Positions 1 to 64,000 of a stretch of 64,000 bases of DNA are shown piece after piece; position 1 is the first letter of the stretch; each line of letters starts with the position of its first letter. The stretch is taken from assembly GCF_024138145.1 (NCBI RefSeq), contig NZ_CP099998.1:1-64000 (forward strand). Reading direction: 5' to 3'. Both the position numbers and the translations under genes were made by a program. This DNA comes from Natronosalvus halobius (GTDB taxonomy: Archaea; Halobacteriota; Halobacteria; Halobacteriales; Natrialbaceae). Under the pieces are notes generated by a model. The model was not told where the DNA came from. It saw nothing but the letters and a program-made list of their open reading frames with translations, and searched no databases.

Positions 1-1
1 C

Positions 2-408
2 ATGAGTCAGTGAATCAATGAAACAATGAGCCAATGAACCAATGAATCAAGCATTCCCAAATATATTGAATAACTGAATCACAGAGTATCTGACTCTAAG
101 AGTCTAATAACTTTGTGTTGAACTTATTGATTCCATGAATCAGTGAAATTGTGAATCGAGAGAGGGGAGAGCAATAGACCGAAAGCTCAGCAACTCCCAG
201 GAATGCAGATCAGGAACTGAATGAATACGTGATCCAATGAGTTCAGGAAGCCAGTATTCACTGAATCCATGAATCAGTGAGATTTGTTCAACCGTCGAAT
301 TTACGGCATACAGCGTACGTAGCCGCGATATTCGCCAGAAGAGGTAAAAGAGAAACGCAGCAAATTGTCTGACGAGGATTTATGAGTCATTGATTCAATG
401 ATCGAATC
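2..408. repeat. 8-bp tandem repeat cluster upstream of parA (candidate centromere)
   Basis: An 8-base unit of the form RTGARNCA is repeated head to tail six times at positions 2-49 (ATGAGTCA, GTGAATCA, ATGAAACA, ATGAGCCA, ATGAACCA, ATGAATCA). Shorter runs follow near 136-159, 255-280 and 382-400, the last ending just before the parA start. The same unit reappears just after the partner gene at about 1762-1788. Direct repeats of 7-8 bases beside a Walker-type partition ATPase are typical of centromere sites bound by small ribbon-helix-helix partition proteins. The centromere role is inferred from position and repeat form. No separate gene is visible here. Confidence 0.7.
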
Positions 409-1320
409 ATGTCCGAATTACCTCGCGGATGGGGCGTTACGCCATCGACTGAAATCCCGTCGATTGCCTTCGGGAATCAGAAAGGTGGAACCGGAAAAAC
501 AACGGCGACAATTAACAGCGCAGCGGCGCTGGGCACTCGTGGCCACGATGTTCTAGCAATCGATATGGACCCACAGGCCGACATGACGAAGGGTCTTGGA
601 CTGGGACCAGGCGACGAAAACGACCCATCGAGCCCAAAGAACGACCTTCCAAACACACTTGTTACCGATGACGCGAACCTCCTGGACGTTCTCGTCGACA
701 ATCCGCGTACTCACGATACTCGGCTTTCGGAGATCGTGATTGAAGCCAACGAGTTCGACCACCTGAACTTTGATCTCGTTCCGAGCCACAAAGACATGGG
801 CCTTGCTCGAGATTGGATGGACGATTCGAACGCCCGCCTCTCGTTGAAAATCGCCCTTGAGGGACTGGTTGAGGACGGATACGACTACGATTTCATCCTC
901 ATCGATTGCCCTCCTGATCTCTCGGTCTTGACAGATGCAGCGTTTATCGCAGCACAAAACGTCTTCCTGGCTGCACAAACCCAGGCAACATCACGCGATG
1001 CCCTGGACGACCTGTGGGATCAGCTGGAATCGATAGAGGACAACCAGCAAATAGAGATCGCAATCGTCGGGCTCCTGGCGAATATGTACCGAGACGACGG
1101 CCAGTCACAGAAATTCCTGGATGAATTCGACGAGTCGTTCGCATCGATGGCACCAATTTTCAAACTCCCGATGCGAGTGGCAATCCAGCGCGCTTGGGAC
1201 AATGGACAAGATATTTTCGAATGGGAGGACGCGAACGACCAACAGGTGGAGCGCGACCTCTTCATAGAGGTTGCAGAGACCATGGAACAGGCATTCGACA
1301 AAACGCAGGTGGAGGTGTAA
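409..1320 (+). CDS. parA: ParA family plasmid/chromosome partition ATPase
   Basis: This is a 303-residue MinD/ParA-type P-loop ATPase that segregates low-copy replicons by dynamic assembly on nucleoid DNA. The deviant Walker A motif KGGTGKTT lies at residues 25-32, with a conserved Asp in the switch region (AIDMDPQAD) and the Walker B-like segment FILIDCPPD near residue 165. Length matches small plasmid ParA proteins without an N-terminal helix-turn-helix domain. The gene is followed after two bases by a small acidic gene, and the pair is flanked on both sides by 8-bp repeats, so this is a self-contained partition locus. An SD-like GGAGGTG in the last codons serves the next gene. Substrate replicon identity is inferred. 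Confidence 0.93.
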   Translation: MSELPRGWGVTPSTEIPSIAFGNQKGGTGKTTATINSAAALGTRGHDVLAIDMDPQADMTKGLGLGPGDENDPSSPKNDLPNTLVTDDANLLDVLVDNPRTHDTRLSEIVIEANEFDHLNFDLVPSHKDMGLARDWMDDSNARLSLKIALEGLVEDGYDYDFILIDCPPDLSVLTDAAFIAAQNVFLAAQTQATSRDALDDLWDQLESIEDNQQIEIAIVGLLANMYRDDGQSQKFLDEFDESFASMAPIFKLPMRVAIQRAWDNGQDIFEWEDANDQQVERDLFIEVAETMEQAFDKTQVEV

Positions 1321-1322
1321 AT

Positions 1323-1766
1323 ATGCCTCGAGGAATGGACGAGCGATTCGAAGATCCGTCAGACGAAGATAGTGACGCTGTTACTGAGGAAGAGACCACG
1401 AGGACGCCGGAATCAGAAGGACAAGGTCGTGAGACAACTGCGGTACCCGAACAAGAATCAAAACCGCAGAGGGCCGCTACCACGGCCGATACAGATTCCT
1501 CAAGCAGGGAGGTAGAAGAAGCAGGCGACGAACCGCTGAACATCCGCAAGGATTGGGATTCAGCTACGATCTATGTTGAACCTGAGCAAAGTGAGGACGT
1601 CGAGATCACGTTTACCCGCCTGAAAAAGCAACTCAAGCGGGAAGACGTCACGTTGGAGAAGAACAAACACTTCTACCGCGGCGTCTTCGAGGTGGCATTC
1701 GGCGAGCACCGAGACGAAACGAAGGAAAAAATACGCGAACTCGCCAAGCAAGACACCGATCAGTGA
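1323..1766 (+). CDS. Small acidic partner of ParA, probable centromere-binding protein
   Basis: A 147-residue protein. The ATG at 1323 is chosen because it sits 5-6 bases after the GGAGGTG inside the end of parA. The first 75 residues are very acidic and low-complexity (runs of D, E, S, T). The last 65 residues look folded: a short strand (SATIYV) followed by two likely helices rich in Lys/Arg and Glu, which could be a ribbon-helix-helix or related DNA-binding unit. I do not recognise a named family. Position directly after parA, and repeats on both sides of the pair, make a ParB-like centromere-binding role the best guess. It could also autoregulate the operon through the upstream repeats. 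Confidence 0.7.
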   Translation: MPRGMDERFEDPSDEDSDAVTEEETTRTPESEGQGRETTAVPEQESKPQRAATTADTDSSSREVEEAGDEPLNIRKDWDSATIYVEPEQSEDVEITFTRLKKQLKREDVTLEKNKHFYRGVFEVAFGEHRDETKEKIRELAKQDTDQ

Positions 1767-1789
1767 ATCAATGAATCAATGAGTTACTG
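1762..1789. repeat. 8-bp repeat run after the partition operon
   Basis: Three to four further copies of the 8-base unit seen at 2-49 (GTGAATCA, ATGAATCA, ATGAGTTA and a weaker CTGAATTT) overlap the stop codon of the partner gene. The repeat therefore brackets the partition operon, which suggests two binding arrays for the same protein. Confidence 0.7.
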
Positions 1790-2549
1790 AATTTTGACTG
1801 CTGCGATGCCGAAGCTTTGGTACAAGTTTCTCAGTGTTGTTATTTCTCGTTCCTTTGAACCCTATAAACCACCAGTCGCTATACCATTGAGTTATTCACA
1901 GGGGAAGGAAGACCAGCCCTCATAGTTGTTAGCAGTCTCATTGCTTCAATAATTGGACGGCTAGCCACGTATCGCTCAGAAGCTACGCCATACGTGGCTC
2001 ACCGGAGAATCTCGGTTGATCGGTACAGACTACACTGACGCCCTTCACCCACTGTTTACCGAGCGATCTTGAAATCCATCTCGGTCGATTAGGTTAACTT
2101 CGGTGACGCTTCGTCGGAGCTTCGGAACTCGGTTTCGCTTTTTTATCGGCAGTCGACAGTTCGTGATTGAGTACTCGACAACGCAAGTGTTTCAAGAGAT
2201 GTACGCACGGCCGTCAGGCGCCCCCTCACGTGCGATATTTCCGATCTCGGTGGTCGGCTTGTGGACTATTTGTTCAATTCTTGTTGTAACCCCCGGAGCT
2301 TGTATTCGCGGAATATTGCGTCGAGTTACGGTGAGGGGGCAACCAGACCGTGGTTCGATAATGTCACACGCACGGCGGTGTTCTAACCAGAGATTGACGG
2401 AGCGAGGCGCTGGAATTCGTGGGAGATATCCAAACTCGACCGCCTTAACGAATCTTGCACAGAAATTCAGTTAGGGTTCGTAAAGCAAGAAGCGACACCG
2501 CGTGAGCTAATGTACCTCAGTATCTAGCCCCATTTTCGTATATCGTCAC
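1790..2549. other. Intergenic region, no supported gene
   Basis: Short open frames exist, for example 2103-2474 on the plus strand, but their translations lack haloarchaeal composition (few acidic residues, many Arg/Cys) and resemble no family I know. The stretch lies between the partition locus and a decayed transposase, so it is probably insertion-sequence debris or non-coding spacer. Confidence 0.5.
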
Positions 2550-3000
2550 TTTTGCATACTGTTTGTGTATTCGATTATTTTGGTGTCAAACGGGTTCGAC
2601 CCACCGTTCACAACTGGGTGCCGAAGGTGGACGTACATCTTACATCCGGCATGTTACCGGACCACGTCACCGTCGACGAGATAGGGATCCAAGGCACGAC
2701 CAGTGTTACTGGCTGTACGCCCCCGTCAATCCTGAATCAACAAATTCATTCATCCCAGATCTTCCCGGCGCAAATTACCGCTGTCAACTCGAGGGTCCTT
2801 GCCGAACTTTCCAAGAAATACGAATCTCCGATGCCGTATCTCTCGTCGATTCCCCACCGTGGCTACAGGCTACACTGCACAACCACGGCTTCCAATTTCG
2901 ATACGAACGCCACAGAAATCGGCACGCCACCGAACGTGTCTTTTAGCAAGTATGACCACAAACATACTCGTTCAGAAACTATTTCAGAACTGCTGATTCA
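2550..3000 (+). pseudogene. Decayed IS6-family (ISH-type) transposase
   Basis: Translation in two plus-strand frames recovers pieces of a haloarchaeal IS6-type DDE transposase. These include FDYFGVKRVRPTVHNW and a DHVTVDE segment with the first catalytic Asp. In a shifted frame come YWLYAPVNPES, a VDSPPWLQATLH segment around the second Asp, and RYERHRNRHATERVF near the catalytic Glu. At least one frameshift and several substitutions interrupt it, and neither a complete N-terminus nor intact ends are visible, so it should be inactive. The call rests on remembered family motifs; alignment to ISfinder IS6 entries would settle it. Confidence 0.75.
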
Positions 3001-3081
3001 ATAACCGCAGAAACATGGCTCCAGAGTTTTGCACATTGCTGGAATCAGCTTATCTGAACAACACCACACGAATCAACGATC

Positions 3082-3093
3082 AATTATTTATTC
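3082..3093 (+). promoter_or_regulatory. TATA-like box for the SMC-like gene
   Basis: An AT-rich element (AATTATTTATTC) is centred about 29 bases before the ATG at 3117. This is the spacing expected for a leaderless haloarchaeal transcript, and there is no SD sequence before the start. Confidence 0.5.
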
Positions 3094-3116
3094 ATCCCTC
3101 CAATACGTAGGGATAT

Positions 3117-5066
3117 ATGGCGAAGGCAGAGACGACAGATAAGACAGCAACTGTACACGCACGTAATATCGGAGGTATCGACGAAACAGCGGTCGATCTC
3201 ACCTCGGGAATTTCGATTCTGACCGGCCGCAATGCGACGAACCGCACCTCGTTCTTGCAGACGATAATGGCTGCACTGGGGAGCGACAACGTCTCACTCA
3301 AGGGCGATGCCGACGAAGGAATGGTCGAGTTGACAATCGACGGAAACACCTATCAACGTACACTACGCCGGAAAAACGGGACAGTCGTCTTCAGTGGGGA
3401 CCCCTATCTCGAGGACTCGACGACGGCTGACCTGTTCTCGTTTTTGTTGGAATCCAACGAGGCGCGCCAGGCCGTCGTCCGAAGTGATGACCTCCGTGAC
3501 ATCATCATGCGGCCTGTCGATATCGACGAAATCGAAGCTGAGATCGACCGACTCGAGAGTAAACGTACCGAGATAGACGATCAGCTCGAGGAACTCGACT
3601 CGTTAAAAAAGGATCTCCCAATGCTCGAGCAGCGGAAACAAGAGATTGAGTCCGAGATAGAGGAAAAGCGAGCCGAGTTGGCCGAAAATGAAGCGGAACT
3701 CGAGTCGATGGACGCTGACGTCAGCGAGACGCGAGCGGAAAAAGACGAACTCGAGTCCAGGTTAGCGGATCTGCGCGATCTTCGGTCCGATCTGGAATCC
3801 GTCCGATCAGATATCGGCATGCAAGAGGAGAGTATCGCATCGCTCCAACGCGAGCGAGCGGAAATCGAAGAGGAGCAGGACGAAATTCCTGAGACGCCGA
3901 TGGAGGACCGCGCACATATCGATCAGCAGATCGAGACGCTGCGCGGGAACAAACGAGCCCTTGAAACCCAACTCAGCACCCTCCAGGACGTTATTCAGTT
4001 CAACGAGCAGATACTCGGGGGCGAAGAGTCGGCCGTTACGGAGGCTCTCGGAGGAGAGAACTCGGACCAGGGTGCTCTCACGGATCAGTTGGTTGAAGAC
4101 GATTCGGTCGCCTGCTGGACATGCGGCAGTGAAGTCGACCCCGAACGAATCGATGAGACGGTCGATACGATCCGGTCCATCTGTCAGGACCAACTCGAAG
4201 AGATCCGCAAGATTGAGAACGAACTCGACGACCTTCGCGCGGAGAAACGCGAGCGGGAAAAGCAACAAAGGCGTCGCGAGTCTCTCGACAGAAAGCTGGC
4301 TGAAATCGAAGACGAAATCGATCACAGAGAATCACGGGTCGAGGAGTTGCGCGACCAGCGAGAGGAACACAGCCAGGCGGTCGAGACCGTCGAGGCGGAA
4401 GTTGAGGAGCTCGAATCGGAGGATTTCTCGAACGTCCTCGACCTGCACAAGGAGGCGAACCAGCTCGAATTCGAGTTGGGTCGGCTGGAATCGAAACGCG
4501 ACGACGTCACCGACCGAATCTCATCCATTGAGAGCCGACTGGACGAAGAATCGATGCTTCAGGATCGTTGTGCGGAAATCCAGGACGAACTGGAACGCCA
4601 GCGAACGCGTATCGACCGGATCGAACAGACTGCTGTCGAGGAGTTCAATAAGCACATGGATGAAATCCTCGATATCCTGGGTTACGAAAATCTGGCGCGG
4701 ATTTGGATCGAGCGCGTCCAGAAAACGGTTCGAGAGGGACGTCGAAAGGTTGAAAGATCGGTGTTCGAACTCCACGTCGTCCGTACCACGGACTCGGGAA
4801 CGACCTATGAAGACACCATCGACCACCTATCGGAGAGCGAACGAGAAATTACCGGTCTCACGTTCGCGCTGGCAGGGTATCTGGTACACGACGTCCACGA
4901 GACAGTCCCGTTTATGCTCTTGGACTCCCTCGAGGCAATCGACGCCGACCGGCTCGCCGAACTCGTTCCGTATTTCGCTGACTATGTGCAGTACCTTGTC
5001 GTCGCGTTGCTGCCCGAAGACGCACAGGCGCTTCCAGACCGGCACGATAGAGTGACAGAGATTTAA
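3117..5066 (+). CDS. Archaea-specific SMC-related (Rad50-like) protein
   Basis: A 649-residue protein with split ABC-type head halves and a long coiled coil between about residues 140 and 560. A CWTC motif at residues 333-336 in mid-coil resembles the Rad50 zinc hook and probably mediates dimerisation. The N-terminal nucleotide loop reads GRNATNRTS (residues 37-45): the usual G-K-S/T core is N-R-T-S, so the P-loop Lys is missing. A signature-like LSESE and a Walker B-like FMLLDSLEAID are present near the C-terminus. It faces rdfA, with which such proteins commonly neighbour in haloarchaea. The family is known as archaea-specific SMC-related; its cellular role is not established to my knowledge, and DNA organisation is inference. 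Confidence 0.85.
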   Translation: MAKAETTDKTATVHARNIGGIDETAVDLTSGISILTGRNATNRTSFLQTIMAALGSDNVSLKGDADEGMVELTIDGNTYQRTLRRKNGTVVFSGDPYLEDSTTADLFSFLLESNEARQAVVRSDDLRDIIMRPVDIDEIEAEIDRLESKRTEIDDQLEELDSLKKDLPMLEQRKQEIESEIEEKRAELAENEAELESMDADVSETRAEKDELESRLADLRDLRSDLESVRSDIGMQEESIASLQRERAEIEEEQDEIPETPMEDRAHIDQQIETLRGNKRALETQLSTLQDVIQFNEQILGGEESAVTEALGGENSDQGALTDQLVEDDSVACWTCGSEVDPERIDETVDTIRSICQDQLEEIRKIENELDDLRAEKREREKQQRRRESLDRKLAEIEDEIDHRESRVEELRDQREEHSQAVETVEAEVEELESEDFSNVLDLHKEANQLEFELGRLESKRDDVTDRISSIESRLDEESMLQDRCAEIQDELERQRTRIDRIEQTAVEEFNKHMDEILDILGYENLARIWIERVQKTVREGRRKVERSVFELHVVRTTDSGTTYEDTIDHLSESEREITGLTFALAGYLVHDVHETVPFMLLDSLEAIDADRLAELVPYFADYVQYLVVALLPEDAQALPDRHDRVTEI

Positions 5067-5104
5067 CTGCCAATTCGGGTGCCAGTTGTCAAACGCCTCG
5101 CTAT

Positions 5105-5776
5105 TCATCCTTGATTGGAACCGTCGTCGGGACAGTTACAGCCCCCATTTCGGAGCAATTCGATGACGCCGTACTGGGTCTGACAATCCTCGCAAAGTAC
5201 GTTGATTGTGATGAACAGACGAAACTCACCAAGCGTGATCTGGTTCGTATTGCGGAGCTGTTCGAGGCTGCTCTCGGTGACCGAGGTGGTCCGCGTTTTT
5301 AAGCGCTGCAGTGTTTCGGTGACGGTCTCGACGCGGGTGGTATCAGTATCGCGCGCGTACTCTACTTCGCGGTACTCTTTGAGATACGACCGTATCGCCT
5401 GGTAGGACACGAAATCGCGCTCTAACTCGTCGACGTCGACGCCTGCCTGTTCGAGCCGTTGTCGAGCCTCAGTTTGGTTCCCGCTGCTTACGTTGTCAGC
5501 TGTCAACAGACGATAGAAGTTGGTAATTTCACCGTCAACCGTCGACATACCGGCGGCGGTCATTGCTGCTTCGAGTAGGCGCTTGTTGAATCTGTCGGCG
5601 AGTGTGCGTAAACTCTCCCGTCGATCACCGTCTGCCGTCCAGAGGTCTGCTAACTTCTCTCCGTACGTCGGCCCTAACTGGTAGGTCTCGATGAGCCTCG
5701 CGACCTTGTTGTCGCGCGGTGTCGTAGATCTCTCGTCCGGAGTCGTCCGGTCCGTGTCCCCGTTCTCGCCTGACAT
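5105..5776 (-). CDS. rdfA: RdfA family protein (rod-determining factor-like)
   Basis: A 223-residue protein of the haloarchaeal RdfA family, one member of which is linked to rod cell shape in Haloferax. Recognisable stretches are KVARLIETYQL near the N-terminus, the segment RLLEAAMTAAGM, LLTADNVSSG, and a C-terminal zinc-ribbon-like CEDC...CNC pattern (Cys 195, 198, 213, 215). The ATG at 5776 is preferred over an upstream TTG. It converges on the SMC-like gene with 38 bases between stops. The RdfA-SMC pairing recurs in haloarchaea and suggests joint function, but plasmid copies may act in something other than shape. Family call strong, function uncertain. Confidence 0.85.
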   Translation of the reverse strand: MSGENGDTDRTTPDERSTTPRDNKVARLIETYQLGPTYGEKLADLWTADGDRRESLRTLADRFNKRLLEAAMTAAGMSTVDGEITNFYRLLTADNVSSGNQTEARQRLEQAGVDVDELERDFVSYQAIRSYLKEYREVEYARDTDTTRVETVTETLQRLKTRTTSVTESSLEQLRNTNQITLGEFRLFITINVLCEDCQTQYGVIELLRNGGCNCPDDGSNQG

Positions 5777-6259
5777 TCTACTCAAAGGTAGACCCAGGCG
5801 GTTGATATAATTCCTGATTCTCTGGGTTCGATATGGAAGTCGAGAGTTGCTGTGCAGTCATGGACACTCGGAAAAATAACAACCATAGTCCTGTTATCGG
5901 TGGCTATCGAAACTATCACGACTGGACTGGTGACCCCTTGTGGCCAAGCTCCGAGATAGTCGGCGTGTTTTTACAAACACCCTGTTCTGAGCCTCGTTAT
6001 CCGGTGATTCTCTCGTTCAAACCTCGACAGTGATTTCACCGATAATGAACAGCGGTTCAGGTTACAGGCATGTCCAGATCTGCGTATAGCTCCGCTTAGT
6101 TCCAACTATCGGGTGCCGCACCTCTATATCCACATATTGTCGCTCTGTCAAGTGTTTTGATCCTAGTAACGTGCCTGGGCAAGCAGCATGTCGCTACGGA
6201 GATACGGAGCTAAAAACAGGAGAGTGAGAAGAAGGCTGGAAAACGGCGGACATCGACGG
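5777..6259. other. Intergenic region, no supported gene
   Basis: The stretch holds the upstream region of rdfA (an AT-rich AATTATATC about 35 bases before its start) and the downstream side of the crotonase gene. A 66-codon open frame at 5833-6033 has no recognisable features. I see no repeat or RNA. Confidence 0.4.
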
Positions 6260-7033
6260 TTACTCGACGACCCACTCCGGGTCGCGGTCATTGAGGTGGG
6301 CGTCGACGCCTTCACGATAGTCGGGGTCATTGCGTGCACTTTCGAGCGATATTCGCTCGAGGTGTCGCTCAGCGGCGTCCGGCGTCATGTTCGTGCTGGC
6401 GTAAATGCCGTCCTTGAGTTTCTTGATGATGCGTGGACTCTTGTTGACCAGCGTTTCGACGAGGCCGTCCACTTCTTCGTCCAATTGGTCGCGTGGCACA
6501 CTACGGGTTACGAGGCCAATGTCGGCCGCCTCTGCACCTGAAATCGTCTCGCCCGTCATCAGTAGTTCGAACGTCTTTCGAAGTCCGACCTGCTGGAGCA
6601 ACATCGGTGGCGAGAAGTGATTGACGATACCGAGGTCGACTTCTGGCTGACCAATGTGGGCGTTGTCCGCGGCGATAACGAAATCCGACCGTAATAGCAG
6701 ATCGAACCCGCCGCCGAGTGTGATCCCGTCGACTTTGGCTATCGTCGGCATGCCGAGGTTTCGCATCGTCGTGAACAGCTCGTCCCAGCTCTCTGTGAAG
6801 TACTGCAAGGAGTAGTCGACTTCTGGAATTTCCTTTACGTCGCCACCGGCAGAGAACGCCTTGTCCCCGGCACTCTGCAGGACGACAGCCCTGACGGCGT
6901 CGTCCGTTTTGTACGCGTCCAGCTCGTCGATGATGGCGCGCTTGGTTTCTGAATCTACTGCGTTCAGTTTGTCTTCGCGTTCGATCGTGACGTAGGCTGC
7001 GTGGTTCTCAACCGTGAACGTCGCGTTCACCAT
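6260..7033 (-). CDS. Enoyl-CoA hydratase/isomerase (crotonase) family protein
   Basis: A 257-residue crotonase-fold protein acting on acyl-CoA thioesters. The oxyanion-hole signatures are FSAGGDVKEI and DGITLGGGFDLLL, followed by IGQPEVDLGI. The second catalytic acid (PE) is present. The first, usually Glu after the GGG motif, reads Asp here, so the reaction may be isomerisation or hydrolysis rather than plain hydration. The ATG at 7033 is preferred to an upstream GTG because a TATA-like box lies about 28 bases before it. It stands near an IclR regulator and beta-oxidation genes, and could act on a cyclic CoA ester from the fused monooxygenase product. Exact substrate unknown. Confidence 0.88.
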   Translation of the reverse strand: MVNATFTVENHAAYVTIEREDKLNAVDSETKRAIIDELDAYKTDDAVRAVVLQSAGDKAFSAGGDVKEIPEVDYSLQYFTESWDELFTTMRNLGMPTIAKVDGITLGGGFDLLLRSDFVIAADNAHIGQPEVDLGIVNHFSPPMLLQQVGLRKTFELLMTGETISGAEAADIGLVTRSVPRDQLDEEVDGLVETLVNKSPRIIKKLKDGIYASTNMTPDAAERHLERISLESARNDPDYREGVDAHLNDRDPEWVVE

Positions 7034-7055
7034 ACCCAGTATCACCCAACTTGAG

Positions 7056-7067
7056 CCTATAAAAGTA
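7056..7067 (-). promoter_or_regulatory. TATA-like box for the crotonase gene
   Basis: Read on the minus strand the element is TACTTTTATAGG, centred about 28 bases before the ATG at 7033. It supports a leaderless transcript and the shorter start. Confidence 0.55.
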
Positions 7068-7194
7068 CCCCTCCTTGCCCACGGTGGTTATTAGTAGGAG
7101 TCACTGCAAACAGCTGTGATCGCTCATGTGCACACCAGATACAGCTATGGGGGCTCCATGATGCCGACCAGAGAGCCGTCGAGTGACTACTGAC

Positions 7195-7475
7195 GGTCGA
7201 TCCAGGCAACGTCGACCCAGCGCCTGCACTCACCTATTTTCGAAACGTATTCGTGCCACTGAAGTCGGCCTGTCGGTAGACCTGTACGTACTGCACCTAC
7301 TACGGCCCGCTCGGAGGCCGACCTTTTACAACCCGATGAGATTCGCAATATCGTCCGCCGTGGTGCCGACGCTGGTTGGCCTGAGGCGCTATTCACGTTC
7401 GGCGATGGCTCCTCGCCGATATACGGCGATTCACGAGTCACCAGCCGAAGGGCAGCAATGCTCTATAGCAAGTAC
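7195..7475 (+). pseudogene. cofG: N-terminal relic of cofG (F420 precursor synthase subunit)
   Basis: The plus strand encodes NVDPAPALTYFRNVFVPL, then KSACR, a stop, then TCTYCTYYGP. This restores the CxxxCxxC radical-SAM motif of CofG with one internal stop. A +1 shift gives QPDEIRNIVRRGADAGWPEA and LFTFGDGSSP, and another shift gives RYTAIHESP. These match the order of segments in CofG, which with CofH builds the deazaflavin core of coenzyme F420. Only about the first quarter of the protein is left, with two frameshifts and one stop. An intact cofH lies 2.6 kb away on the other strand, so a cofG-cofH pair may once have been here. Confidence 0.78.
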
Positions 7476-7735
7476 TTCTGTGAATCAACCCGTCGTCGCT
7501 AACGAATAGCCGCCAATATTTTTCGGGCACCATCACTCCGGCACAGTAACGCGTTCGAGCGGGACGTTCTGTCGAATATTTCACCAGGATTCGCCAGTCG
7601 GAACCTAGAACACGAGTTGCAATGATTCATCAATGCTGAACGGATGTTCAGGCCACAGTATCGTGATGATCAGTCACAATCCTTAATATAGGGGGCATCT
7701 ATAAACGATACAGAACCAATGGAGAATTGTGATGC

Positions 7736-8488
7736 ATGAAGTACGAAGTGAAGGCGGGAACAAAACTGTTCACAATTATTGAAACGGTCCAGCGCCTCGA
7801 CGAGCCCACCCTCTCTAAAATCGCGGCCGATCTGGATTTTCCGAAGAGTACGACGCATAACTACCTTAAAACGCTCGAGGAAAACGGATACCTGATCGAC
7901 CACGACGGCGTGTACCAGCTCAGTCTCAAGTTTCTCGACCACGGCGTCCACGCCAAGCGGAAACTGAGGATCGCGCGTAAGGTGCCACCGGTTCTCGATC
8001 AGCTCTCGGCGGACACGAACGAGGCAGCATGGCTAATGGTCGAGGAACGGGGGTACTGCGTCGGAGTCGAGAAGGCGCTCGGTGAACGGGCGGTCCAGAC
8101 CTCCGGCCGGATCGGTCGCCACACGCGGCTGCATTACCATGCCCCGGGGAAGGCTATACTTTCGAAATTTCCACAGGACCGCGTCGACGACATCCTGAAC
8201 CAACAGGGTCTGCCACAGAAGACGGAGAACACGATTACGGATTACGACGAACTGATGTCAGAACTGGAGACCATCCGAGAACACGGTGTCGCGTTCGACG
8301 TCGGTGAGGCCATCTCGGGGATCCGCAGTGTTGCCGCGCCCGTCGTGTGTGAGGGGGTTGTCGAAGGAGCGGTTGCAGTCGTCGGGCCGAAGAACCGTCT
8401 CAAAGGCGAGCGATTCAGACAGGAGATCGCTGACCTGGTCTCCGGCGCCGCCAACGAACTCGAGCTACGACTGCTGTACGACGATTAG
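7736..8488 (+). CDS. IclR family transcriptional regulator
   Basis: A 250-residue regulator with the IclR layout: an N-terminal winged helix-turn-helix (about residues 5-65, including LDFPKSTTHNYLKTLEENGYL) and a C-terminal GAF-like effector domain. The latter holds the family segments LHYHAPGKAILS and AISGIRSVAAPV. IclR proteins commonly control aromatic and amino-acid catabolism by sensing pathway metabolites. It is the only sequence-specific transcription factor I recognise in the window, and it stands at the head of the 8-24 kb catabolic block. It is therefore the best candidate regulator of these genes. An AT-rich element near 7696-7709 precedes the ATG. Confidence 0.92.
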   Translation: MKYEVKAGTKLFTIIETVQRLDEPTLSKIAADLDFPKSTTHNYLKTLEENGYLIDHDGVYQLSLKFLDHGVHAKRKLRIARKVPPVLDQLSADTNEAAWLMVEERGYCVGVEKALGERAVQTSGRIGRHTRLHYHAPGKAILSKFPQDRVDDILNQQGLPQKTENTITDYDELMSELETIREHGVAFDVGEAISGIRSVAAPVVCEGVVEGAVAVVGPKNRLKGERFRQEIADLVSGAANELELRLLYDD

Positions 8489-8792
8489 TAATCTCGCTGG
8501 TCGCGCCTGTCAGTGTGAATTGACCGGCGAATCCGCCCTTCATTCATTGGTATCGCTATCGTTGGTCGCTACTGTCCTCTCGTCTTCACGCAACTTCGCG
8601 TTCTCGGTATGTGTCTTGACTACCGACCGTCGGCAATAGATGTGGTTTCGTAGCGAGTCAAGACGTTAGAATTGAAAAACCGGACTGTTGCCCGTTGACC
8701 ACGCTCCAGCTCGGACGCCGAACAGATACTTACCCAGATTGTTGTAAGCAGTATTATAAAAACGAATTAGATGGGGGGCGACGGTTACTGAG
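8489..8792. other. Intergenic region with promoter of the SDR gene
   Basis: No gene is visible between the IclR regulator and the SDR gene. An AT-rich TATTATAAAAAC at about 8751-8762 lies some 35 bases before the SDR start and is a likely promoter element. Confidence 0.45.
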
Positions 8793-9572
8793 ATGATGAC
8801 CAAACCGAATACCACGATCGATCTCTCCGACAGTGTTGCTGTCGTCACGGGTGGGACGAGAGGTATCGGGCGCGCTATCGCCGAAACGCTGGCTGGGGCA
8901 GGGGCTGCAGTCGTCCCGACGTCGCGTACCCAAAGCGACGTCGACGACGCTGCGGCGCGAATACGTGAGCTGGGGAGCGAGTCGTTGGCCATCTCCACTG
9001 ACATTACCGATGGGGCAGCGGTCGCTGCCCTGTTCGAGGAGACGGCCGACGAACTCGGCAGCGTCGACGTCGTCGTCAACAACGCGGGTATCAACCCGGT
9101 CTCGGCCATGGGCAGGCCAAATACGGTCGACCCCAAGGACTTTCGGTCGGCCATCGATGTGAACCTCCAGGGAGCGTTTACCTGCACCCACGAAGCAGGT
9201 GAGTACCTGCTGGAATCGGAGGGCGGGAGTGTCATTAACGTCGCATCAATTTCCGGCCTCGTCGGGACGAAACGCCAGCACGCCTACGTTGCCTCCAAGC
9301 ACGGCCTCGTCGGCCTGACGAAGAGTGCGGCGCTGGACTGGGCGCCGGACGTGCGGGTCAACGCTATCGCACCGGGGTACGTTTCGACCGAACTCACCGA
9401 GGCTATCGAAGAAAACGAGGACCTCCACGAATCCATTCTGGCGGACATTCCGAACGGCCGCTTTGCTGACCCGCAGGAAATCGCGAACGCGACAGTGTTC
9501 CTCGCGAGTGACATGGCCTCGTATATAACTGGTGAGTGTCTTGCCGTCGACGGCGGGTGGACGGCGAAGTGA
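8793..9572 (+). CDS. SDR family oxidoreductase (3-hydroxyacyl-CoA dehydrogenase-like)
   Basis: A 259-residue classical short-chain dehydrogenase. The dinucleotide-binding TGGTRGIG lies at residues 19-26, NNAG at 96-99, and the catalytic Ser152, Tyr165 and Lys169 (YVASK) are all present. The C-terminal ITGECLAVDGGW segment is typical of FabG-like members. It is followed after 81 bases by a RidA-like gene. In this context oxidation of a 3-hydroxyacyl-CoA or reduction of a cyclic ketone are equally possible. NAD versus NADP preference cannot be read reliably. A second ATG lies three bases into the frame. Confidence 0.9.
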   Translation: MMTKPNTTIDLSDSVAVVTGGTRGIGRAIAETLAGAGAAVVPTSRTQSDVDDAAARIRELGSESLAISTDITDGAAVAALFEETADELGSVDVVVNNAGINPVSAMGRPNTVDPKDFRSAIDVNLQGAFTCTHEAGEYLLESEGGSVINVASISGLVGTKRQHAYVASKHGLVGLTKSAALDWAPDVRVNAIAPGYVSTELTEAIEENEDLHESILADIPNGRFADPQEIANATVFLASDMASYITGECLAVDGGWTAK

Positions 9573-9653
9573 CTGCGCCGATGCTGTTCGGGGCGCCACG
9601 TTTATTATCACTTCCTCGGTAGTCCGTACTGTCACACCGCACGAGTAACTCAC

Positions 9654-10061
9654 ATGGACAAAGAAATCATCAATCCCGATTCGCTCGCACCGCCACGTGG
9701 ATTTAACCACGGCATCAAGGTCTCCGACGGCGACCTCCTCTTTCTCGCCGGGCAAGACGGTGCCGACGAGACCGAAACCATCGTCGCTCCGGACGACCTG
9801 GTTGGCCAGTTCGAACAGGCCCTCGAGAACCTCCAGACGGTCGTGCAGGAAGCCGGCGGCACGACAAACGACATCGTCAAACTCAACGTGTTCGTCGCGG
9901 ATCGCGATGATTACGTGGACAAACTCGACCCGCTCGGGGAGGTGTTTGCTGCGTATTTCGACGAGTACCCCACCATGGCGCTGTTCGAGGTAAACAAGTT
10001 CTTCAAAGAAGACGCGCTGATCGAACTAGAAGGGTTCGCGGTCGTCGATTCCGAAGCCTGA
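9654..10061 (+). CDS. RidA/YjgF family protein
   Basis: A 135-residue member of the RidA (YjgF/YER057c/UK114) family, trimeric enzymes of which many hydrolyse reactive enamines or imines to ketones plus ammonia. The family pattern is clear from LLFLAGQDG, the segment EQALENLQTVVQEAGG and the terminal IELEGFAV. At the place where canonical RidA has a catalytic Arg before the last strand, I read YPTMALFEV with no Arg, so it belongs to a variant subgroup and may not be a standard deaminase. Its place beside the SDR and within reach of the 2-aminobenzoyl-CoA monooxygenase is suggestive, because that enzyme makes a cyclic enamine product. Confidence 0.87.
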   Translation: MDKEIINPDSLAPPRGFNHGIKVSDGDLLFLAGQDGADETETIVAPDDLVGQFEQALENLQTVVQEAGGTTNDIVKLNVFVADRDDYVDKLDPLGEVFAAYFDEYPTMALFEVNKFFKEDALIELEGFAVVDSEA

Positions 10062-10077
10062 AACGGCGATTCCCTGT

Positions 10078-11460
10078 TCATTCGATCATCGCAGACCGCT
10101 TTTCGGGCTCGACGAGCGGCGTGCCGTCGGCTTTCGGCCCGAGTATCGGTCCATGCGTCTTCGCAGACAGGTCGAGCCGTCGGCGCTGTCGGTAATCGGT
10201 CGATCGCTCGACCGGCACTCTGCCGATGGCCGTTATCATGTCCACGTACTCCGCGAAAGACCGAAACTCGCCGTGCGAGCCGCCGGCCCGCTTCGTTATC
10301 TCCTCCGACAGGATGGTTCCCATGAAATCATCGGCTCCGCAGTTCAGCATCTTCAGCCCCTGTGTGTCGCCGTATTTCACCCACGAAGACTGAATGTGAT
10401 CGACGTTGTCCAGGTAGAGCCGCGAGACGGCAATCATCAGTTCGTCCTCGTCAGTACTGGCCCCGCCATCGACCATCCCCTTCTCGTACAGCGGCGTATC
10501 TGGGTAGACGAAAGAGAGCGGGACAAACTCGGTGATGGCACCGGTACGGTCCTGTAATTCGCGGACGACGTCTAAGTGCTCGACACGATGGGCGGCGTTC
10601 TCAACGTGACCGTACATGATGGTGGCCGTCATGTCGAGCCCCACCGACGCGGCGGCTTCCATTGCATTCACCCAACCACCCGTGTCGATCTTCCCGGGAC
10701 AAATGACATCCCGGACTTCGTCGACGAGTATTTCCGCGGCAGTCCCCGGGACGCTGTCGAGACCGGCGTCTCGAAGCTGGCGGTACACATCCTCGTAGGA
10801 CCAGTCGGTGCCACGTCGCGCGTGAGCGACCTCTTCGGGCGTCATCGAGTGGACGTGGACACCATCGACGCTCATCGCTTCGACGTGACGGACGTAGGTC
10901 TGTGGATCCGTCTCGTAGTGATCGGATGGCCTGTAGTTGATTTCTGCCCAATCGCTGGCTTCCAGAATATCGCGATGGTCCTCATTGAGAGCGAACGCGG
11001 GATGGAGGCCAGAAACGGACGTCACTTCGTAGATGCCGCGCTCGACGGCGTCGCGAACGATCTCGCGTGACTCCGTAGGTGTCTTCGTGAACCCGTTGTG
11101 GTCGATTTGGGTATTCGATTCGAACTCTCCGGCAGGGTCTTTGAAATTGCAGAATAGACACCCAGTGTTACAGGCGGTCGTGAGATTGTTGTTGAGATTG
11201 GCGACAAACGTCACCTCGCCGCCCACCACCTCGGCGCGGCGATGGTCAGCGGCTTGCAACACCTGCTCTTTCCGAGCCGGGTCAATACCCTCCGTGTCGG
11301 TCCCGGTCGTGATGAGTTCGATTCCGTCGGCGACCATCAACCGCTCGCCCGCCCGCGCTTTCTCCAGGGCGTTCTCAAAAGATTGGTCGGTCTCGGGGCG
11401 GGTCTCGAAGTGGTCGTCGTCGAGCCAATCGGTATCAGTCAAATGCCGTCGCTGTGTCAT
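10078..11460 (-). CDS. cofH: CofH, F420 precursor (FO) synthase subunit, accessory copy
   Basis: A 460-residue radical-SAM protein of the CofH family, which joins tyrosine-derived and ribityl-pyrimidine units during FO (F420 precursor) synthesis. The cluster motif CxxxCxxC is at Cys97, Cys101 and Cys104 (ACNTGCLFCNF). Further family segments are VTSVSGLHPAF, ATIMYGHVE and IQSSWVKYG. The ATG at 11460 is preferred to 11475 because a TATA-like box is centred 30 bases upstream. It lies among catabolic genes near an LLM-class oxidoreductase and an F420:NADPH oxidoreductase, with a cofG relic nearby. Related MqnC/MqnE enzymes are possible but fit less well. A chromosomal copy probably exists elsewhere. 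Confidence 0.86.
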   Translation of the reverse strand: MTQRRHLTDTDWLDDDHFETRPETDQSFENALEKARAGERLMVADGIELITTGTDTEGIDPARKEQVLQAADHRRAEVVGGEVTFVANLNNNLTTACNTGCLFCNFKDPAGEFESNTQIDHNGFTKTPTESREIVRDAVERGIYEVTSVSGLHPAFALNEDHRDILEASDWAEINYRPSDHYETDPQTYVRHVEAMSVDGVHVHSMTPEEVAHARRGTDWSYEDVYRQLRDAGLDSVPGTAAEILVDEVRDVICPGKIDTGGWVNAMEAAASVGLDMTATIMYGHVENAAHRVEHLDVVRELQDRTGAITEFVPLSFVYPDTPLYEKGMVDGGASTDEDELMIAVSRLYLDNVDHIQSSWVKYGDTQGLKMLNCGADDFMGTILSEEITKRAGGSHGEFRSFAEYVDMITAIGRVPVERSTDYRQRRRLDLSAKTHGPILGPKADGTPLVEPEKRSAMIE

Positions 11461-11484
11461 CCTATCACAACCCATCGAACCAGG

Positions 11485-11495
11485 CTATTTAAATT
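11485..11495 (-). promoter_or_regulatory. TATA-like box for cofH
   Basis: On the minus strand the element reads AATTTAAATAG, centred about 30 bases before the ATG at 11460. This decides between two in-frame start codons. Confidence 0.55.
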
Positions 11496-11587
11496 GTACT
11501 GTCACTGATCCGTCGTGTCTGGGCGCCACCAGCTCGTGGCCAAGATGTTGTGGACACGAAAACGGCTCGAAAACGGCTCGAAAACGG

Positions 11588-12751
11588 CTATTCGAAGGCG
11601 GGGATATCAGTCAAGTCGTGGCCCAGAATCAGGGTGTGGATATCGTGGGTGCCCTCGTAGGTGTAAACGGTCTCTATGTTGGCCATGTGGCGCATCGGCG
11701 GGTAGTCAGCGGTTATGCCGTTGCCGCCCAGCATCTCCCGGGCGATTCGTGACTGGTTGCGAGCCATCCGAACGTTGTTACGCTTGGCCATCGAGACGTG
11801 CTGCGGGCGGAGGTCGCCCCGTTCTTTGAGTTCGGCCAGCCGATAGGCTAACAGTTCGCTCGTGGTGATCTGGGTGGCCATCTCAGCGAGTTTTTCCTGC
11901 TGGAGCTGGAAGCCACCGATGGGTTTGCCGAACTGTTCGCGGTCGGTCGCGTACTGCTGCGCCGTCTCGAAGCAATCTTTCGCGGCGCCGACGACGCCCC
12001 AGGCGATCCCGTAGCGTGCCTGGGTGAGACAGGACAGTGGACCCTTCATGCCCTCGACATCCGGCAGAACGTTGTCTTCTGGAATGTGGACGTTGGTCAG
12101 GCCAATCTCACCCGTGATCGACGCTCGCAGTGAGAGTTTCTCGTCAATCTTGTTTGTGGTAACACCGTCGCGATCAGTCTCGACGAGAAAACCACGCACC
12201 GGATTGTCGTCGGCGGACCGATCTTTCGCCCAGACGATGGCGATGTCGCTAATCGGTGAGTTGGTAATCCAGGTCTTCGAGCCGTTGAGGACGTACTCGT
12301 CGCCGTCCTTTTCGGCATACGTTTCCATGGCCGACGGATCCGACCCATGCTCGGGTTCGGTCAGGCCGAAACACCCAACCTTCTCGCCGGCTCCGAGCGC
12401 GGGGAGCCACTCGTCTTTCTGCGCCTCGCTCCCGAACGCGTGAATCGGGTACATGACCAGCGCACCCTGGACTGATGCCATAGAACGCAGTCCGGAATCA
12501 CCGGCTTCGAGTTCCATCATCAACAGCCCGTAAGCCGTCTCGCTCAGGTTCGGCAAGCCGTAGCCGTCGAGATTTGGGGCATAAAAGCCCATCTCTCCCA
12601 TCTCAGGGATGAGATCTTTCGGGAACGTACCGTTGATCCAGTGCTCGCCGATATCAGGTTTCACCTCGTTTTCGACGAAATCGCGGGCCGTTTCCTGTAC
12701 CAACTGTTCTTCGCTCGTCAAGTCTGTCTGGAGATCGACGTAGTCTATCAT
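11588..12751 (-). CDS. gcdH: Glutaryl-CoA dehydrogenase
   Basis: A 387-residue FAD acyl-CoA dehydrogenase with hallmarks of glutaryl-CoA dehydrogenase. The substrate-carboxylate Arg lies in GLRSMASVQGALVMYPI (Arg89), the flavin segment is CFGLTEPEHGSDP, the central segment is KTWITNSPISD, and the catalytic base is Glu366 in TYEGTHDIH. The enzyme oxidises and decarboxylates glutaryl-CoA to crotonyl-CoA, a node of lysine, tryptophan and benzoyl-CoA catabolism. It is divergently transcribed from the LLM-class gene across a 196-base promoter region. In this neighbourhood it points to a dicarboxyl-CoA intermediate late in the pathway. A non-decarboxylating variant cannot be excluded. Confidence 0.88.
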   Translation of the reverse strand: MIDYVDLQTDLTSEEQLVQETARDFVENEVKPDIGEHWINGTFPKDLIPEMGEMGFYAPNLDGYGLPNLSETAYGLLMMELEAGDSGLRSMASVQGALVMYPIHAFGSEAQKDEWLPALGAGEKVGCFGLTEPEHGSDPSAMETYAEKDGDEYVLNGSKTWITNSPISDIAIVWAKDRSADDNPVRGFLVETDRDGVTTNKIDEKLSLRASITGEIGLTNVHIPEDNVLPDVEGMKGPLSCLTQARYGIAWGVVGAAKDCFETAQQYATDREQFGKPIGGFQLQQEKLAEMATQITTSELLAYRLAELKERGDLRPQHVSMAKRNNVRMARNQSRIAREMLGGNGITADYPPMRHMANIETVYTYEGTHDIHTLILGHDLTDIPAFE

Positions 12752-12913
12752 GGCCGGGCCGAGTATCCCACTCTGGGAGACAGAAAATAATAATTCTATG
12801 GGTTACCGCCTCGTCAGGCGGCCACGGTCGTTATCTCTGATAGCTTTCTATTACGAAAATAAACCGGTAGCAGTGCTGGCGAGTGTCGACACTCGAAAAT
12901 CGTGGGGAAACGA

Positions 12914-12925
12914 TTATATATAAAC
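12914..12925 (+). promoter_or_regulatory. TATA-like box for the LLM-class oxidoreductase gene
   Basis: The element TTATATATAAAC is centred about 29 bases before the ATG at 12948. It is one of the clearest TATA boxes in the window and implies a leaderless transcript. Confidence 0.6.
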
Positions 12926-12947
12926 AACCGAAATGATCGGACCATAG

Positions 12948-13808
12948 ATGCAGGTAGGCATTGGACTCCCCAACACACTGACTGGTGCCGACGCAGATTT
13001 GACGCTGTCGTGGGCAAAACGAGCCGAAGCCGGACCGTTCTCGAGCATCGGCGTCTTCGACCGCATCGTCTACGACAGTCTCGATCCGCTGTCGACGCTG
13101 GCCGTCTGTGCGGGTGCCACCGAAGACATCCGTCTGGCGACTTCCATCGTCGCGGGACCGGTTCGCAGCACAGGACTGCTCGCAAAGAAAGCGGCCACAG
13201 TGGACGTACTCTCGGATGGCCGACTAACTCTCGGCGTGGCACTCGGTGCCCGAAGGGAGGACTACGAGGCTGCCAACGCAGAATTCCGGGGTCGAGGTAG
13301 CCGCTTTACGAAACAACTCGACGAACTTCGGGATATCTGGCAGAGCGACGAGATCGGCCCGGACCCTGTCCAGGAGGGCGGCCCCGAACTGTTGATCGGC
13401 GGTTCGAGCGACCCAACGTACAAGCGAGTCGGCCGCTACGGCGACGGATACATTCATGGCGGCGGACCGCCGCGAGCGTTCGCGAAAGAGGCCGAGAAAG
13501 CACGGGGTGCCTGGAACGAGGAAGGCCGGCCGGGTGACCCGACGCTATGGGGCCACGGCTACTTCGCGCTCGGCGACGACGAGGCCGCCGAGAAGGGCCG
13601 CGAGTACCTGCTCGATTACTATGAGTTCACCGGCCCGTTCGCCGAACGCATTGCCGATGGCTTGCTGACGACGCCCCAGGAAGTCATCCAGTTCGTCCGT
13701 GGCTACGAGGAAGAAGGCTGTGACGAACTCCTGCTGTTCCCAACGGTGCCGGACATAGAACAGTACGAGCGACTCGAGACGGTCATCGAGAACGAATGGG
13801 ACGCGTGA
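12948..13808 (+). CDS. LLM-class oxidoreductase, probably F420-dependent
   Basis: A 286-residue luciferase-like (TIM-barrel) oxidoreductase. The family pattern appears as MQVGIGLPN at the start, IRLATSIVAGPVRS, the segment ATVDVLSDGRLTLGVALGAR and PELLIGGSSDPTYKRVGRYGDGY. Members use FMN or, frequently in archaea and actinobacteria, F420 for hydride transfer. The sequence alone does not separate the two. Presence of cofH and an F420:NADPH oxidoreductase in the same block favours F420. It ends 22 bases before the fused monooxygenase gene and is probably co-transcribed with it, suggesting that it acts on the same substrate series. Confidence 0.83.
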   Translation: MQVGIGLPNTLTGADADLTLSWAKRAEAGPFSSIGVFDRIVYDSLDPLSTLAVCAGATEDIRLATSIVAGPVRSTGLLAKKAATVDVLSDGRLTLGVALGARREDYEAANAEFRGRGSRFTKQLDELRDIWQSDEIGPDPVQEGGPELLIGGSSDPTYKRVGRYGDGYIHGGGPPRAFAKEAEKARGAWNEEGRPGDPTLWGHGYFALGDDEAAEKGREYLLDYYEFTGPFAERIADGLLTTPQEVIQFVRGYEEEGCDELLLFPTVPDIEQYERLETVIENEWDA

Positions 13809-13830
13809 ACGACTGGACATACGATCAACT

Positions 13831-15993
13831 ATGGACATCAACGTAATCGGTGGCGGACCTGGCGGACTGTACGCAAGCCTGCTGTTACAAAAAGAACATC
13901 CCGACTGGGACATCACCGTCTACGAGCGCGACCCGAAGGACAACACCTACGGTTGGGGCATTGTGTTCTCCGATAGCACGCTGAGCGCACTTCGGGAGGC
14001 AGATTACAAGTCCCACGACCGCATTACGGAGAAATTCGCACTCTGGGACCCGATCGACATCCACTACGAGGGTGAACGCATTCGTTGTGGCGGGCATACC
14101 TTCTCCGGCATCATGCGCTCAGATCTCAAGGATATCCTCCGTGAGCGCTGTGCAGAGGTGGGCGTCGAGATGTACTGGGATCACAACGTCGATAACCCCG
14201 AGGAGTACCGCGACGACGCGGACCTGCTCATTGGAGCCGACGGGCTCAATAGCACCACGCGCGAGACCTGGGAGGACCAGTTCAAACCGCGGATGAAGAT
14301 GGGCGATGCGAAGTTCGCCTGGTTTGGGACGGAGAAACCCTTCGACGTTTTCACGTTCATCTTTCGCGAGAACGAACACGGCCTCTGGCGCGTTCACGCC
14401 TATCCTGGACGCAAGAGCACGTTCATCGTCGAGTGTACCGAAGAGACCTGGGAGGCCGCGGGCCTCGACGAGAAAGACGAGGAAGAAGGGCTGGCGTACT
14501 TCGAAGACCTGTTTTCTGATCACCTCCAGGGGTACGAACTCGAATCCAAGCTCTACAGTTGGCGGCACTTCCCCATCGTCAAGAACCGGACCTGGTCACA
14601 CGACAACGTCGTACTTCTGGGCGACGCGGCCCACACGGCCCACTTCTCGGTCGGTGCCGGGACGAAGATGGCGCTGGAAGACGCGATCGCCCTCTATGAG
14701 GGCTTCGAAGAGTACGGGACAGACAATATGCAGGGCGCGCTCAACTGGTACGAGAAAGAGCGCCGCCCGCGGGTCGAGGGGATCCAGGAGGCCGCCACCC
14801 AGAGCCGGAAATACTTCGAGCAGACAGAGCGTTACACGGACCTGCCTCCGGAACAGTTCGCGTTCAATCTCCTCACACGGAGTGGGAAGATTTCCTACGA
14901 CGAACTGAAAATCCGCGACGGCGACTATACGGACAACTTCGACCGCTGGTACGCCCAGTACGCCGACGGCGGGAACGAATCTCAGGCGGTCGCCACGCCG
15001 CCCATGTTCCAGCCGTTCACGCTTGCGGACGTGACTCTGTCGAACCGCGCCGTGTTCGCGCCAGGACCGAGTTCCGTCGGTACGAGCGGACATCCGGCCA
15101 GCGAACAGATACAGCGACTCGCCGACATCGGGACCGACGGGGCTGGGCTGGCCATGACCGAGCCGGTGGCGGTCTCGGCACGCGGTCGCATTAGTCCCGG
15201 CACGCCTGGTATTTACGAGGAAGGTCACCTCGATGCGTGGGCGGATGCCGTTTCCGCCGTTCACGACGCTGGTGACACGAAGGTCGGCATCGAACTGTTC
15301 CATGCGGGCCAGCGAGCCGCGACCAAGCCTCGCGAATACGGTCTCGACCGGCCGCTTTCGGACGGCGATTCCTGGGACATCATCTCAGCGTCGGCGACAC
15401 CGTACACCGGCCGGAGCCAGACGCCGACTCCGATGGACGACGACGACCTGGAGCGGGTTCGTGCACAGTTCGCCGACGCTGCCCAGCGGGCAGCGGACGC
15501 CGGCTTCGACGTCCTGCAACTGAACATGGCCCATGGATACCTGTTGTCGAGTTTCCTCTCGCCGCTCACCAACGAGCGCGACGACGAGTACGGCGGCTCC
15601 CTGGAGAATCGACTCCGCTACCCACTGGAAGTGTTCGAAGAGGTCAGAGCGGTCTGGCCGGACGACAAGCCGATCACGGTAAAAATTCCCGCAACTGACT
15701 GGCGGCCCAACGGGAACAACCTCGGTGACGCGTTCCAGATTGGCCGTCAACTCGACGAGTATGGCGTCGATCTGATGACCGTTGTCGCCGGACAGACGAC
15801 CTCCAACGACCGACCCAGGTTCGACACGGACGTACTCGCGCGCCACAGCGAGCAGATTCGCAACGAACTGAACGTTCCGACCATGACGACCAACTACATC
15901 ACCTCAACCGACGAGATCAACACCCAGGTCGGCAGCGGTACGGGCGACCTCTGTCACTGGTATCCTCCGAACACCGACATCAACTCGCTGTAA
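13831..15993 (+). CDS. Fused FAD monooxygenase/Old-Yellow-Enzyme protein, 2-aminobenzoyl-CoA monooxygenase/reductase-like
   Basis: A 720-residue two-domain flavoprotein. Residues 1-375 are a PHBH-type FAD monooxygenase (GGGPGG at 7-12; GDAAHTAHFSVGAGTK near 268). Residues 395-720 are an Old Yellow Enzyme barrel (LSNRAVFAPGPSSVG, ELFHAGQRA, FLSPLTNERDDEYGGSLENR). This fusion is known for anthraniloyl-CoA monooxygenase/reductase (AbmG type) and salicylyl-CoA 5-hydroxylase, which oxygenate a CoA-activated ring and, in AbmG, also reduce it. A kynureninase and a matching CoA ligase in the window favour anthraniloyl-CoA. The C-terminus ends abruptly (LCHWYPPNTDINSL), about 50 residues shorter than I expect for the family, so a late frameshift is possible. 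Confidence 0.85.
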   Translation: MDINVIGGGPGGLYASLLLQKEHPDWDITVYERDPKDNTYGWGIVFSDSTLSALREADYKSHDRITEKFALWDPIDIHYEGERIRCGGHTFSGIMRSDLKDILRERCAEVGVEMYWDHNVDNPEEYRDDADLLIGADGLNSTTRETWEDQFKPRMKMGDAKFAWFGTEKPFDVFTFIFRENEHGLWRVHAYPGRKSTFIVECTEETWEAAGLDEKDEEEGLAYFEDLFSDHLQGYELESKLYSWRHFPIVKNRTWSHDNVVLLGDAAHTAHFSVGAGTKMALEDAIALYEGFEEYGTDNMQGALNWYEKERRPRVEGIQEAATQSRKYFEQTERYTDLPPEQFAFNLLTRSGKISYDELKIRDGDYTDNFDRWYAQYADGGNESQAVATPPMFQPFTLADVTLSNRAVFAPGPSSVGTSGHPASEQIQRLADIGTDGAGLAMTEPVAVSARGRISPGTPGIYEEGHLDAWADAVSAVHDAGDTKVGIELFHAGQRAATKPREYGLDRPLSDGDSWDIISASATPYTGRSQTPTPMDDDDLERVRAQFADAAQRAADAGFDVLQLNMAHGYLLSSFLSPLTNERDDEYGGSLENRLRYPLEVFEEVRAVWPDDKPITVKIPATDWRPNGNNLGDAFQIGRQLDEYGVDLMTVVAGQTTSNDRPRFDTDVLARHSEQIRNELNVPTMTTNYITSTDEINTQVGSGTGDLCHWYPPNTDINSL

Positions 15994-16310
15994 CGTCGAC
16001 TCACGAACCCGGGCAAACGGAACGTATGTCGGCTCTCCGACAGCGAATTACACTGCGATGAGCCATTCCGTACTCACCGTGGAAGGGCCAGCCACGCGGC
16101 GACGTGTCCATCCGCTGCCAGGGAAGCTCGTTCTCCTCGTTCTCGACCACTGTGGGTCGTTCATAGCGCTGGCGCTCGTGAAACAATGACCACACAAAAC
16201 ACGGTTTAGGACGCTTTCGCTCGTCCGTGCCGTGACAAGTCGACAGTTCCTCCGATCGAAAACGAACCGGCCACGAAAGGCAGTATGCGCTTGCCGCGGA
16301 CGCGCCACCG
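15994..16310. other. Intergenic region between convergent genes
   Basis: This lies between the stops of the fused monooxygenase and the thiolase. No supported gene is visible. It may contain the displaced 3' end of the monooxygenase gene, but I could not recover a convincing continuation in the other frames. Confidence 0.4.
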
Positions 16311-17438
16311 TCAGTCGCGCACGAACTCGACTGCGGCACCCTGGCCGTAGCCGACGCACATCGTCGAGATACCACGGTCGACGTTCCGGCGGTTCATCTC
16401 GTGAATGAGCGTCACTGGGAGACGCGCCCCCGACGCACCCAGGGGGTGACCGATAGCAATCGCACCGCCGTTGACATTGAACACGTCGTCGTCGATGCCC
16501 AGTTCCCGCTGGCAGTACAGCGTTTGGCTAGCGAATGCCTCGTTGAGTTCGACCAGTCCGTAGTCGTCGATGCTCGTTCCGGCCCTGTCTATGAGATTCC
16601 GCACGGCAGGAACCGGCCCAATTCCCATGATTTCGGGGTCTACACCGGCGACCGAATGGTCCCCGACCGACGCCAGCACGTCGAGACCGTGGTCCTCGGC
16701 AAACACCCGGCTCGTGACCATGACTGCCGCCGCACCGTCGCTGATCTGGGAGGCGTTCCCCGGCGTAACCGTGCCATCCTCTTTGAAGACTGTCGGTAGT
16801 TTCGCCAGTTTCTCGGCGGTCGTTCCGGGTCTAAGGCCCTCGTCGTCGGTGATGACCTCCTCTCCAGTGTCGATAGGGACAATCTCGTCGTCGAACCGCC
16901 CTGCTTTGGTTGCCTCACAGGCCCGTTGTTGGCTGCGGGCGGCGTATTCGTCCTGGTCGTTCCGGGAGACATCGAACCGCTCGGCGACGGCTTCGGCGGT
17001 GTTTCCCATCCGGAACGCCTCGACGTCGTATTGCGCGGCCAACCCGGGCACTTCGCTGATATCGTTGGCGCGCTCGACACGGCTCATGCTCTCGACACCC
17101 CCGGCGATCAGACAGTTGCGCTGGCCCGCCCGAATCGCATCGGCCGCGGTCATGATCGCCTGCGCCGAGGAGGCACACTGGCGGTCGATGGTCGTTGCCG
17201 GGACTGATTCGCCCAGCTCGGAGAGAAGCGCGATAACCCGTGCCAGGTTGTTACCCTGCTCACCTTCCTGTTTGACACAGCCCCACAGCAGGTCCTCGAC
17301 GTGGTCGCCGGTCAGTCCAGTCGTCTCGAGGAGTTCGTCGATAACTGGTATCGAAAGGTCTTCACTGCGGACGTCGGCGAACACGCCGTCTTCTTTCCCC
17401 TGCGGTGTCCGGTAGGCTGCGACGATTACTGGCTCCAT
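16311..17438 (-). CDS. Thiolase (acetyl-CoA C-acyltransferase)
   Basis: A 375-residue thiolase with the nucleophilic Cys88 (DRQCASSAQAI), the GGVESMSR segment, the catalytic NEAFASQ and IAIGHPLGASGAR blocks, and the second active-site Cys in MCVGYGQG. It cleaves 3-oxoacyl-CoA to acyl-CoA and acetyl-CoA, or runs in reverse. It is divergent from the acyl-CoA dehydrogenase gene with 122 bases between starts, so the two probably share regulation. In context it would finish beta-oxidation of the ring-opened product. Chain-length specificity cannot be read. Confidence 0.93.
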   Translation of the reverse strand: MEPVIVAAYRTPQGKEDGVFADVRSEDLSIPVIDELLETTGLTGDHVEDLLWGCVKQEGEQGNNLARVIALLSELGESVPATTIDRQCASSAQAIMTAADAIRAGQRNCLIAGGVESMSRVERANDISEVPGLAAQYDVEAFRMGNTAEAVAERFDVSRNDQDEYAARSQQRACEATKAGRFDDEIVPIDTGEEVITDDEGLRPGTTAEKLAKLPTVFKEDGTVTPGNASQISDGAAAVMVTSRVFAEDHGLDVLASVGDHSVAGVDPEIMGIGPVPAVRNLIDRAGTSIDDYGLVELNEAFASQTLYCQRELGIDDDVFNVNGGAIAIGHPLGASGARLPVTLIHEMNRRNVDRGISTMCVGYGQGAAVEFVRD

Positions 17439-17560
17439 GCTACTTGTTACCTCGTAGGCAGCCGAATTAAATTCCCTGGTCGTGCTGCCGAGAACCGGAC
17501 CTATTGACCCTGGTCTGGACGTGAGTAATCGTTAAGTCGGTCCTGTCCGAGGGAGCGAAC

Positions 17561-18697
17561 GTGATTACCGAGTTTGAACTGACGGCGGAGCATCGTTCTT
17601 ACCGTGAAACCGTCAGGGAGTTCGTCGAGTCCGAAGTCGACCCCGTCATCGACGAGTACGAGGATGCTGGCGAGTTCCCCGAAGACCTGGTACGCCAGCT
17701 CGGGCAAGAGGGATTGAGCGGCGTCCCCTACCCCACAGAGTACGGCGGTGCGGGACTGGACTACCGGTCGTTCGCCATCACGAACGAGGAACTCTCTCGA
17801 AAGTGGAAGCTTCTGGCCGGGGCTGTCAACGTTATCGCGTCGCTCGTGGGCTACCCCATCTACACCGAAGGCGAGGAGTGGCAGCGTGAGGAGTGGCTGC
17901 AGCGTGCCTGCACGGGCGAGTGGATCGTTTCGCTCGGAATGACCGAACCCGGCGCAGGCAGCGACGCCGCCTCGATGGAAACGACTGCCGACCGCGACGA
18001 CGACGAATTGGTCATCAACGGCCACAAGGTGTGGATGACAAACGGCCACGTCGCCGACTTCATGCTGCTCGTAACCAAGACAGAAGAGGGGCTCACGCTG
18101 GTCGGCCTCCCAGAACCCAGGAGGCACGACGGCGTCGAGTTCGTCCGCAACATTCCCTGTATGGAGGGTGACACAGCCATCGAGAGCGAGGTGCGGTTCC
18201 ACGACGTGCGTGTGCCAGCGGAGAACATCGTCGGCGAGCCGGGCAGGGGACTCCGGTACGCCCTGGAGGGGCTGGACATCGGCCGCATCGGCACCGCGGC
18301 GCAGGCCGTCGGCGTCGCCCAGGGTGCAATGGAGGACAGCCGCGAGTTCGCCGACGAGCGCGAGCAGTTCGGCAAGCCCATCCGCGAGTTCCAGGGTGTC
18401 GGCTTCAAACTCGCCGACATGGCGATGGAAGTCGAGGCTGCTCGGCTCTTGACGCTGTCAGCGGCCGACCAGCGTGATCGAGGCGAGCGCGTCACTCAAG
18501 AGGCGGCGATGGCTAAAGCCTACGCAACCGACGCGGCGATGGACGTGACCACCGAGGCCGTTCAGGTCCATGGCTCGCGTGGCTACTCCAAGGATTACGA
18601 CGTCGAGCGGCGCATGCGCGTTGCCAAAGGTATGCAGATCTACGAGGGTACCAACGAGATCAACCGCCACGTCATCAGCACGCGAATGTACGAGTAG
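17561..18697 (+). CDS. Acyl-CoA dehydrogenase
   Basis: A 378-residue acyl-CoA dehydrogenase. Signatures are VSLGMTEPGAGSDAASME, KVWMTNGHVADF, DEREQFGKPIREFQ, the segment VQVHGSRGYSKDYDVERRMR and the base-bearing IYEGTNEINRH. Unlike the gcdH-like gene it lacks the glutarate-binding Arg context, so a monocarboxyl or ring-bearing acyl-CoA substrate is likely. The start is a GTG with a GGGAG just upstream; no closer ATG fits the family N-terminus. Divergent from the thiolase. Electrons would pass to ETF, genes for which are not in this window. Confidence 0.92.
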   Translation: MITEFELTAEHRSYRETVREFVESEVDPVIDEYEDAGEFPEDLVRQLGQEGLSGVPYPTEYGGAGLDYRSFAITNEELSRKWKLLAGAVNVIASLVGYPIYTEGEEWQREEWLQRACTGEWIVSLGMTEPGAGSDAASMETTADRDDDELVINGHKVWMTNGHVADFMLLVTKTEEGLTLVGLPEPRRHDGVEFVRNIPCMEGDTAIESEVRFHDVRVPAENIVGEPGRGLRYALEGLDIGRIGTAAQAVGVAQGAMEDSREFADEREQFGKPIREFQGVGFKLADMAMEVEAARLLTLSAADQRDRGERVTQEAAMAKAYATDAAMDVTTEAVQVHGSRGYSKDYDVERRMRVAKGMQIYEGTNEINRHVISTRMYE

Positions 18698-19006
18698 TCC
18701 ATCGGGCACCATTCAAGATTTTTTGAGGCGACAAATCCGAGCAAGTCCAGACCGTCGTGGACCTGTCGCTGGTCACGTATGGGCGCAGCATGATCCAGGT
18801 GACGGCCTTACTCACTAGACAATGGCCATGTTGGCGTTTGCACCTATAATGTAGTCAATGGGTTAAAAGTGAATAGCCGATCGAGCATCGTCGGTAATAG
18901 CGTGGTTGAGTGTACGCAACTCGCGCCCACCCTTCGGCCTCAGGACACGGGATTTTCCCGTTATTGAGGATAGACGTCCATGTGGGGAACGAGGCGCCAA
19001 CGTGTT
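18698..19006. other. Intergenic region, no supported gene
   Basis: The stretch lies between convergent acyl-CoA dehydrogenase and F420:NADPH oxidoreductase genes. Short open frames overlap its right half but have no recognisable content. Confidence 0.4.
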
Positions 19007-19675
19007 CTATTTGAACTCAACGCCCACATCGTGCATTCCGTCGTTGTACTTTGCGACATTGATAAGCAGTGGCGTGAGCGCTTCGATTTCCGAACTGTTG
19101 GCCAGCGGCCCGCCGTCGAGTGCACGAATCCCGTCGATAGATTCTGCCAGCGCCATCACCGTCGATTTGGCATCGGCATCTTCCCCGGTAACGAGCGTGT
19201 CGACGTCGAGTGACGCATCCAGGTTCGAGAGCCGTCCCGCAGCCAGGTTGTGGAATGCACCGACAACCGGTACGTCGGCGGGAGCGTGTTCGGCTGCCAG
19301 TTCAGTCACGCTCCCAACGCCCGGCGGATCGTAGTGGAAGCCTTCGTCGTCGACATCGATGCCGACTGCGGGACTCACCAGGATGGCCTCGTCGTCAAGT
19401 TCGGCCTCAACCGCGTCGATGGTGTCTGTCACGTAGTACGGCGGGACCGCCAGGATGACGGCGTGTGAGCCGGACACAGCGTCGGGATTGGCCTCGCCGT
19501 CGACTGAGGCATCGATCCTCGCGTCGGCCAGCGTGTCCTCGTATTCGTCCGCTTTGTCGGCTGCTTTGTCAGCATCTCGTGACCCGATGACGACCTCGTG
19601 GTCGCTGTCGGCTGCCAGTCGCAGTGCCAGTCCTGCACCGATGTCTCCGGTACCGCCGAGTAACGCAACTCGCAT
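19007..19675 (-). CDS. npdG: F420:NADPH oxidoreductase (NADPH-dependent F420 reductase)
   Basis: A 222-residue Rossmann protein that transfers hydride between NADP(H) and coenzyme F420. The N-terminal dinucleotide motif is MRVALLGGTGDIGAGLALR, followed by VVIGSRDADKA, where the Ser-Arg is typical for NADP phosphate binding. Later family segments are AVPPYYVTDTI, VVGAFHNLAA and NVAKYNDGMHDVGVEF. A far longer frame reaches upstream to 20146, but the ATG at 19675 matches the family start and has a TATA box 25-30 bases before it. Divergent from the hyuA-like gene. With cofH and the LLM enzyme it forms an F420 redox set. Confidence 0.9.
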   Translation of the reverse strand: MRVALLGGTGDIGAGLALRLAADSDHEVVIGSRDADKAADKADEYEDTLADARIDASVDGEANPDAVSGSHAVILAVPPYYVTDTIDAVEAELDDEAILVSPAVGIDVDDEGFHYDPPGVGSVTELAAEHAPADVPVVGAFHNLAAGRLSNLDASLDVDTLVTGEDADAKSTVMALAESIDGIRALDGGPLANSSEIEALTPLLINVAKYNDGMHDVGVEFK

Positions 19676-19694
19676 ACGACAAAATCGCAAACGG

Positions 19695-19705
19695 CCTATA
19701 AAAAG
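19695..19705 (-). promoter_or_regulatory. TATA-like box for npdG
   Basis: On the minus strand CTTTTTATAGG lies 20-30 bases before the ATG at 19675. It supports the short start and a leaderless transcript. Confidence 0.6.
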
Positions 19706-19798
19706 ATGCTGTTGATGGCACCTGCTGTGTCGACCAATGGAATGTCTTCTTTCTAACATGCAAAAAACAAATATGGGCCGTATGCGATATGCAAATGT

Positions 19799-21883
19799 AT
19801 GCCACATGTCATCGGTGTTGATACAGGCGGAACATTCACAGACACCGTGATCGTCAACGAGGCTGGGGAGCGTGTGACAGGAAAATCGGGGACGACGCCC
19901 GCCGATCCGGCTACTGGAATCATGAACTCCTTGTCGGATGCCGCCCGTGCGCTTGATTCCAACCTGGAGACCGTCCTCGAGGAGACGGAGGTCCTGTTTC
20001 ACGGGACGACGCTGACGACGAACACAGTACTGGAGCGGACCGGCGGCGATGTTGGACTCATCACCACGAAGGGCCATCGGGACGCCCTCCACATTGGGCG
20101 AACGAAGTCCCGAACCACGGGTCTCTCCGAGTACGAGATGCAACACTACGCTTCACAGAGCAAGCCCGAGCCGATCGTCCCGAAACAGCGCATTCAGGAA
20201 CTCGACGAGCGGATCGACTACAAAGGTTCAGCGGTCGTCGGACTCGACGACGAGCAGGTCCGTGAAGCGGTTCGGGACATCGTAGACGAGGTCGACAGCC
20301 TGGCGGTAAACCTGCTCTGGAGTTTCGAGAACCCAGACCACGAGCAGCGCGTCGCCGAGATCGCCGCCGAGGAGGCACCCGACCTCCCAACGTACCTCTC
20401 ACACGAGGTCACGGCACGGCTCGGCGAGTACGAACGGGGGGCGACGACGGCGGTCAACGCCTACACGGCACCGATCCTCGAAGCGTACGTCGAGGACCTA
20501 GTCGACGAACTGCGCGACGCCGGCCTCGACGCGCCGGTGTACATCATGAAGAGTACGGGCGGGGCGATGCCGGTTAGTGACGCATCGACGGAGGCGGTCG
20601 CAACGATCATGTCCGGGCCGACCGGGGGCGTCATCGGCTCGCAGTACGTTGGGACTGAAATCGGCACTGAGAACCTCATCTGTACGGACGTGGGTGGAAC
20701 CAGTTTCGATGTGGGGCTGATCATCGACGGCGAGATCCAGACCCGGCCCACGACGTCGGTCCACCAGTACACCCTGTACCAACTGACCGTCGACATTGAC
20801 TCCATCGGAAGTGGCGGCGGGTCGATCGCCTGGATCGACGAGGGCGGTGCGCTCCGCGTCGGTCCGGACTCGGCGGGTGCGGACCCCGGCCCGGCCTGCT
20901 ACGGCCAAGGCGGGACGCGCCCGACCGTCACCGACGCCGACCTCCTGCTGGGCTACATCAGCCCCGATTACTTCCTCGGCGGCCGCCGGGACCTCGACGC
21001 GGACGCAGCCGAGACGGCCATGCGCGAACACGTCGCCGAGCCCCTCGACATGACCGTCGAGGAGGCCGCGGCGGGTGTCTTCGAGATCGTCAACGGGGCG
21101 ATGGCCGACCTGCTCCGTCAGATGACCATCGAGCGCGGACACGACCCCCGCGAGTTCTCGGTACTGGCCTACGGCGGGGCCGGTCCGCTGCACGCATCGT
21201 TTTACGCCGACGACCTAGATGCCGAGTCGGTCGTCATCCCGCTCGGGGACACTGCCTCGGTGTTCTCGGCGTTCGGCATCGCCTCCTCAGACCTGAACTG
21301 GGTCGAGGAGGTCTCGAACCCGAGCCTCGCACCGTTCGACCCAGCCGACGTTACTGAAGCCTTTGAGGCCCTCGAATCGGCGGTGCGGAGTGATTTCGAC
21401 GAACAGGGCGTCGACCACGAGAACGTTACCTTCTCCCGGGAGGTCGACCTCCGCTACAAGGGACAGGTCCACCAGGTTTCGGTCGACGCGCCGACAGGCG
21501 GCCTGACCGAGACGGACCTCGACGACGTGCTCGACCGCTGGGAAGCCAAATACGAGGGGCTGTACGGCAGCGGCTCGACGTACGCAGACGCGCAGGTCGA
21601 ATTAGTCAACCAGCGCGTGCTGGCCAGCGCCGAGACGATGGATCCGACGCTGTCGGCCGACGACTCGATGTCCGAGGAACCACAGATCGGCACTCGAGAT
21701 GTGTACTGGCCCGGCCCATCGGGGTTCGTTGAGACAGACATCTACGACGGGGAGCGCATCGTCCCAGACATGTCGATTGTGGGGCCGGCCATCGTACAGT
21801 TACCCGACACCACGGTCACGATCCGACCACACCAGGAAGCGACCGTCGACGACTACCGCAACATCGTTATCACGGAGGCCTAA
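19799..21883 (+). CDS. HyuA/acetone carboxylase beta-type subunit
   Basis: A 694-residue protein of the hydantoinase A/oxoprolinase family. It begins with the ASKHA phosphate loop GVDTGGTFTDTV and continues with VLFHGTTLTTNTVLER, TDVGGTSFDVGLI, IGSGGGSIAWID, GADPGPACYG and YGGAGPLHA, the ordered family motifs. Such subunits phosphorylate a ketone, lactam or enol using ATP. Together with the next two genes it forms a three-gene set like acetone or acetophenone carboxylase rather than a plain hydantoinase pair. Transcribed divergently from npdG. Substrate unknown; a ketonic catabolic intermediate is a reasonable guess. Confidence 0.9.
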   Translation: MPHVIGVDTGGTFTDTVIVNEAGERVTGKSGTTPADPATGIMNSLSDAARALDSNLETVLEETEVLFHGTTLTTNTVLERTGGDVGLITTKGHRDALHIGRTKSRTTGLSEYEMQHYASQSKPEPIVPKQRIQELDERIDYKGSAVVGLDDEQVREAVRDIVDEVDSLAVNLLWSFENPDHEQRVAEIAAEEAPDLPTYLSHEVTARLGEYERGATTAVNAYTAPILEAYVEDLVDELRDAGLDAPVYIMKSTGGAMPVSDASTEAVATIMSGPTGGVIGSQYVGTEIGTENLICTDVGGTSFDVGLIIDGEIQTRPTTSVHQYTLYQLTVDIDSIGSGGGSIAWIDEGGALRVGPDSAGADPGPACYGQGGTRPTVTDADLLLGYISPDYFLGGRRDLDADAAETAMREHVAEPLDMTVEEAAAGVFEIVNGAMADLLRQMTIERGHDPREFSVLAYGGAGPLHASFYADDLDAESVVIPLGDTASVFSAFGIASSDLNWVEEVSNPSLAPFDPADVTEAFEALESAVRSDFDEQGVDHENVTFSREVDLRYKGQVHQVSVDAPTGGLTETDLDDVLDRWEAKYEGLYGSGSTYADAQVELVNQRVLASAETMDPTLSADDSMSEEPQIGTRDVYWPGPSGFVETDIYDGERIVPDMSIVGPAIVQLPDTTVTIRPHQEATVDDYRNIVITEA

Positions 21884-21884
21884 G

Positions 21885-23837
21885 ATGTCACAGATTCCAG
21901 GCGCAGACAAGTACACGGCAGCAGAATCGATCCAGGAAGACCGGATCGCGGACGACCTGACGTTCCACAAGCTCCCCGAAGACTTCGAACTCGACAAGGT
22001 CACCTTCGAGATCCTCCGGCACCGACTCGGGCAGATCAACGACGAACAGGGGACGACGCTGAAGAAAGTCAGCGGGTCACCCATCGTCACCGATGCGTAC
22101 GACTTCAACGTCACCATCGGCGACGAGCGCGGCGAGACGGTGAGTTTCGGACCGTACGTGATGTATCACGCGAGCGTCACCGACCTCATCGTCAAGTGGA
22201 TCATCAACCATCGCTCAGAAAACCCGGGCATCGAACCCGGAGACATGTACATCTGCAACGATCCCTGGATCGGCGCGGTCCACCAGAACGACACCGTCGT
22301 ACTCGCACCGGTGTTCCACGACGGCAAGATCTTCTCCTGGGTGAGTTCGACGCTCCACCAAGTCGACGTGGGCGGAAACGAGATAGGCAGCTTCGCCATC
22401 GAGGACGACGACGCGTGGGCAGAGGCCGAACCGGTCCCGCCGACGAAACTCGTCAAAGGCGGCGAACTGCAGTCTGACATCGAGGACCTCTTTTTGCGGA
22501 AGAGCCGTGCCGCCCCGAACGTGGGCATGGACCTGCGATCACAAATTGCTGGGAACAACGTTGCCATCGACCGAATTCAGGCACTCATCGATGAGTACAG
22601 CCCGAACACGGTCAAGGCCGTCATGAAGGAGACGATGGACTACGCCGAGGAAAGTCTCCGCAGTCGACTGCGGGACATGCCTGACGGCATCTGGCGTCAC
22701 GTCGGCTATCAGGACGTAGCCAAGGCCGGCGACCGCAGCGTCTACGAGACCAGCCTCGCGGTCGAGAAGCGCGACGACCACCTGGTATTCAAGGTGGACG
22801 GCGATGCACCGGCCGGCGTCATCAACACCACGTACGCCGGGATGCGCGGTGGCCTAGTCGCGCCGGTCCTTCCAATGCTCTGTCACGACATGCCGTGGGC
22901 GCTCGGCGGCATCTACCGTGCCATCGACATCGAGACCACGGACAACATCATGGTCAACGCCGCGTATCCGGCGGGGACCGGGATGGCAGCCGTCGCGGGC
23001 ACCTGGCACACCGTCAACGTCTCGACGCAGTGCATCTCGAAGATGCTCTCGGCTAGTGAAGAGGAATCGGAACACCTCGTCGCCGGGTCGTCGGGGTCGT
23101 GGGTCACGATGAACGTCCTCGGGATGGATCAACGGGATGAATTCTTCGTAACGCAGTTTATGGACCCGATGGCAGGCGGTTGGGGCGCACGCAGCCATTC
23201 AGATGGCATCAACACTGCGGGCATCTTCGCCGCCCCCGGAGGAGCAGCCACAAACGTCGAATCGACGGAACTCTCTTTCCCAGTGTTGTACCTCTACCGG
23301 AAAGAGGAGACCGACTCGGCCGGAGCCGGGAAGTTCCGCGGCGGTGCGACCGCTAGTATGTGTTACGTCCCCCACGACACTGAAGGGATGGAACACCTTG
23401 GATCAACCTTCGGCATGGCAGTGCCCACTAGCCAGGGCATCAACGGCGGCCACCCCGCTAACACGGCCCGTTACGAGATGATTCGCGACTCGAATATCGA
23501 AGACTTGTTTGAAGCAGGAACCATCCCCGAAGATCGCTCAGACGTCGATGGCGACCTGGAGGTGTTGCCCCCCAAGTACAAAACCATGCAGGGACCGACC
23601 GACGTCTACTTCAGTATCTGGCAGGGTGGTGGCGGGTACGGCGACCCCATCGAGCGCAACCCCGAACGCGTCGCCGAAGACGTGCGCCAGGACTACGTTT
23701 CCCGCGAGGAGGCCCGCCGGACCTACGGCGTCATCCTTACCGAGGACGGTGGAGTCGACACTGAAGCCACCGAGGAGCGTCGCAAGGCGATCAGGAACGA
23801 GCGACTCGCTGCGACCAAGTGGGGTGATGACGAATGA
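21885..23837 (+). CDS. HyuB/acetone carboxylase alpha-type subunit
   Basis: A 650-residue hydantoinase B-family protein. The start at 21885 (MSQIPGADK) is chosen because a GGAGG lies 6-10 bases before it and it follows the hyuA-type stop by one base; the longer open frame is an artefact. Metal-site segments ICNDPWIGAVHQNDT and TLHQVDVGG, and the glycine-rich WQGGGGYGDP near the C-terminus, are typical. The length exceeds simple HyuB proteins and approaches carboxylase alpha subunits. It is tightly coupled to the preceding and following genes, which implies a stable complex. Confidence 0.9.
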   Translation: MSQIPGADKYTAAESIQEDRIADDLTFHKLPEDFELDKVTFEILRHRLGQINDEQGTTLKKVSGSPIVTDAYDFNVTIGDERGETVSFGPYVMYHASVTDLIVKWIINHRSENPGIEPGDMYICNDPWIGAVHQNDTVVLAPVFHDGKIFSWVSSTLHQVDVGGNEIGSFAIEDDDAWAEAEPVPPTKLVKGGELQSDIEDLFLRKSRAAPNVGMDLRSQIAGNNVAIDRIQALIDEYSPNTVKAVMKETMDYAEESLRSRLRDMPDGIWRHVGYQDVAKAGDRSVYETSLAVEKRDDHLVFKVDGDAPAGVINTTYAGMRGGLVAPVLPMLCHDMPWALGGIYRAIDIETTDNIMVNAAYPAGTGMAAVAGTWHTVNVSTQCISKMLSASEEESEHLVAGSSGSWVTMNVLGMDQRDEFFVTQFMDPMAGGWGARSHSDGINTAGIFAAPGGAATNVESTELSFPVLYLYRKEETDSAGAGKFRGGATASMCYVPHDTEGMEHLGSTFGMAVPTSQGINGGHPANTARYEMIRDSNIEDLFEAGTIPEDRSDVDGDLEVLPPKYKTMQGPTDVYFSIWQGGGGYGDPIERNPERVAEDVRQDYVSREEARRTYGVILTEDGGVDTEATEERRKAIRNERLAATKWGDDE

Positions 23838-24115
23838 AACAACTGGACCTGCACTTGGCGATCGACGACGGCCGGATCGTCTGTCGCAGCTGCGAGGCGG
23901 ACATCTGTGCGGCCGACGAGAATTACAAACTGCACGCACTGTGTGACCGTAAACCGCTAACGGAGGCTGGGCCACTCATCAACGACCCGGCACAGTACGT
24001 CGACGACGACCTGGAGTTCCGGCAGTTCTACTGTCCGGGCTGTGGTACGTTGCTGGAAAACGAAGTAATCGACACCGACCACGAACCGGTTCACGACAAG
24101 CAGTTACTCGAGTAA
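23834..24115 (+). CDS. Acetone carboxylase gamma-like zinc protein
   Basis: A 93-residue protein overlapping the hyuB-type gene by four bases (ATGA). Two Cys pairs, CRSC (17, 20) and CPGC (67, 70), form a likely zinc site, and the segment FRQFYCPGCGTLLENEV is typical of acetone/acetophenone carboxylase gamma subunits. True acetone carboxylase gamma chains are longer (about 170 residues), so this is a reduced form. Its presence is the main reason to call the locus a carboxylase rather than a hydantoinase. Confidence 0.82.
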   Translation: MKQLDLHLAIDDGRIVCRSCEADICAADENYKLHALCDRKPLTEAGPLINDPAQYVDDDLEFRQFYCPGCGTLLENEVIDTDHEPVHDKQLLE

Positions 24116-24142
24116 TCCCGAGAACAGGTTTCGTCGGGAACG

Positions 24143-25591
24143 TTAATTCGTCGCCTCCTTGTACTCGGTCACCAGTTCCTGCATGGTCCCTTTAGCGTCG
24201 CCGAACAACATGCTCGTGTTGTCTTCTGCGAACAACGGGTTCGGGACGCCCGAGAACCCGGTCGAAAGGCTCCGTTTGTTGACGATGACCATCTGTGCGT
24301 CCGAGACGTTCAGTATGGGCATGCCGGCGATGGGGCTCGAATCGTCTTCGTTCGCCAACGGGTTGACGACGTCGTTCGCTCCAGTGACGATCACTACGTC
24401 AGTCTGGGAGAAGGTGGGATTGACCTCCTCGAGTTCGCGCATCTTGTCGTACGGGACGTCGGCCTCGGCTAGGAGCGCGTTCATGTGGCCCGGCATCCGG
24501 CCGGCGACCGGATGGATGCCGAACTCGGCGTCGATGCCGTTCTCGTCGAGTAGTTCGACCAGTTCGGCAACGGCGTGCTGGGCCTGTGCGACGGCCATCC
24601 CGTAGCCGGGTACGACGACCACGCGACCGGCCGTCTCCAACAACATCGTCACCTCTTCGGGTGAGGTCTCGGTGATGTTCCCTTCGTACATGTCGTCGAC
24701 GTCCTCGCTGTCACTGTCCGCGCCGAGGCCACCGAAGAAGACGTTCGTGAGCGAGCGGTTCATCGACTCGCACATGATGACCGTCAGAATTAGCCCCGAC
24801 GCGCCGACGAGCGTCCCGGCAATGATCAGGACGGTGTTGTTCAGCACGAAGCCCGTCGTCGCAGCCGCTAGCCCCGAGTAGGAGTTCAGCAGCGCGATGA
24901 CCACGGGCATGTCCGCCCCGCCGATCGGAACGACGAGGAAGATGCCCAGGAGTGACGCGGAGACTACCAGCACCCAGAACGAGGGGATCCACTCGGCCAG
25001 CGGCACCGACCCCAGCAGGGACGGCTGGACGACCAGGAACAGTCCGGCCGCGACGGCGACGAGAAAGAACAGTCCCTTGAGCGCGTGACCGACGTTCGTG
25101 CTGACCGGCGAGTCGCCGACTACGCCGTGGAGCTTGCCGGCTGCGACGAGGCTCCCCCAGAAAGTCACAGCGCCGATAAGACCCGCGAGTGCAGCCGACG
25201 CTGTCAGCCCCACGGGAAGCGTTGCAGATGTGCCTGTGGTGAACTGGTCGATCAGCTCCGCTCCGGCGACGAGTGCCGAGGCCCCACCGCCGAACCCGTT
25301 GAACAGACCGACGAGCTGGGGCATCTCCGTCGTCTCGACGGTCACGGCCAACCAGGTACCGATTGCACCGCCAACGACCAGTGCGGCGAGCAGGACGAGC
25401 GGCGAGAGGATCTCGAACCAGAGTGCCGTCACGAGGACGGCGATGAACATCCCCAGTGCCGAGATCTGGTTCCCGCGGGTCGCGGTCCTCGGGTGGGTCA
25501 TGTCTCTGAGTCCCTGGATGAACAGCACCCCGGAGACGAGGTAGATGAATTGCAGGACCGACGCGGGCAGCCCACCGAGGACGCCCGTCAT
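24143..25591 (-). CDS. pntB: NAD(P) transhydrogenase subunit beta
   Basis: A 482-residue proton-translocating transhydrogenase beta chain: about nine membrane segments in the first 290 residues, then the NADP(H)-binding domain III with VVVPGYGMAVAQAQHAV, HPVAGRMPGHMN, VPYDKMRELEEVN and IVTGANDVVNPLA. It reduces NADP+ with NADH using the ion gradient. Last gene of a three-gene operon, overlapping pntAB by four bases. In this window it would supply NADPH to the flavin monooxygenase, F420 reductase and other reductases. A separate decayed pntB lies near 44.1-44.4 kb. Confidence 0.95.
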   Translation of the reverse strand: MTGVLGGLPASVLQFIYLVSGVLFIQGLRDMTHPRTATRGNQISALGMFIAVLVTALWFEILSPLVLLAALVVGGAIGTWLAVTVETTEMPQLVGLFNGFGGGASALVAGAELIDQFTTGTSATLPVGLTASAALAGLIGAVTFWGSLVAAGKLHGVVGDSPVSTNVGHALKGLFFLVAVAAGLFLVVQPSLLGSVPLAEWIPSFWVLVVSASLLGIFLVVPIGGADMPVVIALLNSYSGLAAATTGFVLNNTVLIIAGTLVGASGLILTVIMCESMNRSLTNVFFGGLGADSDSEDVDDMYEGNITETSPEEVTMLLETAGRVVVVPGYGMAVAQAQHAVAELVELLDENGIDAEFGIHPVAGRMPGHMNALLAEADVPYDKMRELEEVNPTFSQTDVVIVTGANDVVNPLANEDDSSPIAGMPILNVSDAQMVIVNKRSLSTGFSGVPNPLFAEDNTSMLFGDAKGTMQELVTEYKEATN

Positions 25592-25881
25592 CGGTTCGAC
25601 CCTCCCCTGCTGAACTGTTCGAGCATAAAGTGGCTCACCAGGTAGCCGCCGACGACGTTGATGGTTGCCATGACCACGGCCAGGAAGCCCAGCGCGGTCG
25701 CCAGCGTCGTCGATCCGGAGCCTGCGACAACGACCGACCCGAGGAGGGTGATCCCCGAGATGGCGTTCGCGCCGGACATCAGCGGCGTGTGCAGGTTCGT
25801 CGGGATCTTTGTGATGATTTCGTAGCCGACAAACGCCGCCAGTACGAACAGCGTCAGGTTCTCGACGAACGTCACGCCCAT
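25588..25881 (-). CDS. pntAB: NAD(P) transhydrogenase subunit alpha, membrane part
   Basis: A 97-residue, three-helix membrane subunit (segments FVENLTLFVLAAFVGYEI, NAISGITLLGSVVVAG, and the helix LGFLAVVMATINVVGG). It corresponds to the C-terminal membrane part of fused PntA, encoded separately as in many archaea and bacteria with three-gene transhydrogenases. It overlaps pntB by four bases and lies 42 bases after pntAA. Confidence 0.93.
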   Translation of the reverse strand: MGVTFVENLTLFVLAAFVGYEIITKIPTNLHTPLMSGANAISGITLLGSVVVAGSGSTTLATALGFLAVVMATINVVGGYLVSHFMLEQFSRGGSNR

Positions 25882-25923
25882 CCCTCCTCGGGTTCGCTGG
25901 CAGCGTGAGATTGGATCGTGGCG

Positions 25924-27156
25924 CTAATCATCGTCGTCCTCCGCGTCGACAGTTCGTTCGTCCGCTGCGCCGTCCGGTATTTCATCGTCTCCTGTGTCGT
26001 CGTCCGATTCGTCGTCTGCCGTCTTGTCTTCGATGTGTGGGTTGCGAATCGTGCCGTCATGGATGAGTAGCGTCGAGTCAATGATTTCGTCCTCCAGGTC
26101 GATGGCGAGCTCCCCGTCCTCAGTCAGGTTCTCGATGAAGTTCGCCAGGTTATTCGCGTACTGCTGGCTCGATGTATGGGTAATCTCCGCTGGAAGGTTC
26201 GTCGGACCGTGTACGGTCACGCCATCGACCTTTACCGTCTCGCCGGCGACCGTGGGCTCACAATTGCCGCCGGTCTCGGCAGCCAGGTCGACGACGACTG
26301 ACCCCGGATCCATCTCCTCGATCATCTCCGTCGTGACAATCTCCGGTGCCGGCCGACCGGGGATGGCCGCCGTCGTGATGAGGACATCGGATTCGGGGAC
26401 GACCCGTTGCATCTGCCGACGCTGTTCCTCGTAGAACGCTTCATCCATCTCCACGGCGTAGCCCTCCTCGTCGCCGGAGTCCTCGGTCGGCAAATTTAGT
26501 TCGACGAATTCGGCGCCGAGGCTCTCGACCTCCTGCTTGACCTCCAGGCGCACGTCGTGGCCCTTCGTGTTCGCGCCGAGGCGCTCGGCCGTGGCGATGG
26601 CCTTCAGCCCCGCGACGCCGGCCCCGATGACGAGTACCTCGGCCGGCTTGATCGTGCCTGCAGCGGTCATCTCCATCGGGAACATCTTCGGCAGTTCCTC
26701 GGCCGCCAGCAGACAGGCCTGATAGCCGCCCAGACTTGCCTGTGAGGACAGGACGTCCATGCTCTGGGCCCGACTGATCCGCGGCATGAGTTCGAGTGCG
26801 AACGCGCTCACGTCTCTGTCGGCCAGAGCCGCCAGGGTCGCGTCGTCACTTTCGTACGGGCCGAGCTGGCCGATGACAATCTGCCCGTCACTATAGGGGT
26901 CGGTTCTTGCATCCGGGTTGGCACCGAGCCCGCAAACCTGCAAGATTACGTCCGCGCGCTCGAAGATTGCATCGCGGTCGCCGAGAATTTCACACCCGAC
27001 GGCTTCGTACTCCTCGTCAGCCCAATCTGCGCCCGCGCCGGCACCAGCAGCCACGAATATCTCGTGGCCCGCCTCGAGTAACTCCTCGGCAACTGGTGGA
27101 ATCAGCGCCACGCGCGTCTCATCGGCTGCGGTTTCGGTGGGAACACCGATGATCAC
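25924..27156 (-). CDS. pntAA: NAD(P) transhydrogenase subunit alpha, NAD-binding part
   Basis: A roughly 410-residue NAD(H)-binding domain I related to alanine dehydrogenase: IIGVPTETAADETRVAL at the N-terminus, ISRAQSMDVLSSQA, the Rossmann loop VLVIGAGVAGLKAIATA, the segment DVLITTAAIPGRPAPEI and LAAETGGNCE. The GTG at 27156 is preferred over a GTG four codons upstream because a GAGGTGGTG SD-like stretch precedes it and the protein then starts as the family does. The last 45 residues are a very acidic tail (DDESDDDTGDD and similar) not found in bacterial PntA and probably a halophilic extension. Confidence 0.92.
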   Translation of the reverse strand: MIIGVPTETAADETRVALIPPVAEELLEAGHEIFVAAGAGAGADWADEEYEAVGCEILGDRDAIFERADVILQVCGLGANPDARTDPYSDGQIVIGQLGPYESDDATLAALADRDVSAFALELMPRISRAQSMDVLSSQASLGGYQACLLAAEELPKMFPMEMTAAGTIKPAEVLVIGAGVAGLKAIATAERLGANTKGHDVRLEVKQEVESLGAEFVELNLPTEDSGDEEGYAVEMDEAFYEEQRRQMQRVVPESDVLITTAAIPGRPAPEIVTTEMIEEMDPGSVVVDLAAETGGNCEPTVAGETVKVDGVTVHGPTNLPAEITHTSSQQYANNLANFIENLTEDGELAIDLEDEIIDSTLLIHDGTIRNPHIEDKTADDESDDDTGDDEIPDGAADERTVDAEDDDD

Positions 27157-27438
27157 GGTGAACACCACCTCGCGGACCGGGTTGTGGCTGGTCGGTCGAT
27201 GCTGTTGCTCGAGTCGTCGGTGTGCGTGTGTCGTTGCATTGTACGTTCCTCTTGCGTGCTAGTTACACAGATTAGTAGGATCGACAATAAAGGAACGGGA
27301 TGTGATAACAAATGCCAGAAAATTTCGGCGATGGACGGGTGGGAACTGCCGATGTGTCCACGCCCCCGTGATGGAAATCAGCCGCCCAGTGGTGATCGAG
27401 CCGACGATGAAGGATCAGGGAACGGTCGCTACGAATGC
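27157..27438. other. Upstream region of the pnt operon
   Basis: The stretch lies upstream of pntAA and downstream of the E1 beta gene. No gene is supported. I see no strong inverted repeat and did not identify a certain TATA box for pnt. Confidence 0.35.
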
Positions 27439-28428
27439 TTAGACGCCACCCTCGAGGTCGAGCGCGCGTTTAATTCCCTCTTCGATGCGCGGTGGGTTCG
27501 GAAGGTAGTAGTCCTCCATGCCAAGCATCGGGATGGGGACGTCGAAGCCCGTCACGCGGTGGACCGGAGCTTCCAGGTGCATGAGCGCGTCCTCGTTAAT
27601 GGTTGCGATGAGTTCAGCGGCGAACCCGCCGGATTTCGGTCCTTCGTGGACCACCACTGCTTTGCCTGTCTTCTTGACGGACTCAATGATCGTCTCCTTG
27701 TCGAGCGGTGAGATCGACCGCAGGTCGATAACTTCGGTAGAGACGCCGCGTTCTTCTTCGATGGTTTCAGCCGCCGCGAGCGTGTCGGGCATCGTCGATC
27801 CCCACGAGATGACGGTAATGTCCTCGCCTTCTTTTCGGACGGCCGCCTCTCCGAGCGGGACGGTGTACTCCTCGTCAGGAATCTCTTCACGGAACGATCG
27901 ATAGAGCCGCTTGGGCTCGAGGAACAGCACGGGATCAGGTTCCTCGATTGCTGACAGGAGCATTCCCTTCGTGTCGTGGGGGGTGCTTGGGATGACGACC
28001 TGGAGACCTGGGACGTGTGCATAGGCCGCTTCAAGGCTCTCGGAGTGGTGTTCTAGCGCACGGACGCCACCGCCATAGGGCGCACGGATGACCATTGGCG
28101 CAGTCATCTCGCCGCGGGTCCGCCAACGAATGCGGCTGGCCATCGACACGAGCTGGTTGAACGTCGGCGGGATGAACCCAGAGAACTGGATTTCCGCGAC
28201 CGGACGATAGCCGTACATAGCGAGCCCGACGGCAGACCCGGCGATGGCGATTTCAGTAATGGGCGTGTCAAGTACGCGGTCGTCCCCAAATTCGTCTTTA
28301 AGTCCCTGCGTAGCGCGGAAAACGCCACCGGTCTCGGCGACGTCCTCCCCGTAGACAACGACACGGTCGTTGCCGGCCATCGCAGTTTGTAGTGCATCGT
28401 TGACGGCTTCGACGAGTGTGGCATTCAT
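27439..28428 (-). CDS. 2-oxoacid dehydrogenase E1 component, beta subunit
   Basis: A 329-residue E1 beta chain (transketolase middle and C-terminal domains). Signatures are VVVYGEDVAETGGVFRAT, DTPITEIAIAGSAVGLA, the segment RAPYGGGVRALEHHSESLEA, LFLEPKRLYR and ISWGSTMPDTLAAAE. It follows the alpha subunit by six bases. With E1 alpha, E2 and E3 nearby it completes a thiamine-dependent 2-oxoacid dehydrogenase complex, which decarboxylates a 2-oxoacid to acyl-CoA. Pyruvate, branched-chain 2-oxoacids or 2-oxoadipate cannot be told apart here. Confidence 0.93.
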   Translation of the reverse strand: MNATLVEAVNDALQTAMAGNDRVVVYGEDVAETGGVFRATQGLKDEFGDDRVLDTPITEIAIAGSAVGLAMYGYRPVAEIQFSGFIPPTFNQLVSMASRIRWRTRGEMTAPMVIRAPYGGGVRALEHHSESLEAAYAHVPGLQVVIPSTPHDTKGMLLSAIEEPDPVLFLEPKRLYRSFREEIPDEEYTVPLGEAAVRKEGEDITVISWGSTMPDTLAAAETIEEERGVSTEVIDLRSISPLDKETIIESVKKTGKAVVVHEGPKSGGFAAELIATINEDALMHLEAPVHRVTGFDVPIPMLGMEDYYLPNPPRIEEGIKRALDLEGGV

Positions 28429-28434
28429 GGCTGG

Positions 28435-29610
28435 TCACCCCTTGGGTCGGTGTTCGATGTGGTCATAGGCGTCCGGCCGCTCCTCTAAGAATTGTTCGAA
28501 CGCCTCGAGTTGTCGTTCCAGCTCGGCGGGCATCTCGTCGTAGAGGTACTTGAACATCTCCTCGACGCCGCCCGAGTCGTACGCGTCGGCTGCTTCCTTC
28601 GCCTGGTCGAACTGCTCGTTGGCCTCTTCACGGACGGCTTCCTCGTCGATGTCGTCCCAGAGGCCGAACTCTTTGAGGAACGACTCGAATCGGCTGACGG
28701 GCTCTTTTTCTTCCCACTGGGCAACTTCTTCGTCGTCGCGATAGAGCGATGGATCGTCGTTCGTGGTGTGGGCATCAAGACGATAAGACACCGATTCAAC
28801 GATAGTCGGATTGCCCTTGCTGACGTGTTCACGGGCGGTCCGCACCGCATCGTAAACGGCCAGGATGTCGTTGCCGTCGACGCGGATCCCGTCGAGACCG
28901 TAGGCGATGCCCTTCTGGGCGACCGTCTTCGCCCCGGTCTGTTGCTCGAAGGAAGCCGAGATGGAGTAGCCGTTGTTCTGGCAGTAAAACAGGGCTGGCG
29001 CGTCGATGACGCTGGCGAAGTTCATACCTGCCTGATACTCGCCGGTACTTGGATGGCCGTCACCGTGGTAGAGTGTCGTAATCGCGTCGCTGTTGTCGAG
29101 CGACATGCCCCACGAGAAACCGACGCCGACGGGAATGTGGGTCCCGATGGCGATGGCCGGCGGGAATACCTTGTTCTTCCGCTGTTTGTTGGCGTCCTCT
29201 ACGCCACGCCAATACAACAACAAATCACGGAGCGGCATTCCCTGAATAAGCAGGGCCGTCGCTTCGCGTCCGTACGGGAACAACCAATCTTGATCCTCGA
29301 GCGCGTAGGCACAGCCAGCCATACTGGCTTCCTGGCCACGACCGGAGGCGTAGGTTCCCATCTCGCCACGGCGCTGGAGTTTCACCATCCGGACGTCAAT
29401 CACTTGCTGAAGGACCATCCAGCGGTACAGTTCTTTCAGTTCTTCGTTGGAGAGCGGTGGGAGTGCATCCGGATCGTAATTGCCTTCATCGTCGACGATC
29501 CGGTATCGCTGTGGCGTTTTTTCCGGTTCGCTCAGCGTGCATTCCGCGATGGAGCCGCTTGGTGCCCCGAGTTCCAGGGACTGATCATCTAATTGACTCA
29601 CATGTGTCAC
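28435..29610 (-). CDS. 2-oxoacid dehydrogenase E1 component, alpha subunit
   Basis: A 391-residue thiamine-diphosphate E1 alpha chain. The cofactor motif runs from GDG (LYHGDGHPSTGEYQAGMNF) to CQNNGYSIS, and RLDAHTTNDDPSLYR holds the conserved phosphorylation-loop region. An N-terminal extension of about 60 residues is normal for haloarchaeal and branched-chain-type enzymes. First gene of the E1 operon. E2 and E3 are encoded 2-4 kb away on the same strand, separated by a MaoC-type gene on the other strand. Confidence 0.93.
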   Translation of the reverse strand: MTHVSQLDDQSLELGAPSGSIAECTLSEPEKTPQRYRIVDDEGNYDPDALPPLSNEELKELYRWMVLQQVIDVRMVKLQRRGEMGTYASGRGQEASMAGCAYALEDQDWLFPYGREATALLIQGMPLRDLLLYWRGVEDANKQRKNKVFPPAIAIGTHIPVGVGFSWGMSLDNSDAITTLYHGDGHPSTGEYQAGMNFASVIDAPALFYCQNNGYSISASFEQQTGAKTVAQKGIAYGLDGIRVDGNDILAVYDAVRTAREHVSKGNPTIVESVSYRLDAHTTNDDPSLYRDDEEVAQWEEKEPVSRFESFLKEFGLWDDIDEEAVREEANEQFDQAKEAADAYDSGGVEEMFKYLYDEMPAELERQLEAFEQFLEERPDAYDHIEHRPKG

Positions 29611-29835
29611 CTAATGTCACCTATACCATCTCTAAGCGCCCTATTGAGAGTTGGGATTATCACCGCCCTCAAATCCGCATGGTTCACTCACTACTCGGTC
29701 GGATCGAGGGGAGGTCCACCACCCGAATGGAGAATAGTGACTCGTTCGGACACAGATTTATTGATGTCCGAGCAGTTGGGTCGTCTGTCACACTGAACAG
29801 AGTATTACATAATGGAGGAGCACAAGAACCCACAC

Positions 29836-30276
29836 ATGGCGAAGATGTACTTCGAGGACTTCGAGGTCGGCCAATCGTATTCGATCGGACCACGAACAGT
29901 AACGCAGACCGAAATCGTCGAATTCGCGTCGCAGTACGATCCACAGTCGTTTCACGTTGACGAGGATGCTGCCGAAGACAGTATCTTCGGCGACCTTATC
30001 GCAAGCGGATGGCACACCGCGTCCGTGACGATGCGACTCCTCGTCGACGGGTTGTTCAAGGACGTCGTCGTGGTCGGCGCTGTCGGCGTCGACGAACTGC
30101 GCTGGCGCAAGCCGGTGTACGGCGGTGACGAACTCAGCATCACGACAACCGTCACCGAGACCGACGACTGGGACGACGACAAGGGCCTCGTTACATTCGA
30201 CCTGAAAGCGACGAACCAAGACGACGAAACGGTGATGACGCGGACGGACCACGTCCTCATCGACCGCGCATCCTGA
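29836..30276 (+). CDS. MaoC-type (R)-enoyl-CoA hydratase family protein
   Basis: A 146-residue hot-dog-fold dehydratase. MYFEDFEVGQSYSIGPRTVT begins the family pattern, and QYDPQSFHVDEDAA carries the catalytic Asp and His. GDLIASGWHTASV is also typical. The start at 29836 matches family N-termini and has an AT-rich element about 30 bases upstream; an in-frame ATG at 29812 would add eight residues. It hydrates enoyl-CoA esters with (R) stereochemistry. It is encoded alone between the two halves of the 2-oxoacid dehydrogenase genes and converges on the E3 gene. Confidence 0.88.
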   Translation: MAKMYFEDFEVGQSYSIGPRTVTQTEIVEFASQYDPQSFHVDEDAAEDSIFGDLIASGWHTASVTMRLLVDGLFKDVVVVGAVGVDELRWRKPVYGGDELSITTTVTETDDWDDDKGLVTFDLKATNQDDETVMTRTDHVLIDRAS

Positions 30277-30321
30277 TCGTCGACATCGAAAAACAACGCT
30301 CTTCTTCGTTCTGTGCGTGTC

Positions 30322-31743
30322 TCAATTCGTCGTGTGGATCGCGCACCCAAGCGCGTTCTCGACGGCTTCCTGGACTGCTTCCGAGAGCGTGGGGTGAGCA
30401 TGGATCGTCCCGGCCACGTCAGTGAGCGTCGCTCCGAGTTCGACAGCGAGTCCGAGTTCGGCCACGAGTTCCGACGCCTCTGGTGCGACGAGTTGCGCAC
30501 CCAGGATAGTTTCGTGATCGGCGTCGGCAACGATCCGGACGAACCCATCCGTGTCGTCTAGCGTGAGTGCGCGCCCGCTCGAACGCAGGGGCATTCGGCC
30601 GGTGACCGTCTCGAAGCCAGCGTTGGTGGCTTCCTCCTCGGTCATCCCTACAGTCGCGATTTCTGGGTCCGTAAACACGACTGCCGGGATCGCTCGAGCG
30701 TCACAGCCCGCGGGTTCGCCGGCGACCACCTCTGCGGCGACGCGGCCCTCGTACATCGCCTGGTGAGCTAGCATGGGTTCGCCCGCAACGTCGCCGATGG
30801 CGAAGATGTTGTCGACCGACGTTCGGCACTGCTCGTCAGTCACGATGAAACCGTCTACGTCAGTTTCGACGCCGGCGGCCTCGAGTTCGACGGTGTCGGT
30901 CACCGGCTCACGCCCGACTGCTACGAGTACCTCGGTAGCCGGGAGCTCAGCAGCACCCTCAGAATCGGTTTCGGTCTGAACGACAACACCATCCTCGTCG
31001 GGTTCGTAGCCCTGGGCGGTACAGTCAAAGTGGAACTCGATGCCCAGACTCTCGGCGCGCTGCTGAACGATACGGCTGACGTCCTGTCCGTATCCTGGAA
31101 GCACGTGATCTAGCATCTCGACGACTGTTACGTCGGCGCCCAGTTTCGCGAACGCCGTCGACAACTCCATTCCAATGTAGCCGGCTCCGATGACGACGAG
31201 TTCGTCGGGGACGGAGTCCAGTGCCAGCATCTGTTTTGAATCACGAACGTGCGTGTCGCCGAAGGAGAAACCTGGGATCTCGATAGGTCGGCTTCCAGTC
31301 GCGACTATAGCGTGGTCGAAGTCGATTGACTCTGAACCCTCGCCTTCGCCCTCGTGAATGAGCCTGGCCGTGGTCTCATCAGCGAAGATGGCTAGTCCCT
31401 CCATGAGATGGATGCCGTTCTGTTCACAGAGGGTTTCGACGCCGCCGGTCAGTTGGTCGACGATTCCGTCTTTCCAGTCGACCATCGTGTCAAGGTCAAC
31501 GTCGATGTCCGCCGAAACGCCGATGTTCTTGGCGGTTCGGGCGTCCTCCGCCACGTTAGCACCTGTGATAAGCGCCTTTGAGGGAATGCAGCCGTGATTC
31601 AAACAGGTGCCCCCGACGGCGGTTCGCTCGACGAGCGTCACGTCGAGCCCCTTTTGTGCGGCGCGAATGGCGGCAACGTAGCCGCCAGGACCGGCACCGA
31701 TGACCAGTACGTCCGTCTTCGTTGAGACGTCTCCCATTACCAT
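30322..31743 (-). CDS. lpdA: Dihydrolipoyl dehydrogenase (E3)
   Basis: A 473-residue flavoprotein disulfide reductase. The FAD loop VIGAGPGGYVAA, redox disulfide GGTCLNHGCIPSK, NAD loop VIGAGYIGMELS, and C-terminal IHAHPTLSEAVQEA with the catalytic His-Glu pair are all intact. It regenerates lipoyl groups of the adjacent E2. The start overlaps the end of the E2 gene (ATGGTAATG against the E2 stop), so the two are translationally coupled. The ATG at 31743 rather than 31737 fits haloarchaeal LpdA N-termini. Confidence 0.95.
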   Translation of the reverse strand: MVMGDVSTKTDVLVIGAGPGGYVAAIRAAQKGLDVTLVERTAVGGTCLNHGCIPSKALITGANVAEDARTAKNIGVSADIDVDLDTMVDWKDGIVDQLTGGVETLCEQNGIHLMEGLAIFADETTARLIHEGEGEGSESIDFDHAIVATGSRPIEIPGFSFGDTHVRDSKQMLALDSVPDELVVIGAGYIGMELSTAFAKLGADVTVVEMLDHVLPGYGQDVSRIVQQRAESLGIEFHFDCTAQGYEPDEDGVVVQTETDSEGAAELPATEVLVAVGREPVTDTVELEAAGVETDVDGFIVTDEQCRTSVDNIFAIGDVAGEPMLAHQAMYEGRVAAEVVAGEPAGCDARAIPAVVFTDPEIATVGMTEEEATNAGFETVTGRMPLRSSGRALTLDDTDGFVRIVADADHETILGAQLVAPEASELVAELGLAVELGATLTDVAGTIHAHPTLSEAVQEAVENALGCAIHTTN

Positions 31744-33341
31744 AGTAACATCCTCTCTGGATTGCTCAGCGAGCGTTTTACGTCGTTCGTGAACGATGCG
31801 GCGATAGCTCCGTCGATAAGTCGGTGATCCACCGACAGAGAAAGAGGGAGCGTCGCCCGGGGCAAGACCTCGTCGTCGACCACGACTGGTCGGTCCTTGA
31901 TTGTCCCTAACCCGAGGATAGCCGCCTCGGGGTAGTTGATAATCGGTGTCGCGTAATCGCCGCCGATGGCCCCAAAGTTCGTGATAGTGAAAGTCCCGCC
32001 TTGCAACTCTTTGGGGCTGATCTCACGGCTCCGTGCACGATGGACGACGTCGTCGATTTCACGAGCAAGTTGGGCCACGCCCTTCTGGTCGACGTCGCGA
32101 ATAACCGGCACCATCAGTCCGGCCTCGGTCGCAGTCGCCACGCCGATGTTGTAGTAGTGTTTCTGGACGATTTCCTCGTTGTCTTCGTCCAACACAGCGT
32201 TCATTTCGGGATGATTCTGCAGCGCCGAAACCACTGACTTCATGACGAACGGGAGGTAAGTGAGCGAAACGTCGTCGTCAACCTCGTCGGCGAGGTCCCG
32301 CCGAATCGACGCCAGATTGGACACGTCCACTGAATCGTGATGAGCGACGTGCGGTGCGGTGTACTTCGCTTGCTCCATCCGGTTGCCGATAGTTCGACGA
32401 ATGCCGCGATATGGGATACGTTCCTCACGCGCTGCGTCGGTGCCTGTATGGGTGGCGCTGGTGCCAGCTGGTGACGAGGGTTGTGACGTTCCGTCGCCGT
32501 CGTTGAACGTTTCGACGTCCGCCGGCGTGACGAACGCCTGGCCCTTCCGCTTTTCCGATGCCGGAACCGCATGGATGTCGACGCCGAGTTCCCGAGCCAA
32601 TTGTCGCGTCGCCGGCGCCGCAAGGGTCTTCTCGCGATTAGCTGTCTCAGTCGGTGTCGTGACGCTTTCGGCCGTGGTGGCTTTTTCACCTGCGCCAGCA
32701 CCGGCTGTGGACGGTTGTTGCGGTGCCGGTGATCGACTGTCCAATTGAGGAGTCGGGGCCAGTTCGGTCGCTGGGTCCCGTGCAGATACCGCCATCGACT
32801 GGGATTCCTGCCCGCCAGCTGCCCGAACATCAGCCTCCGCAACAGGTTTCCCGTCGGCTGCTCCTGGGAGCGCACCGATGGAAACGCCCAGCTCTCTGGC
32901 CAGGCGCTTGACCCGTGGTGGTGCAACGACCTGACTCGCCGGGGCAGCTGCTTCTTGATTGTCGATTGTCTGGTCGGCCGCTGTCGACGCATTATCGCTG
33001 TCGGTCTCAGCGGACGATGAGTCAGCTTCTGTGTTTGGCTGATCGCTACGTATCGTCTCGTCGGTGCTTGTCAACTTATCGTCCTCTGTGCTGGCATCAG
33101 CCTCGTCGACTGCGAAAGTGACGATAGCGCTCCCGACTTCGACGACTTCGCCTTCCTCGGCGTGGAGTGCTTCCACTGTCCCGTCAATGGGTGACGGTAC
33201 CTCGACGATTGCTTTGTCGGTCTCTACCTCTGCTAGTGGCTGATCTTCGGTAACTTGGTCACCTGGGCCGACCAGCCACCTGACGATTTCACCTTCCGCG
33301 ATCCCTTCTCCGACGTCAGGGAGTTCGAGTTGTCGTTGCAT
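31737..33341 (-). CDS. Dihydrolipoamide acyltransferase (E2)
   Basis: A 534-residue E2. The lipoyl domain comes first, with the modified Lys43 in VETDKAIVEV. An acidic linker follows, then two peripheral-subunit-binding domains (PRVKRLARELGVSIGALPG near 137, and TRQLARELGVDIHAVP near 250). The catalytic domain is last, with VDHRLIDGA. Most bacterial E2 proteins carry one such binding domain. The ATG at 33341 is chosen because it starts directly at the lipoyl domain; the longer frame to 33494 has an unsupported N-terminus. It is the first gene of the E2-E3 operon and is divergent from the ABC importer genes. Confidence 0.93.
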   Translation of the reverse strand: MQRQLELPDVGEGIAEGEIVRWLVGPGDQVTEDQPLAEVETDKAIVEVPSPIDGTVEALHAEEGEVVEVGSAIVTFAVDEADASTEDDKLTSTDETIRSDQPNTEADSSSAETDSDNASTAADQTIDNQEAAAPASQVVAPPRVKRLARELGVSIGALPGAADGKPVAEADVRAAGGQESQSMAVSARDPATELAPTPQLDSRSPAPQQPSTAGAGAGEKATTAESVTTPTETANREKTLAAPATRQLARELGVDIHAVPASEKRKGQAFVTPADVETFNDGDGTSQPSSPAGTSATHTGTDAAREERIPYRGIRRTIGNRMEQAKYTAPHVAHHDSVDVSNLASIRRDLADEVDDDVSLTYLPFVMKSVVSALQNHPEMNAVLDEDNEEIVQKHYYNIGVATATEAGLMVPVIRDVDQKGVAQLAREIDDVVHRARSREISPKELQGGTFTITNFGAIGGDYATPIINYPEAAILGLGTIKDRPVVVDDEVLPRATLPLSLSVDHRLIDGAIAASFTNDVKRSLSNPERMLLW

Positions 33342-33717
33342 ATCTCTGTATTCGTGTGTTTGGGCTGTCGCTCGATGGACCGCAGTGCTATCTGTCGGCG
33401 GACAGTTATTGCTCGCACCTTGTAGCGAGCCCTCGCTTTTACTCCTCAAAGCCCACGAATAAAGCACTTTCGTACCCTTGACATCCGCCGCCACGAACTA
33501 ATTCAGGGGAATTGAATCCAACCTGGCAAATGCTTTCAGAAAATTTTTATACGCCAGATAGACCATGATTTCCTGTACCATGATATTGGCCGGCCATTCG
33601 AACGAGCTCCAATACGTTGCCATGTCGACGTTCTGGTTCATAGTGTTCGGCACGAGCCAGGACGGGAGTGTGGCCTCCAGCGGTTCATCGATCCTCAATG
33701 GAGGGGATCGATAAGCC

Positions 33718-34554
33718 ATGCACTCAGCACGAGACCAGGCAACGAGCCCGCAGAACCTGCGGGCCAAACTCCGACGGTTCTACTACCACCACAGGGTTAT
33801 TCGCTCGTTCACGAAGTTCGTCCCGATCCTCGTCCTCCTCGGGCTCTGGGAAGTCGGGTCCGGTACAGTCGTTACCTCGGACGTGCTTCCCCCGTTCTCT
33901 GCGACCGTTCCCGAAATCATCGCACTTACCCAATCACCGGAGTTTTTCACCCATCTGCTGGATACAATATTCCGAGGGCTCGCCGGGCTCTTTATTGCCA
34001 TCGCCATTGCTGTTCCGACCGGGATGGCGATGGGACGTAGCGAACGCGTTTCCCGAACGCTAAACCCAGTGGTGAGTCTGACTTATCCCCTCCCAAAATC
34101 ACCGTTGATTCCGCTACTGGTGTTCTGGCTAGGTATGGGGCATCTCTCCCGGATTATGCTTGCAGTTGTGGGCTCACTGTTGCCAATCCTCATCAGCGCG
34201 TACAATGGCGCCGAGAACATCCAAAAGGAATTGCTCTGGGTCTCGAAGTCGCTCGGCTTGTCGCCACTCGAGGAGACCTACAAGGTAATGATTCCAGCGG
34301 CGTTGCCGACCATTCTCACCGGGGTACGCATTGGGATGATCTTCTCATTCATCATCGTCATCTCTTCTGAGATGATCATGTCGAATACCGGTCTGGGCGT
34401 GTTGGTCGTCCAATTCGGACAGTACGGTCAATACGCGAGCGTGTTCGCGACCGTCTTCTGGATTACGGTCCTCGTAGCCGGTCTCGACCGTGTATATCTA
34501 GCCGTATCTAACTACCTGCTCCGCTGGAGTGACCAGGAGGTAGGCGGCATATGA
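33718..34554 (+). CDS. ABC transporter permease, SsuC/TauC type
   Basis: A 278-residue inner-membrane permease of the nitrate/sulfonate/taurine family, with about six membrane helices and the EAA loop in SKSLGLSPLEETYKVMIPAALPTILTGV. It works with a second permease, an ATPase and a lipoprotein encoded downstream. The frame begins 377 bases from the divergent E2 start. Substrate unknown: members move sulfonates, nitrate, thiamine precursors or aromatic carboxylates. Confidence 0.9.
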   Translation: MHSARDQATSPQNLRAKLRRFYYHHRVIRSFTKFVPILVLLGLWEVGSGTVVTSDVLPPFSATVPEIIALTQSPEFFTHLLDTIFRGLAGLFIAIAIAVPTGMAMGRSERVSRTLNPVVSLTYPLPKSPLIPLLVFWLGMGHLSRIMLAVVGSLLPILISAYNGAENIQKELLWVSKSLGLSPLEETYKVMIPAALPTILTGVRIGMIFSFIIVISSEMIMSNTGLGVLVVQFGQYGQYASVFATVFWITVLVAGLDRVYLAVSNYLLRWSDQEVGGI

Positions 34555-35351
34555 GCGGCGGATTGCTGACCAGAAATGCGCCCCACGACGGCTGGCTCCG
34601 GGAACGACTCACGGAGTTCCGGCTATACGTGCAACCATTGGTGTTCTTGCTCGTCGTCTGGTGGGCCGTCTCCGGACTGGAACTGGTTCCACGACAGGCA
34701 CTTCCCACACCGGTCAACGTCGGCGAGGCACTCGTAACGCTCATCACCGAACAGGAACTGCTTGGCGCGATTGGTACGACTATCACCCGGGTCGGCATGG
34801 CGTTCTCTATCGCCGTCGTCGTCGGTTTCTGCATCGGGATGGCGATGTCGCAGTTCCGGGTTGTCGAGTGGTTCTTCGACCCGATTATCTCGATTAGCTT
34901 TCCAATCCCGAAGGTAACGCTGGTGCCGATCTACGTCCTCTGGTTCGATTTCGGCACGGTATCGACAGTCGCGCTAGCCGCCACGTCCGCGCTGTTCCCC
35001 GTCGCCATCGCCACATACAACGGAACGAAGGCGGTCAACCGGGAACTCATCTGGTCCGCTCAGTCGATGGGATTGTCGCGCGTGAAAACGGCCATGAAGG
35101 TCGTGCTACCCGCTGCGCTGCCGGACATCCTCAACGGGGTGCAGATCTCCCTGTTCCTCTCGTTCGTAGTCGTGATCGTTGCGGAAATGGTGATGGCCGG
35201 CAGCGGTCTCGGCCGTGTCCTGATCGAATCAGTCCGGTTCTTCCAGACGCCGAACGCCATCGCGGTTGTCGTCGCTATCGCGGTATTCGGCCTCCTATTC
35301 GACAAGCTTCTCCGGATGGTACGGGCAAGGCTTCTCTGGTGGACAGAGTAA
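34551..35351 (+). CDS. ABC transporter permease, SsuC/TauC type (second)
   Basis: A 266-residue paralogue of the preceding permease, overlapping it by four bases (ATGA). The EAA loop reads AQSMGLSRVKTAMKVVLPAALPDIL. Two unlike permeases suggest a heterodimeric channel, where most SsuC systems use one permease as a homodimer. Confidence 0.9.
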   Translation: MSGGLLTRNAPHDGWLRERLTEFRLYVQPLVFLLVVWWAVSGLELVPRQALPTPVNVGEALVTLITEQELLGAIGTTITRVGMAFSIAVVVGFCIGMAMSQFRVVEWFFDPIISISFPIPKVTLVPIYVLWFDFGTVSTVALAATSALFPVAIATYNGTKAVNRELIWSAQSMGLSRVKTAMKVVLPAALPDILNGVQISLFLSFVVVIVAEMVMAGSGLGRVLIESVRFFQTPNAIAVVVAIAVFGLLFDKLLRMVRARLLWWTE

Positions 35352-35410
35352 CTTAGTCGAACGAAAATTTATTACCGTACGGTTTGCTATCGGGTAACAG
35401 AACACACCAC

Positions 35411-36199
35411 ATGTCTACAGTCACGCTTGGCGACATCACCCACATCTACAACAACGATGGCCCCGGTGATTCAGTCGTCGCAGTCGAGGACTTTTCGCTG
35501 ACGGTTGAGCCTGGTGAATTCGTCTCAGTTGTCGGACCGAGTGGCTGTGGCAAGAGTACGCTACTCTATATCGCCGGTGGATTCATCGACCCGACCCATG
35601 GAGTTATCGAGGTCGACGGTCAACCGGTGAACGGTCCTGGTACGGATCGGGGCATTATTTTTCAAGAGTACGCACTCTTCCCGTGGATGTCGGTCCTCGA
35701 AAACGTCACATTCGGTCTCAAGCACGTCAGCGACGACTCCAGCGAAGAAATCGAAGCGACCGCACGCCGGTTCATCAATCGCGTCGGTCTCGATGGCCAC
35801 GAGGACAAGTATCCGAAAGAACTCTCGGGCGGGATGAAACAACGCGTCGCCATCGCCCGCACACTCGCGTACGATCCGGACGTTCTCCTCATGGACGAAC
35901 CGTTCGGTGCACTCGACGATCAGACCCGTGAGATCCTCCAGGACGACCTCCTCGATATCTGTGAGGGGACGAATAAGTCAATCATGTTCATCACACACGA
36001 CATCGAGGAGGCCGCGTATCTCTCCGACCGTATCGTCGTTATGAGCGCCCATCCAGGCACCAACAAAGAAATCATTGACGTGGACATCGACCGCTCGATC
36101 GAACACGACGCCGTGTTCAAGACCGATGCGTTCCTCGAGGCCACCAGCAAAGTACGGTCGTCAGTTCACGAAGAGATGGTCATCGGCGGCCACAACTGA
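35411..36199 (+). CDS. ABC transporter ATPase, SsuB/TauB type
   Basis: A 262-residue ABC ATPase with Walker A GPSGCGKST, Q-loop QEYALFPWM, signature LSGGMKQRV, Walker B VLLMDEPFGALD and switch His in FITHDIEEAAYL. The ATG at 35411 is chosen because upstream codons back to 35384 do not resemble family N-termini. A 59-base AT-rich gap separates it from the permease genes, so it may have an internal promoter. Confidence 0.93.
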   Translation: MSTVTLGDITHIYNNDGPGDSVVAVEDFSLTVEPGEFVSVVGPSGCGKSTLLYIAGGFIDPTHGVIEVDGQPVNGPGTDRGIIFQEYALFPWMSVLENVTFGLKHVSDDSSEEIEATARRFINRVGLDGHEDKYPKELSGGMKQRVAIARTLAYDPDVLLMDEPFGALDDQTREILQDDLLDICEGTNKSIMFITHDIEEAAYLSDRIVVMSAHPGTNKEIIDVDIDRSIEHDAVFKTDAFLEATSKVRSSVHEEMVIGGHN

Positions 36200-36343
36200 C
36201 CCACTTTTTGTGCCTCTCCGGCACCGCCTCGGTGTACGAGCCACGCGTTGCGAGGCCAATAAGGCCAATATATAAATTCCAACCCGAGTATATCAGGTAT
36301 TGATATAAAATGTTATATTTACTGGGGGAGAGGTCAGGTGTGT

Positions 36344-37402
36344 ATGACAGTCCCACATGTGAATGTGGCGGGTAGACGCTCGTTTTTGAAAACAGTCGGT
36401 GTAGCGTCAACAGTCGGGTTGGCCGGGTGTATCGGTGGCGACGACGGTGATCTCCCGGTAATTCGGTACGCGGGTATTTCTGGTGCCGAGCTGAATGACT
36501 TCGTGTCAATGTTCCATCAGTCATCGCACATGCCGGACAACGTCCTCGAGAACGTCGGGGAGGAATACGAGTTCGAGTTCGTCGATGTCCAGAGCACGCC
36601 AGTGGTGATCAATTCACTCGGCAGTGACTCGGCCGACGTGGGCCTCCTGGCGTACTCGTCGCTGGCCAACGCGATCCAGAACGAAATGATTCCCGGCGGA
36701 CAGAGCGTCATCGCGCCGTTGACGTACGACGGCCCCCGATACGCCGATACGTACAACAGTACCTCAGGTTCGAGTATCACTGATATCAACGGCCTCGATG
36801 GTAACACACTGGGCGTCAACGGCGTCGGGTCAGCTATCGACATCGCGGCACGGGTCGTACTGACGCGCAACGATATCGACCTGGACAATGTCGAATTCCG
36901 GGAAGTCTCGTTCGGTGCGATGCCGAGTACGCTCTCGGAGGGCCGCGTCGATGTGGGAACCTTCATCCAACCGTTCTTCGAGATGAACAGTGACGACCTG
37001 CAAACTGTCTTCGACACGACAGACGCATTCGGTTCGTTCTTGAAGATTTTCGTGACCGCTCGGGACGACTTTATTGACGAGAACGACGACGCAATCCGCG
37101 CATTCCTCGGAGACCTCTGGACCGGAATCGAGTGGTGGAAAGACGACGACAACAGCGAGACCCGCCTCGACATCGCTGAAGAAGTCGTCGAACTGCCGCG
37201 CGACCTACTCGAAGCGCTCGTCCAGACAGACCGCGGCTACTATCACGGCGAAGATGGGCTAGCGATCGATCCCGAGTGGTTGCAAAAACCCATCGACGGG
37301 ATGGCTGAAGTAGGGTTCCTGGACGAAGAGATCGACATGTCCGAGTACGTTGACAACTCCTACCTGCCTGAGGAAGCCAACACAGAACCGACGATCGAGT
37401 AA
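36344..37402 (+). CDS. ABC transporter substrate-binding lipoprotein (NMT1/TauA-like)
   Basis: A roughly 352-residue exported protein. The N-terminus has a Tat signal (GRRSFLKTVGV) ending in a lipobox, LAGC, so it is probably folded before export and lipid-anchored outside the membrane. The rest has the periplasmic-binding fold of the SsuA/TauA/NMT1 group. A GTG two codons upstream is an alternative start. It closes the importer operon after an AT-rich gap at 36200-36343 that carries TATA-like stretches near 36268 and 36303, so it probably also has its own promoter. Confidence 0.87.
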   Translation: MTVPHVNVAGRRSFLKTVGVASTVGLAGCIGGDDGDLPVIRYAGISGAELNDFVSMFHQSSHMPDNVLENVGEEYEFEFVDVQSTPVVINSLGSDSADVGLLAYSSLANAIQNEMIPGGQSVIAPLTYDGPRYADTYNSTSGSSITDINGLDGNTLGVNGVGSAIDIAARVVLTRNDIDLDNVEFREVSFGAMPSTLSEGRVDVGTFIQPFFEMNSDDLQTVFDTTDAFGSFLKIFVTARDDFIDENDDAIRAFLGDLWTGIEWWKDDDNSETRLDIAEEVVELPRDLLEALVQTDRGYYHGEDGLAIDPEWLQKPIDGMAEVGFLDEEIDMSEYVDNSYLPEEANTEPTIE

Positions 37403-37513
37403 TCGCAGGCAAGGTCGACTTCGAACGACAGTCGCGCATCACGGTGCGCTGTCTTCAGTTCGGACGCCGGTATCCGATTACAATGAGGGAACCCGCAGTA
37501 ACCGACGAGACAG

Positions 37514-38905
37514 ATGGTTCAGTGTAACTGGCGAGACGTGTCGCTGTCGTGGCTCGCGGTCCCTGTAGGACTCGGTGGGGCAATGGCGATCCTCTACGGT
37601 GCGCCTGTGGACACGTCAACTGCGCAGTTACTCGCCATCACGGTGTTCTGTATCGCATTGTGGATTACAACGCCGATCCCGCCCGCGATGACTGGGTTAG
37701 TCTGTATCGGACTCATCGGCGTCGTCTTCTCCCCGGACCTCGCCCTAACAGGGTTTAGTTCTCCGACAGTCTGGCTCGTGATCTTCGGGCTGTTGCTCGG
37801 CGAGGCGACGCGCACGAGCGGCCTCGCTCACTGGGGCGGCCAGCAGGTAAAGGCCCTCGCATGGCCTACGGGGACAGCGACGCTTCCAGCACGGCGCGCT
37901 TACGGACGGTTACTGGCGGTATCCAGCGGGGCAGCGGTTGTATTCGCCTTTCTCGTTCCGTCGGCGCTCGTTCGAATCCTGACGATGGCTCCCATCCTGG
38001 TCACACTCGGGGCGACGTTCGAATCCGAACGCGCTCGTATCGGCATTTTTCTGGCACCGATCATGGCTACCTTTCACGTCGCGCCTGGCATCTACACCGC
38101 CGGTCTCCCGAACATCATTACGACGGGCATCGCGGAATCGCTCGGCGTGCCAACGGTCTCCTGGACCGCCTGGACGCTCCAGATGTTCCCTATCATGGGA
38201 GCGGGACGCGCTGCCCTTGCGGCGGCGGTTGTCTACATCTTGTTCCGCCCGACGGACTCGCAGTCGGTCGCTGCACCAACCGAGACCGACGACTTGTTGG
38301 GCACCGAAAAGCGGATGTTGGCGTTTCTGCTGATCGGTGTCCTCGTTTGGAGTACTGACGTGTTCCACGGCCTCCATCCCTTGTTTGGTGCCCTTGTCGT
38401 TGTCCTCCTTGCTTTATTGCCGGGAATCGGCGTCGTGTCGTTCGACGATCTAGCCGATGTGGACTTTTCCATCGTCTTCTTTCTCGGAGCTGTCTTTGCG
38501 ATCGCGGCGGGACTGACGCAAACGGGGTTCACCGAGACCGCGGCTCGAACGCTGTTAGCGTACGTCCCGACTGATGGGGCACTGTGGCTGGTGCTCGCGT
38601 TAATTTTCGCCATCAGCATGGGGCTGACCTTCCTACTCGAAGGACTCGCTGTGACCTCCGTATTGACACCCATCGTCGTATCATACGCCCAGCGTACGGG
38701 ATTGCCGATCGAGCCGATTCTGATGATCGAATCGGTCGGCGTGAGTACATACTTATTCCCGTATCAGTCGGTCGTTCTCGTCGCGATACTGGGCGAAGAC
38801 GTCGTCGATGCAGTCACACTCATTCGGACCATGGCCTGGATCTCGGTGTTGTCAATCATCTTGCTCGTCCCGTTGCAGATCGCCCTTTTCACATTGTTAT
38901 ACTGA
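37514..38905 (+). CDS. SLC13/DASS-type anion permease
   Basis: A 463-residue membrane protein with about 11-12 hydrophobic helices. Segments ITTPIPPAMTGLVCIGLIGVV and FSSPTVWLVIFGLLLGEA resemble the SLC13 (DASS) family of sodium-coupled dicarboxylate and sulfate transporters. It follows the ABC importer by 111 bases and precedes a convergent universal stress protein gene. A role in moving a di- or monocarboxylate intermediate is plausible; the substrate cannot be read. Confidence 0.83.
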   Translation: MVQCNWRDVSLSWLAVPVGLGGAMAILYGAPVDTSTAQLLAITVFCIALWITTPIPPAMTGLVCIGLIGVVFSPDLALTGFSSPTVWLVIFGLLLGEATRTSGLAHWGGQQVKALAWPTGTATLPARRAYGRLLAVSSGAAVVFAFLVPSALVRILTMAPILVTLGATFESERARIGIFLAPIMATFHVAPGIYTAGLPNIITTGIAESLGVPTVSWTAWTLQMFPIMGAGRAALAAAVVYILFRPTDSQSVAAPTETDDLLGTEKRMLAFLLIGVLVWSTDVFHGLHPLFGALVVVLLALLPGIGVVSFDDLADVDFSIVFFLGAVFAIAAGLTQTGFTETAARTLLAYVPTDGALWLVLALIFAISMGLTFLLEGLAVTSVLTPIVVSYAQRTGLPIEPILMIESVGVSTYLFPYQSVVLVAILGEDVVDAVTLIRTMAWISVLSIILLVPLQIALFTLLY

Positions 38906-38922
38906 CTGCCGGCCATCAATCT

Positions 38923-39315
38923 TCACTCTGTCACAACCAGTACCGGATAATCGCTATTGAGAATAACGCGTTGAGTCACGCTTCCGAACAGCGCTTTGCC
39001 CGTTGGCGTGCGTTTGCGACCGGCTACGACGATCAAATCGGCCGCTCGCTCAGCTGTCTCTTCGAGGAGAGCCGTCACGGGATTCCCGTCAGCTTCTACA
39101 ATCGTCGTTTCGATACCCGCGTCTTCCAAAATTTGGGCTGCACGATGTACCGAGGCTACGTTCCTGGCAGACACCGCTGGATCCGCTTTGTCCTCGAAGA
39201 CGTGCACTAACGTCACGTGAACGGTATCCGGATCCATTGGTATCGCAGCAATCTTCTTTGCTTGAGCTACTCCACGGTTCTCGTTGCTATCGATTCCAGC
39301 GATGATTTCGTACAC
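38923..39315 (-). CDS. Universal stress protein (UspA family)
   Basis: A 130-residue single-domain Usp. The nucleotide-binding pattern G-x2-G-x9-G-S/T appears as VAGRKRTPTGKALFGSVT, and the C-terminal strand SDYPVLVV is typical. The GTG at 39315 (reading VYEIIAGID) is chosen because it matches Usp N-termini; an open frame runs 31 codons further upstream without similarity. Usp genes commonly sit beside transporters in haloarchaea. Confidence 0.85.
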   Translation of the reverse strand: MYEIIAGIDSNENRGVAQAKKIAAIPMDPDTVHVTLVHVFEDKADPAVSARNVASVHRAAQILEDAGIETTIVEADGNPVTALLEETAERAADLIVVAGRKRTPTGKALFGSVTQRVILNSDYPVLVVTE

Positions 39316-40318
39316 GGTCTCGTCTCTGAGTATAGCCGCTCTCCGAATAAACATTGCTCCGAACAGTCTGCACCCCGAAGGGACGAGCCGGCTCAATTTG
39401 TTCACCATGAATGAAAATCACACATTCGTTTTTTATCAGCACTATTCGACCAATAACAGAGATTGTGACCCCAGATACACTATGAAAAACGATGTATCCA
39501 ATCCGCCTGTGAAGAAAGGTAGTGAAAAGGAGTGGTTCATGTCATTGAATGATTGCTCGTGTTCACTATCGTCAAACTTTATGGCGACTCGATCTCCCAA
39601 AATCTGGGTGTCCGGTGACAACCTATTCGTTTGTAAATAACAAGAGTATGTCTGTTATTGTCGGTCCTGTCCTTCGCTGGGCTGGTCCTCTCCTGAGAGA
39701 GTAAAATATGGACCCGAGGAGAACGAAGTTACTGCAAGCCGTAACAGAAGAATATTAGAATGCTCGGGCGTTTTCGAGCAAGGTTCGGTTCTCGAAATGC
39801 TTCAGGTGATTTTCGCCTTCTCGCCCACCTAGTTCAACGATGGTGAACTCTTGTTCACACACAATTCTTCAAGCAGGGGTGTGATTGGGCAACTGGGGGT
39901 AGCGTCACTCCAGCTCAATTGTTTCGTCACTCGAATTTTACCGGACGTGATTCACTCTACTATGGGAGGTTATCAAGGCCAACGTTCGTCAAGATGCATT
40001 TGAAGAAATCCTTTGTGATCAGAGGACGCTGCCTGAAAGCGTCGTTTCGGTTATCAAACACACGATCTGCGATACTGTGCGCTCCTGTAGTGAACCGCCT
40101 CGGAATCAAGCCCCGAGGCACTCGGCCTGCTTTTCCTGTAGAGTCGAAACACGTACCACCGACGTTTGCACCTATCCGAACATCATACCAATACAGGTTT
40201 CGTGCAGCCTTAATAATGTGAGTAGTGTTACCAATCACAAAGGGGAATAATATTATTCTACATGAATGGTCGTCACGGTTCGACCAATATTGTTGAAGTC
40301 GAGGACTGACTGACCTCG
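39316..40318. other. 1-kb intergenic region with decayed reading frames
   Basis: No intact gene is supported. On the minus strand about 39755-39875 reads a protein-like tail (EFTIVELGGREGENHLKHFENRTL) ending in a stop. On the plus strand about 39962-40090 reads EVIKANVRQDAFEEILCDQR and more, also without a proper start or end. Both look like remnants, possibly of insertion sequences; I could not assign a family. An imperfect hairpin with arms CCTCGG and CCGAGG at about 40099-40119 resembles the structured ends of TnpB elements. Confidence 0.45.
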
Positions 40319-41857
40319 TCAGCCGTCGAGGTCCACGTCGACCGACTGTTCGAAGGCCTGTGCTGCTCTGAGGACAGTCGCGTCGTCAAAGTGCTCACCG
40401 ACGAACATGAGCCCGACCGGAAGCCCGTCGTCCGTTCCACAGGGGACTGACACTGCGGGATGGCCGGTCACATCGAACGGAGAACTGTTTTTGGTTCTGA
40501 CGCCGGTCTGGGCCCGCTCGATTATCTCGTCGGATCTGTGAAGCGGTTCGCCAAGCTCGTACGCGGTTGTCGGCGACGTCGGGAGCGCGAGCACGTCCAC
40601 GTCCGCGAGCGCCGAGTCGTAGGCGTCGGTGAGTTCGTCGAGGAGGTTTTGTGCCTTCGCATAGAACCGGCTGTGGTGTTCTTCGGCGAGATACTGTCCG
40701 AGCAACACGAGGAACTTGTACGTCGGCGGGAAGTCGTTCGCGCGTGCCCGCTTGGCGTTCGCGAACTGCTCAAGGAACTGGGTGTCGTAGAAGCCGTCCA
40801 CGTAGTGCCCGACACCCTCGTCGCGGTGCAGAGCCGCGATCGATTCCGGTACGATTCCCCGCCAGATGAGCGTGCCCTCCTCGTGCCAGGGGATCGATAC
40901 GGTCTCCACTGTCGCCCCTTGAGCGGCGAAGGCATCGCAGGCGTCTCGGACTGTCTCGTCGAGCGACGGCTGCTCGCCTACGAACCCTTCTTCGATGACG
41001 CCGACGGTGATGTCGTCGGGCTCGCTAGTGAGCGAGTTGGCGTAGTCATGGGTTTGTACGTACTTCTGGCGCGGGTCATCCGAATCATAACCCGCTAGCA
41101 CGTCTAACGCGAGGGCTGCATCCGCGACGGAGTTGGTGATTGGGCCGATGTGGTCGAAGGTGTACCCCATCCCAAGCGCGCCCGTATACGGGACAAGTCC
41201 GTGAGTCGGTTTGTGTCCGACACAACCGCTCCAAGCAGCGGGAACACGGATCGAGCCCGCCTGGTCCGTGCTTAGAGCGATGTCTACACTCCCCTCGACG
41301 ACGGCGGCCGCCGACCCGCTCGATGATCCTCCTGCGAGGTATTCGGAGTTGCGGGGGTTCAATACCGGGCCGGTCGCGGAGAGTTCGCCGGTACCCGAAA
41401 CTGCCATGTCGCTCATGTTGGTCTTGCCGACGATGTCCCCGCCGGCGTCAAGCAGGCGTCGAACGGCCGTCGCATCGCGCGCGGGTAGGTAGCCGTCGAA
41501 CACGTTCGAGCCGCAGGTCATCTCCACGCCACGAACAGCGATATTATCTTTCACCCCGATGTCATAGCCAGACAGGGGACCGTCGTCGGCCCCCTTAACG
41601 TAACACCTGGTCACGAAGGCATTGTTCGGGTCCTCGTCGGTATCCGGTCGGTATCCCGGCTCGCGAGTGGTGTGACGCTGTTCCCGTCGGGGTTCCGGAA
41701 TCGAACCGATTCGCTCGTAGGTGTCGAGCGTGCCGTCGATTAAATTGATGAACGCCTCGACTTCCTGGTCGCTGAGTTCCATCTCATGTGTCGCCGCTAG
41801 GTCCCTGAGTTCGCCGGGAGTCGGCGCTCGCAGGGACTGGTGATGTGGCCTGACCAT
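40319..41857 (-). CDS. Amidase signature family enzyme
   Basis: A 512-residue amidase-signature hydrolase with the Ser-Ser-Lys triad: Lys103 (GVKDNIAV), cis-Ser in AGGSSSGSAAA, and nucleophile Ser202 in DQAGSIRVPA. It hydrolyses a carboxamide to acid and ammonia. The ATG at 41857 is preferred over the longer frame because a clear TATA-like element (AAATTTATTATAATACC) is centred some 28 bases upstream. GatA is unlikely because no GatB or GatC is adjacent. Near an aromatic CoA ligase it could feed an aromatic acid, but substrate is unknown. Confidence 0.9.
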   Translation of the reverse strand: MVRPHHQSLRAPTPGELRDLAATHEMELSDQEVEAFINLIDGTLDTYERIGSIPEPRREQRHTTREPGYRPDTDEDPNNAFVTRCYVKGADDGPLSGYDIGVKDNIAVRGVEMTCGSNVFDGYLPARDATAVRRLLDAGGDIVGKTNMSDMAVSGTGELSATGPVLNPRNSEYLAGGSSSGSAAAVVEGSVDIALSTDQAGSIRVPAAWSGCVGHKPTHGLVPYTGALGMGYTFDHIGPITNSVADAALALDVLAGYDSDDPRQKYVQTHDYANSLTSEPDDITVGVIEEGFVGEQPSLDETVRDACDAFAAQGATVETVSIPWHEEGTLIWRGIVPESIAALHRDEGVGHYVDGFYDTQFLEQFANAKRARANDFPPTYKFLVLLGQYLAEEHHSRFYAKAQNLLDELTDAYDSALADVDVLALPTSPTTAYELGEPLHRSDEIIERAQTGVRTKNSSPFDVTGHPAVSVPCGTDDGLPVGLMFVGEHFDDATVLRAAQAFEQSVDVDLDG

Positions 41858-41873
41858 ACTCCCAAATTCCGAA

Positions 41874-41890
41874 GGTATTATAATAAATTT
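41874..41890 (-). promoter_or_regulatory. TATA-like box for the amidase gene
   Basis: A long AT-rich element reads AAATTTATTATAATACC on the minus strand, centred 25-30 bases before the ATG at 41857. It supports the shorter amidase start. Confidence 0.55.
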
Positions 41891-42277
41891 CGGGTCGCAG
41901 TGAATATCACCTACCACACACGGGCAGTGCGCTCGAAGCCCTACAACCGTTCGCCTGTCAGGCGTGCAGCCTGGACCGTTCTGCCGTCGACGACCTACCC
42001 GTCCCGAGCGTGTCCGTTACCAAAACGCGTTACGAAGCAAACCTGTTCGGCGGCGCACTCGCCAGTGCGGGCGGTGCAGCGCTCTCGGAGTGTTCGCTCA
42101 GTGGCTCCCTCTTCGGTGGTCGCTGACGCTATCTGCTCGAATATCTGGACGGCTATCGAATGACTACGGAAGCAGGCGACAGCGGATGACAAACGACTAC
42201 CGCCGCTCAGAACTGTTCATTGACCCAGAGCACCCCTCCCGTCAAAATTCGTTGCGAGGAGGACCCCCTGGGATCTG
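41891..42277. other. Intergenic region with a short unassigned reading frame
   Basis: A plus-strand frame without a start runs from about 41907 to a stop at 42126. It reads segments such as SALEALQPFACQACSLDRSA and TRYEANLFGGALASAGGAAL, which look like the C-terminal tail of a real protein. I cannot name the family. It is probably a gene fragment left by rearrangement between the amidase and CoA ligase genes. Confidence 0.4.
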
Positions 42278-43915
42278 TTATTGACGCCCGCGTTCGCGAA
42301 GCTTAGCTCGCCGGATCTTGCCGGTTTCCGTCTTGGGAAGTTCGGAGACGTATTCGATTTGTCGCGGGTATTTGTACGGTGCGATGCGGTCTTTTACGAA
42401 GTCCTGGAGCGTGTCGGTGAGTTCGTCGCTCGCCTCGACTCCCTCCGAGAGAACGACGAACGCCCTTACAATCTGGCCGCGCTCTTCGTCGGGACTACCG
42501 ACGACCGCCGACTCGTAGACGGTCTCGTGGTCTTCGAGGACGTTCTCCACTTCGGGACCAGGAACGTTGTAACCGCTCGTAATGATAAGGTCATCCCGGC
42601 GGGATTTGTACTCGAAGCGTCCATCCTCCCGGTGGATGAAGATATCTCCCGGTACAGACCAACCATCCCGGACTGTCTCGTTTTGCTTTTCCGGGCGGTC
42701 CCAATAGGTGATACCGGTCGGTCCGCGGACTTCCAGCAAGCCAGGTTCGCCGCGGTCAAGCTCCTCACCCGTCTCCGGATCGGCGACGCGACACTCGTAT
42801 CCTGGGACTGGGAACCCTGTCGCTGTCGGGGAAATCTCGTCGTCGTGTTGGTGGCTGATGAAAATGTGGAGCATCTCGGTGGTTCCAATCCCATCGAGGA
42901 GGTCAATCTCGAATAACTCCTTGGCTTGTTCGTACGTGCTCGGTGGAAGCGGTTCGCCGGCGCTGACGCCAATTCGAAGCGACGAGAGGTCATACTCCGA
43001 GGTGATCTTCTCTGCCTGTGAGAACAGCTGATTGTACGCCGTCGGAATCGATCCCAGAACCGTAACGCCGTACTCGTCGACCGCTCTTACGAGGTCTTCG
43101 GGCTCTGCATCCTCTATCAGGACCGTGCTTGCACCGAACCGCAGCGGGAACGCAACCTCCATCCCGTACCCAAATGTGAACGCGATGGGCGCATTGCTGC
43201 AAAAGACATCATCCTGTCTCGGGTCCAGACAGTAGTTAGCGTATCCGTCGGCGATCGCGAGCATCTGCCGGTGAGTGTGTAGCGTCCCCTTCGGTTGCCC
43301 TGTCGTTCCGCTCGTGTACGCGAGCATCACGGCATCGTCGCGGGACGTCTCGGCCGTTGACAGCGAGTCAGATTCGTCGGCGATGATTTCCTCGTACCTG
43401 TGGTAACCGTGATCACCATCGGTCCGTTCGCTGACGACGATTTCGTCGAGGACTCCCCCCTCTATCTCGTCGGCCTCAAGGACTTCCTCGAGGAGGGTTT
43501 CGTCAACGATGGCCAGCCTCGGCTCGGCGTCACTGAGCACATAGGAGATCTCGTTGGCACGGAGAAGTTTCATCGACGGGACCGGTACGGCGCCAATTTT
43601 CTGCGCCGCGAGACAAGAGACAACGTATTCTGGCCGGTTCGGGAAGCGGACGAACACTCTCTCGCCTGGTTCGATACCGAGGTTGAGCAGGGCATTGCCG
43701 AGCTTATTGACCCGCCGTTTGAGGACTTCGTAAGTGATTTCGTCTCCCTCGAAGTAGATGGCGACGTCATTGCCGCGTCCCGCTTCGACGTGGACATCGG
43801 TCATCTCGACCGCTGCATTGATCTGTTTTGGGTAGTGGAGTTCCGGTAGGCCGTTAGATAAGTCCGGCAAGGAATCTACCGATGGGAGCTTCTCGTTCGG
43901 GATGTTCTCTTGCAT
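42278..43915 (-). CDS. Benzoate/2-aminobenzoate-type CoA ligase
   Basis: A 545-residue adenylate-forming acid-CoA ligase. The phosphate loop YTSGTTGQPKG lies near residue 200, with DGIGTTEMLHIFISH, the hinge region YKSRRDDLIITSGYNVPGPEVE, and catalytic Lys in ETGKIRR. The segments AVPVPSMKLLRANEISYVL and TEMLHIFISH are characteristic of the benzoate/2-aminobenzoate-CoA ligase group rather than acetyl- or long-chain ligases. It would activate anthranilate to anthraniloyl-CoA, the substrate of the fused monooxygenase. Discrimination between benzoate, 2-aminobenzoate and related acids needs alignment of the aryl pocket. Confidence 0.83.
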   Translation of the reverse strand: MQENIPNEKLPSVDSLPDLSNGLPELHYPKQINAAVEMTDVHVEAGRGNDVAIYFEGDEITYEVLKRRVNKLGNALLNLGIEPGERVFVRFPNRPEYVVSCLAAQKIGAVPVPSMKLLRANEISYVLSDAEPRLAIVDETLLEEVLEADEIEGGVLDEIVVSERTDGDHGYHRYEEIIADESDSLSTAETSRDDAVMLAYTSGTTGQPKGTLHTHRQMLAIADGYANYCLDPRQDDVFCSNAPIAFTFGYGMEVAFPLRFGASTVLIEDAEPEDLVRAVDEYGVTVLGSIPTAYNQLFSQAEKITSEYDLSSLRIGVSAGEPLPPSTYEQAKELFEIDLLDGIGTTEMLHIFISHQHDDEISPTATGFPVPGYECRVADPETGEELDRGEPGLLEVRGPTGITYWDRPEKQNETVRDGWSVPGDIFIHREDGRFEYKSRRDDLIITSGYNVPGPEVENVLEDHETVYESAVVGSPDEERGQIVRAFVVLSEGVEASDELTDTLQDFVKDRIAPYKYPRQIEYVSELPKTETGKIRRAKLRERGRQ

Positions 43916-44039
43916 ACATCACGACTGTAACGTTAATGGGTGAAAATAGTATCGCCGCACCGACTACGCTTTGCAGTCGAATCACGAGTTCCTCACAGCG
44001 AGTTGACGTCGACGTTCGAGAAATACTACTAACAGAGGT

Positions 44040-44445
44040 CGCCGGTCTCGCTGCCAACCTGGATGTTCACTTCGTGAGGGGGTTGCCCGGTCACATAAAC
44101 GCGCTACTGGCGGAGGCTGACGTGCCTTACGACAAGATATGCGAACTCGAGGAAGTCAATCCGACGTTATCCCAGACTAACATTGTCATCGTCACGGGCG
44201 CACCGGCGTCGTCGACCGGCGCGTCAACGAAGACGGCTCCAGACCCATCGCGGGCATACCAGTCCTGGACGTTACGGACGGCGATACCGTCATCGTCGAC
44301 AGGCACAGCCTCAATCCAGGCTTCTCAGGTATTCCTAACCCGCTGTTCACAGACGACAAGACGAGACAAGACCGGCGTGTTCTCCGACAATGTGACGAAA
44401 ACTATGCAGGAATTGGTGAATCAGTACAAAGAGTCTCAGTCTTAG
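44040..44445 (+). pseudogene. pntB: C-terminal relic of a second pntB
   Basis: Plus-strand translation gives GLPGHINALLAEADVPYDK, ELEEVNPTLSQTNIVIVTGA and, after a frameshift, SRPIAGIPVLDVTDGDTVIV and FSGIPNPLFTDDK, then KTMQELVNQYKE in the first frame again. These line up in order with the NADP-binding domain of the intact pntB at 24.1-25.6 kb, but with many differences, so it is not a fresh duplicate. The membrane part and N-terminus are missing. It shows that a second pnt operon once lay here. Confidence 0.85.
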
Positions 44446-44675
44446 AGGATGTGGGGATAGGCATACATAACTCACATGTAGGGAGTTATGATCGCCTACA
44501 ATGCCGTTTCTAACACGTGAAATGAGAAGACTTCGGCAATAATATTACAAAAGTTTTGATTTCAAGACCATATCATCGCCAGATTTGAATCTTCATTGTC
44601 GTGAGAACCCCAATATTTAATACATCCCACCTAAAAAAGGTCAAAGACGAATCCCAGACAGCATGGGGGTAATTG
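44446..44675. other. Promoter region of the liv-type importer
   Basis: AT-rich region before the first permease gene. ATATTTAATAC at about 44611-44621 is a likely TATA element, and GGGGGT lies a few bases before the ATG at 44676 as a possible ribosome-binding site. Confidence 0.45.
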
Positions 44676-45533
44676 ATGGACATATCAACAATTATAGAGA
44701 TTACGATAGACGGATTCGCACGCGGAATGCTATATGCATTACTCGGAGCAGGTATTACTCTGGTATTTGGTCTCGGAAGCGTACTCAATCTCTCACTGGG
44801 AATGTTCGCTGTCATCGCAGTCGTCGCAGGGGTGGTCGCGCTACCGATCGTTTCACACCCATTACTCGCAGCCCTCGTCGGGGTGGGCGTCGTCGGCGCG
44901 ATGAGTCTCGTCGTTGACCAAACCCTTCTTACGAGCGTCTACAAGTCCGAAGGCGAGGAACGAATCACACTCGGTATTTTCACGACGCTGGGTCTCGAGA
45001 TCGCGCTCGCTGGCCTCCTCTATGTCTACTACCCCCAGACGTATGCGATTCCGTATGAGAGTTTTCTAATTCCTATCGAGGGAGTCGCCATCCGGAGTTC
45101 GACGCTTCTCGTAATCGCAATTGCAGGCTGTTTACTCGTGTTGCTCTTTCTATTCCTTCGTCGGACCTATCTCGGCAAAGCAACGCGAACCGTGTTTCAG
45201 GACGAGACAGGTGCGTTGCTTTGTGGGATCAATCCGAGAGCGATTCGTACGATAATCTTCGTGCTTAGCGCTATCATCGCAGCGATTGCAGGCATTCTCT
45301 GGAGTTTGCAATCAACAGTGAACGTCGAGTCGGCCTTCCAGCTCACGATATTCGGCATTCTCGTCTCTATTGTCGGTGGTGTGCGGAATATCAAGGGCAC
45401 TATCGCCGCTGGAATCTTTCTGGGACTCATCGTCACGTACGCTAACTATCTGATCGGATCGTACTTTTCGATGGTAATACTGTTCTCGGTAGCGGTTGGT
45501 GTCCTCGTCGCACGACCGGAGGAGATAGCATGA
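44676..45533 (+). CDS. livH: Branched-chain-type ABC transporter permease LivH
   Basis: A 285-residue membrane permease with about eight helices and the family segments GMLYALLGAGITLVFGLG and GALLCGINPRAIRTIIFVLS. The ATG at 44676 follows GGGGGT at a suitable distance; a TTG one codon earlier is less likely. First of five genes for a hydrophobic-amino-acid-type (HAAT) importer. HAAT systems also carry aromatic amino acids and aromatic acids, so tryptophan, kynurenine or anthranilate are possible cargoes here. Confidence 0.92.
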   Translation: MDISTIIEITIDGFARGMLYALLGAGITLVFGLGSVLNLSLGMFAVIAVVAGVVALPIVSHPLLAALVGVGVVGAMSLVVDQTLLTSVYKSEGEERITLGIFTTLGLEIALAGLLYVYYPQTYAIPYESFLIPIEGVAIRSSTLLVIAIAGCLLVLLFLFLRRTYLGKATRTVFQDETGALLCGINPRAIRTIIFVLSAIIAAIAGILWSLQSTVNVESAFQLTIFGILVSIVGGVRNIKGTIAAGIFLGLIVTYANYLIGSYFSMVILFSVAVGVLVARPEEIA

Positions 45534-46570
45534 GTGACCAAACCACGAGAAGCGGAATACTTCCCGACGCAGTCGTAGAGTTCAAAGATATCGCAGTGGT
45601 TATCGGTGTTCTCGCCGTATTACCGATTATATTTGACACCACTGGAACGTACCAGTTACGGCTGTTGAATCAGTTCCTGGTCTTTGCAGCCTTCGCTGTC
45701 GCACTAAACATTGCATTCGGCCACACGGACCAACTATTCCTGTTCGTCGGCGCTGTCGCCGGGGTCGGTGCGTACACCACAGCGATACTTGCAGACATTC
45801 TCGGCTTGACACCGTGGATAACCTTTCCACTCGCGGGTGTCGCAGCCGGCATAATCGGGTTGATTGTGAGCTACGTCGCTGCACGCCGTAAGATGACGGT
45901 GATCGTCATTGCCATCCTCACTTTGAGCATCCAGATGGCCATCAGCGAAATTTTCGTCGGAGCAGGTGATATCACTGGCGGGACGACTGGAATGCCCTTC
46001 AACGGACTGGAAATTCCAATTCTCGTAGATGCGATTGGAATTAGCCCACAGATGGCGACATATTACTTATTGGCAGCGTTCCTCACAATCGTCTTTCTAC
46101 TGTACAAGTGGATGATGAACTCAAAGTATGGGTTAGCGTTCAAGGCTATCCGACAAGACGAGATAGCTTCTGAGGCCGTCGGAATTAACGTCATCAAATA
46201 CAAGGTTGTCGCTGGAGTCACAGCTGCGGTGATTATCGGACTGGTCGGTCCCCTCTACGCACAAACAGAGCGATACATATTCCCAGCAATGTTTTCGTTC
46301 CAGGCCGTCGACGTTCTCGTCCTAATCATGTTAGTACTCGGCGGAATCCGAACCTTCTATGGTCCGTTATTCGGCGCTGCGCTTATCATATATATTAATC
46401 ATTTACTCGAAGATGCCGGCCAGTGGCGAACAGCGGTTCTCGGTGCGCTATTGATCGTGCTGTTCATCTACTTCCGCGAAGGCATGGTTCCAAAGGTAGA
46501 GTCATTCTGGGAAACCAAATCGGTACAACGAATTGTGTCAAGTATCAGCAAGCGTTTCCCGAATCAGTAA
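45530..46570 (+). CDS. livM: Branched-chain-type ABC transporter permease LivM
   Basis: A 346-residue permease overlapping livH by four bases (ATGA). It has about ten hydrophobic helices and the LivM segment GLAFKAIRQDEIASEAVGIN. Pairs with LivH to form the channel. Confidence 0.92.
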   Translation: MSDQTTRSGILPDAVVEFKDIAVVIGVLAVLPIIFDTTGTYQLRLLNQFLVFAAFAVALNIAFGHTDQLFLFVGAVAGVGAYTTAILADILGLTPWITFPLAGVAAGIIGLIVSYVAARRKMTVIVIAILTLSIQMAISEIFVGAGDITGGTTGMPFNGLEIPILVDAIGISPQMATYYLLAAFLTIVFLLYKWMMNSKYGLAFKAIRQDEIASEAVGINVIKYKVVAGVTAAVIIGLVGPLYAQTERYIFPAMFSFQAVDVLVLIMLVLGGIRTFYGPLFGAALIIYINHLLEDAGQWRTAVLGALLIVLFIYFREGMVPKVESFWETKSVQRIVSSISKRFPNQ

Positions 46571-46742
46571 CGCTCTATTTTCCTGGCATTGAAGCGCATC
46601 AATACCGGCCAGAAGAGTTGAAACATTTCCCCCGGTGAGATTTTAGCTCGAATATCCCACGAAGCAAAACGGTAGTTTGGCGTTTGAAGCGAAGTAGTAG
46701 ATAGGTCACCAGAATCACAACCTGCAACGAAAACCCTCGAAA

Positions 46743-46752
46743 TTTTTTTATA
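46743..46752 (+). promoter_or_regulatory. TATA-like box for livK
   Basis: TTTTTTTATA is centred about 28 bases before the ATG at 46776. It shows that the binding protein gene has its own promoter inside the cluster. Confidence 0.55.
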
Positions 46753-46775
46753 CCGGATACACAATATGGGAAGTG

Positions 46776-48047
46776 ATGACTCATAGCAAACGGGGTGGTC
46801 AGGTGGTTGATAGTGAGACAAAACCGTCGAAGAGAAGGTTCGGTCGACGGCGAATGCTCAATACTCTCGGTGGTTCAAGTGTCGCGATGCTCGCTGGTTG
46901 TATCGGTGGTGGGGACGGAGGAGACGATGATACGATCACGATAGGTTCGCTCCAGCCGCTCTCGGGGAACTTCGCGCCATGGGGGAGCGCCCATTCGGCT
47001 GGTCTCGAGTTCGCAATCGACGCGGTCAACGAGAACGGTGGGGTTCTCGATCGTGAAGTAGAAATCGTCGAGGCAGATACCGAAAGCAATCCCGGAGAAG
47101 GCGATTCGATCTTCAGGCGGTTCGCCGAACAGGAAGGGGCTGTCGCGATGACGGGCCCCGTTTCGAGTGATCTTGGTATCCGGACTGCGCAGACAGCCGA
47201 AGAAATGGAAATCCCCATCGTTTTCCACATGGCGGGCACCCACGAGGCTCTCAAAAAGAGTTCTCGATACACGTTCCGCGTTGGAAGCCTGACGGCCATG
47301 ATGGACATACAAAATCAGGTCGAACTCATCGAAGAGCGTGGGTTTGAGAACGTAGGGGCGATCATGGGCGACTACGCGTGGGGCCAATCAGTCGACGAGC
47401 AATTCGAAGAGCGGATACCCGACAGTCTCAATTTCCACAAAACGTTCGCTCCACTGGGTGAGAGTAGTTTCGAGACGTTCATCCGGGACATGCCTGAGGA
47501 TCTCGAGATGATGATTGCGTCAGGACATCCGCCCGGACAGATTTCGATCCACAACCAATTGCTCGATCTCGGATACGATCCCGAGATAACAACCGGCGCC
47601 GGCTATCCCCCGTCGGTTATTCACGGAGGGCTGGGTTCGGGGAAAGCTGAAACCTTCGGCCACATCCATATTGTAGATGTTTATGGGGATGAGTTCCAGG
47701 ACGTGGCAACGCAGTTCGCCGAACAGCGGGACGAACGGATGGATACTCACGTCGGGCTAGGCTACGTGGCCGGTGAGCTAATAACAACTGCAATCGAGCA
47801 GGCCGACTCTACCGATCCGGTCGATATCGCGACAGAGATACGGAATATCGAACTCGAGACCATTCTCGCAGCCCCACTCAAGTACACGGAATGGGGAGAA
47901 ATCGACGACGTCGTTACGATGTTCAGCACTTTCGAGAGTGAAGCACCCGACTATTATCCAGATGGGGAGTACAAGTTAAATGAGTACCATCGAAGCGAAC
48001 CCCTGAGTGCTGACATCGTAGAGCCGTACATCGAAGAAGATTGGTGA
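46776..48047 (+). CDS. livK: Branched-chain-type ABC substrate-binding lipoprotein LivK
   Basis: A 423-residue exported binding protein. The signal has a twin-Arg motif (GRRRMLNTLGG) and lipobox LAGC followed by a Gly/Asp-rich linker, so it is a Tat lipoprotein. The mature part has the type I periplasmic-binding fold (IGSLQPLSGNFAPWG, EFAIDAVNENGGVL). It starts at the ATG at 46776 with a TATA box at the right distance. Cargo unknown; the neighbourhood suggests an aromatic amino acid or acid. Confidence 0.9.
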   Translation: MTHSKRGGQVVDSETKPSKRRFGRRRMLNTLGGSSVAMLAGCIGGGDGGDDDTITIGSLQPLSGNFAPWGSAHSAGLEFAIDAVNENGGVLDREVEIVEADTESNPGEGDSIFRRFAEQEGAVAMTGPVSSDLGIRTAQTAEEMEIPIVFHMAGTHEALKKSSRYTFRVGSLTAMMDIQNQVELIEERGFENVGAIMGDYAWGQSVDEQFEERIPDSLNFHKTFAPLGESSFETFIRDMPEDLEMMIASGHPPGQISIHNQLLDLGYDPEITTGAGYPPSVIHGGLGSGKAETFGHIHIVDVYGDEFQDVATQFAEQRDERMDTHVGLGYVAGELITTAIEQADSTDPVDIATEIRNIELETILAAPLKYTEWGEIDDVVTMFSTFESEAPDYYPDGEYKLNEYHRSEPLSADIVEPYIEEDW

Positions 48048-48188
48048 TGAATTTGTCAATAGAACGCAAAGGATTTGCCCTGTGTGGTTCAGTTTAGAAA
48101 TTTCACAATTGGGGGTCACATATTAGCGTATTTCAATTAATATCACCTAGTACATAAAATTCGAGAACGATACTGGTCTGCGGAGTCG

Positions 48189-48200
48189 AAAATTATAAAC
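48189..48200 (+). promoter_or_regulatory. TATA-like box for livG
   Basis: AAAATTATAAAC is centred about 29 bases before the livG ATG, implying a separate leaderless livGF transcript. Confidence 0.55.
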
Positions 48201-48223
48201 CAAATAAGTTCGATATATGTCGT

Positions 48224-48946
48224 ATGCTTGAAGTCGATGGTTTAAGTAAGTCATTTGGAGGGTTGACTGCGGTTAACGACGTGAGCTTCGATATCGACTC
48301 TGGAGAAATAGTCGGATTGATTGGACCGAACGGTGCTGGAAAGACTACTATGTTCAATATGATATCAGGTGTGTACAAACCAAATAGCGGAGAGGTGTAT
48401 CTCGATTCTGATTCGATTACTGGAAAGCGGCCGAACGAAATTTGTAATCGGGGTGTCGTGCGCACATTCCAAATCGTTCGGACGTTCGACGAATCGACTG
48501 TTTTGGAAAACGTATTGACAGGTGCGGTCTTCGGTTCCAATAAATCCCGATCAATGGAGGAAGCCCGTGAAATCGCCCATAAGTACATCTCCTTCGTGGG
48601 AATCGATGGAAGAGAGGACACGGAAACCAGTGAACTGACAATTGCCGACCGAAAGCACGTGGAGCTGGCACGGGGATTAGCGTGTGAGCCCAAGTTAATG
48701 ATGCTTGACGAGATCGGATCCGGATTGACACCCGCAGAACTTAATGAACTCACAGAGACAATCGAACGGATCCGAGATGAACTCGGTGTATCCGTGTTCT
48801 GGATAGAACACATCATGGATGCTATATTAGGTAGTACAGACCGTGTCCTCGTTCTCAATGAGGGGCAGTTGATTGCAGAAGGAAAACCAGAAGAGATTAA
48901 AAACGACGAGAAAGTCGCGAAAGCGTACCTGGGAGGCACTGCATGA
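48224..48946 (+). CDS. livG: Branched-chain-type ABC transporter ATPase LivG
   Basis: A 240-residue ABC ATPase with Walker A GPNGAGKTT, Walker B LMMLDEIGSGLTP and the switch His in FWIEHIMDAIL. The ABC signature is atypical: where LSGGQ or LSYGQ is expected it reads LTIADRKHVELARGL. A similar LT-L-A-xRKR variant occurs in some LivG proteins, so it is probably functional. Base composition of this gene is visibly AT-richer than the catabolic genes. Overlaps livF by four bases. Confidence 0.92.
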   Translation: MLEVDGLSKSFGGLTAVNDVSFDIDSGEIVGLIGPNGAGKTTMFNMISGVYKPNSGEVYLDSDSITGKRPNEICNRGVVRTFQIVRTFDESTVLENVLTGAVFGSNKSRSMEEAREIAHKYISFVGIDGREDTETSELTIADRKHVELARGLACEPKLMMLDEIGSGLTPAELNELTETIERIRDELGVSVFWIEHIMDAILGSTDRVLVLNEGQLIAEGKPEEIKNDEKVAKAYLGGTA

Positions 48947-49641
48947 TACACATCGACGAAGTCAACGTCTCCTATGGAGACCTTCAAGTACTGTGGGACG
49001 TTTCGATGAGGATAACCTCTGAGGATCAGATCGTCGCACTCGTCGGACCAAATGGAGCCGGGAAGACGACCCTGTTGAAAACAATGTCCGGACTTCTGGA
49101 GATTGGCAGCGGTTCTATCGAGATGTTTGGTCAAAATATATCAACGCTTAATCCCGACGACATCGTCGATTTAGGCTTCGTTCACGTCTCCGAAGACCGG
49201 AATCTGTTTCACGAAATGTCGGTCATTGAAAACCTAGAGATGGGGGCGTATCTTCACCGGGACCAATTCGAGGAAACACTCGACGACGTATTCGAACTTT
49301 TCCCGGTTCTCGAAGAGCGCAGTCAACAACAGGCAGGTACTCTGAGTGGTGGCGAACAGCAAATGCTCGCGATAGGTCGCGGTCTGATGGCCCAACCCAA
49401 GGTCCTCGCATTAGACGAACTGTCCGTCGGTCTGGCCCCGCAAATTGCCCGTCGGGTGTTCGACAAGGTCGAAGGGATAAGCGAGGACATCACAGTGCTG
49501 CTAACCGAGCAACACGTTCACGAAGCGTTGGGTCTCGCCGACCGCGCGTATGTGCTTGAGAACGGTCGCATCGCCGTCGAAGATTCAGCGGAAGAACTAC
49601 TCAACAGCGACCGCGTGAAGCAATCGTATCTTCGTGAATGA
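48943..49641 (+). CDS. livF: Branched-chain-type ABC transporter ATPase LivF
   Basis: A 232-residue ABC ATPase with Walker A GPNGAGKTT, a normal signature LSGGEQQML, Walker B VLALDELSVGLAP and switch His in LTEQHVHEAL. It pairs with LivG, whose signature is unusual, so the two ATP sites may be unequal. Confidence 0.93.
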   Translation: MIHIDEVNVSYGDLQVLWDVSMRITSEDQIVALVGPNGAGKTTLLKTMSGLLEIGSGSIEMFGQNISTLNPDDIVDLGFVHVSEDRNLFHEMSVIENLEMGAYLHRDQFEETLDDVFELFPVLEERSQQQAGTLSGGEQQMLAIGRGLMAQPKVLALDELSVGLAPQIARRVFDKVEGISEDITVLLTEQHVHEALGLADRAYVLENGRIAVEDSAEELLNSDRVKQSYLRE

Positions 49642-49874
49642 GATGTTACGTCAATCCAAAGAATCCTCTATTCTTATATCAGTGATACAGCACAGTGATG
49701 GCATCACACGGATTGGGGACGAAGAGAGTCTAATTCAGAGCAAATAATGGATAAACTGGAAAGCAATCGATGTGAGTTCTTAGCATCGACCGGTATGGAT
49801 CCTGGACCATAGATATCGTCGACACAATCAGTTAGTGAGTACTGTATTGATATGGGAAACGCAAATGTAGTCAC

Positions 49875-50735
49875 TTATTTCACTTCCATCATTTCCAGAA
49901 TAGCATTGCAGAGCGGACTATTCGGCTCGAGAAAATCCTCGATAGCGGTATAATGATTCTTGTTTGGTTGGCAAAATATATCTCCATCCAGTCCATTCTG
50001 CTTCCATTCTTCGAAGTATTCCTCAGACTGGCGATGGATTTCTGACGTTTCGCTTTCCCCATAGGTGATAATCAATGGCGGGGCACTGTCAGGAACGTGT
50101 CGGATCGGACTGTTTCGGCGAACTTGCCCCCACGTTAGTTGCAACTTTGGCTGGAGATACGTGTACGGAAACGGTTCCAAATCGAACAATCCACTGATAG
50201 CACACCCTCCAAGTATCTCCTCTGAGGATATTCCATACTTTTCTTCCCACTCTGTACTCAACACCATGGCCGTCAGATGCCCGCCTGCTGAATGGCCGGC
50301 AACAAAAACACTGGAACTGTCACCACCATACTCGTCTGCATTTTCGAGTAACCAGGCGACGGCGGCTCGAGATTGCCGTACGATCTCGTCGATAGTCACG
50401 TCTGGGCAGAGCGCGTAATTCAAGACGGCAGTCGTGACGCCCGCTTTGACCAACCCCTTCGCTACGAAGCTGAACTCTTTGCTACTGAGGCTGTGCCAGT
50501 ACCCGCCGTGGATGAAGAGGACAACAGGAGCGTCTGATCGCTTGGCAGGAAAAATATCGAGGTGTTCAGCATGTGTCTGTCCATACGAGACGTCAAGATG
50601 GCACTCTAATCGTTCACGGGCATCTTCGCTCTCTTCGACATAAAAATCTGCATAAGACTGGAAATCATCGACAGTCTCTCGAAGGTTATATTGCGCGTCT
50701 AGTTCCTCTTGCGAGGAGAATTCACGGTACATCAT
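49875..50735 (-). CDS. Kynurenine formamidase-like alpha/beta hydrolase
   Basis: A 286-residue alpha/beta hydrolase of the arylformamidase (AFMID-like) type. The HGGYW oxyanion motif, nucleophile Ser in GHSAGGH, a block DLEPFPYTYL after AISGLF, and a late NHYTAIEDF with the catalytic His match N-formylkynurenine hydrolases. This reaction releases formate and kynurenine and links the dioxygenase (56.3 kb) to kynureninase (55.0 kb), for which no other formamidase is visible. It is divergent from an acyl-CoA ligase with 138 bases between starts. Other small esterases share this fold, so substrate is inferred. Confidence 0.82.
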   Translation of the reverse strand: MMYREFSSQEELDAQYNLRETVDDFQSYADFYVEESEDARERLECHLDVSYGQTHAEHLDIFPAKRSDAPVVLFIHGGYWHSLSSKEFSFVAKGLVKAGVTTAVLNYALCPDVTIDEIVRQSRAAVAWLLENADEYGGDSSSVFVAGHSAGGHLTAMVLSTEWEEKYGISSEEILGGCAISGLFDLEPFPYTYLQPKLQLTWGQVRRNSPIRHVPDSAPPLIITYGESETSEIHRQSEEYFEEWKQNGLDGDIFCQPNKNHYTAIEDFLEPNSPLCNAILEMMEVK

Positions 50736-50873
50736 GGTACTATATTATCAGAAGGCGCCTTAAAAGGTGTGACAATTCAACATCCCCTAGTTATTTGTCA
50801 ATATTTAATAAATATATCATATGTTTTCAACTTTAGCTATAGGAATTAATACCGTGGCACATGAATCGCTCGT

Positions 50874-52442
50874 ATGGCTTTCCCTATTATTAGCGATATT
50901 CTCACTCAAGCAGCGGAGAGACATCCCGAACGGACCGCAGTTCGTGATCCTCAGCGAGGAGAAAAACGCTCGTTCGCGGAGCTAGATGAACGCGCCCGGG
51001 AACTTGCAGCAGGGCTGAATGAGGCTGGCCTCAACCCCGGAGACCATCTGACAGTTATGCTCGTCGACTCGATTGAGTTCCTCGAATGCATGTTTGCGAG
51101 CGCACATGCAGGTCTCGTCTTTAATCCCATCTCCTACCGAATGGCGCCCGAGCGACTCGCATATGTTCTTGAGCACGCCGAGTCAACGGCGTTGGTGTTT
51201 GACACTCACTGTATCGATACCGTTACCAAACTGAACGCCACCGATCGGCCAGCGGTCGAGATTGGCGTCCGAATTGATGAACCCCTCGCTAACCGCTCGT
51301 ACGAGTTGCTACTTGAGGAGAGTCCTGGACGGTTTGTAGATGATTCACCAGTCGCCATTAACGAATCTGATCCCGCATTGTTACTGTATACATCTGGAAC
51401 AACAGGTCGTCCCAAGGGGGTTCTCCACTCCCACCGGAGCGCTATCGAGGCTGCCCTCGCTCCTATGCCGTTCAGTCGGTTCCGACCGACAGACGTCACC
51501 CTCGCACTGGGACCAATGTACCACGTTGGCCCGCTGCTCTGTAATATCCTCCCGGGACTCGTGGTGGGTGCGTCGGTGATTATCCAGCGAGAGTTCGATC
51601 CGCGTCGCACTCTCGAATGGGTCGAGTCCGAAGCGATCACCGCAATTTGGGGCGTCCCAACTCACTATCGGGCGCTCATTGATGAAGAATCAATCGATGA
51701 TCGTGACGTAACGCATCTTCGGATGCTCCAGTACTCGGGTTCGGCAATGCCCGAGCCAGTAGCACGGCGCTGTCGGGAGTACATTCCGGAGTGTGATTTT
51801 GTCAACGCGTATGGTACGACGGAGATCGTTTTTGGGACCGTATTGTTCCCGGAGTACCACGATAAGAAGCTCGGCAGCATCGGTCAGGCGGTACCAAAGG
51901 CGACAGTCCGCGTCGTCGATCCTGAGAATCCAGCCCCGGATACGACTGTTCCCACGGGCGAGGTTGGTGAACTCCTCGTACAGACACCGACTTGCATGCT
52001 TGAGTACTGGAACGATCCTGAGAAGACTGACGAAGCAATCATCGAGGGCTGGTACAGGACTGGTGATCTTGGGCGGCAAGATGAGGACGGGTTCCTCTAC
52101 TTTGTCGATCGAAAAGACGATATGATTGTCAGCGGCGGCGAGAACATCTATCCTGCAGAGGTTGAGAATGTCCTGCATGACCACCCTGACGTGACCGCCG
52201 GGATAGTCGTTGGGATCCCTGACGAGCAGTGGGGTGAGATCGTAACAGCGTTCGTAGTTCCCACAGACAACTCGTTAACTGAAGACGACCTCGAGGATTA
52301 CTTCACTAATTCGGGCGTGCTAGAAGATTACAAACGCCCGCGTCAGTACGAATTCCGTGACGAATTGCCAATGACTCAAAGCGACAAGATTGATCGACAG
52401 ACCCTGCTCGAGTCTATCGTTGACGATAAATCCTCTATGTGA
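50874..52442 (+). CDS. Acyl-CoA synthetase (AMP-forming)
   Basis: A 522-residue adenylate-forming ligase with YTSGTTGRPKGVLHSH, NAYGTTE, the hinge WYRTGDLGRQDEDGFLYFVD and IVSGGENIYPAEVE. Unlike the 42.3 kb ligase it resembles general medium-chain or aryl acyl-CoA synthetases. The terminal catalytic Lys region reads MTQSDKIDRQTL where TxSGKIxR is common, a small deviation. It may activate a ring-cleaved acid or an alternative aromatic acid. Confidence 0.9.
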   Translation: MAFPIISDILTQAAERHPERTAVRDPQRGEKRSFAELDERARELAAGLNEAGLNPGDHLTVMLVDSIEFLECMFASAHAGLVFNPISYRMAPERLAYVLEHAESTALVFDTHCIDTVTKLNATDRPAVEIGVRIDEPLANRSYELLLEESPGRFVDDSPVAINESDPALLLYTSGTTGRPKGVLHSHRSAIEAALAPMPFSRFRPTDVTLALGPMYHVGPLLCNILPGLVVGASVIIQREFDPRRTLEWVESEAITAIWGVPTHYRALIDEESIDDRDVTHLRMLQYSGSAMPEPVARRCREYIPECDFVNAYGTTEIVFGTVLFPEYHDKKLGSIGQAVPKATVRVVDPENPAPDTTVPTGEVGELLVQTPTCMLEYWNDPEKTDEAIIEGWYRTGDLGRQDEDGFLYFVDRKDDMIVSGGENIYPAEVENVLHDHPDVTAGIVVGIPDEQWGEIVTAFVVPTDNSLTEDDLEDYFTNSGVLEDYKRPRQYEFRDELPMTQSDKIDRQTLLESIVDDKSSM

Positions 52443-52475
52443 CATCCTCCGCGCCCTTCGGGGCGCGGCTTCCCG
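52443..52475. repeat. Hairpin like the end of an IS200/IS605 (TnpB) element, or a terminator
   Basis: A perfect hairpin has arms CCGCGCCC (52449-52456) and GGGCGCGG (52461-52468) with loop TTCG, right after a ligase stop codon. GACATCCTCC before it and GCTTCCCG after it resemble the right end of haloarchaeal TnpB-type elements. No tnpB is present. A transcription terminator is the other possibility. Left of it the composition is moderate; right of it begins the GC-rich trpB-kynU-IDO block. Confidence 0.5.
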
Positions 52476-52633
52476 TACCGAAGGTGTGATATTTGCCGGT
52501 CTACGACACGACCTGTCCTCTGATTCACCAACAAGTCCTTCTCAAGAACAAAGTTTAAAATGTTACACTCCGCACCGAATTCGCCCCTCGATGTACGGTA
52601 CTATGCATCATGTCATGTGCTCACGGGATACAC

Positions 52634-52642
52634 ATTTATTTG
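52634..52642 (+). promoter_or_regulatory. TATA-like box for trpB
   Basis: ATTTATTTG is centred about 30 bases before the ATG at 52668 and supports that start over the longer open frame. Confidence 0.5.
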
Positions 52643-52667
52643 GTGGGACGAAAATGTTTACGTGAGT

Positions 52668-53822
52668 ATGGGTACAGATAACTTCGGCGAATACGGCGGT
52701 CGCCACGTCCCCGAACCGCTCCACGAACCGCTCGAGCAGCTCGCGAACGCGTACGACGAAATCGGCACGAGCAAGGAGTTCCAGGCGGAGTTCCGGCGCC
52801 ATCTCGAGGAGTACGCCGGTCGACCGACGCCGCTGTACTACGCCGGCAATCTAAGCGATCGATACGACGCCGACATCTACCTCAAACGAGAGGATCTGCT
52901 CCACGGCGGCGCACACAAGATTAACAACTGTCTAGGCCAGGCGCTGCTCGCGAAGAAGGCCGGAAAAGACCGGCTGATCGCGGAGACGGGCGCCGGCCAG
53001 CACGGCACCGCGACGGCGATGGTCGGCGCGCTGTTCGACCTCAAGACGGAGATCTACATGGGGAAGAAAGACGTTGAGCGCCAGAAGATGAACGTCTTCC
53101 GGATGCGCCTGATGGGAGCCGAGGTCAACGAGGTCACGCAAGGTGGAGAAGGGCTCGCGGACGCCGTCGACGCCGCGCTCGAGGACCTCGTCGAGAACGT
53201 CGAGCACACTCACTACCTCGTTGGCAGCGTCGTCGGGCCGGACCCGTTCCCGCGGATGGTTCGGGACTTCCAGAGCACCATCGGCGACGAGGCCCGCGAA
53301 CAGTTCCTCGAGCGAACGGGCGACCTGCCGGACGCCGCGGTCGCGTGCGTTGGCGGCGGCTCCAACGCCATGGGGCTGTTCCACGCGTTCCGTGACGACG
53401 ACGTCGAATTCTACGGTGCCGAAGGCGGCGGAGAGGGTGCCGACTCGACGAGACACGCCGCTCCGCTCGCGAAGGGGAAAGACGAGGTCATCCACGGCAT
53501 GAAGACGAGAGTCATCGACGACGATGTCGAGGTCCACTCCGTTTCGGCTGGTCTGGACTACCCCGGCGTCGGCCCGGAACACGCCATGTTCCGCGAGGTC
53601 GGCCGCTGCGAGTACACCGCCATCACCGACGACGAGGCTCTCGCCGCCTTCCGCGAACTCAGCGAAACCGAGGGGATCATCCCGGCGCTCGAGTCGAGCC
53701 ACGGCGTCGCTCGAGCGATCCAGTTGGCTGAAGAGGGCGACCACGAGACGATCCTCGTGAACCTCTCCGGGCGCGGCGACAAGGACATGGAGACCGCGGC
53801 GGAGAAGTTCGACTTCGACTGA
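52668..53822 (+). CDS. trpB: Tryptophan synthase beta subunit
   Basis: A 384-residue PLP enzyme that makes tryptophan from indole and serine. PLP Lys84 lies in [10 protein letters not shown], catalytic Glu106 in AETGAGQHG, and the phosphate loop is GGGSNAMG. All are intact. The ATG at 52668 fits family N-termini ([13 protein letters not shown]) and has a TATA box 30 bases before it. No trpA or trpC is adjacent, so it is a lone TrpB beside tryptophan-degrading genes. It might salvage indole, or supply substrate to the degradation route. GC content rises visibly from here to 57.5 kb, unlike the liv genes to the left. Confidence 0.94.
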
Positions 53823-53875
53823 TTACGCGGGCCTGTTTCGGTCGATTCGCACCCGAGCGCATCCTCTCGAACCCT

Positions 53876-54820
53876 TCACGCGAGCCTCGACCGAACGTTC
53901 TCGGCGAGCGCGCCCATCGCCTCGTCGGCCCGTTCGACGTCGTCGGTCATGCTGAAGAAACCGTGCGTAAGCGTCGGGTAGTGGTCGTGTTCGGTCGGGA
54001 CGCCGTGGTCGGACAGTTTCTCGGCGTAGGCGGCACCCTCGTCCCGAAGCACGTCGTGTCCCGCCGTCACGACCGTCGTAGGGGCCACACCCGAGAGATC
54101 CGGCGCGCGCAACACCGTTGCGAACGGGTTGCGTTCGTCGACCGGACTCCGGAGGTACTGGTCCCAGAACCAGCGCACGCCGTTTTCCGTGAGCAATGGT
54201 CCGTCGCCGTGCTCGCGATAGGAGTCGCGATCGAACGAGCGATCGGTCATCGGGTACAGCAGAAACTGGCCGTCGAGGTCCGGTCCGTTGGCTCCGCTAT
54301 CGCGCGCCCGCAGCGCCGTCGCCGCGGCGAGGTTTCCGCCGGCGCTCGTCCCCGCCACGCCCAGCCGATCCGGATCGCCGCTGAGCGAGTCGGCGTAGTT
54401 GGCCGCCCACTCGAGGGCGGCGTAGGCGTCGTCGACCGCCGCTGGGAAAGGGTGTTCAGGTGCGAGGCGGTAGTCGACCGAGAGAACGAGACACTCCGCA
54501 CGGGCAGCCAGTTCTCGGCAGATGTCGTCCGCAGAGTCGAGCGTCCCCAGCGTCCAGCCGCCGCCGTGGTAGAACACCAGCGTCGACGGACGCTCGGCGG
54601 GTGGACGATAGACTCTGATCGGCAGATCGCCGCCGGGACCGTCGATCCGCAGATCCCGGACCGACCGCATCTCGGGACCGCTGCCGGCCGAGAACACCTC
54701 GTCCTCGAGCCGGCGGGCGCTCTCGACCGACAGCGAGTACCAGGGCGGGATGCCGGCCGTCTGAATCTCGTCGATGACGCCCTCGAGTTCGGGGTCCAGT
54801 TCGTCGCTCGCGTCATTCAT
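53876..54820 (-). CDS. Alpha/beta hydrolase, hormone-sensitive-lipase (HSL) type
   Basis: A 314-residue hydrolase with the HSL oxyanion motif FYHGGGW, nucleophile Ser in AGTSAGGN, an Asp in AGHDVLRDEG and His in LTHGFFSM. Residues 1-70 form the usual cap. It probably cleaves a short-chain or aryl ester. Between trpB and kynU it might serve as a second formamidase, but the 49.9 kb gene matches that role better. Confidence 0.9.
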   Translation of the reverse strand: MNDASDELDPELEGVIDEIQTAGIPPWYSLSVESARRLEDEVFSAGSGPEMRSVRDLRIDGPGGDLPIRVYRPPAERPSTLVFYHGGGWTLGTLDSADDICRELAARAECLVLSVDYRLAPEHPFPAAVDDAYAALEWAANYADSLSGDPDRLGVAGTSAGGNLAAATALRARDSGANGPDLDGQFLLYPMTDRSFDRDSYREHGDGPLLTENGVRWFWDQYLRSPVDERNPFATVLRAPDLSGVAPTTVVTAGHDVLRDEGAAYAEKLSDHGVPTEHDHYPTLTHGFFSMTDDVERADEAMGALAENVRSRLA

Positions 54821-54983
54821 GTCCCGAATGAGGACCGAGTGAACGTTTAATCTTTTTCGTATCGTGGATCAACGTCGGACGGGAGCAGCGATAAACGAAC
54901 GACGACCGTTCGTCCGCCGACGGGATCCCGAATCGTCACAAAACGTCGAAACGTTCCTGTAGGTTCCTCTCGAGAGTGAACAC

Positions 54984-56309
54984 ATGGACTCGAACGCGGA
55001 CGACGACGCGCCCGCCGAACGCCACACCAGTGACCATCGAACCGGCCACGAGTACGCTCACAAGCGCGACGACACCGCCCCGCTCGCAACGCTCCGGGAT
55101 CGCTTCGACATCCCCGACGAGCTCTACATGGACGGCAACTCGCTTGGCCCGATCTCAGAAGATGCCAAGCGAACCCTGGACCGGGCGATCGACCAGTGGC
55201 GCGAACTGGGCATCCAGGGCTGGACCGAGGCCGAGCCGCCGTGGTTCTGGTACGGCGAACGCCTGGGCGATGAGCTCGCACCGCTGCTGGGCGCCCGCGA
55301 GGAGGAAGTGGTCGTCGGAAACTCGACGACCGTCAACATCCACACGCTGATCGGCACGTTCCTCGATCACTTGGGGCCGGACGTCCCCCGCGGCGTGCTG
55401 GTCAACGAACTCGACTTCCCCACCGACCACTACGCGATCCGCGCCCAGCTCCGCCAGCGGGGGCTCGACCCGGACGAGCATCTCCACGTGGTCGAGAGTC
55501 GCGACGGACGGACGGTCGAGACCGAAGACGTCGTCGCCGCGATGGACGAACACGACGTCGGCATCGCCTTCATGCCCTCCGTCCTCTACCGCAGTGGACA
55601 GCTGTTCGACCTCGAGCGGATCACCGAAGCGGCCCACGAGCGTGGAATCCTCGCGGGGTTCGATCTCGCACACTCGATCGGCGTCGTTCCCCACAAACTC
55701 TCTGATATCGACGTCGACTTCGCGGTCTGGTGTAGCTACAAGTACCTCAACGCGGGGCCGGGAGCGATCGCCGGACTCTACGTCGACGAGCGCCACTTCG
55801 ACGTGACGCCCGCGCTCTCGGGCTGGTGGGGGCACGACAAGGAGACGCAGTTCGAGCTGAATCTCGAGTTCACGCCGGCTGACGGCGCCGGCGCCTGGCA
55901 GATCGGTACGGTCCCCGTCTTCAGCGCGGCGCCGTTGTTCGGCTCGATCGAACTGGTCAGGGAGGCCGGCATCGAGGCGATTCGCGAGAAGTCGCTCGCG
56001 CTTACGTCGTACCTCCTCTTCCTCGCCGATGAGCGCCTCGCCGAACGCGGCTTCGCGGTCGGAACGCCACGAGATCCCGACCGACGTGGCGGCCACGTCG
56101 CGCTCGAGCACTCCGAGGCCGAGCGGATCAGCCAGGCCCTACGGAATCGCGGCATCATCGTGGACTTCCGGCCTCCCAACGTCATCCGCGTCTGTCCGGC
56201 GCCGCTGTACGTCGGATTCGAGGACGTCCTCGATGTCGTCGACGAACTGTGCGAGATCGTCGACGAGAAAGCGTACGAACAGTACGAGACGAAGAGCGAA
56301 GTGACGTAA
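54984..56309 (+). CDS. kynU: Kynureninase
   Basis: A 441-residue fold-type I PLP enzyme that cleaves kynurenine to anthranilate and alanine. Family blocks are YMDGNSLGP near residue 50, GNSTTVNIH at 112-120, MPSVLYRSGQL, the aspartate-bearing FDLAHSIGVVP near 227, and the PLP Lys253 in WCSYKYLNAGPG. Late segments RGGHVAL and PPNVIRVCPAPLY are also typical. The gene converges on the dioxygenase gene with nine bases between them. An N-terminal extension of about 25 residues is acidic and not conserved. It is the branch point that yields anthranilate. Confidence 0.95.
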   Translation: MDSNADDDAPAERHTSDHRTGHEYAHKRDDTAPLATLRDRFDIPDELYMDGNSLGPISEDAKRTLDRAIDQWRELGIQGWTEAEPPWFWYGERLGDELAPLLGAREEEVVVGNSTTVNIHTLIGTFLDHLGPDVPRGVLVNELDFPTDHYAIRAQLRQRGLDPDEHLHVVESRDGRTVETEDVVAAMDEHDVGIAFMPSVLYRSGQLFDLERITEAAHERGILAGFDLAHSIGVVPHKLSDIDVDFAVWCSYKYLNAGPGAIAGLYVDERHFDVTPALSGWWGHDKETQFELNLEFTPADGAGAWQIGTVPVFSAAPLFGSIELVREAGIEAIREKSLALTSYLLFLADERLAERGFAVGTPRDPDRRGGHVALEHSEAERISQALRNRGIIVDFRPPNVIRVCPAPLYVGFEDVLDVVDELCEIVDEKAYEQYETKSEVT

Positions 56310-56318
56310 CGAACCCGT

Positions 56319-57482
56319 TCAGATCTTCTGGGATTCAGTCTCTTTTTTCAACTTCGGGAGGAAGTCCATGTAATCGGTCCCGCCGGTTCCGGTGGTATCG
56401 CCAGTTACTTCGTTGATGTACTGAGCGACCTGGCTGAAGTGGACCCGTCGGAAGTCGCCGAGTTCGTCCATACAGCGGTTGTACTCGGCACGGAGGTCCT
56501 CGCGATCGCTATCGGCCACGAAGGGGCCCACGTCGGGTCCCTCGTCGAACGCCGCGATGACGGATCGGTGAGTCTCCGGCATGTAGCTTCGCATGTCAAT
56601 CAGTTTCTCGATCAGGTCCGTGGCGGCGTGGTCGACCCCGAGCACAGCGTCGATCGACGGCAGGACCGAACTCTGGGCGCCCGAACCACCCCGCATCGTC
56701 TGGGGCGTTCCCTCGAGTTCGTCGACCCCTTCGTAGACGACCTCGTCGAACCCGTTGTAGTAGGGTCGATAGTTTCGGGCGAACGCCTCGGGATCGTTGT
56801 TCTCGGTCATTCGAGCCATGATCGTGGTTTGCTCCTCGAGCGCGTCACCAATCGTCTCGAGGGCCGGGAGTAGTGCGTCGGGATCGTTGTCGCGGACAGC
56901 TTGCTGAGCGCGCGCACAGGCGGTCAGCGCGGGCCCAGCCCTAGCTTCGATCGCGACGTGGATCACGACGAACCACCGCTCGTCGGACAGCGACGTGAAC
57001 TGCTGAACGGTGTCCAGGTTTTCAACGTCGAAGCCGGTGTCTCGGTCGCATTGCTGCCAGTTGTGCAGACAGAGCATGTCGTACGAAAGGATCGGCTTTC
57101 GACCGAACCGCTGCGAGGTTCGATACAGCGGCACGGCCGCGCCGGCTGGAAGCCGATCGACGGGATCGGCACCGATATCGTTGACATACGCGCTCGCGAA
57201 GAAACCGCTGAGCAGACACAGCCGGACCGTTTCGCGCTCGGAGAGCGCCTCGAACAGTCCGTCCGGTGGCGGTTCGAGATCGCGGACGGCCGGCCGAAGG
57301 GATCCGTCCTCGAGTCGGCCGGGAAGTTCGGCCCCGACCCGGTCGAACTCGCGAAGGTAGCTCGCGATTGGCCGGTCGTGTACGTCGATCTCGAATGAGC
57401 GCAGGGGGTCCGATTCGGGAAGGAACCCGCGTCCGGCGGTGATATCGTATTCCTCGAGAACCTCCGTCGCAGGTTGAACCAT
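56319..57482 (-). CDS. Indoleamine 2,3-dioxygenase family heme enzyme
   Basis: A 387-residue heme dioxygenase that opens the indole ring of tryptophan to N-formylkynurenine. The IDO hallmarks are GGSGAQSSVLPSID and the proximal heme ligand His305 in YMPETHR. Others are LSYDMLCLHNW and the segment ERWFVVIHVAIEA. Length and motifs fit IDO rather than tetrameric TDO. The ATG at 57482 is chosen because the 15 upstream codons of the longer frame have no similarity. It is the first enzyme of the kynurenine route and is convergent with kynU. Confidence 0.92.
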   Translation of the reverse strand: MVQPATEVLEEYDITAGRGFLPESDPLRSFEIDVHDRPIASYLREFDRVGAELPGRLEDGSLRPAVRDLEPPPDGLFEALSERETVRLCLLSGFFASAYVNDIGADPVDRLPAGAAVPLYRTSQRFGRKPILSYDMLCLHNWQQCDRDTGFDVENLDTVQQFTSLSDERWFVVIHVAIEARAGPALTACARAQQAVRDNDPDALLPALETIGDALEEQTTIMARMTENNDPEAFARNYRPYYNGFDEVVYEGVDELEGTPQTMRGGSGAQSSVLPSIDAVLGVDHAATDLIEKLIDMRSYMPETHRSVIAAFDEGPDVGPFVADSDREDLRAEYNRCMDELGDFRRVHFSQVAQYINEVTGDTTGTGGTDYMDFLPKLKKETESQKI

Positions 57483-57659
57483 CTTATAACTGCTACACTC
57501 TCGAGTACTATGAAAATTTGTCCGCATACAGACACATTGATGTGCAGATATGGTGGCTGGCTCGAGTTCCCGGTGAAAAATGTGCTGGTCCGGGGGTCGG
57601 TTCTCATTCCCCTTCGCACTGGATCGACACTGACGGATCGCTCGAACAGGCCGAGACTA

Positions 57660-58250
57660 ATAATCATTGAACTGGAAGAAAACGAAAGCTCTCAGAAACA
57701 CAGCATCAGGAATTCGAAGCAACTGTTCACGAATCACCGGAAGAAGTTGGGGTCGACGCGCCGGCGTGGACGCCGGCGCTCGTCCAGCAGTATCTCGACG
57801 AAACGTACGACATCGAGTACTCCCTCTCGAGTTGTCGGCGGTTGCTGAAAGAGGCGGAATTGACCTACCAGAAACCACACCGTACAGCCGCCGAGGCTGA
57901 CGAAGACGAGCAAGAGGCGTTCCACGACAAACTCAACAAAAGCGGCGGGTGCTGGACGCTACCGATGTCTGGATCGATCAACTCAAGCAATCCATTCAGG
58001 TCGAACCGCGTGCCGCGTGATTTCCGCGCTGCACGCGGCCAGCTGTCGAAGTCTCTGCCCAACGCGACTGGACGTGTCTGTTGGGCGCGATCACCGACTA
58101 CGGTGATCATTTTTCTTTCGGGTCGAAGCGTACGGTACCGACCACAACGTAAAACATATCGTTCTCATATTATGTAAAGTATTCAAAGATGATTTACTCG
58201 TCATGCTGGATGGAGCGCCGTATTTTCAGAATTGAGGGATTGTGAAAACG
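57660..58250 (+). pseudogene. Decayed IS630-family transposase
   Basis: Across frames the plus strand reads WTPALVQQYLDETYDIEYS, CRRLLKEAELTYQKP, RTAAEADEDEQEAFHDKL and, after shifts, a QVEPRAA-like piece and VFKDDLLVMLDGAPYFQN followed by a stop. The last holds a catalytic Asp region of IS630-type transposases. Several frameshifts and stops make it non-functional. It lies between the IDO gene and orc1/cdc6, marking a rearrangement point. Confidence 0.8.
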
Positions 58251-58283
58251 TGAAAGGACTGAGTCTGCTCGCTCAGCGTTTAT

Positions 58284-59486
58284 CTAACGGCTCGACTCTT
58301 CACAGGCTGCGATAATCACATCTGGATCGTCAACGAGACGGTTTTCCATGTAGTTCCCCTTGCCTTTCCCGGCCCACTTGCGCTCTTGCTCGATAATTGA
58401 GAGAAACTCGAGTTCCGAGAGGATGTCGCGGACACGTCGGAGTTTCAAATGCGAGGAGTCATCGCGTTCACACAAACGTTTGTAGAGGTCGTAGACTTCC
58501 GTCGTCTGCACTGCGTCGTCGGTTCGGTCGGGTTGTTTGACAAGCAAAGCCATCGCCTCGAGGACGAGCTTCGCATGGCTGGGCGATTTTGAAATTAACT
58601 CTGCTAGTCGACTCGTCTCCTCACGCTCGTGTGCGAGGTTGACACAGGTTTCAGTAACGGTCTCAAGATGCTGTTCCTCAGCTATTTCGCCGGCAAATCG
58701 AAGGATGTCAATCGCTTTACGTGCGTCACCGTGTTCTCGTGCAGCTAACGCAGCAACTCGAGGAACAACACCGTCTTCCAGGACGCCGTCATGGAACGCA
58801 TCGGATCGCGAATGAAGGATCTCCTGGATCTGAGTTGCATCGTACGGAGGAAAGACGTACTCGCGTTCACAGAGACTCGATTTGATGCGTTCGTCAAGCG
58901 ATTCTTTGTATCGAATCTTGTTCGAGATGCCAATCGTTCCGATAGTGCTGGAGGAGAGCTTTCCGGATTCGACCGCTCGAGAGAGTTGCATGAGAATGTC
59001 GTCTGATTCCATTTTGTCGACTTCGTCGAGGATAACGAGTGCGGCATCGAACTGTTGGTCGATTATCTGCCACAGGCGGCGGTAGTATTCCGATGTGCTC
59101 AAACCAGAGTGGGGAATCGAGATACCAGTTGTATCTTTGTCGTTGAGCTGATGACCGAGTGACTGGACAGCCTGTGTCTCGGTCGATTCCTGGAGACAGT
59201 CGACGTAGGCTACACCGATTGTAACACCATTATCCGCTGCTCGGGAAATTGCCTGGTTCGTGATGAACTTCGAGCAAAGGGACTTTCCAGTACCTGTTTT
59301 TCCGTACACGAGTACGTTGTTCGGTGTATTTCCGGTAAGCGCAGGCTGAATTGCGCCGGCAAGATTCGTGAGTTCCTGTTCGCGGCCAATGATTCGGTCT
59401 CCATCGGGAAGGTGAGACACCTGTAAGAGATCTTTGTTCCGGAAGATCTCGTTTTCTCGAGTGAAGTAGTCGCGGGATTCAGGCAT
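58284..59486 (-). CDS. Orc1/Cdc6 family replication initiator
   Basis: A 400-residue AAA+ initiator. Walker A is YGKTGTGKS (residues 61-69), Walker B LVILDEVDKM near 155, the sensor region IGTIGISNK follows, and a C-terminal winged-helix domain follows from about 300. It would bind the iterated boxes immediately upstream of its own start (59531-59880) and load the replicative helicase. Each haloarchaeal replicon typically pairs an orc gene with its own specific box sequence. Placement next to such repeats makes it the likely initiator of this replicon. Confidence 0.95.
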   Translation of the reverse strand: MPESRDYFTRENEIFRNKDLLQVSHLPDGDRIIGREQELTNLAGAIQPALTGNTPNNVLVYGKTGTGKSLCSKFITNQAISRAADNGVTIGVAYVDCLQESTETQAVQSLGHQLNDKDTTGISIPHSGLSTSEYYRRLWQIIDQQFDAALVILDEVDKMESDDILMQLSRAVESGKLSSSTIGTIGISNKIRYKESLDERIKSSLCEREYVFPPYDATQIQEILHSRSDAFHDGVLEDGVVPRVAALAAREHGDARKAIDILRFAGEIAEEQHLETVTETCVNLAHEREETSRLAELISKSPSHAKLVLEAMALLVKQPDRTDDAVQTTEVYDLYKRLCERDDSSHLKLRRVRDILSELEFLSIIEQERKWAGKGKGNYMENRLVDDPDVIIAACEESSR

Positions 59487-59530
59487 TCTCTTGCGGATGC
59501 ATTCTCAGAGAGGGGCTTAACTCTTTCCAC

Positions 59531-59880
59531 CAGATTGCCGCTGTATGGGAAGGATATCGACCACACAGGGGCTCAGAAAGAAGATACTCACACCAGAATG
59601 CCGCTGTAAGCAACGATACTCACCCCTCGTTTCCGCTGTATAGCCTAGTGAATTGAATGAGAATATAATGAACGGTAGAAGGTGACTCACACGCATAGTG
59701 CAGGTCCACCCCTCATTGCCGCTGTATGCCAGATGTCAGACGGACCCGCTCCATGCACCCAGGACACCACATTGCTGCTGTATAGAGGAGAAAACCCCGA
59801 AAGAAACGGGGAGAAGTGGATGAAAGACCCCGGAGTGCCGCTGTAACAGAACACACACACCCCACGTTGCCGCTGTATAG
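59531..59880. repeat. Seven direct origin-recognition-type repeats
   Basis: Seven direct copies of an element with core TGCCGCTGTA, mostly preceded by CACCCCTC or similar and followed by TAG, sit at about 59531-59546, 59589-59608, 59621-59643, 59706-59727, 59764-59784, 59826-59845 and 59856-59880. Two copies have one substitution in the core (TTCCGCTGTA, TGCTGCTGTA). Spacing is irregular, 30-90 bases. Their place between orc1/cdc6 and an AT-rich stretch fits origin recognition boxes of a haloarchaeal replicon. They are not CRISPR repeats: too short and unevenly spaced. Confidence 0.82.
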
Positions 59881-60190
59881 ATTTCGAGAGAGCCTCCAGG
59901 AGAAACGAGACGAGAAGGATATTTACACGAGACGATTTTCGCCGCTAGACGTCGAAACCCTCTGGAAGGAGTGGAGTTGTTCTAAGCTGAATTGATAGCG
60001 ATCTCTGGTGGAAAGAAAAATCGTTCGATAGAAATCGAACTTCTTGTTCGATATACCTAGTGGACTATTCTCACCCGCCCCACTTATAGTTACCGGGAGT
60101 AGGATTTGGGACAACGAGTTGGTTTGGGAACATCATCGGACTCCCACTCTGAAACTTACCGATTCATTCTTTCTCACCCCACCTTTGGAT
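59881..60190. other. AT-rich spacer of the predicted origin
   Basis: A gene-free stretch between the direct boxes and the single inverted box. It includes AT-rich parts near 60000-60100 that could act as the unwinding region. The unwinding role is inferred from layout only. Confidence 0.5.
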
Positions 60191-60215
60191 CTATACAGCG
60201 GCAATGAGGGGTGTG
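60191..60215. repeat. Inverted origin-recognition-type repeat
   Basis: CTATACAGCGGCAATGAGGG and the bases following it are the reverse complement of the best direct copy (59706-59727). One box in opposite orientation about 310 bases beyond the direct set is the usual arrangement of archaeal origins. Confidence 0.82.
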
Positions 60216-60313
60216 TCTCTTCCCAACTCCGCTTTAGAACGTTCCACTCCAGAACAACTGGCCTATGGCTCCGTCTCGGGCAGCGAATCTCTAACGTTCG
60301 ATATCGACCGACG

Positions 60314-60401
60314 TTTCCAGTATACTCGTTAAGAACATGAATCAGCAGACTGCAGAATTTCCAGTATACTCGTTGAGAACATAGATCAGCAGACTGCAGA
60401 A
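60314..60401. repeat. 44-bp tandem duplication
   Basis: Two adjacent 44-base units (60314-60357 and 60358-60401) begin TTTCCAGTATACTCGTT and end CAGACTGCAGAA, with only three differences near the middle. They lie at the edge of the origin region upstream of nothing that is clearly coding. A protein-binding site or recent slippage duplication are both possible. Confidence 0.85.
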
Positions 60402-60489
60402 GGGATACGTAAACGAGGATGTCGGAACACCCCCTCCCCACCATTTCCAGTGAAGCAGTATCTTCCAGTCCCACTGATACAAACGAAGA

Positions 60490-60813
60490 CTAGTTCCCTG
60501 AGTTGACTGGACCTTTATACTTCGACTTTATTTTTTCGCCCGCTCTCCACTGCCAGTAGTAGTAGCTATTGTCGTTGATCTCCTTCACTGTGATCGTCGC
60601 CTTCGAGGGAACGTCATCCGGAAGGTCCTCCGGTCTCTCTTTGACGTCGTTGTTCTCCTCATCTTCCGCTAGTCGTACCTCTCGCTCACGGTATTCGGCG
60701 AGCTCCTCAGTGTACCTGGCGATGTCTCGAAGAAGATCGGGCGAGTAATCGTCGAATGTGTTGACTATGTCGGTAGGGAGTTTCTGTGGGGGTGTCGGTG
60801 GTTCGTAGGACAT
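60490..60813 (-). CDS. Small conserved haloarchaeal protein (DUF6788-like)
   Basis: A 107-residue protein. The first half predicts a helix rich in Glu/Arg (LLRDIARYTEELAEYRER) and an acidic stretch. The end has a conserved-looking motif, NSYYYWQWRAGEKIKSKYKG, of the kind seen in haloarchaeal and haloviral small proteins annotated DUF6788. Function unknown. It stands just outside the origin, and paired TTAACCAACA repeats lie directly upstream of its start, suggesting a regulated promoter or mobile unit. Confidence 0.75.
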   Translation of the reverse strand: MSYEPPTPPQKLPTDIVNTFDDYSPDLLRDIARYTEELAEYREREVRLAEDEENNDVKERPEDLPDDVPSKATITVKEINDNSYYYWQWRAGEKIKSKYKGPVNSGN

Positions 60814-60829
60814 GGTGATTCAACCCGTG

Positions 60830-60870
60830 TTAACCAACATGAATGTCAAAGACATAGTTCTGTTGGTTAA
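60830..60870. repeat. Inverted repeat TTAACCAACA / TGTTGGTTAA, copy 1
   Basis: Perfect inverted arms of ten bases at 60831-60840 and 60861-60870, 20 bases apart, lie just before the start of the small DUF6788-like gene. A second, matching pair lies at 61149-61190. Confidence 0.8.
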
Positions 60871-61148
60871 GACTGTTCTCCACTGCTTTCCGTCAACTCT
60901 ACCTCTCCCCTGCTGTCACGGACCTCGTTGAGAAAGCCCTTTGACGTACTCTATCGTCTTGACCAGCCACGATCCGTCACTGTCGTAGCCAAACGAAACG
61001 ACTCTCATGTGTTGTGATCGTGGAGTGTGCGACCTGGACATGGTGTTCTGTCTCTTACTCTGCTTGCTAGAACGGTAATGAGTGACCGATCAGCAATGGG
61101 TAGGTGGAGATTGGAATGCGCCTCCGCCCTTCAGCGGGCGATGAAAGA
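60871..61148. other. Gene-free stretch between two inverted-repeat sites
   Basis: No coding frame is supported. Near 61124-61150 a sequence CCTCCGCCCTTCAGCGGGCG forms a short hairpin similar to ends of IS200/IS605-type elements. The whole 60830-61190 segment could be a small non-autonomous element. Confidence 0.4.
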
Positions 61149-61190
61149 CTTAACCAACGTGCCGATCCTCTTTGCCGGACTGTTGGTTAA
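61149..61190. repeat. Inverted repeat TTAACCAAC / GTTGGTTAA, copy 2
   Basis: Arms at 61150-61158 and 61182-61190 repeat the arms of copy 1 with nearly the same separation. The two sites share arms but not the loop sequence, which points to a binding or recombination site rather than a simple duplication. Confidence 0.78.
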
Positions 61191-61445
61191 TACGGTTTCG
61201 GTTTAGCCTCGATCGAACCTAATACTCCATTATCACTCCTTACCTATGGAAAACCCTGCTCCGAATCATCTGTATCTCGATATCGACGACCTTTGTATCC
61301 GCAATCAGGACAATCAAACCACAATCAAGACAATCAAACCAACTTTACAACTCGCTCGCTTGCTGACCATCTCGTCGATCTCCGAACCCGGTGATTTTCT
61401 CACACAATACGTACCTTTACTATGTGTGTGATGAGCGTATAGGGC
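61191..61445. other. Upstream region of the M42 peptidase gene
   Basis: A 61-codon frame at 61246 is not supported by composition. A short imperfect repeat of GACAATCAAACCA occurs at about 61309-61340. No clear promoter was identified. Confidence 0.35.
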
Positions 61446-62519
61446 ATGCTGGACGAATTCGATTTTGAACTATTCCAAGAATTGACGGCAGCTACCGGCC
61501 CCGTGGGATACGAAGATGCAGTCCGAGACATCGTCGAACGAGAACTACGAGAATCGACCGACGAAGTCCGCAGGGATGCGATGGGGAACGTCGTTGGAAC
61601 GATCAACGGCGAGTCCGATTATCGTGTGACCGTCGCCGCCCACACGGATGAGTGGGGATGGATAGTCGAACGAGTAACCGACGATGGGTTCCTTAAACTG
61701 AAGATTCTCGGCGGTACGAATCCCAGCACCGCCCGATCCCAGCGAGTTACCGTCAAAACACAAACGGAGGAGCTGATGGGGATTATCGGAGCGGTGCCGC
61801 CGCACATGCTCGAAGAAGAGGATCTCGATATGACCCCGGACAAACGACGCCAGGACGTCTGGGACGTTGAAGACGTCTACGTAGATCTCGGCCGATCGGT
61901 CCAGGAAGTTCGCGATCGCGTTTCGCCTGGTGACGTAGTCACGCTCAAGCAGGAAACGGTTAAAATGGGGGACTACGTCACTGGTAAAGCGTTCGACAAC
62001 CGTGCACTGGTCTTCGCGATGCTCGAAGCGGCTCGCCGAATCGAAGATCCTGCGGTGACGATCGACTTTGCGGCGACCGTCCAGGAGGAAGTCGGACTTC
62101 GGGGGGCGGAGGCTCTTGCATCTGATCTTGATCCGGACCTGGCGATTGCACTTGATATCACCCTCGCAACCGATCAACCTGAGTACGATGAAGACGATCA
62201 CATTAGCGAAACCGGGGCTGGAACGGCAATCAAAGTGATGGACCGACGGACACTGACGAATCCGAAGGTCTATCGCCGCATGCAACGCGTTGCCGAAGCA
62301 GCGTCTATCCCCTACCAACTAGAACTCCACTCGTCTGGCGGAACGGATGCAGGCGCGTTCCAGAACGGACAGGGAGCGACACCAGTTGGGGCAATCTTAC
62401 TCCCAACTCGAAATATACACTCGGACACAGCTAGTGCCCATATAGACGACGTCTCGGCGACGATCGATTTGCTGACGGAGTTTTTGGCTACCGAGGAGGG
62501 TGACGAATACATTCTGTAA
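61446..62519 (+). CDS. M42 family metallopeptidase (glutamyl/leucyl aminopeptidase-like)
   Basis: A 357-residue di-zinc aminopeptidase of the M42 (FrvX/YpdE/TET) family, which forms large dodecameric shells and trims peptides. Metal and catalytic blocks are VAAHTDEWGW, the bridging Asp in KAFDNRAL, VQEEVGLRGAEA with the catalytic Glu pair, IALDI, and the late His in PTRNIHSD. TDEWG matches the usual HxDE(I/V)G form. The gene precedes a gcvPA-like gene by 367 bases. Relation to the tryptophan block is not evident. Confidence 0.92.
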   Translation: MLDEFDFELFQELTAATGPVGYEDAVRDIVERELRESTDEVRRDAMGNVVGTINGESDYRVTVAAHTDEWGWIVERVTDDGFLKLKILGGTNPSTARSQRVTVKTQTEELMGIIGAVPPHMLEEEDLDMTPDKRRQDVWDVEDVYVDLGRSVQEVRDRVSPGDVVTLKQETVKMGDYVTGKAFDNRALVFAMLEAARRIEDPAVTIDFAATVQEEVGLRGAEALASDLDPDLAIALDITLATDQPEYDEDDHISETGAGTAIKVMDRRTLTNPKVYRRMQRVAEAASIPYQLELHSSGGTDAGAFQNGQGATPVGAILLPTRNIHSDTASAHIDDVSATIDLLTEFLATEEGDEYIL

Positions 62520-62886
62520 TTGAAATCCGCGAACGGTTTGTCAGAGTCGCGATCCAACGGGGGTCCACAGGGTGTTCTGCCCCGTACCGTCGAAACCTCG
62601 AAGGCTCGTTTACGCTCATCCGAGGATCTTGCTACCAGATGATAATTCGGATCAGAGTTGGTAACCTCCTTTTGGTTCCTGATTCCCTCACAGGTTTCGA
62701 CGGCTGCTGGGGCAACCAAATGTTGCAGGTAGATCATGGGTTGGTCGTTATTCCGTCGACCCATCTCCCATACGCACAGTATTCTTTGGCGTTACTCACC
62801 GGGAATACGTTTTTGAGTTGATTATGGCCACCTCTACCTGGATGGTTGAGTAAAAACTATGTGGTGAGAGAACTCTTTCCAAATGT
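62520..62886. other. Intergenic region, no supported gene
   Basis: Nothing recognisable lies between the M42 peptidase and the gcvPA-like gene. No repeat or RNA is visible. Confidence 0.4.
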
Positions 62887-64000
62887 ATGTCAAAGGGTAG
62901 CCATCCATATATGCCAAATTCCTCTGAGGAAATAAAAGAGGAGATGCTGAACACGATTGGGGCTGAGACTATTGAAGAATTGTATGAGCAAATCCCAACT
63001 GAACTCCAGTTCCATGGCGATTTCGACCTCCCGTCCGCAAAAGGCGAACTCGAACTAAAAAGACAGGTCGAAGAAATCCTCTCGGAGAACAAATCGTGCG
63101 ACGAAAACCTCAATTTCAGGGGCGCAGGCTGCTGGCAACATCACGTTCCGGCCGTCTGCGATGAAATCTCCGAGCGACGAGAGTTCCTGACCTCCGAGTG
63201 GGGATCGCCCGAATCCGATCAAGGGAGGAACCAAGCCTGGTTCGAGTTTTGCAGTCAGCTCGGCGAACTTCTGGAACTCGACGCGGTTGGGATGCCAGTC
63301 TACAGTTGGGGGAATGCGGCCGGCTTCGCGATTCGTATGGCCCACCGATTGAACGGCCGAACTCAAGTCCTCGTTCCGGAGACGATCGGTCCAGAGCGAC
63401 TCGAGGTCATCGAAAATTACCGACGGCTCGCAGGGAGCGACGATGATCTTACGATCGAAACGGTCGCATATGATCGTGAAACGGGCCGGATGAATGTTGA
63501 CGAGTTATCAGAGAAGTGCTCGACGGAAACGACGGCTGTCTACTATGAGACACCGACGTATCTTGGGACGATCGAGTCACAGGCGAGCGAAATAGCGGCG
63601 ATTGCTCACGAAAACGGCGCGGAGTGTATTGCCGGCGTTGATCCGATCACTCTCGGAATTCTCGATACACCGGCAAACCACGGCGCCGACATCGTGGTCG
63701 GGACCACGCAGCCACTGGGTGTGCACATGAACGCCGGAGGGGGCTGCAGCGGGTTCCTCGCGACCCGAGACGAAGAAGCGTACGTCGTCGAGTATCCGAC
63801 GCTCTTGTTGAGCGCCACTGAGACGTCCCGCGAGGGTGAACTCGGGTTCGCATTTATGCCGGAGCAGATCGGCCGATCGTCATACGGTGAACGAGAAGAA
63901 GGAAACGATTACACCGGCACTTCAGTCTTCCTTTGGACCATCCGGAACGCGGTCTATCTATCGCTGATGGGTCCGAAAGGGTTCAAGGAGGTAGGCGGTC
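62887..64000 (+). CDS. gcvPA: Glycine dehydrogenase (decarboxylating) subunit 1-like protein, cut by window end
   Basis: An open frame from ATG 62887 runs past the window end (371 codons visible). MSKGSHPYMPNSSEEIKEEM at the start, FRGAGCWQHHVPAVCDEI and TTAVYYETPTYLGTIESQA follow the GcvPA pattern. So do DIVVGTTQPLGVHMNAGGG, SGFLATRD and a GPKGF segment at the edge. GcvPA with GcvPB forms the P-protein of the glycine cleavage system; the PLP Lys is on GcvPB, expected downstream. Sequence around 63280-63330 deviates from chromosomal GcvPA in my memory, so it may be a specialised paralogue. Only the left part can be judged. Confidence 0.85.
   Translation, partial: MSKGSHPYMPNSSEEIKEEMLNTIGAETIEELYEQIPTELQFHGDFDLPSAKGELELKRQVEEILSENKSCDENLNFRGAGCWQHHVPAVCDEISERREFLTSEWGSPESDQGRNQAWFEFCSQLGELLELDAVGMPVYSWGNAAGFAIRMAHRLNGRTQVLVPETIGPERLEVIENYRRLAGSDDDLTIETVAYDRETGRMNVDELSEKCSTETTAVYYETPTYLGTIESQASEIAAIAHENGAECIAGVDPITLGILDTPANHGADIVVGTTQPLGVHMNAGGGCSGFLATRDEEAYVVEYPTLLLSATETSREGELGFAFMPEQIGRSSYGEREEGNDYTGTSVFLWTIRNAVYLSLMGPKGFKEVGG

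Follow-up and report, generated by a model that had tools for sequence, protein, structure and literature searches.

The aerobic 2-aminobenzoyl-CoA pathway is known from bacterial clusters in Azoarcus evansii and Arthrobacter sp. Rue61a, which share with the locus described here a CoA ligase, an FAD-monooxygenase/OYE fusion, RidA, an SDR, a crotonase and an acyl-CoA dehydrogenase. Two anthranilate-CoA ligases and anthraniloyl-CoA have been demonstrated for this bacterial route in Arthrobacter Rue61a (PMC3534580). Other bacterial clusters (Aminobacter pSR1, Thalassospira) likewise hold the whole route from tryptophan to anthraniloyl-CoA in one region, with kynureninase (KynU), ligase, 2-aminobenzoyl-CoA monooxygenase/reductase (ACMR), downstream genes, an HGGYW-type hydrolase and, in Aminobacter pSR1, a Liv importer. 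Two further systems are partly alike: salicylyl-CoA 5-hydroxylase/gentisate-type clusters have the same fusion architecture (with an AMP ligase nearby in haloarchaeal cases), and the eukaryotic and bacterial kynurenine pathway uses the same IDO and kynureninase families. Our literature search found no description of tryptophan catabolism through anthraniloyl-CoA in Archaea. Here we report a full predicted gene set for tryptophan breakdown via kynurenine and anthraniloyl-CoA on an archaeal 294-kb replicon; the route is otherwise known from bacteria, and its archaeal form has peculiarities of its own, among them a linked tryptophan synthase.

Results

The window, a 64,000-nucleotide stretch from Natronosalvus halobius, opens a contig of 293,861 bp, of which it covers the first 64 kb, in a genome of 3 contigs. 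This contig has an Orc1/Cdc6 gene of its own (58284-59486), so "plasmid or second replicon" is correct, in agreement with the plasmid-borne location proposed in a first-pass annotation; in some relatives the same module is on the chromosome. That annotation had also joined an IDO, an arylformamidase-like hydrolase, a kynureninase and a CoA ligase, with a Liv importer among them, into one tryptophan degradation pathway. All of these reading frames are open where it placed them, and it missed a second hydrolase, a TrpB, an LLM oxidoreductase and the downstream genes of the module (6260-18697 and 29812-30276). The upper and lower halves of the predicted pathway lie about 23 kb apart. A promoter and terminator scan of the window gave no excess over shuffles, bacterial-type promoters not being expected in archaea.

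The upper half would begin with an indoleamine 2,3-dioxygenase (56319..57527, - strand; PF01231, 244 bits), predicted to convert tryptophan to N-formylkynurenine. Its family assignment held, and the end previously given, 57482, is an alternative start in a frame that reaches 57527. H363 lines up with His346, the proximal-haem histidine of human IDO1, and is invariant across six haloarchaeal IDOs. TDO was not found in the same genome or in 13 haloarchaeal genomes tested. A contig scan with IDO as query returned only six loci. Haloarchaeal IDO gave higher scores with alphaproteobacterial plasmid IDOs, and two such plasmid loci that we checked had no kynurenine neighbours. Two of three IDO branches turn tryptophan over very slowly (PMC4217691), and turnover of tryptophan by the IDO is the main doubt on the pathway reading.

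Next to IDO is a kynureninase (54984..56309, + strand), as first annotated, scoring 353 bits against TIGR01814 (cut-off 246) and predicted to yield anthranilate and alanine from kynurenine. Its PLP lysine is K253, and its W80, G308 and T309 align with human H102, S332 and N333. We take these three positions to be tied to kynurenine preference, and they fit an enzyme that would prefer kynurenine over 3-hydroxykynurenine.

Two alpha/beta hydrolases are candidates for the formamidase. Hydrolase A (49875..50735, - strand; PF20434), the arylformamidase-like enzyme of the first-pass annotation, carries the motif IHGGYW, has kynurenine formamidase 4e11 as its third-best solved relative (E=1.6e-16) and is 25-27% identical to the hydrolase of bacterial tryptophan/anthranilate clusters. 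The conserved neighbour of KynU and IDO is instead hydrolase B (53876..54820, - strand; HSL/LipP1 type), whose orthologues (54-92% identity) adjoin them in 15 of the 24 IDO genomes and which by score is a LipP1-family lipase (390 bits, cut-off 350). We had set hydrolase A aside as absent from other modules and dropped that objection when its orthologues were found directly adjoining KynU in four genomes of another genus; both were therefore kept. A KynB-type cyclase on the same replicon (282138), with thiolases and a CoA ligase as neighbours, is an unlikely formamidase, its arylformamidase score being 59 bits against a cut-off of 223.

Anthranilate would be activated by aryl-CoA ligase 1 (42278..43915, - strand), a predicted 2-aminobenzoate-CoA ligase that exceeds the cut-off of the benzoate-CoA ligase family TIGR02262 (388 bits versus 375); its earlier label was that of a benzoate/2-aminobenzoate-type enzyme. 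Its orthologue is present in most modules. In our ligase phylogeny it shared a clade (SH-aLRT 88) with the ligases of bacterial anthranilate clusters, separate from the benzoate-CoA ligases, and showed no firm clustering with non-anthranilate enzymes. A second AMP-forming CoA ligase of long-chain type (50874..52442, + strand; PRK06187, 464 bits, under the cut-off of 476) had no orthologue in the compared module loci.

The next enzyme would be the FAD monooxygenase/OYE fusion (13831..15993, + strand), a predicted ACMR in which FAD_binding_3 (PF01494) and Oxidored_FMN (PF00724) together span the full length. The first-pass annotation had placed it 28 kb to the left of the ligase; it does lie to the left, at 26 kb. 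Its ACMR-type assignment stood, while the name chosen for comparison, AbmG, is presumably that of the ligase. The fusion scored 828 bits against PRK08255, below a cut-off of 1078 that belongs to an NCBIfam model named salicylyl-CoA 5-hydroxylase and is not a property of the anthraniloyl-CoA pathway itself. In the fusion tree the archaeal enzymes formed their own clade, with no firm clustering with non-anthranilate enzymes, and gentisate-linked enzymes nested among anthranilate-linked bacterial ones. Function therefore does not follow from tree position, and we rejected the phylogeny as a substrate test, since the tree alone cannot decide function. Columns discriminating the two bacterial fusion types numbered only eleven, too few to use.

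Beside the fusion lies an LLM-class (luciferase-like) flavin/F420 oxidoreductase (12948..13808, + strand; PF00296), whose orthologues (68-82% identity) adjoin ACMR in every annotated module. It is closest to the F420 subfamily TIGR03619, under the cut-off, and its predicted structure (pLDDT 34) was too low in confidence to use. A second copy of CofH, of coenzyme F420 biosynthesis, is encoded at 10078..11475 (- strand; PRK07360, 531 bits versus cut-off 426); the other copy over the cut-off is on the 3.5-Mb contig.

Several downstream genes accompany the fusion. Co-clustered with it are a RidA family protein (9654..10061, + strand; PF01042, 75 bits), predicted to hydrolyse an enamine/imine after ring reduction and found in both archaeal and bacterial anthranilate clusters; an SDR dehydrogenase (8793..9572, + strand; PF13561), conserved in modules; a crotonase-fold enoyl-CoA hydratase and ring-cleavage candidate (6260..7045, - strand; PF00378), also conserved in modules; and acyl-CoA dehydrogenase 2 (17561..18697, + strand; PF00441 etc.; 60-84% identity in modules), predicted to act in beta-oxidation. 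A MaoC-type hydratase conserved in modules (29812..30276, + strand; PF01575) and an IclR-family regulator (7736..8488, + strand; PF01614/PF09339; 68-76% identity in four other modules) are also present. Glutaryl-CoA dehydrogenase (11588..12751, - strand; 424 bits to solved glutaryl-CoA dehydrogenases) adjoins ACMR or IDO in six genomes at 75-82% identity, and an acetyl-CoA C-acyltransferase (thiolase; 16311..17438, - strand; TIGR01930, 458 bits versus cut-off 241) is conserved only in relative G309 among the compared modules. A gene at 25924-27168 was rejected as alanine dehydrogenase (131 bits): its closest match was transhydrogenase subunit alpha, at 379 bits against a cut-off of 383.

The LivHMKGF-type branched-chain/aromatic amino-acid ABC importer (44673..49641, + strand) is complete, as the first-pass annotation had it, with two permeases (PF02653 x2), a binding protein (PF13458) and two ATPases (PF00005 x2). 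Two Natronococcus modules have the orthologous set, and bacterial clusters also have a Liv set. A block at 27439..37402 encodes 2-oxoacid dehydrogenase E1b, E1a, E3 and E2 with a NitT-type ABC importer; the E1ab and NitT genes also lie together with ACMR in G309 and in H. pallidirubidus.

Across the order, at least 15 further haloarchaeal genomes carry the gene set. Near-identical sets are found on Natronococcus, Haladaptatus and Halomicrococcus plasmids and, in relatives from the window's own family, on chromosomes, with RidA, SDR, enoyl-CoA hydratase, acyl-CoA dehydrogenase and MaoC in common, mostly as in bacterial tryptophan/anthranilate clusters. IDO is encoded in 24 of 392 genomes. Close fusion homologues (58% identity or more) occur in 16 genomes, 16/16 of them among these 24, and distant homologues (44-51%) in eight, 0/8 with IDO. 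The co-occurrence of close fusion and IDO extends over at least four families and is more than chance (hypergeometric 7e-23, relatedness ignored).

From the families and key residues of the genes, their conserved clustering and their co-occurrence, we consider it likely that the locus is a catabolic module through which this haloarchaeon draws carbon and nitrogen from tryptophan, probably also from kynurenine and anthranilate. In this route, for which we infer every substrate, the step order after the ligase and the transport specificity, IDO would open the indole ring of tryptophan, hydrolase A and/or B would take off formate, kynureninase would yield anthranilate and alanine, and ligase 1 would form anthraniloyl-CoA. 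The fusion and its LLM partner may then hydroxylate and dearomatise the ring at the CoA-ester stage, after which RidA would remove the amino group and the crotonase would open the ring; oxidation of the C7 chain would fall to SDR, acyl-CoA dehydrogenase, MaoC, thiolase and glutaryl-CoA dehydrogenase. The Liv and NitT importers may supply substrate. At the sequence level, the pathway interpretation of the first-pass annotation is supported: gene content and synteny are conserved among haloarchaeal families that are unrelated to one another, every genome with the close monooxygenase/reductase also has IDO, bacterial tryptophan/anthranilate-CoA clusters are closely parallel, and the ligase tree agrees.

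Alternative readings

The module also holds a TrpB paralogue (52560..53822, + strand; TIGR00263, 546 bits versus cut-off 392), a stand-alone tryptophan synthase beta subunit predicted to make tryptophan from indole and serine. Its catalytic Lys/Glu/Asp/Ser motifs are kept in alignment, and a separate biosynthetic trpB lies beside trpC in the same genome. A tentative and less likely reading has indole enter the module on a par with tryptophan: TrpB would make tryptophan from indole and serine, and IDO, formamidase and kynureninase would carry it to anthranilate and alanine, equalling a serine-for-alanine route of indole degradation. In 16 of the 24 IDO genomes, two of these 16 being without an ACMR gene, TrpB of this non-biosynthetic haloarchaeal clade is no more than about 22 kb from IDO or ACMR. 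In the TrpB tree, module status was gained or lost three or more times, which suggests repeated recruitment, on three or more occasions, or else a mix of gain and loss. In Bifidobacterium, TrpB salvages indole into a downstream tryptophan route (PMC11085991). However, 217 of 392 genomes have a TrpB of the same clade, most of them lacking IDO, and we rejected TrpB as an IDO-specific gene; the flanks of stand-alone copies, with neighbours clustered but not annotated, had no recurrent module-like neighbour set. The cluster also has no indole-specific gene, TrpB could merely top up tryptophan or recycle leaked indole, and in Halomicrococcus it accompanies the ACMR half, not the IDO half. We regard as rather unlikely the fuller scenario of a module that was put together in haloarchaea in part by recruiting a second TrpB more than once, and that breaks free indole down by way of tryptophan, kynurenine and anthraniloyl-CoA, with an F420-linked LLM reductase aiding anthraniloyl-CoA dearomatisation.

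It is improbable that the lower half acts on a different aromatic acid activated with CoA (salicylate, benzoate or phenylacetate) and that the IDO/KynU half is an unrelated neighbour. The NCBIfam name of the fusion, the location of related ligases (60% identity) in Paa-type clusters, and the separation of the halves by 128 kb in Halomicrococcus and 705 kb in genome G377 would fit such a reading, but close fusion and IDO co-occur completely at the genome level, ligase 1 groups with bacterial anthranilate-cluster ligases, and RidA is in the cluster, as expected for an amino-substituted ring. Gentisate-type clusters (Natrinema, two bacteria) have a cupin dioxygenase and FAH in place of RidA, crotonase and acyl-CoA dehydrogenase, and tblastn with two gentisate dioxygenase probes and an FAH probe found no match in the window or in representative modules (L001, L002, L004, L006, L063). 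The haloarchaeal gentisate-branch fusion homologues, 44-47% identical to the one in the window, occur without IDO.

Least probable of all is that the upper half produces kynurenine or anthranilate for a purpose other than growth, such as NAD synthesis, signalling or detoxification: kynureninase is common (174 of 384 genomes) and IDO rare (24 of 392), which points to other kynureninase roles or kynurenine sources in most haloarchaea, yet the kynureninase residues here suit kynurenine, not 3-hydroxykynurenine, and importers and ring-degradation genes are co-clustered.

Discussion

If the reading as a tryptophan catabolic module is true, archaeal aromatic catabolism gains a CoA route that dearomatises the ring, and IDO, mostly discussed as a eukaryotic immune enzyme, gains a catabolic context in archaea. 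It would also reveal a catabolic module that mixes and moves among families and replicons of haloarchaea. Two specific, testable predictions follow from the conserved partners TrpB and LLM: indole entry and F420-linked reduction.

Compared with known systems, the bacterial tryptophan-to-anthraniloyl-CoA clusters use TDO (KynA), whereas the archaeal modules use IDO. Unlike the kynurenine pathway of eukaryotes and bacteria, the residues and neighbours here point to anthranilate and not to 3-hydroxyanthranilate and NAD. As often in bacterial anthranilate-CoA plasmid clusters, a Liv importer is present in the window. Relative to the bacterial 2-aminobenzoyl-CoA pathway, the haloarchaeal version has a fusion about 50 residues shorter and adds an LLM oxidoreductase beside it, MaoC and TrpB, sometimes with glutaryl-CoA dehydrogenase and a CofH copy.

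Genes of the module and their replicon

All open reading frames named in the first-pass annotation are present in the window. Family assignment is firm for kynureninase (KynU, 54984-56309; TIGR01814, 353 bits, cut-off 246), aryl-CoA ligase 1 (42278-43915; TIGR02262, 388 bits, cut-off 375) and the dioxygenase IDO (56319-57527; PF01231, 244 bits). Five Liv-type transporter genes (44673-49641), hydrolase A of the alpha/beta class (49875-50735), which bears an HGGYW motif, and the FAD-monooxygenase/OYE fusion (13831-15993) complete this list. The window opens a contig of 293,861 bp, the genome also having one of 3.51 Mb, and holds an Orc1/Cdc6 gene, so its placement on a plasmid or second replicon was right.

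KynU retains the PLP lysine K253, and its W80, G308 and T309 align with human H102, S332 and N333, positions that we take to set preference for 3-hydroxykynurenine (human) versus kynurenine (bacterial), W/G/T being the kynurenine type. IDO retains the proximal haem histidine H363. Haloarchaeal IDOs scored higher with IDOs of Methylocystis and Sphingobium plasmids than with human IDOs, the scores coming from different programs; kynurenine neighbours were absent beside the two IDOs checked in that plasmid group. According to PMC4217691, enzymes of two out of the three branches of IDO turn tryptophan over very slowly.

Several genes had been overlooked. At 6-18.7 kb and 29.8 kb we found a crotonase, IclR regulator, SDR, RidA, LLM oxidoreductase, the fusion, a thiolase, acyl-CoA dehydrogenase and MaoC, the genes to be expected downstream of anthraniloyl-CoA. 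For 11588-12751, glutaryl-CoA dehydrogenases were by far the nearest relatives (424 bits; first other named enzyme, 274). Between transporter and kynureninase lie TrpB (52560-53822) and a second hydrolase (hydrolase B, 53876-54820). Between the two halves, at 24143-33494, are the genes of a transhydrogenase (PntB/PntA) and of a complete 2-oxoacid dehydrogenase; E1 genes are also close to the fusion in G309, G377 (E1b) and Haladaptatus pallidirubidus.

Conservation across haloarchaea

Among 392 sampled genomes of the order, IDO occurs in 24 and the fusion (at least 58% identity) in 16, all 16 of which also have IDO (hypergeometric 7e-23, relatedness ignored). IDO was absent from all eight of these 392 genomes with fusion homologues at 44-51% identity; the one representative of that branch checked, Natrinema, instead has genes for a cupin dioxygenase and FAH. 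IDO and fusion lie within 21 kb in 10/16 genomes and 42 kb apart in the window; elsewhere they are separated by 128 kb, 705 kb or lie on different contigs.

Plasmids carry the module in Natronococcus sp. CG52 and AD-5, Haladaptatus salinisoli, H. caseinilyticus, H. pallidirubidus and Halomicrococcus gelatinilyticus, whose shared set comprises IDO, KynU, TrpB, ligase, LLM, fusion, RidA, acyl-CoA dehydrogenase, MaoC, SDR and crotonase, a single 20-kb block in CG52. The proposal of a joined, plasmid-borne tryptophan degradation pathway is supported as an interpretation by co-occurrence and bacterial parallels, but not as to location throughout: in G106, G087 and G169, of the same family as the window, the contig that holds the module is the largest one, and about 2.2 kb separate IDO from the fusion. 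A conserved tryptophan/anthranilate-CoA module in haloarchaea is well supported by the evidence, its exact chemistry being predicted.

The H. pallidirubidus plasmid (60000-108000) is a mosaic, its IclR-LLM-fusion-E1ab-NitT genes being nearest to the window (67-83%) and the rest Haladaptatus-like, which points to block exchange between families. A BtrH_N/DUF4872 protein adjoining KynU or TrpB is conserved in Haladaptatus and Halomicrococcus modules (L002:18086-19069; L003:12874-13854; L004, the H. pallidirubidus plasmid, 31272-32252; L006:19272-20246); none was seen in the window.

The LLM partner

The LLM protein (68-82% identity) is the fusion's constant neighbour, and the two genes overlap in H. 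salinisoli, H. caseinilyticus and Halomicrococcus. A second CofH gene (F420 biosynthesis; 10078-11475, minus strand) near the LLM gene hints at F420; the other copy over the cut-off is on the main contig (C1:2857229). However, the LLM protein passed no F420 model in profile scores, and conservation of the plasmid CofH copy does not extend to other modules.

Candidate formamidases

Hydrolase A had been named as an arylformamidase-like enzyme. This choice is reasonable given its formamidase-type motif, its 25-27% identity to the hydrolase of bacterial clusters and the position of its orthologues 51-58 bp from KynU in four genomes of another genus, but not certain, as hydrolase B competes. Solved kynurenine formamidase 4e11 is the third-best solved relative of hydrolase A, which is rare (7/384 genomes). 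Hydrolase B orthologues adjoin KynU/IDO in 15 of the 24 IDO genomes, but hydrolase B passes the LipP1 lipase model.

An amino-acid permease gene precedes the hydrolase A/KynU pair in both genomes checked of those four. Operon-like permease-kynureninase-hydrolase A sets occur at two loci of genus g30 (L168, L169), whose genomes lack both IDO and TDO, suggesting uptake of formylkynurenine or kynurenine. Kynureninase is found in 174/384 haloarchaeal genomes versus 24/392 for IDO, whereas all 13 genomes tested for TDO lacked it. Between ligase 2 (50874-52442) and TrpB, about 80 bp (52439-52521) resemble transposase/TnpB genes, perhaps the scar of an insertion that delivered hydrolase A and ligase 2.

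TrpB and possible indole entry

The TrpB of the module falls in a second clade of haloarchaeal TrpBs (217/392 genomes), well separated from the biosynthetic copy adjoining trpC, and lies in or near 16/24 IDO loci. On the TrpB tree the module label requires four changes. Well-supported branches compel three or more of them, a pattern consistent with the gene having been recruited or lost repeatedly. Since the catalytic motifs are also intact, entry of indole through conversion to tryptophan is plausible. Bifidobacterium offers a precedent for TrpB-based indole salvage (PMC11085991).

Relation to bacterial pathways

In the ligase phylogeny the haloarchaeal enzymes group with ligases of bacterial anthranilate clusters (SH-aLRT 88), apart from solved benzoate-CoA ligases and also from the solved anthranilate-CoA ligase 4wv3. 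A haloarchaeal paralogue (60% identity) sits in Paa-type clusters, so the substrate of ligase 1 is a prediction. The fusion scores below the PRK08255 cut-off, and its tree, also proposed earlier, leaves function undecided.

Aminobacter pSR1 carries within about 28 kb a hydrolase, ligase, TDO, Liv importer, KynU, fusion, SDR, crotonase, acyl-CoA dehydrogenase, RidA, 3-hydroxyacyl-CoA dehydrogenase and thiolase; the Thalassospira and Roseivivax clusters resemble it. Work on Arthrobacter Rue61a included assays of two anthranilate-CoA ligases and detected anthraniloyl-CoA in cells grown on anthranilate (PMC3534580). The haloarchaeal module is a new, archaeal version of a pathway type already known from bacteria.
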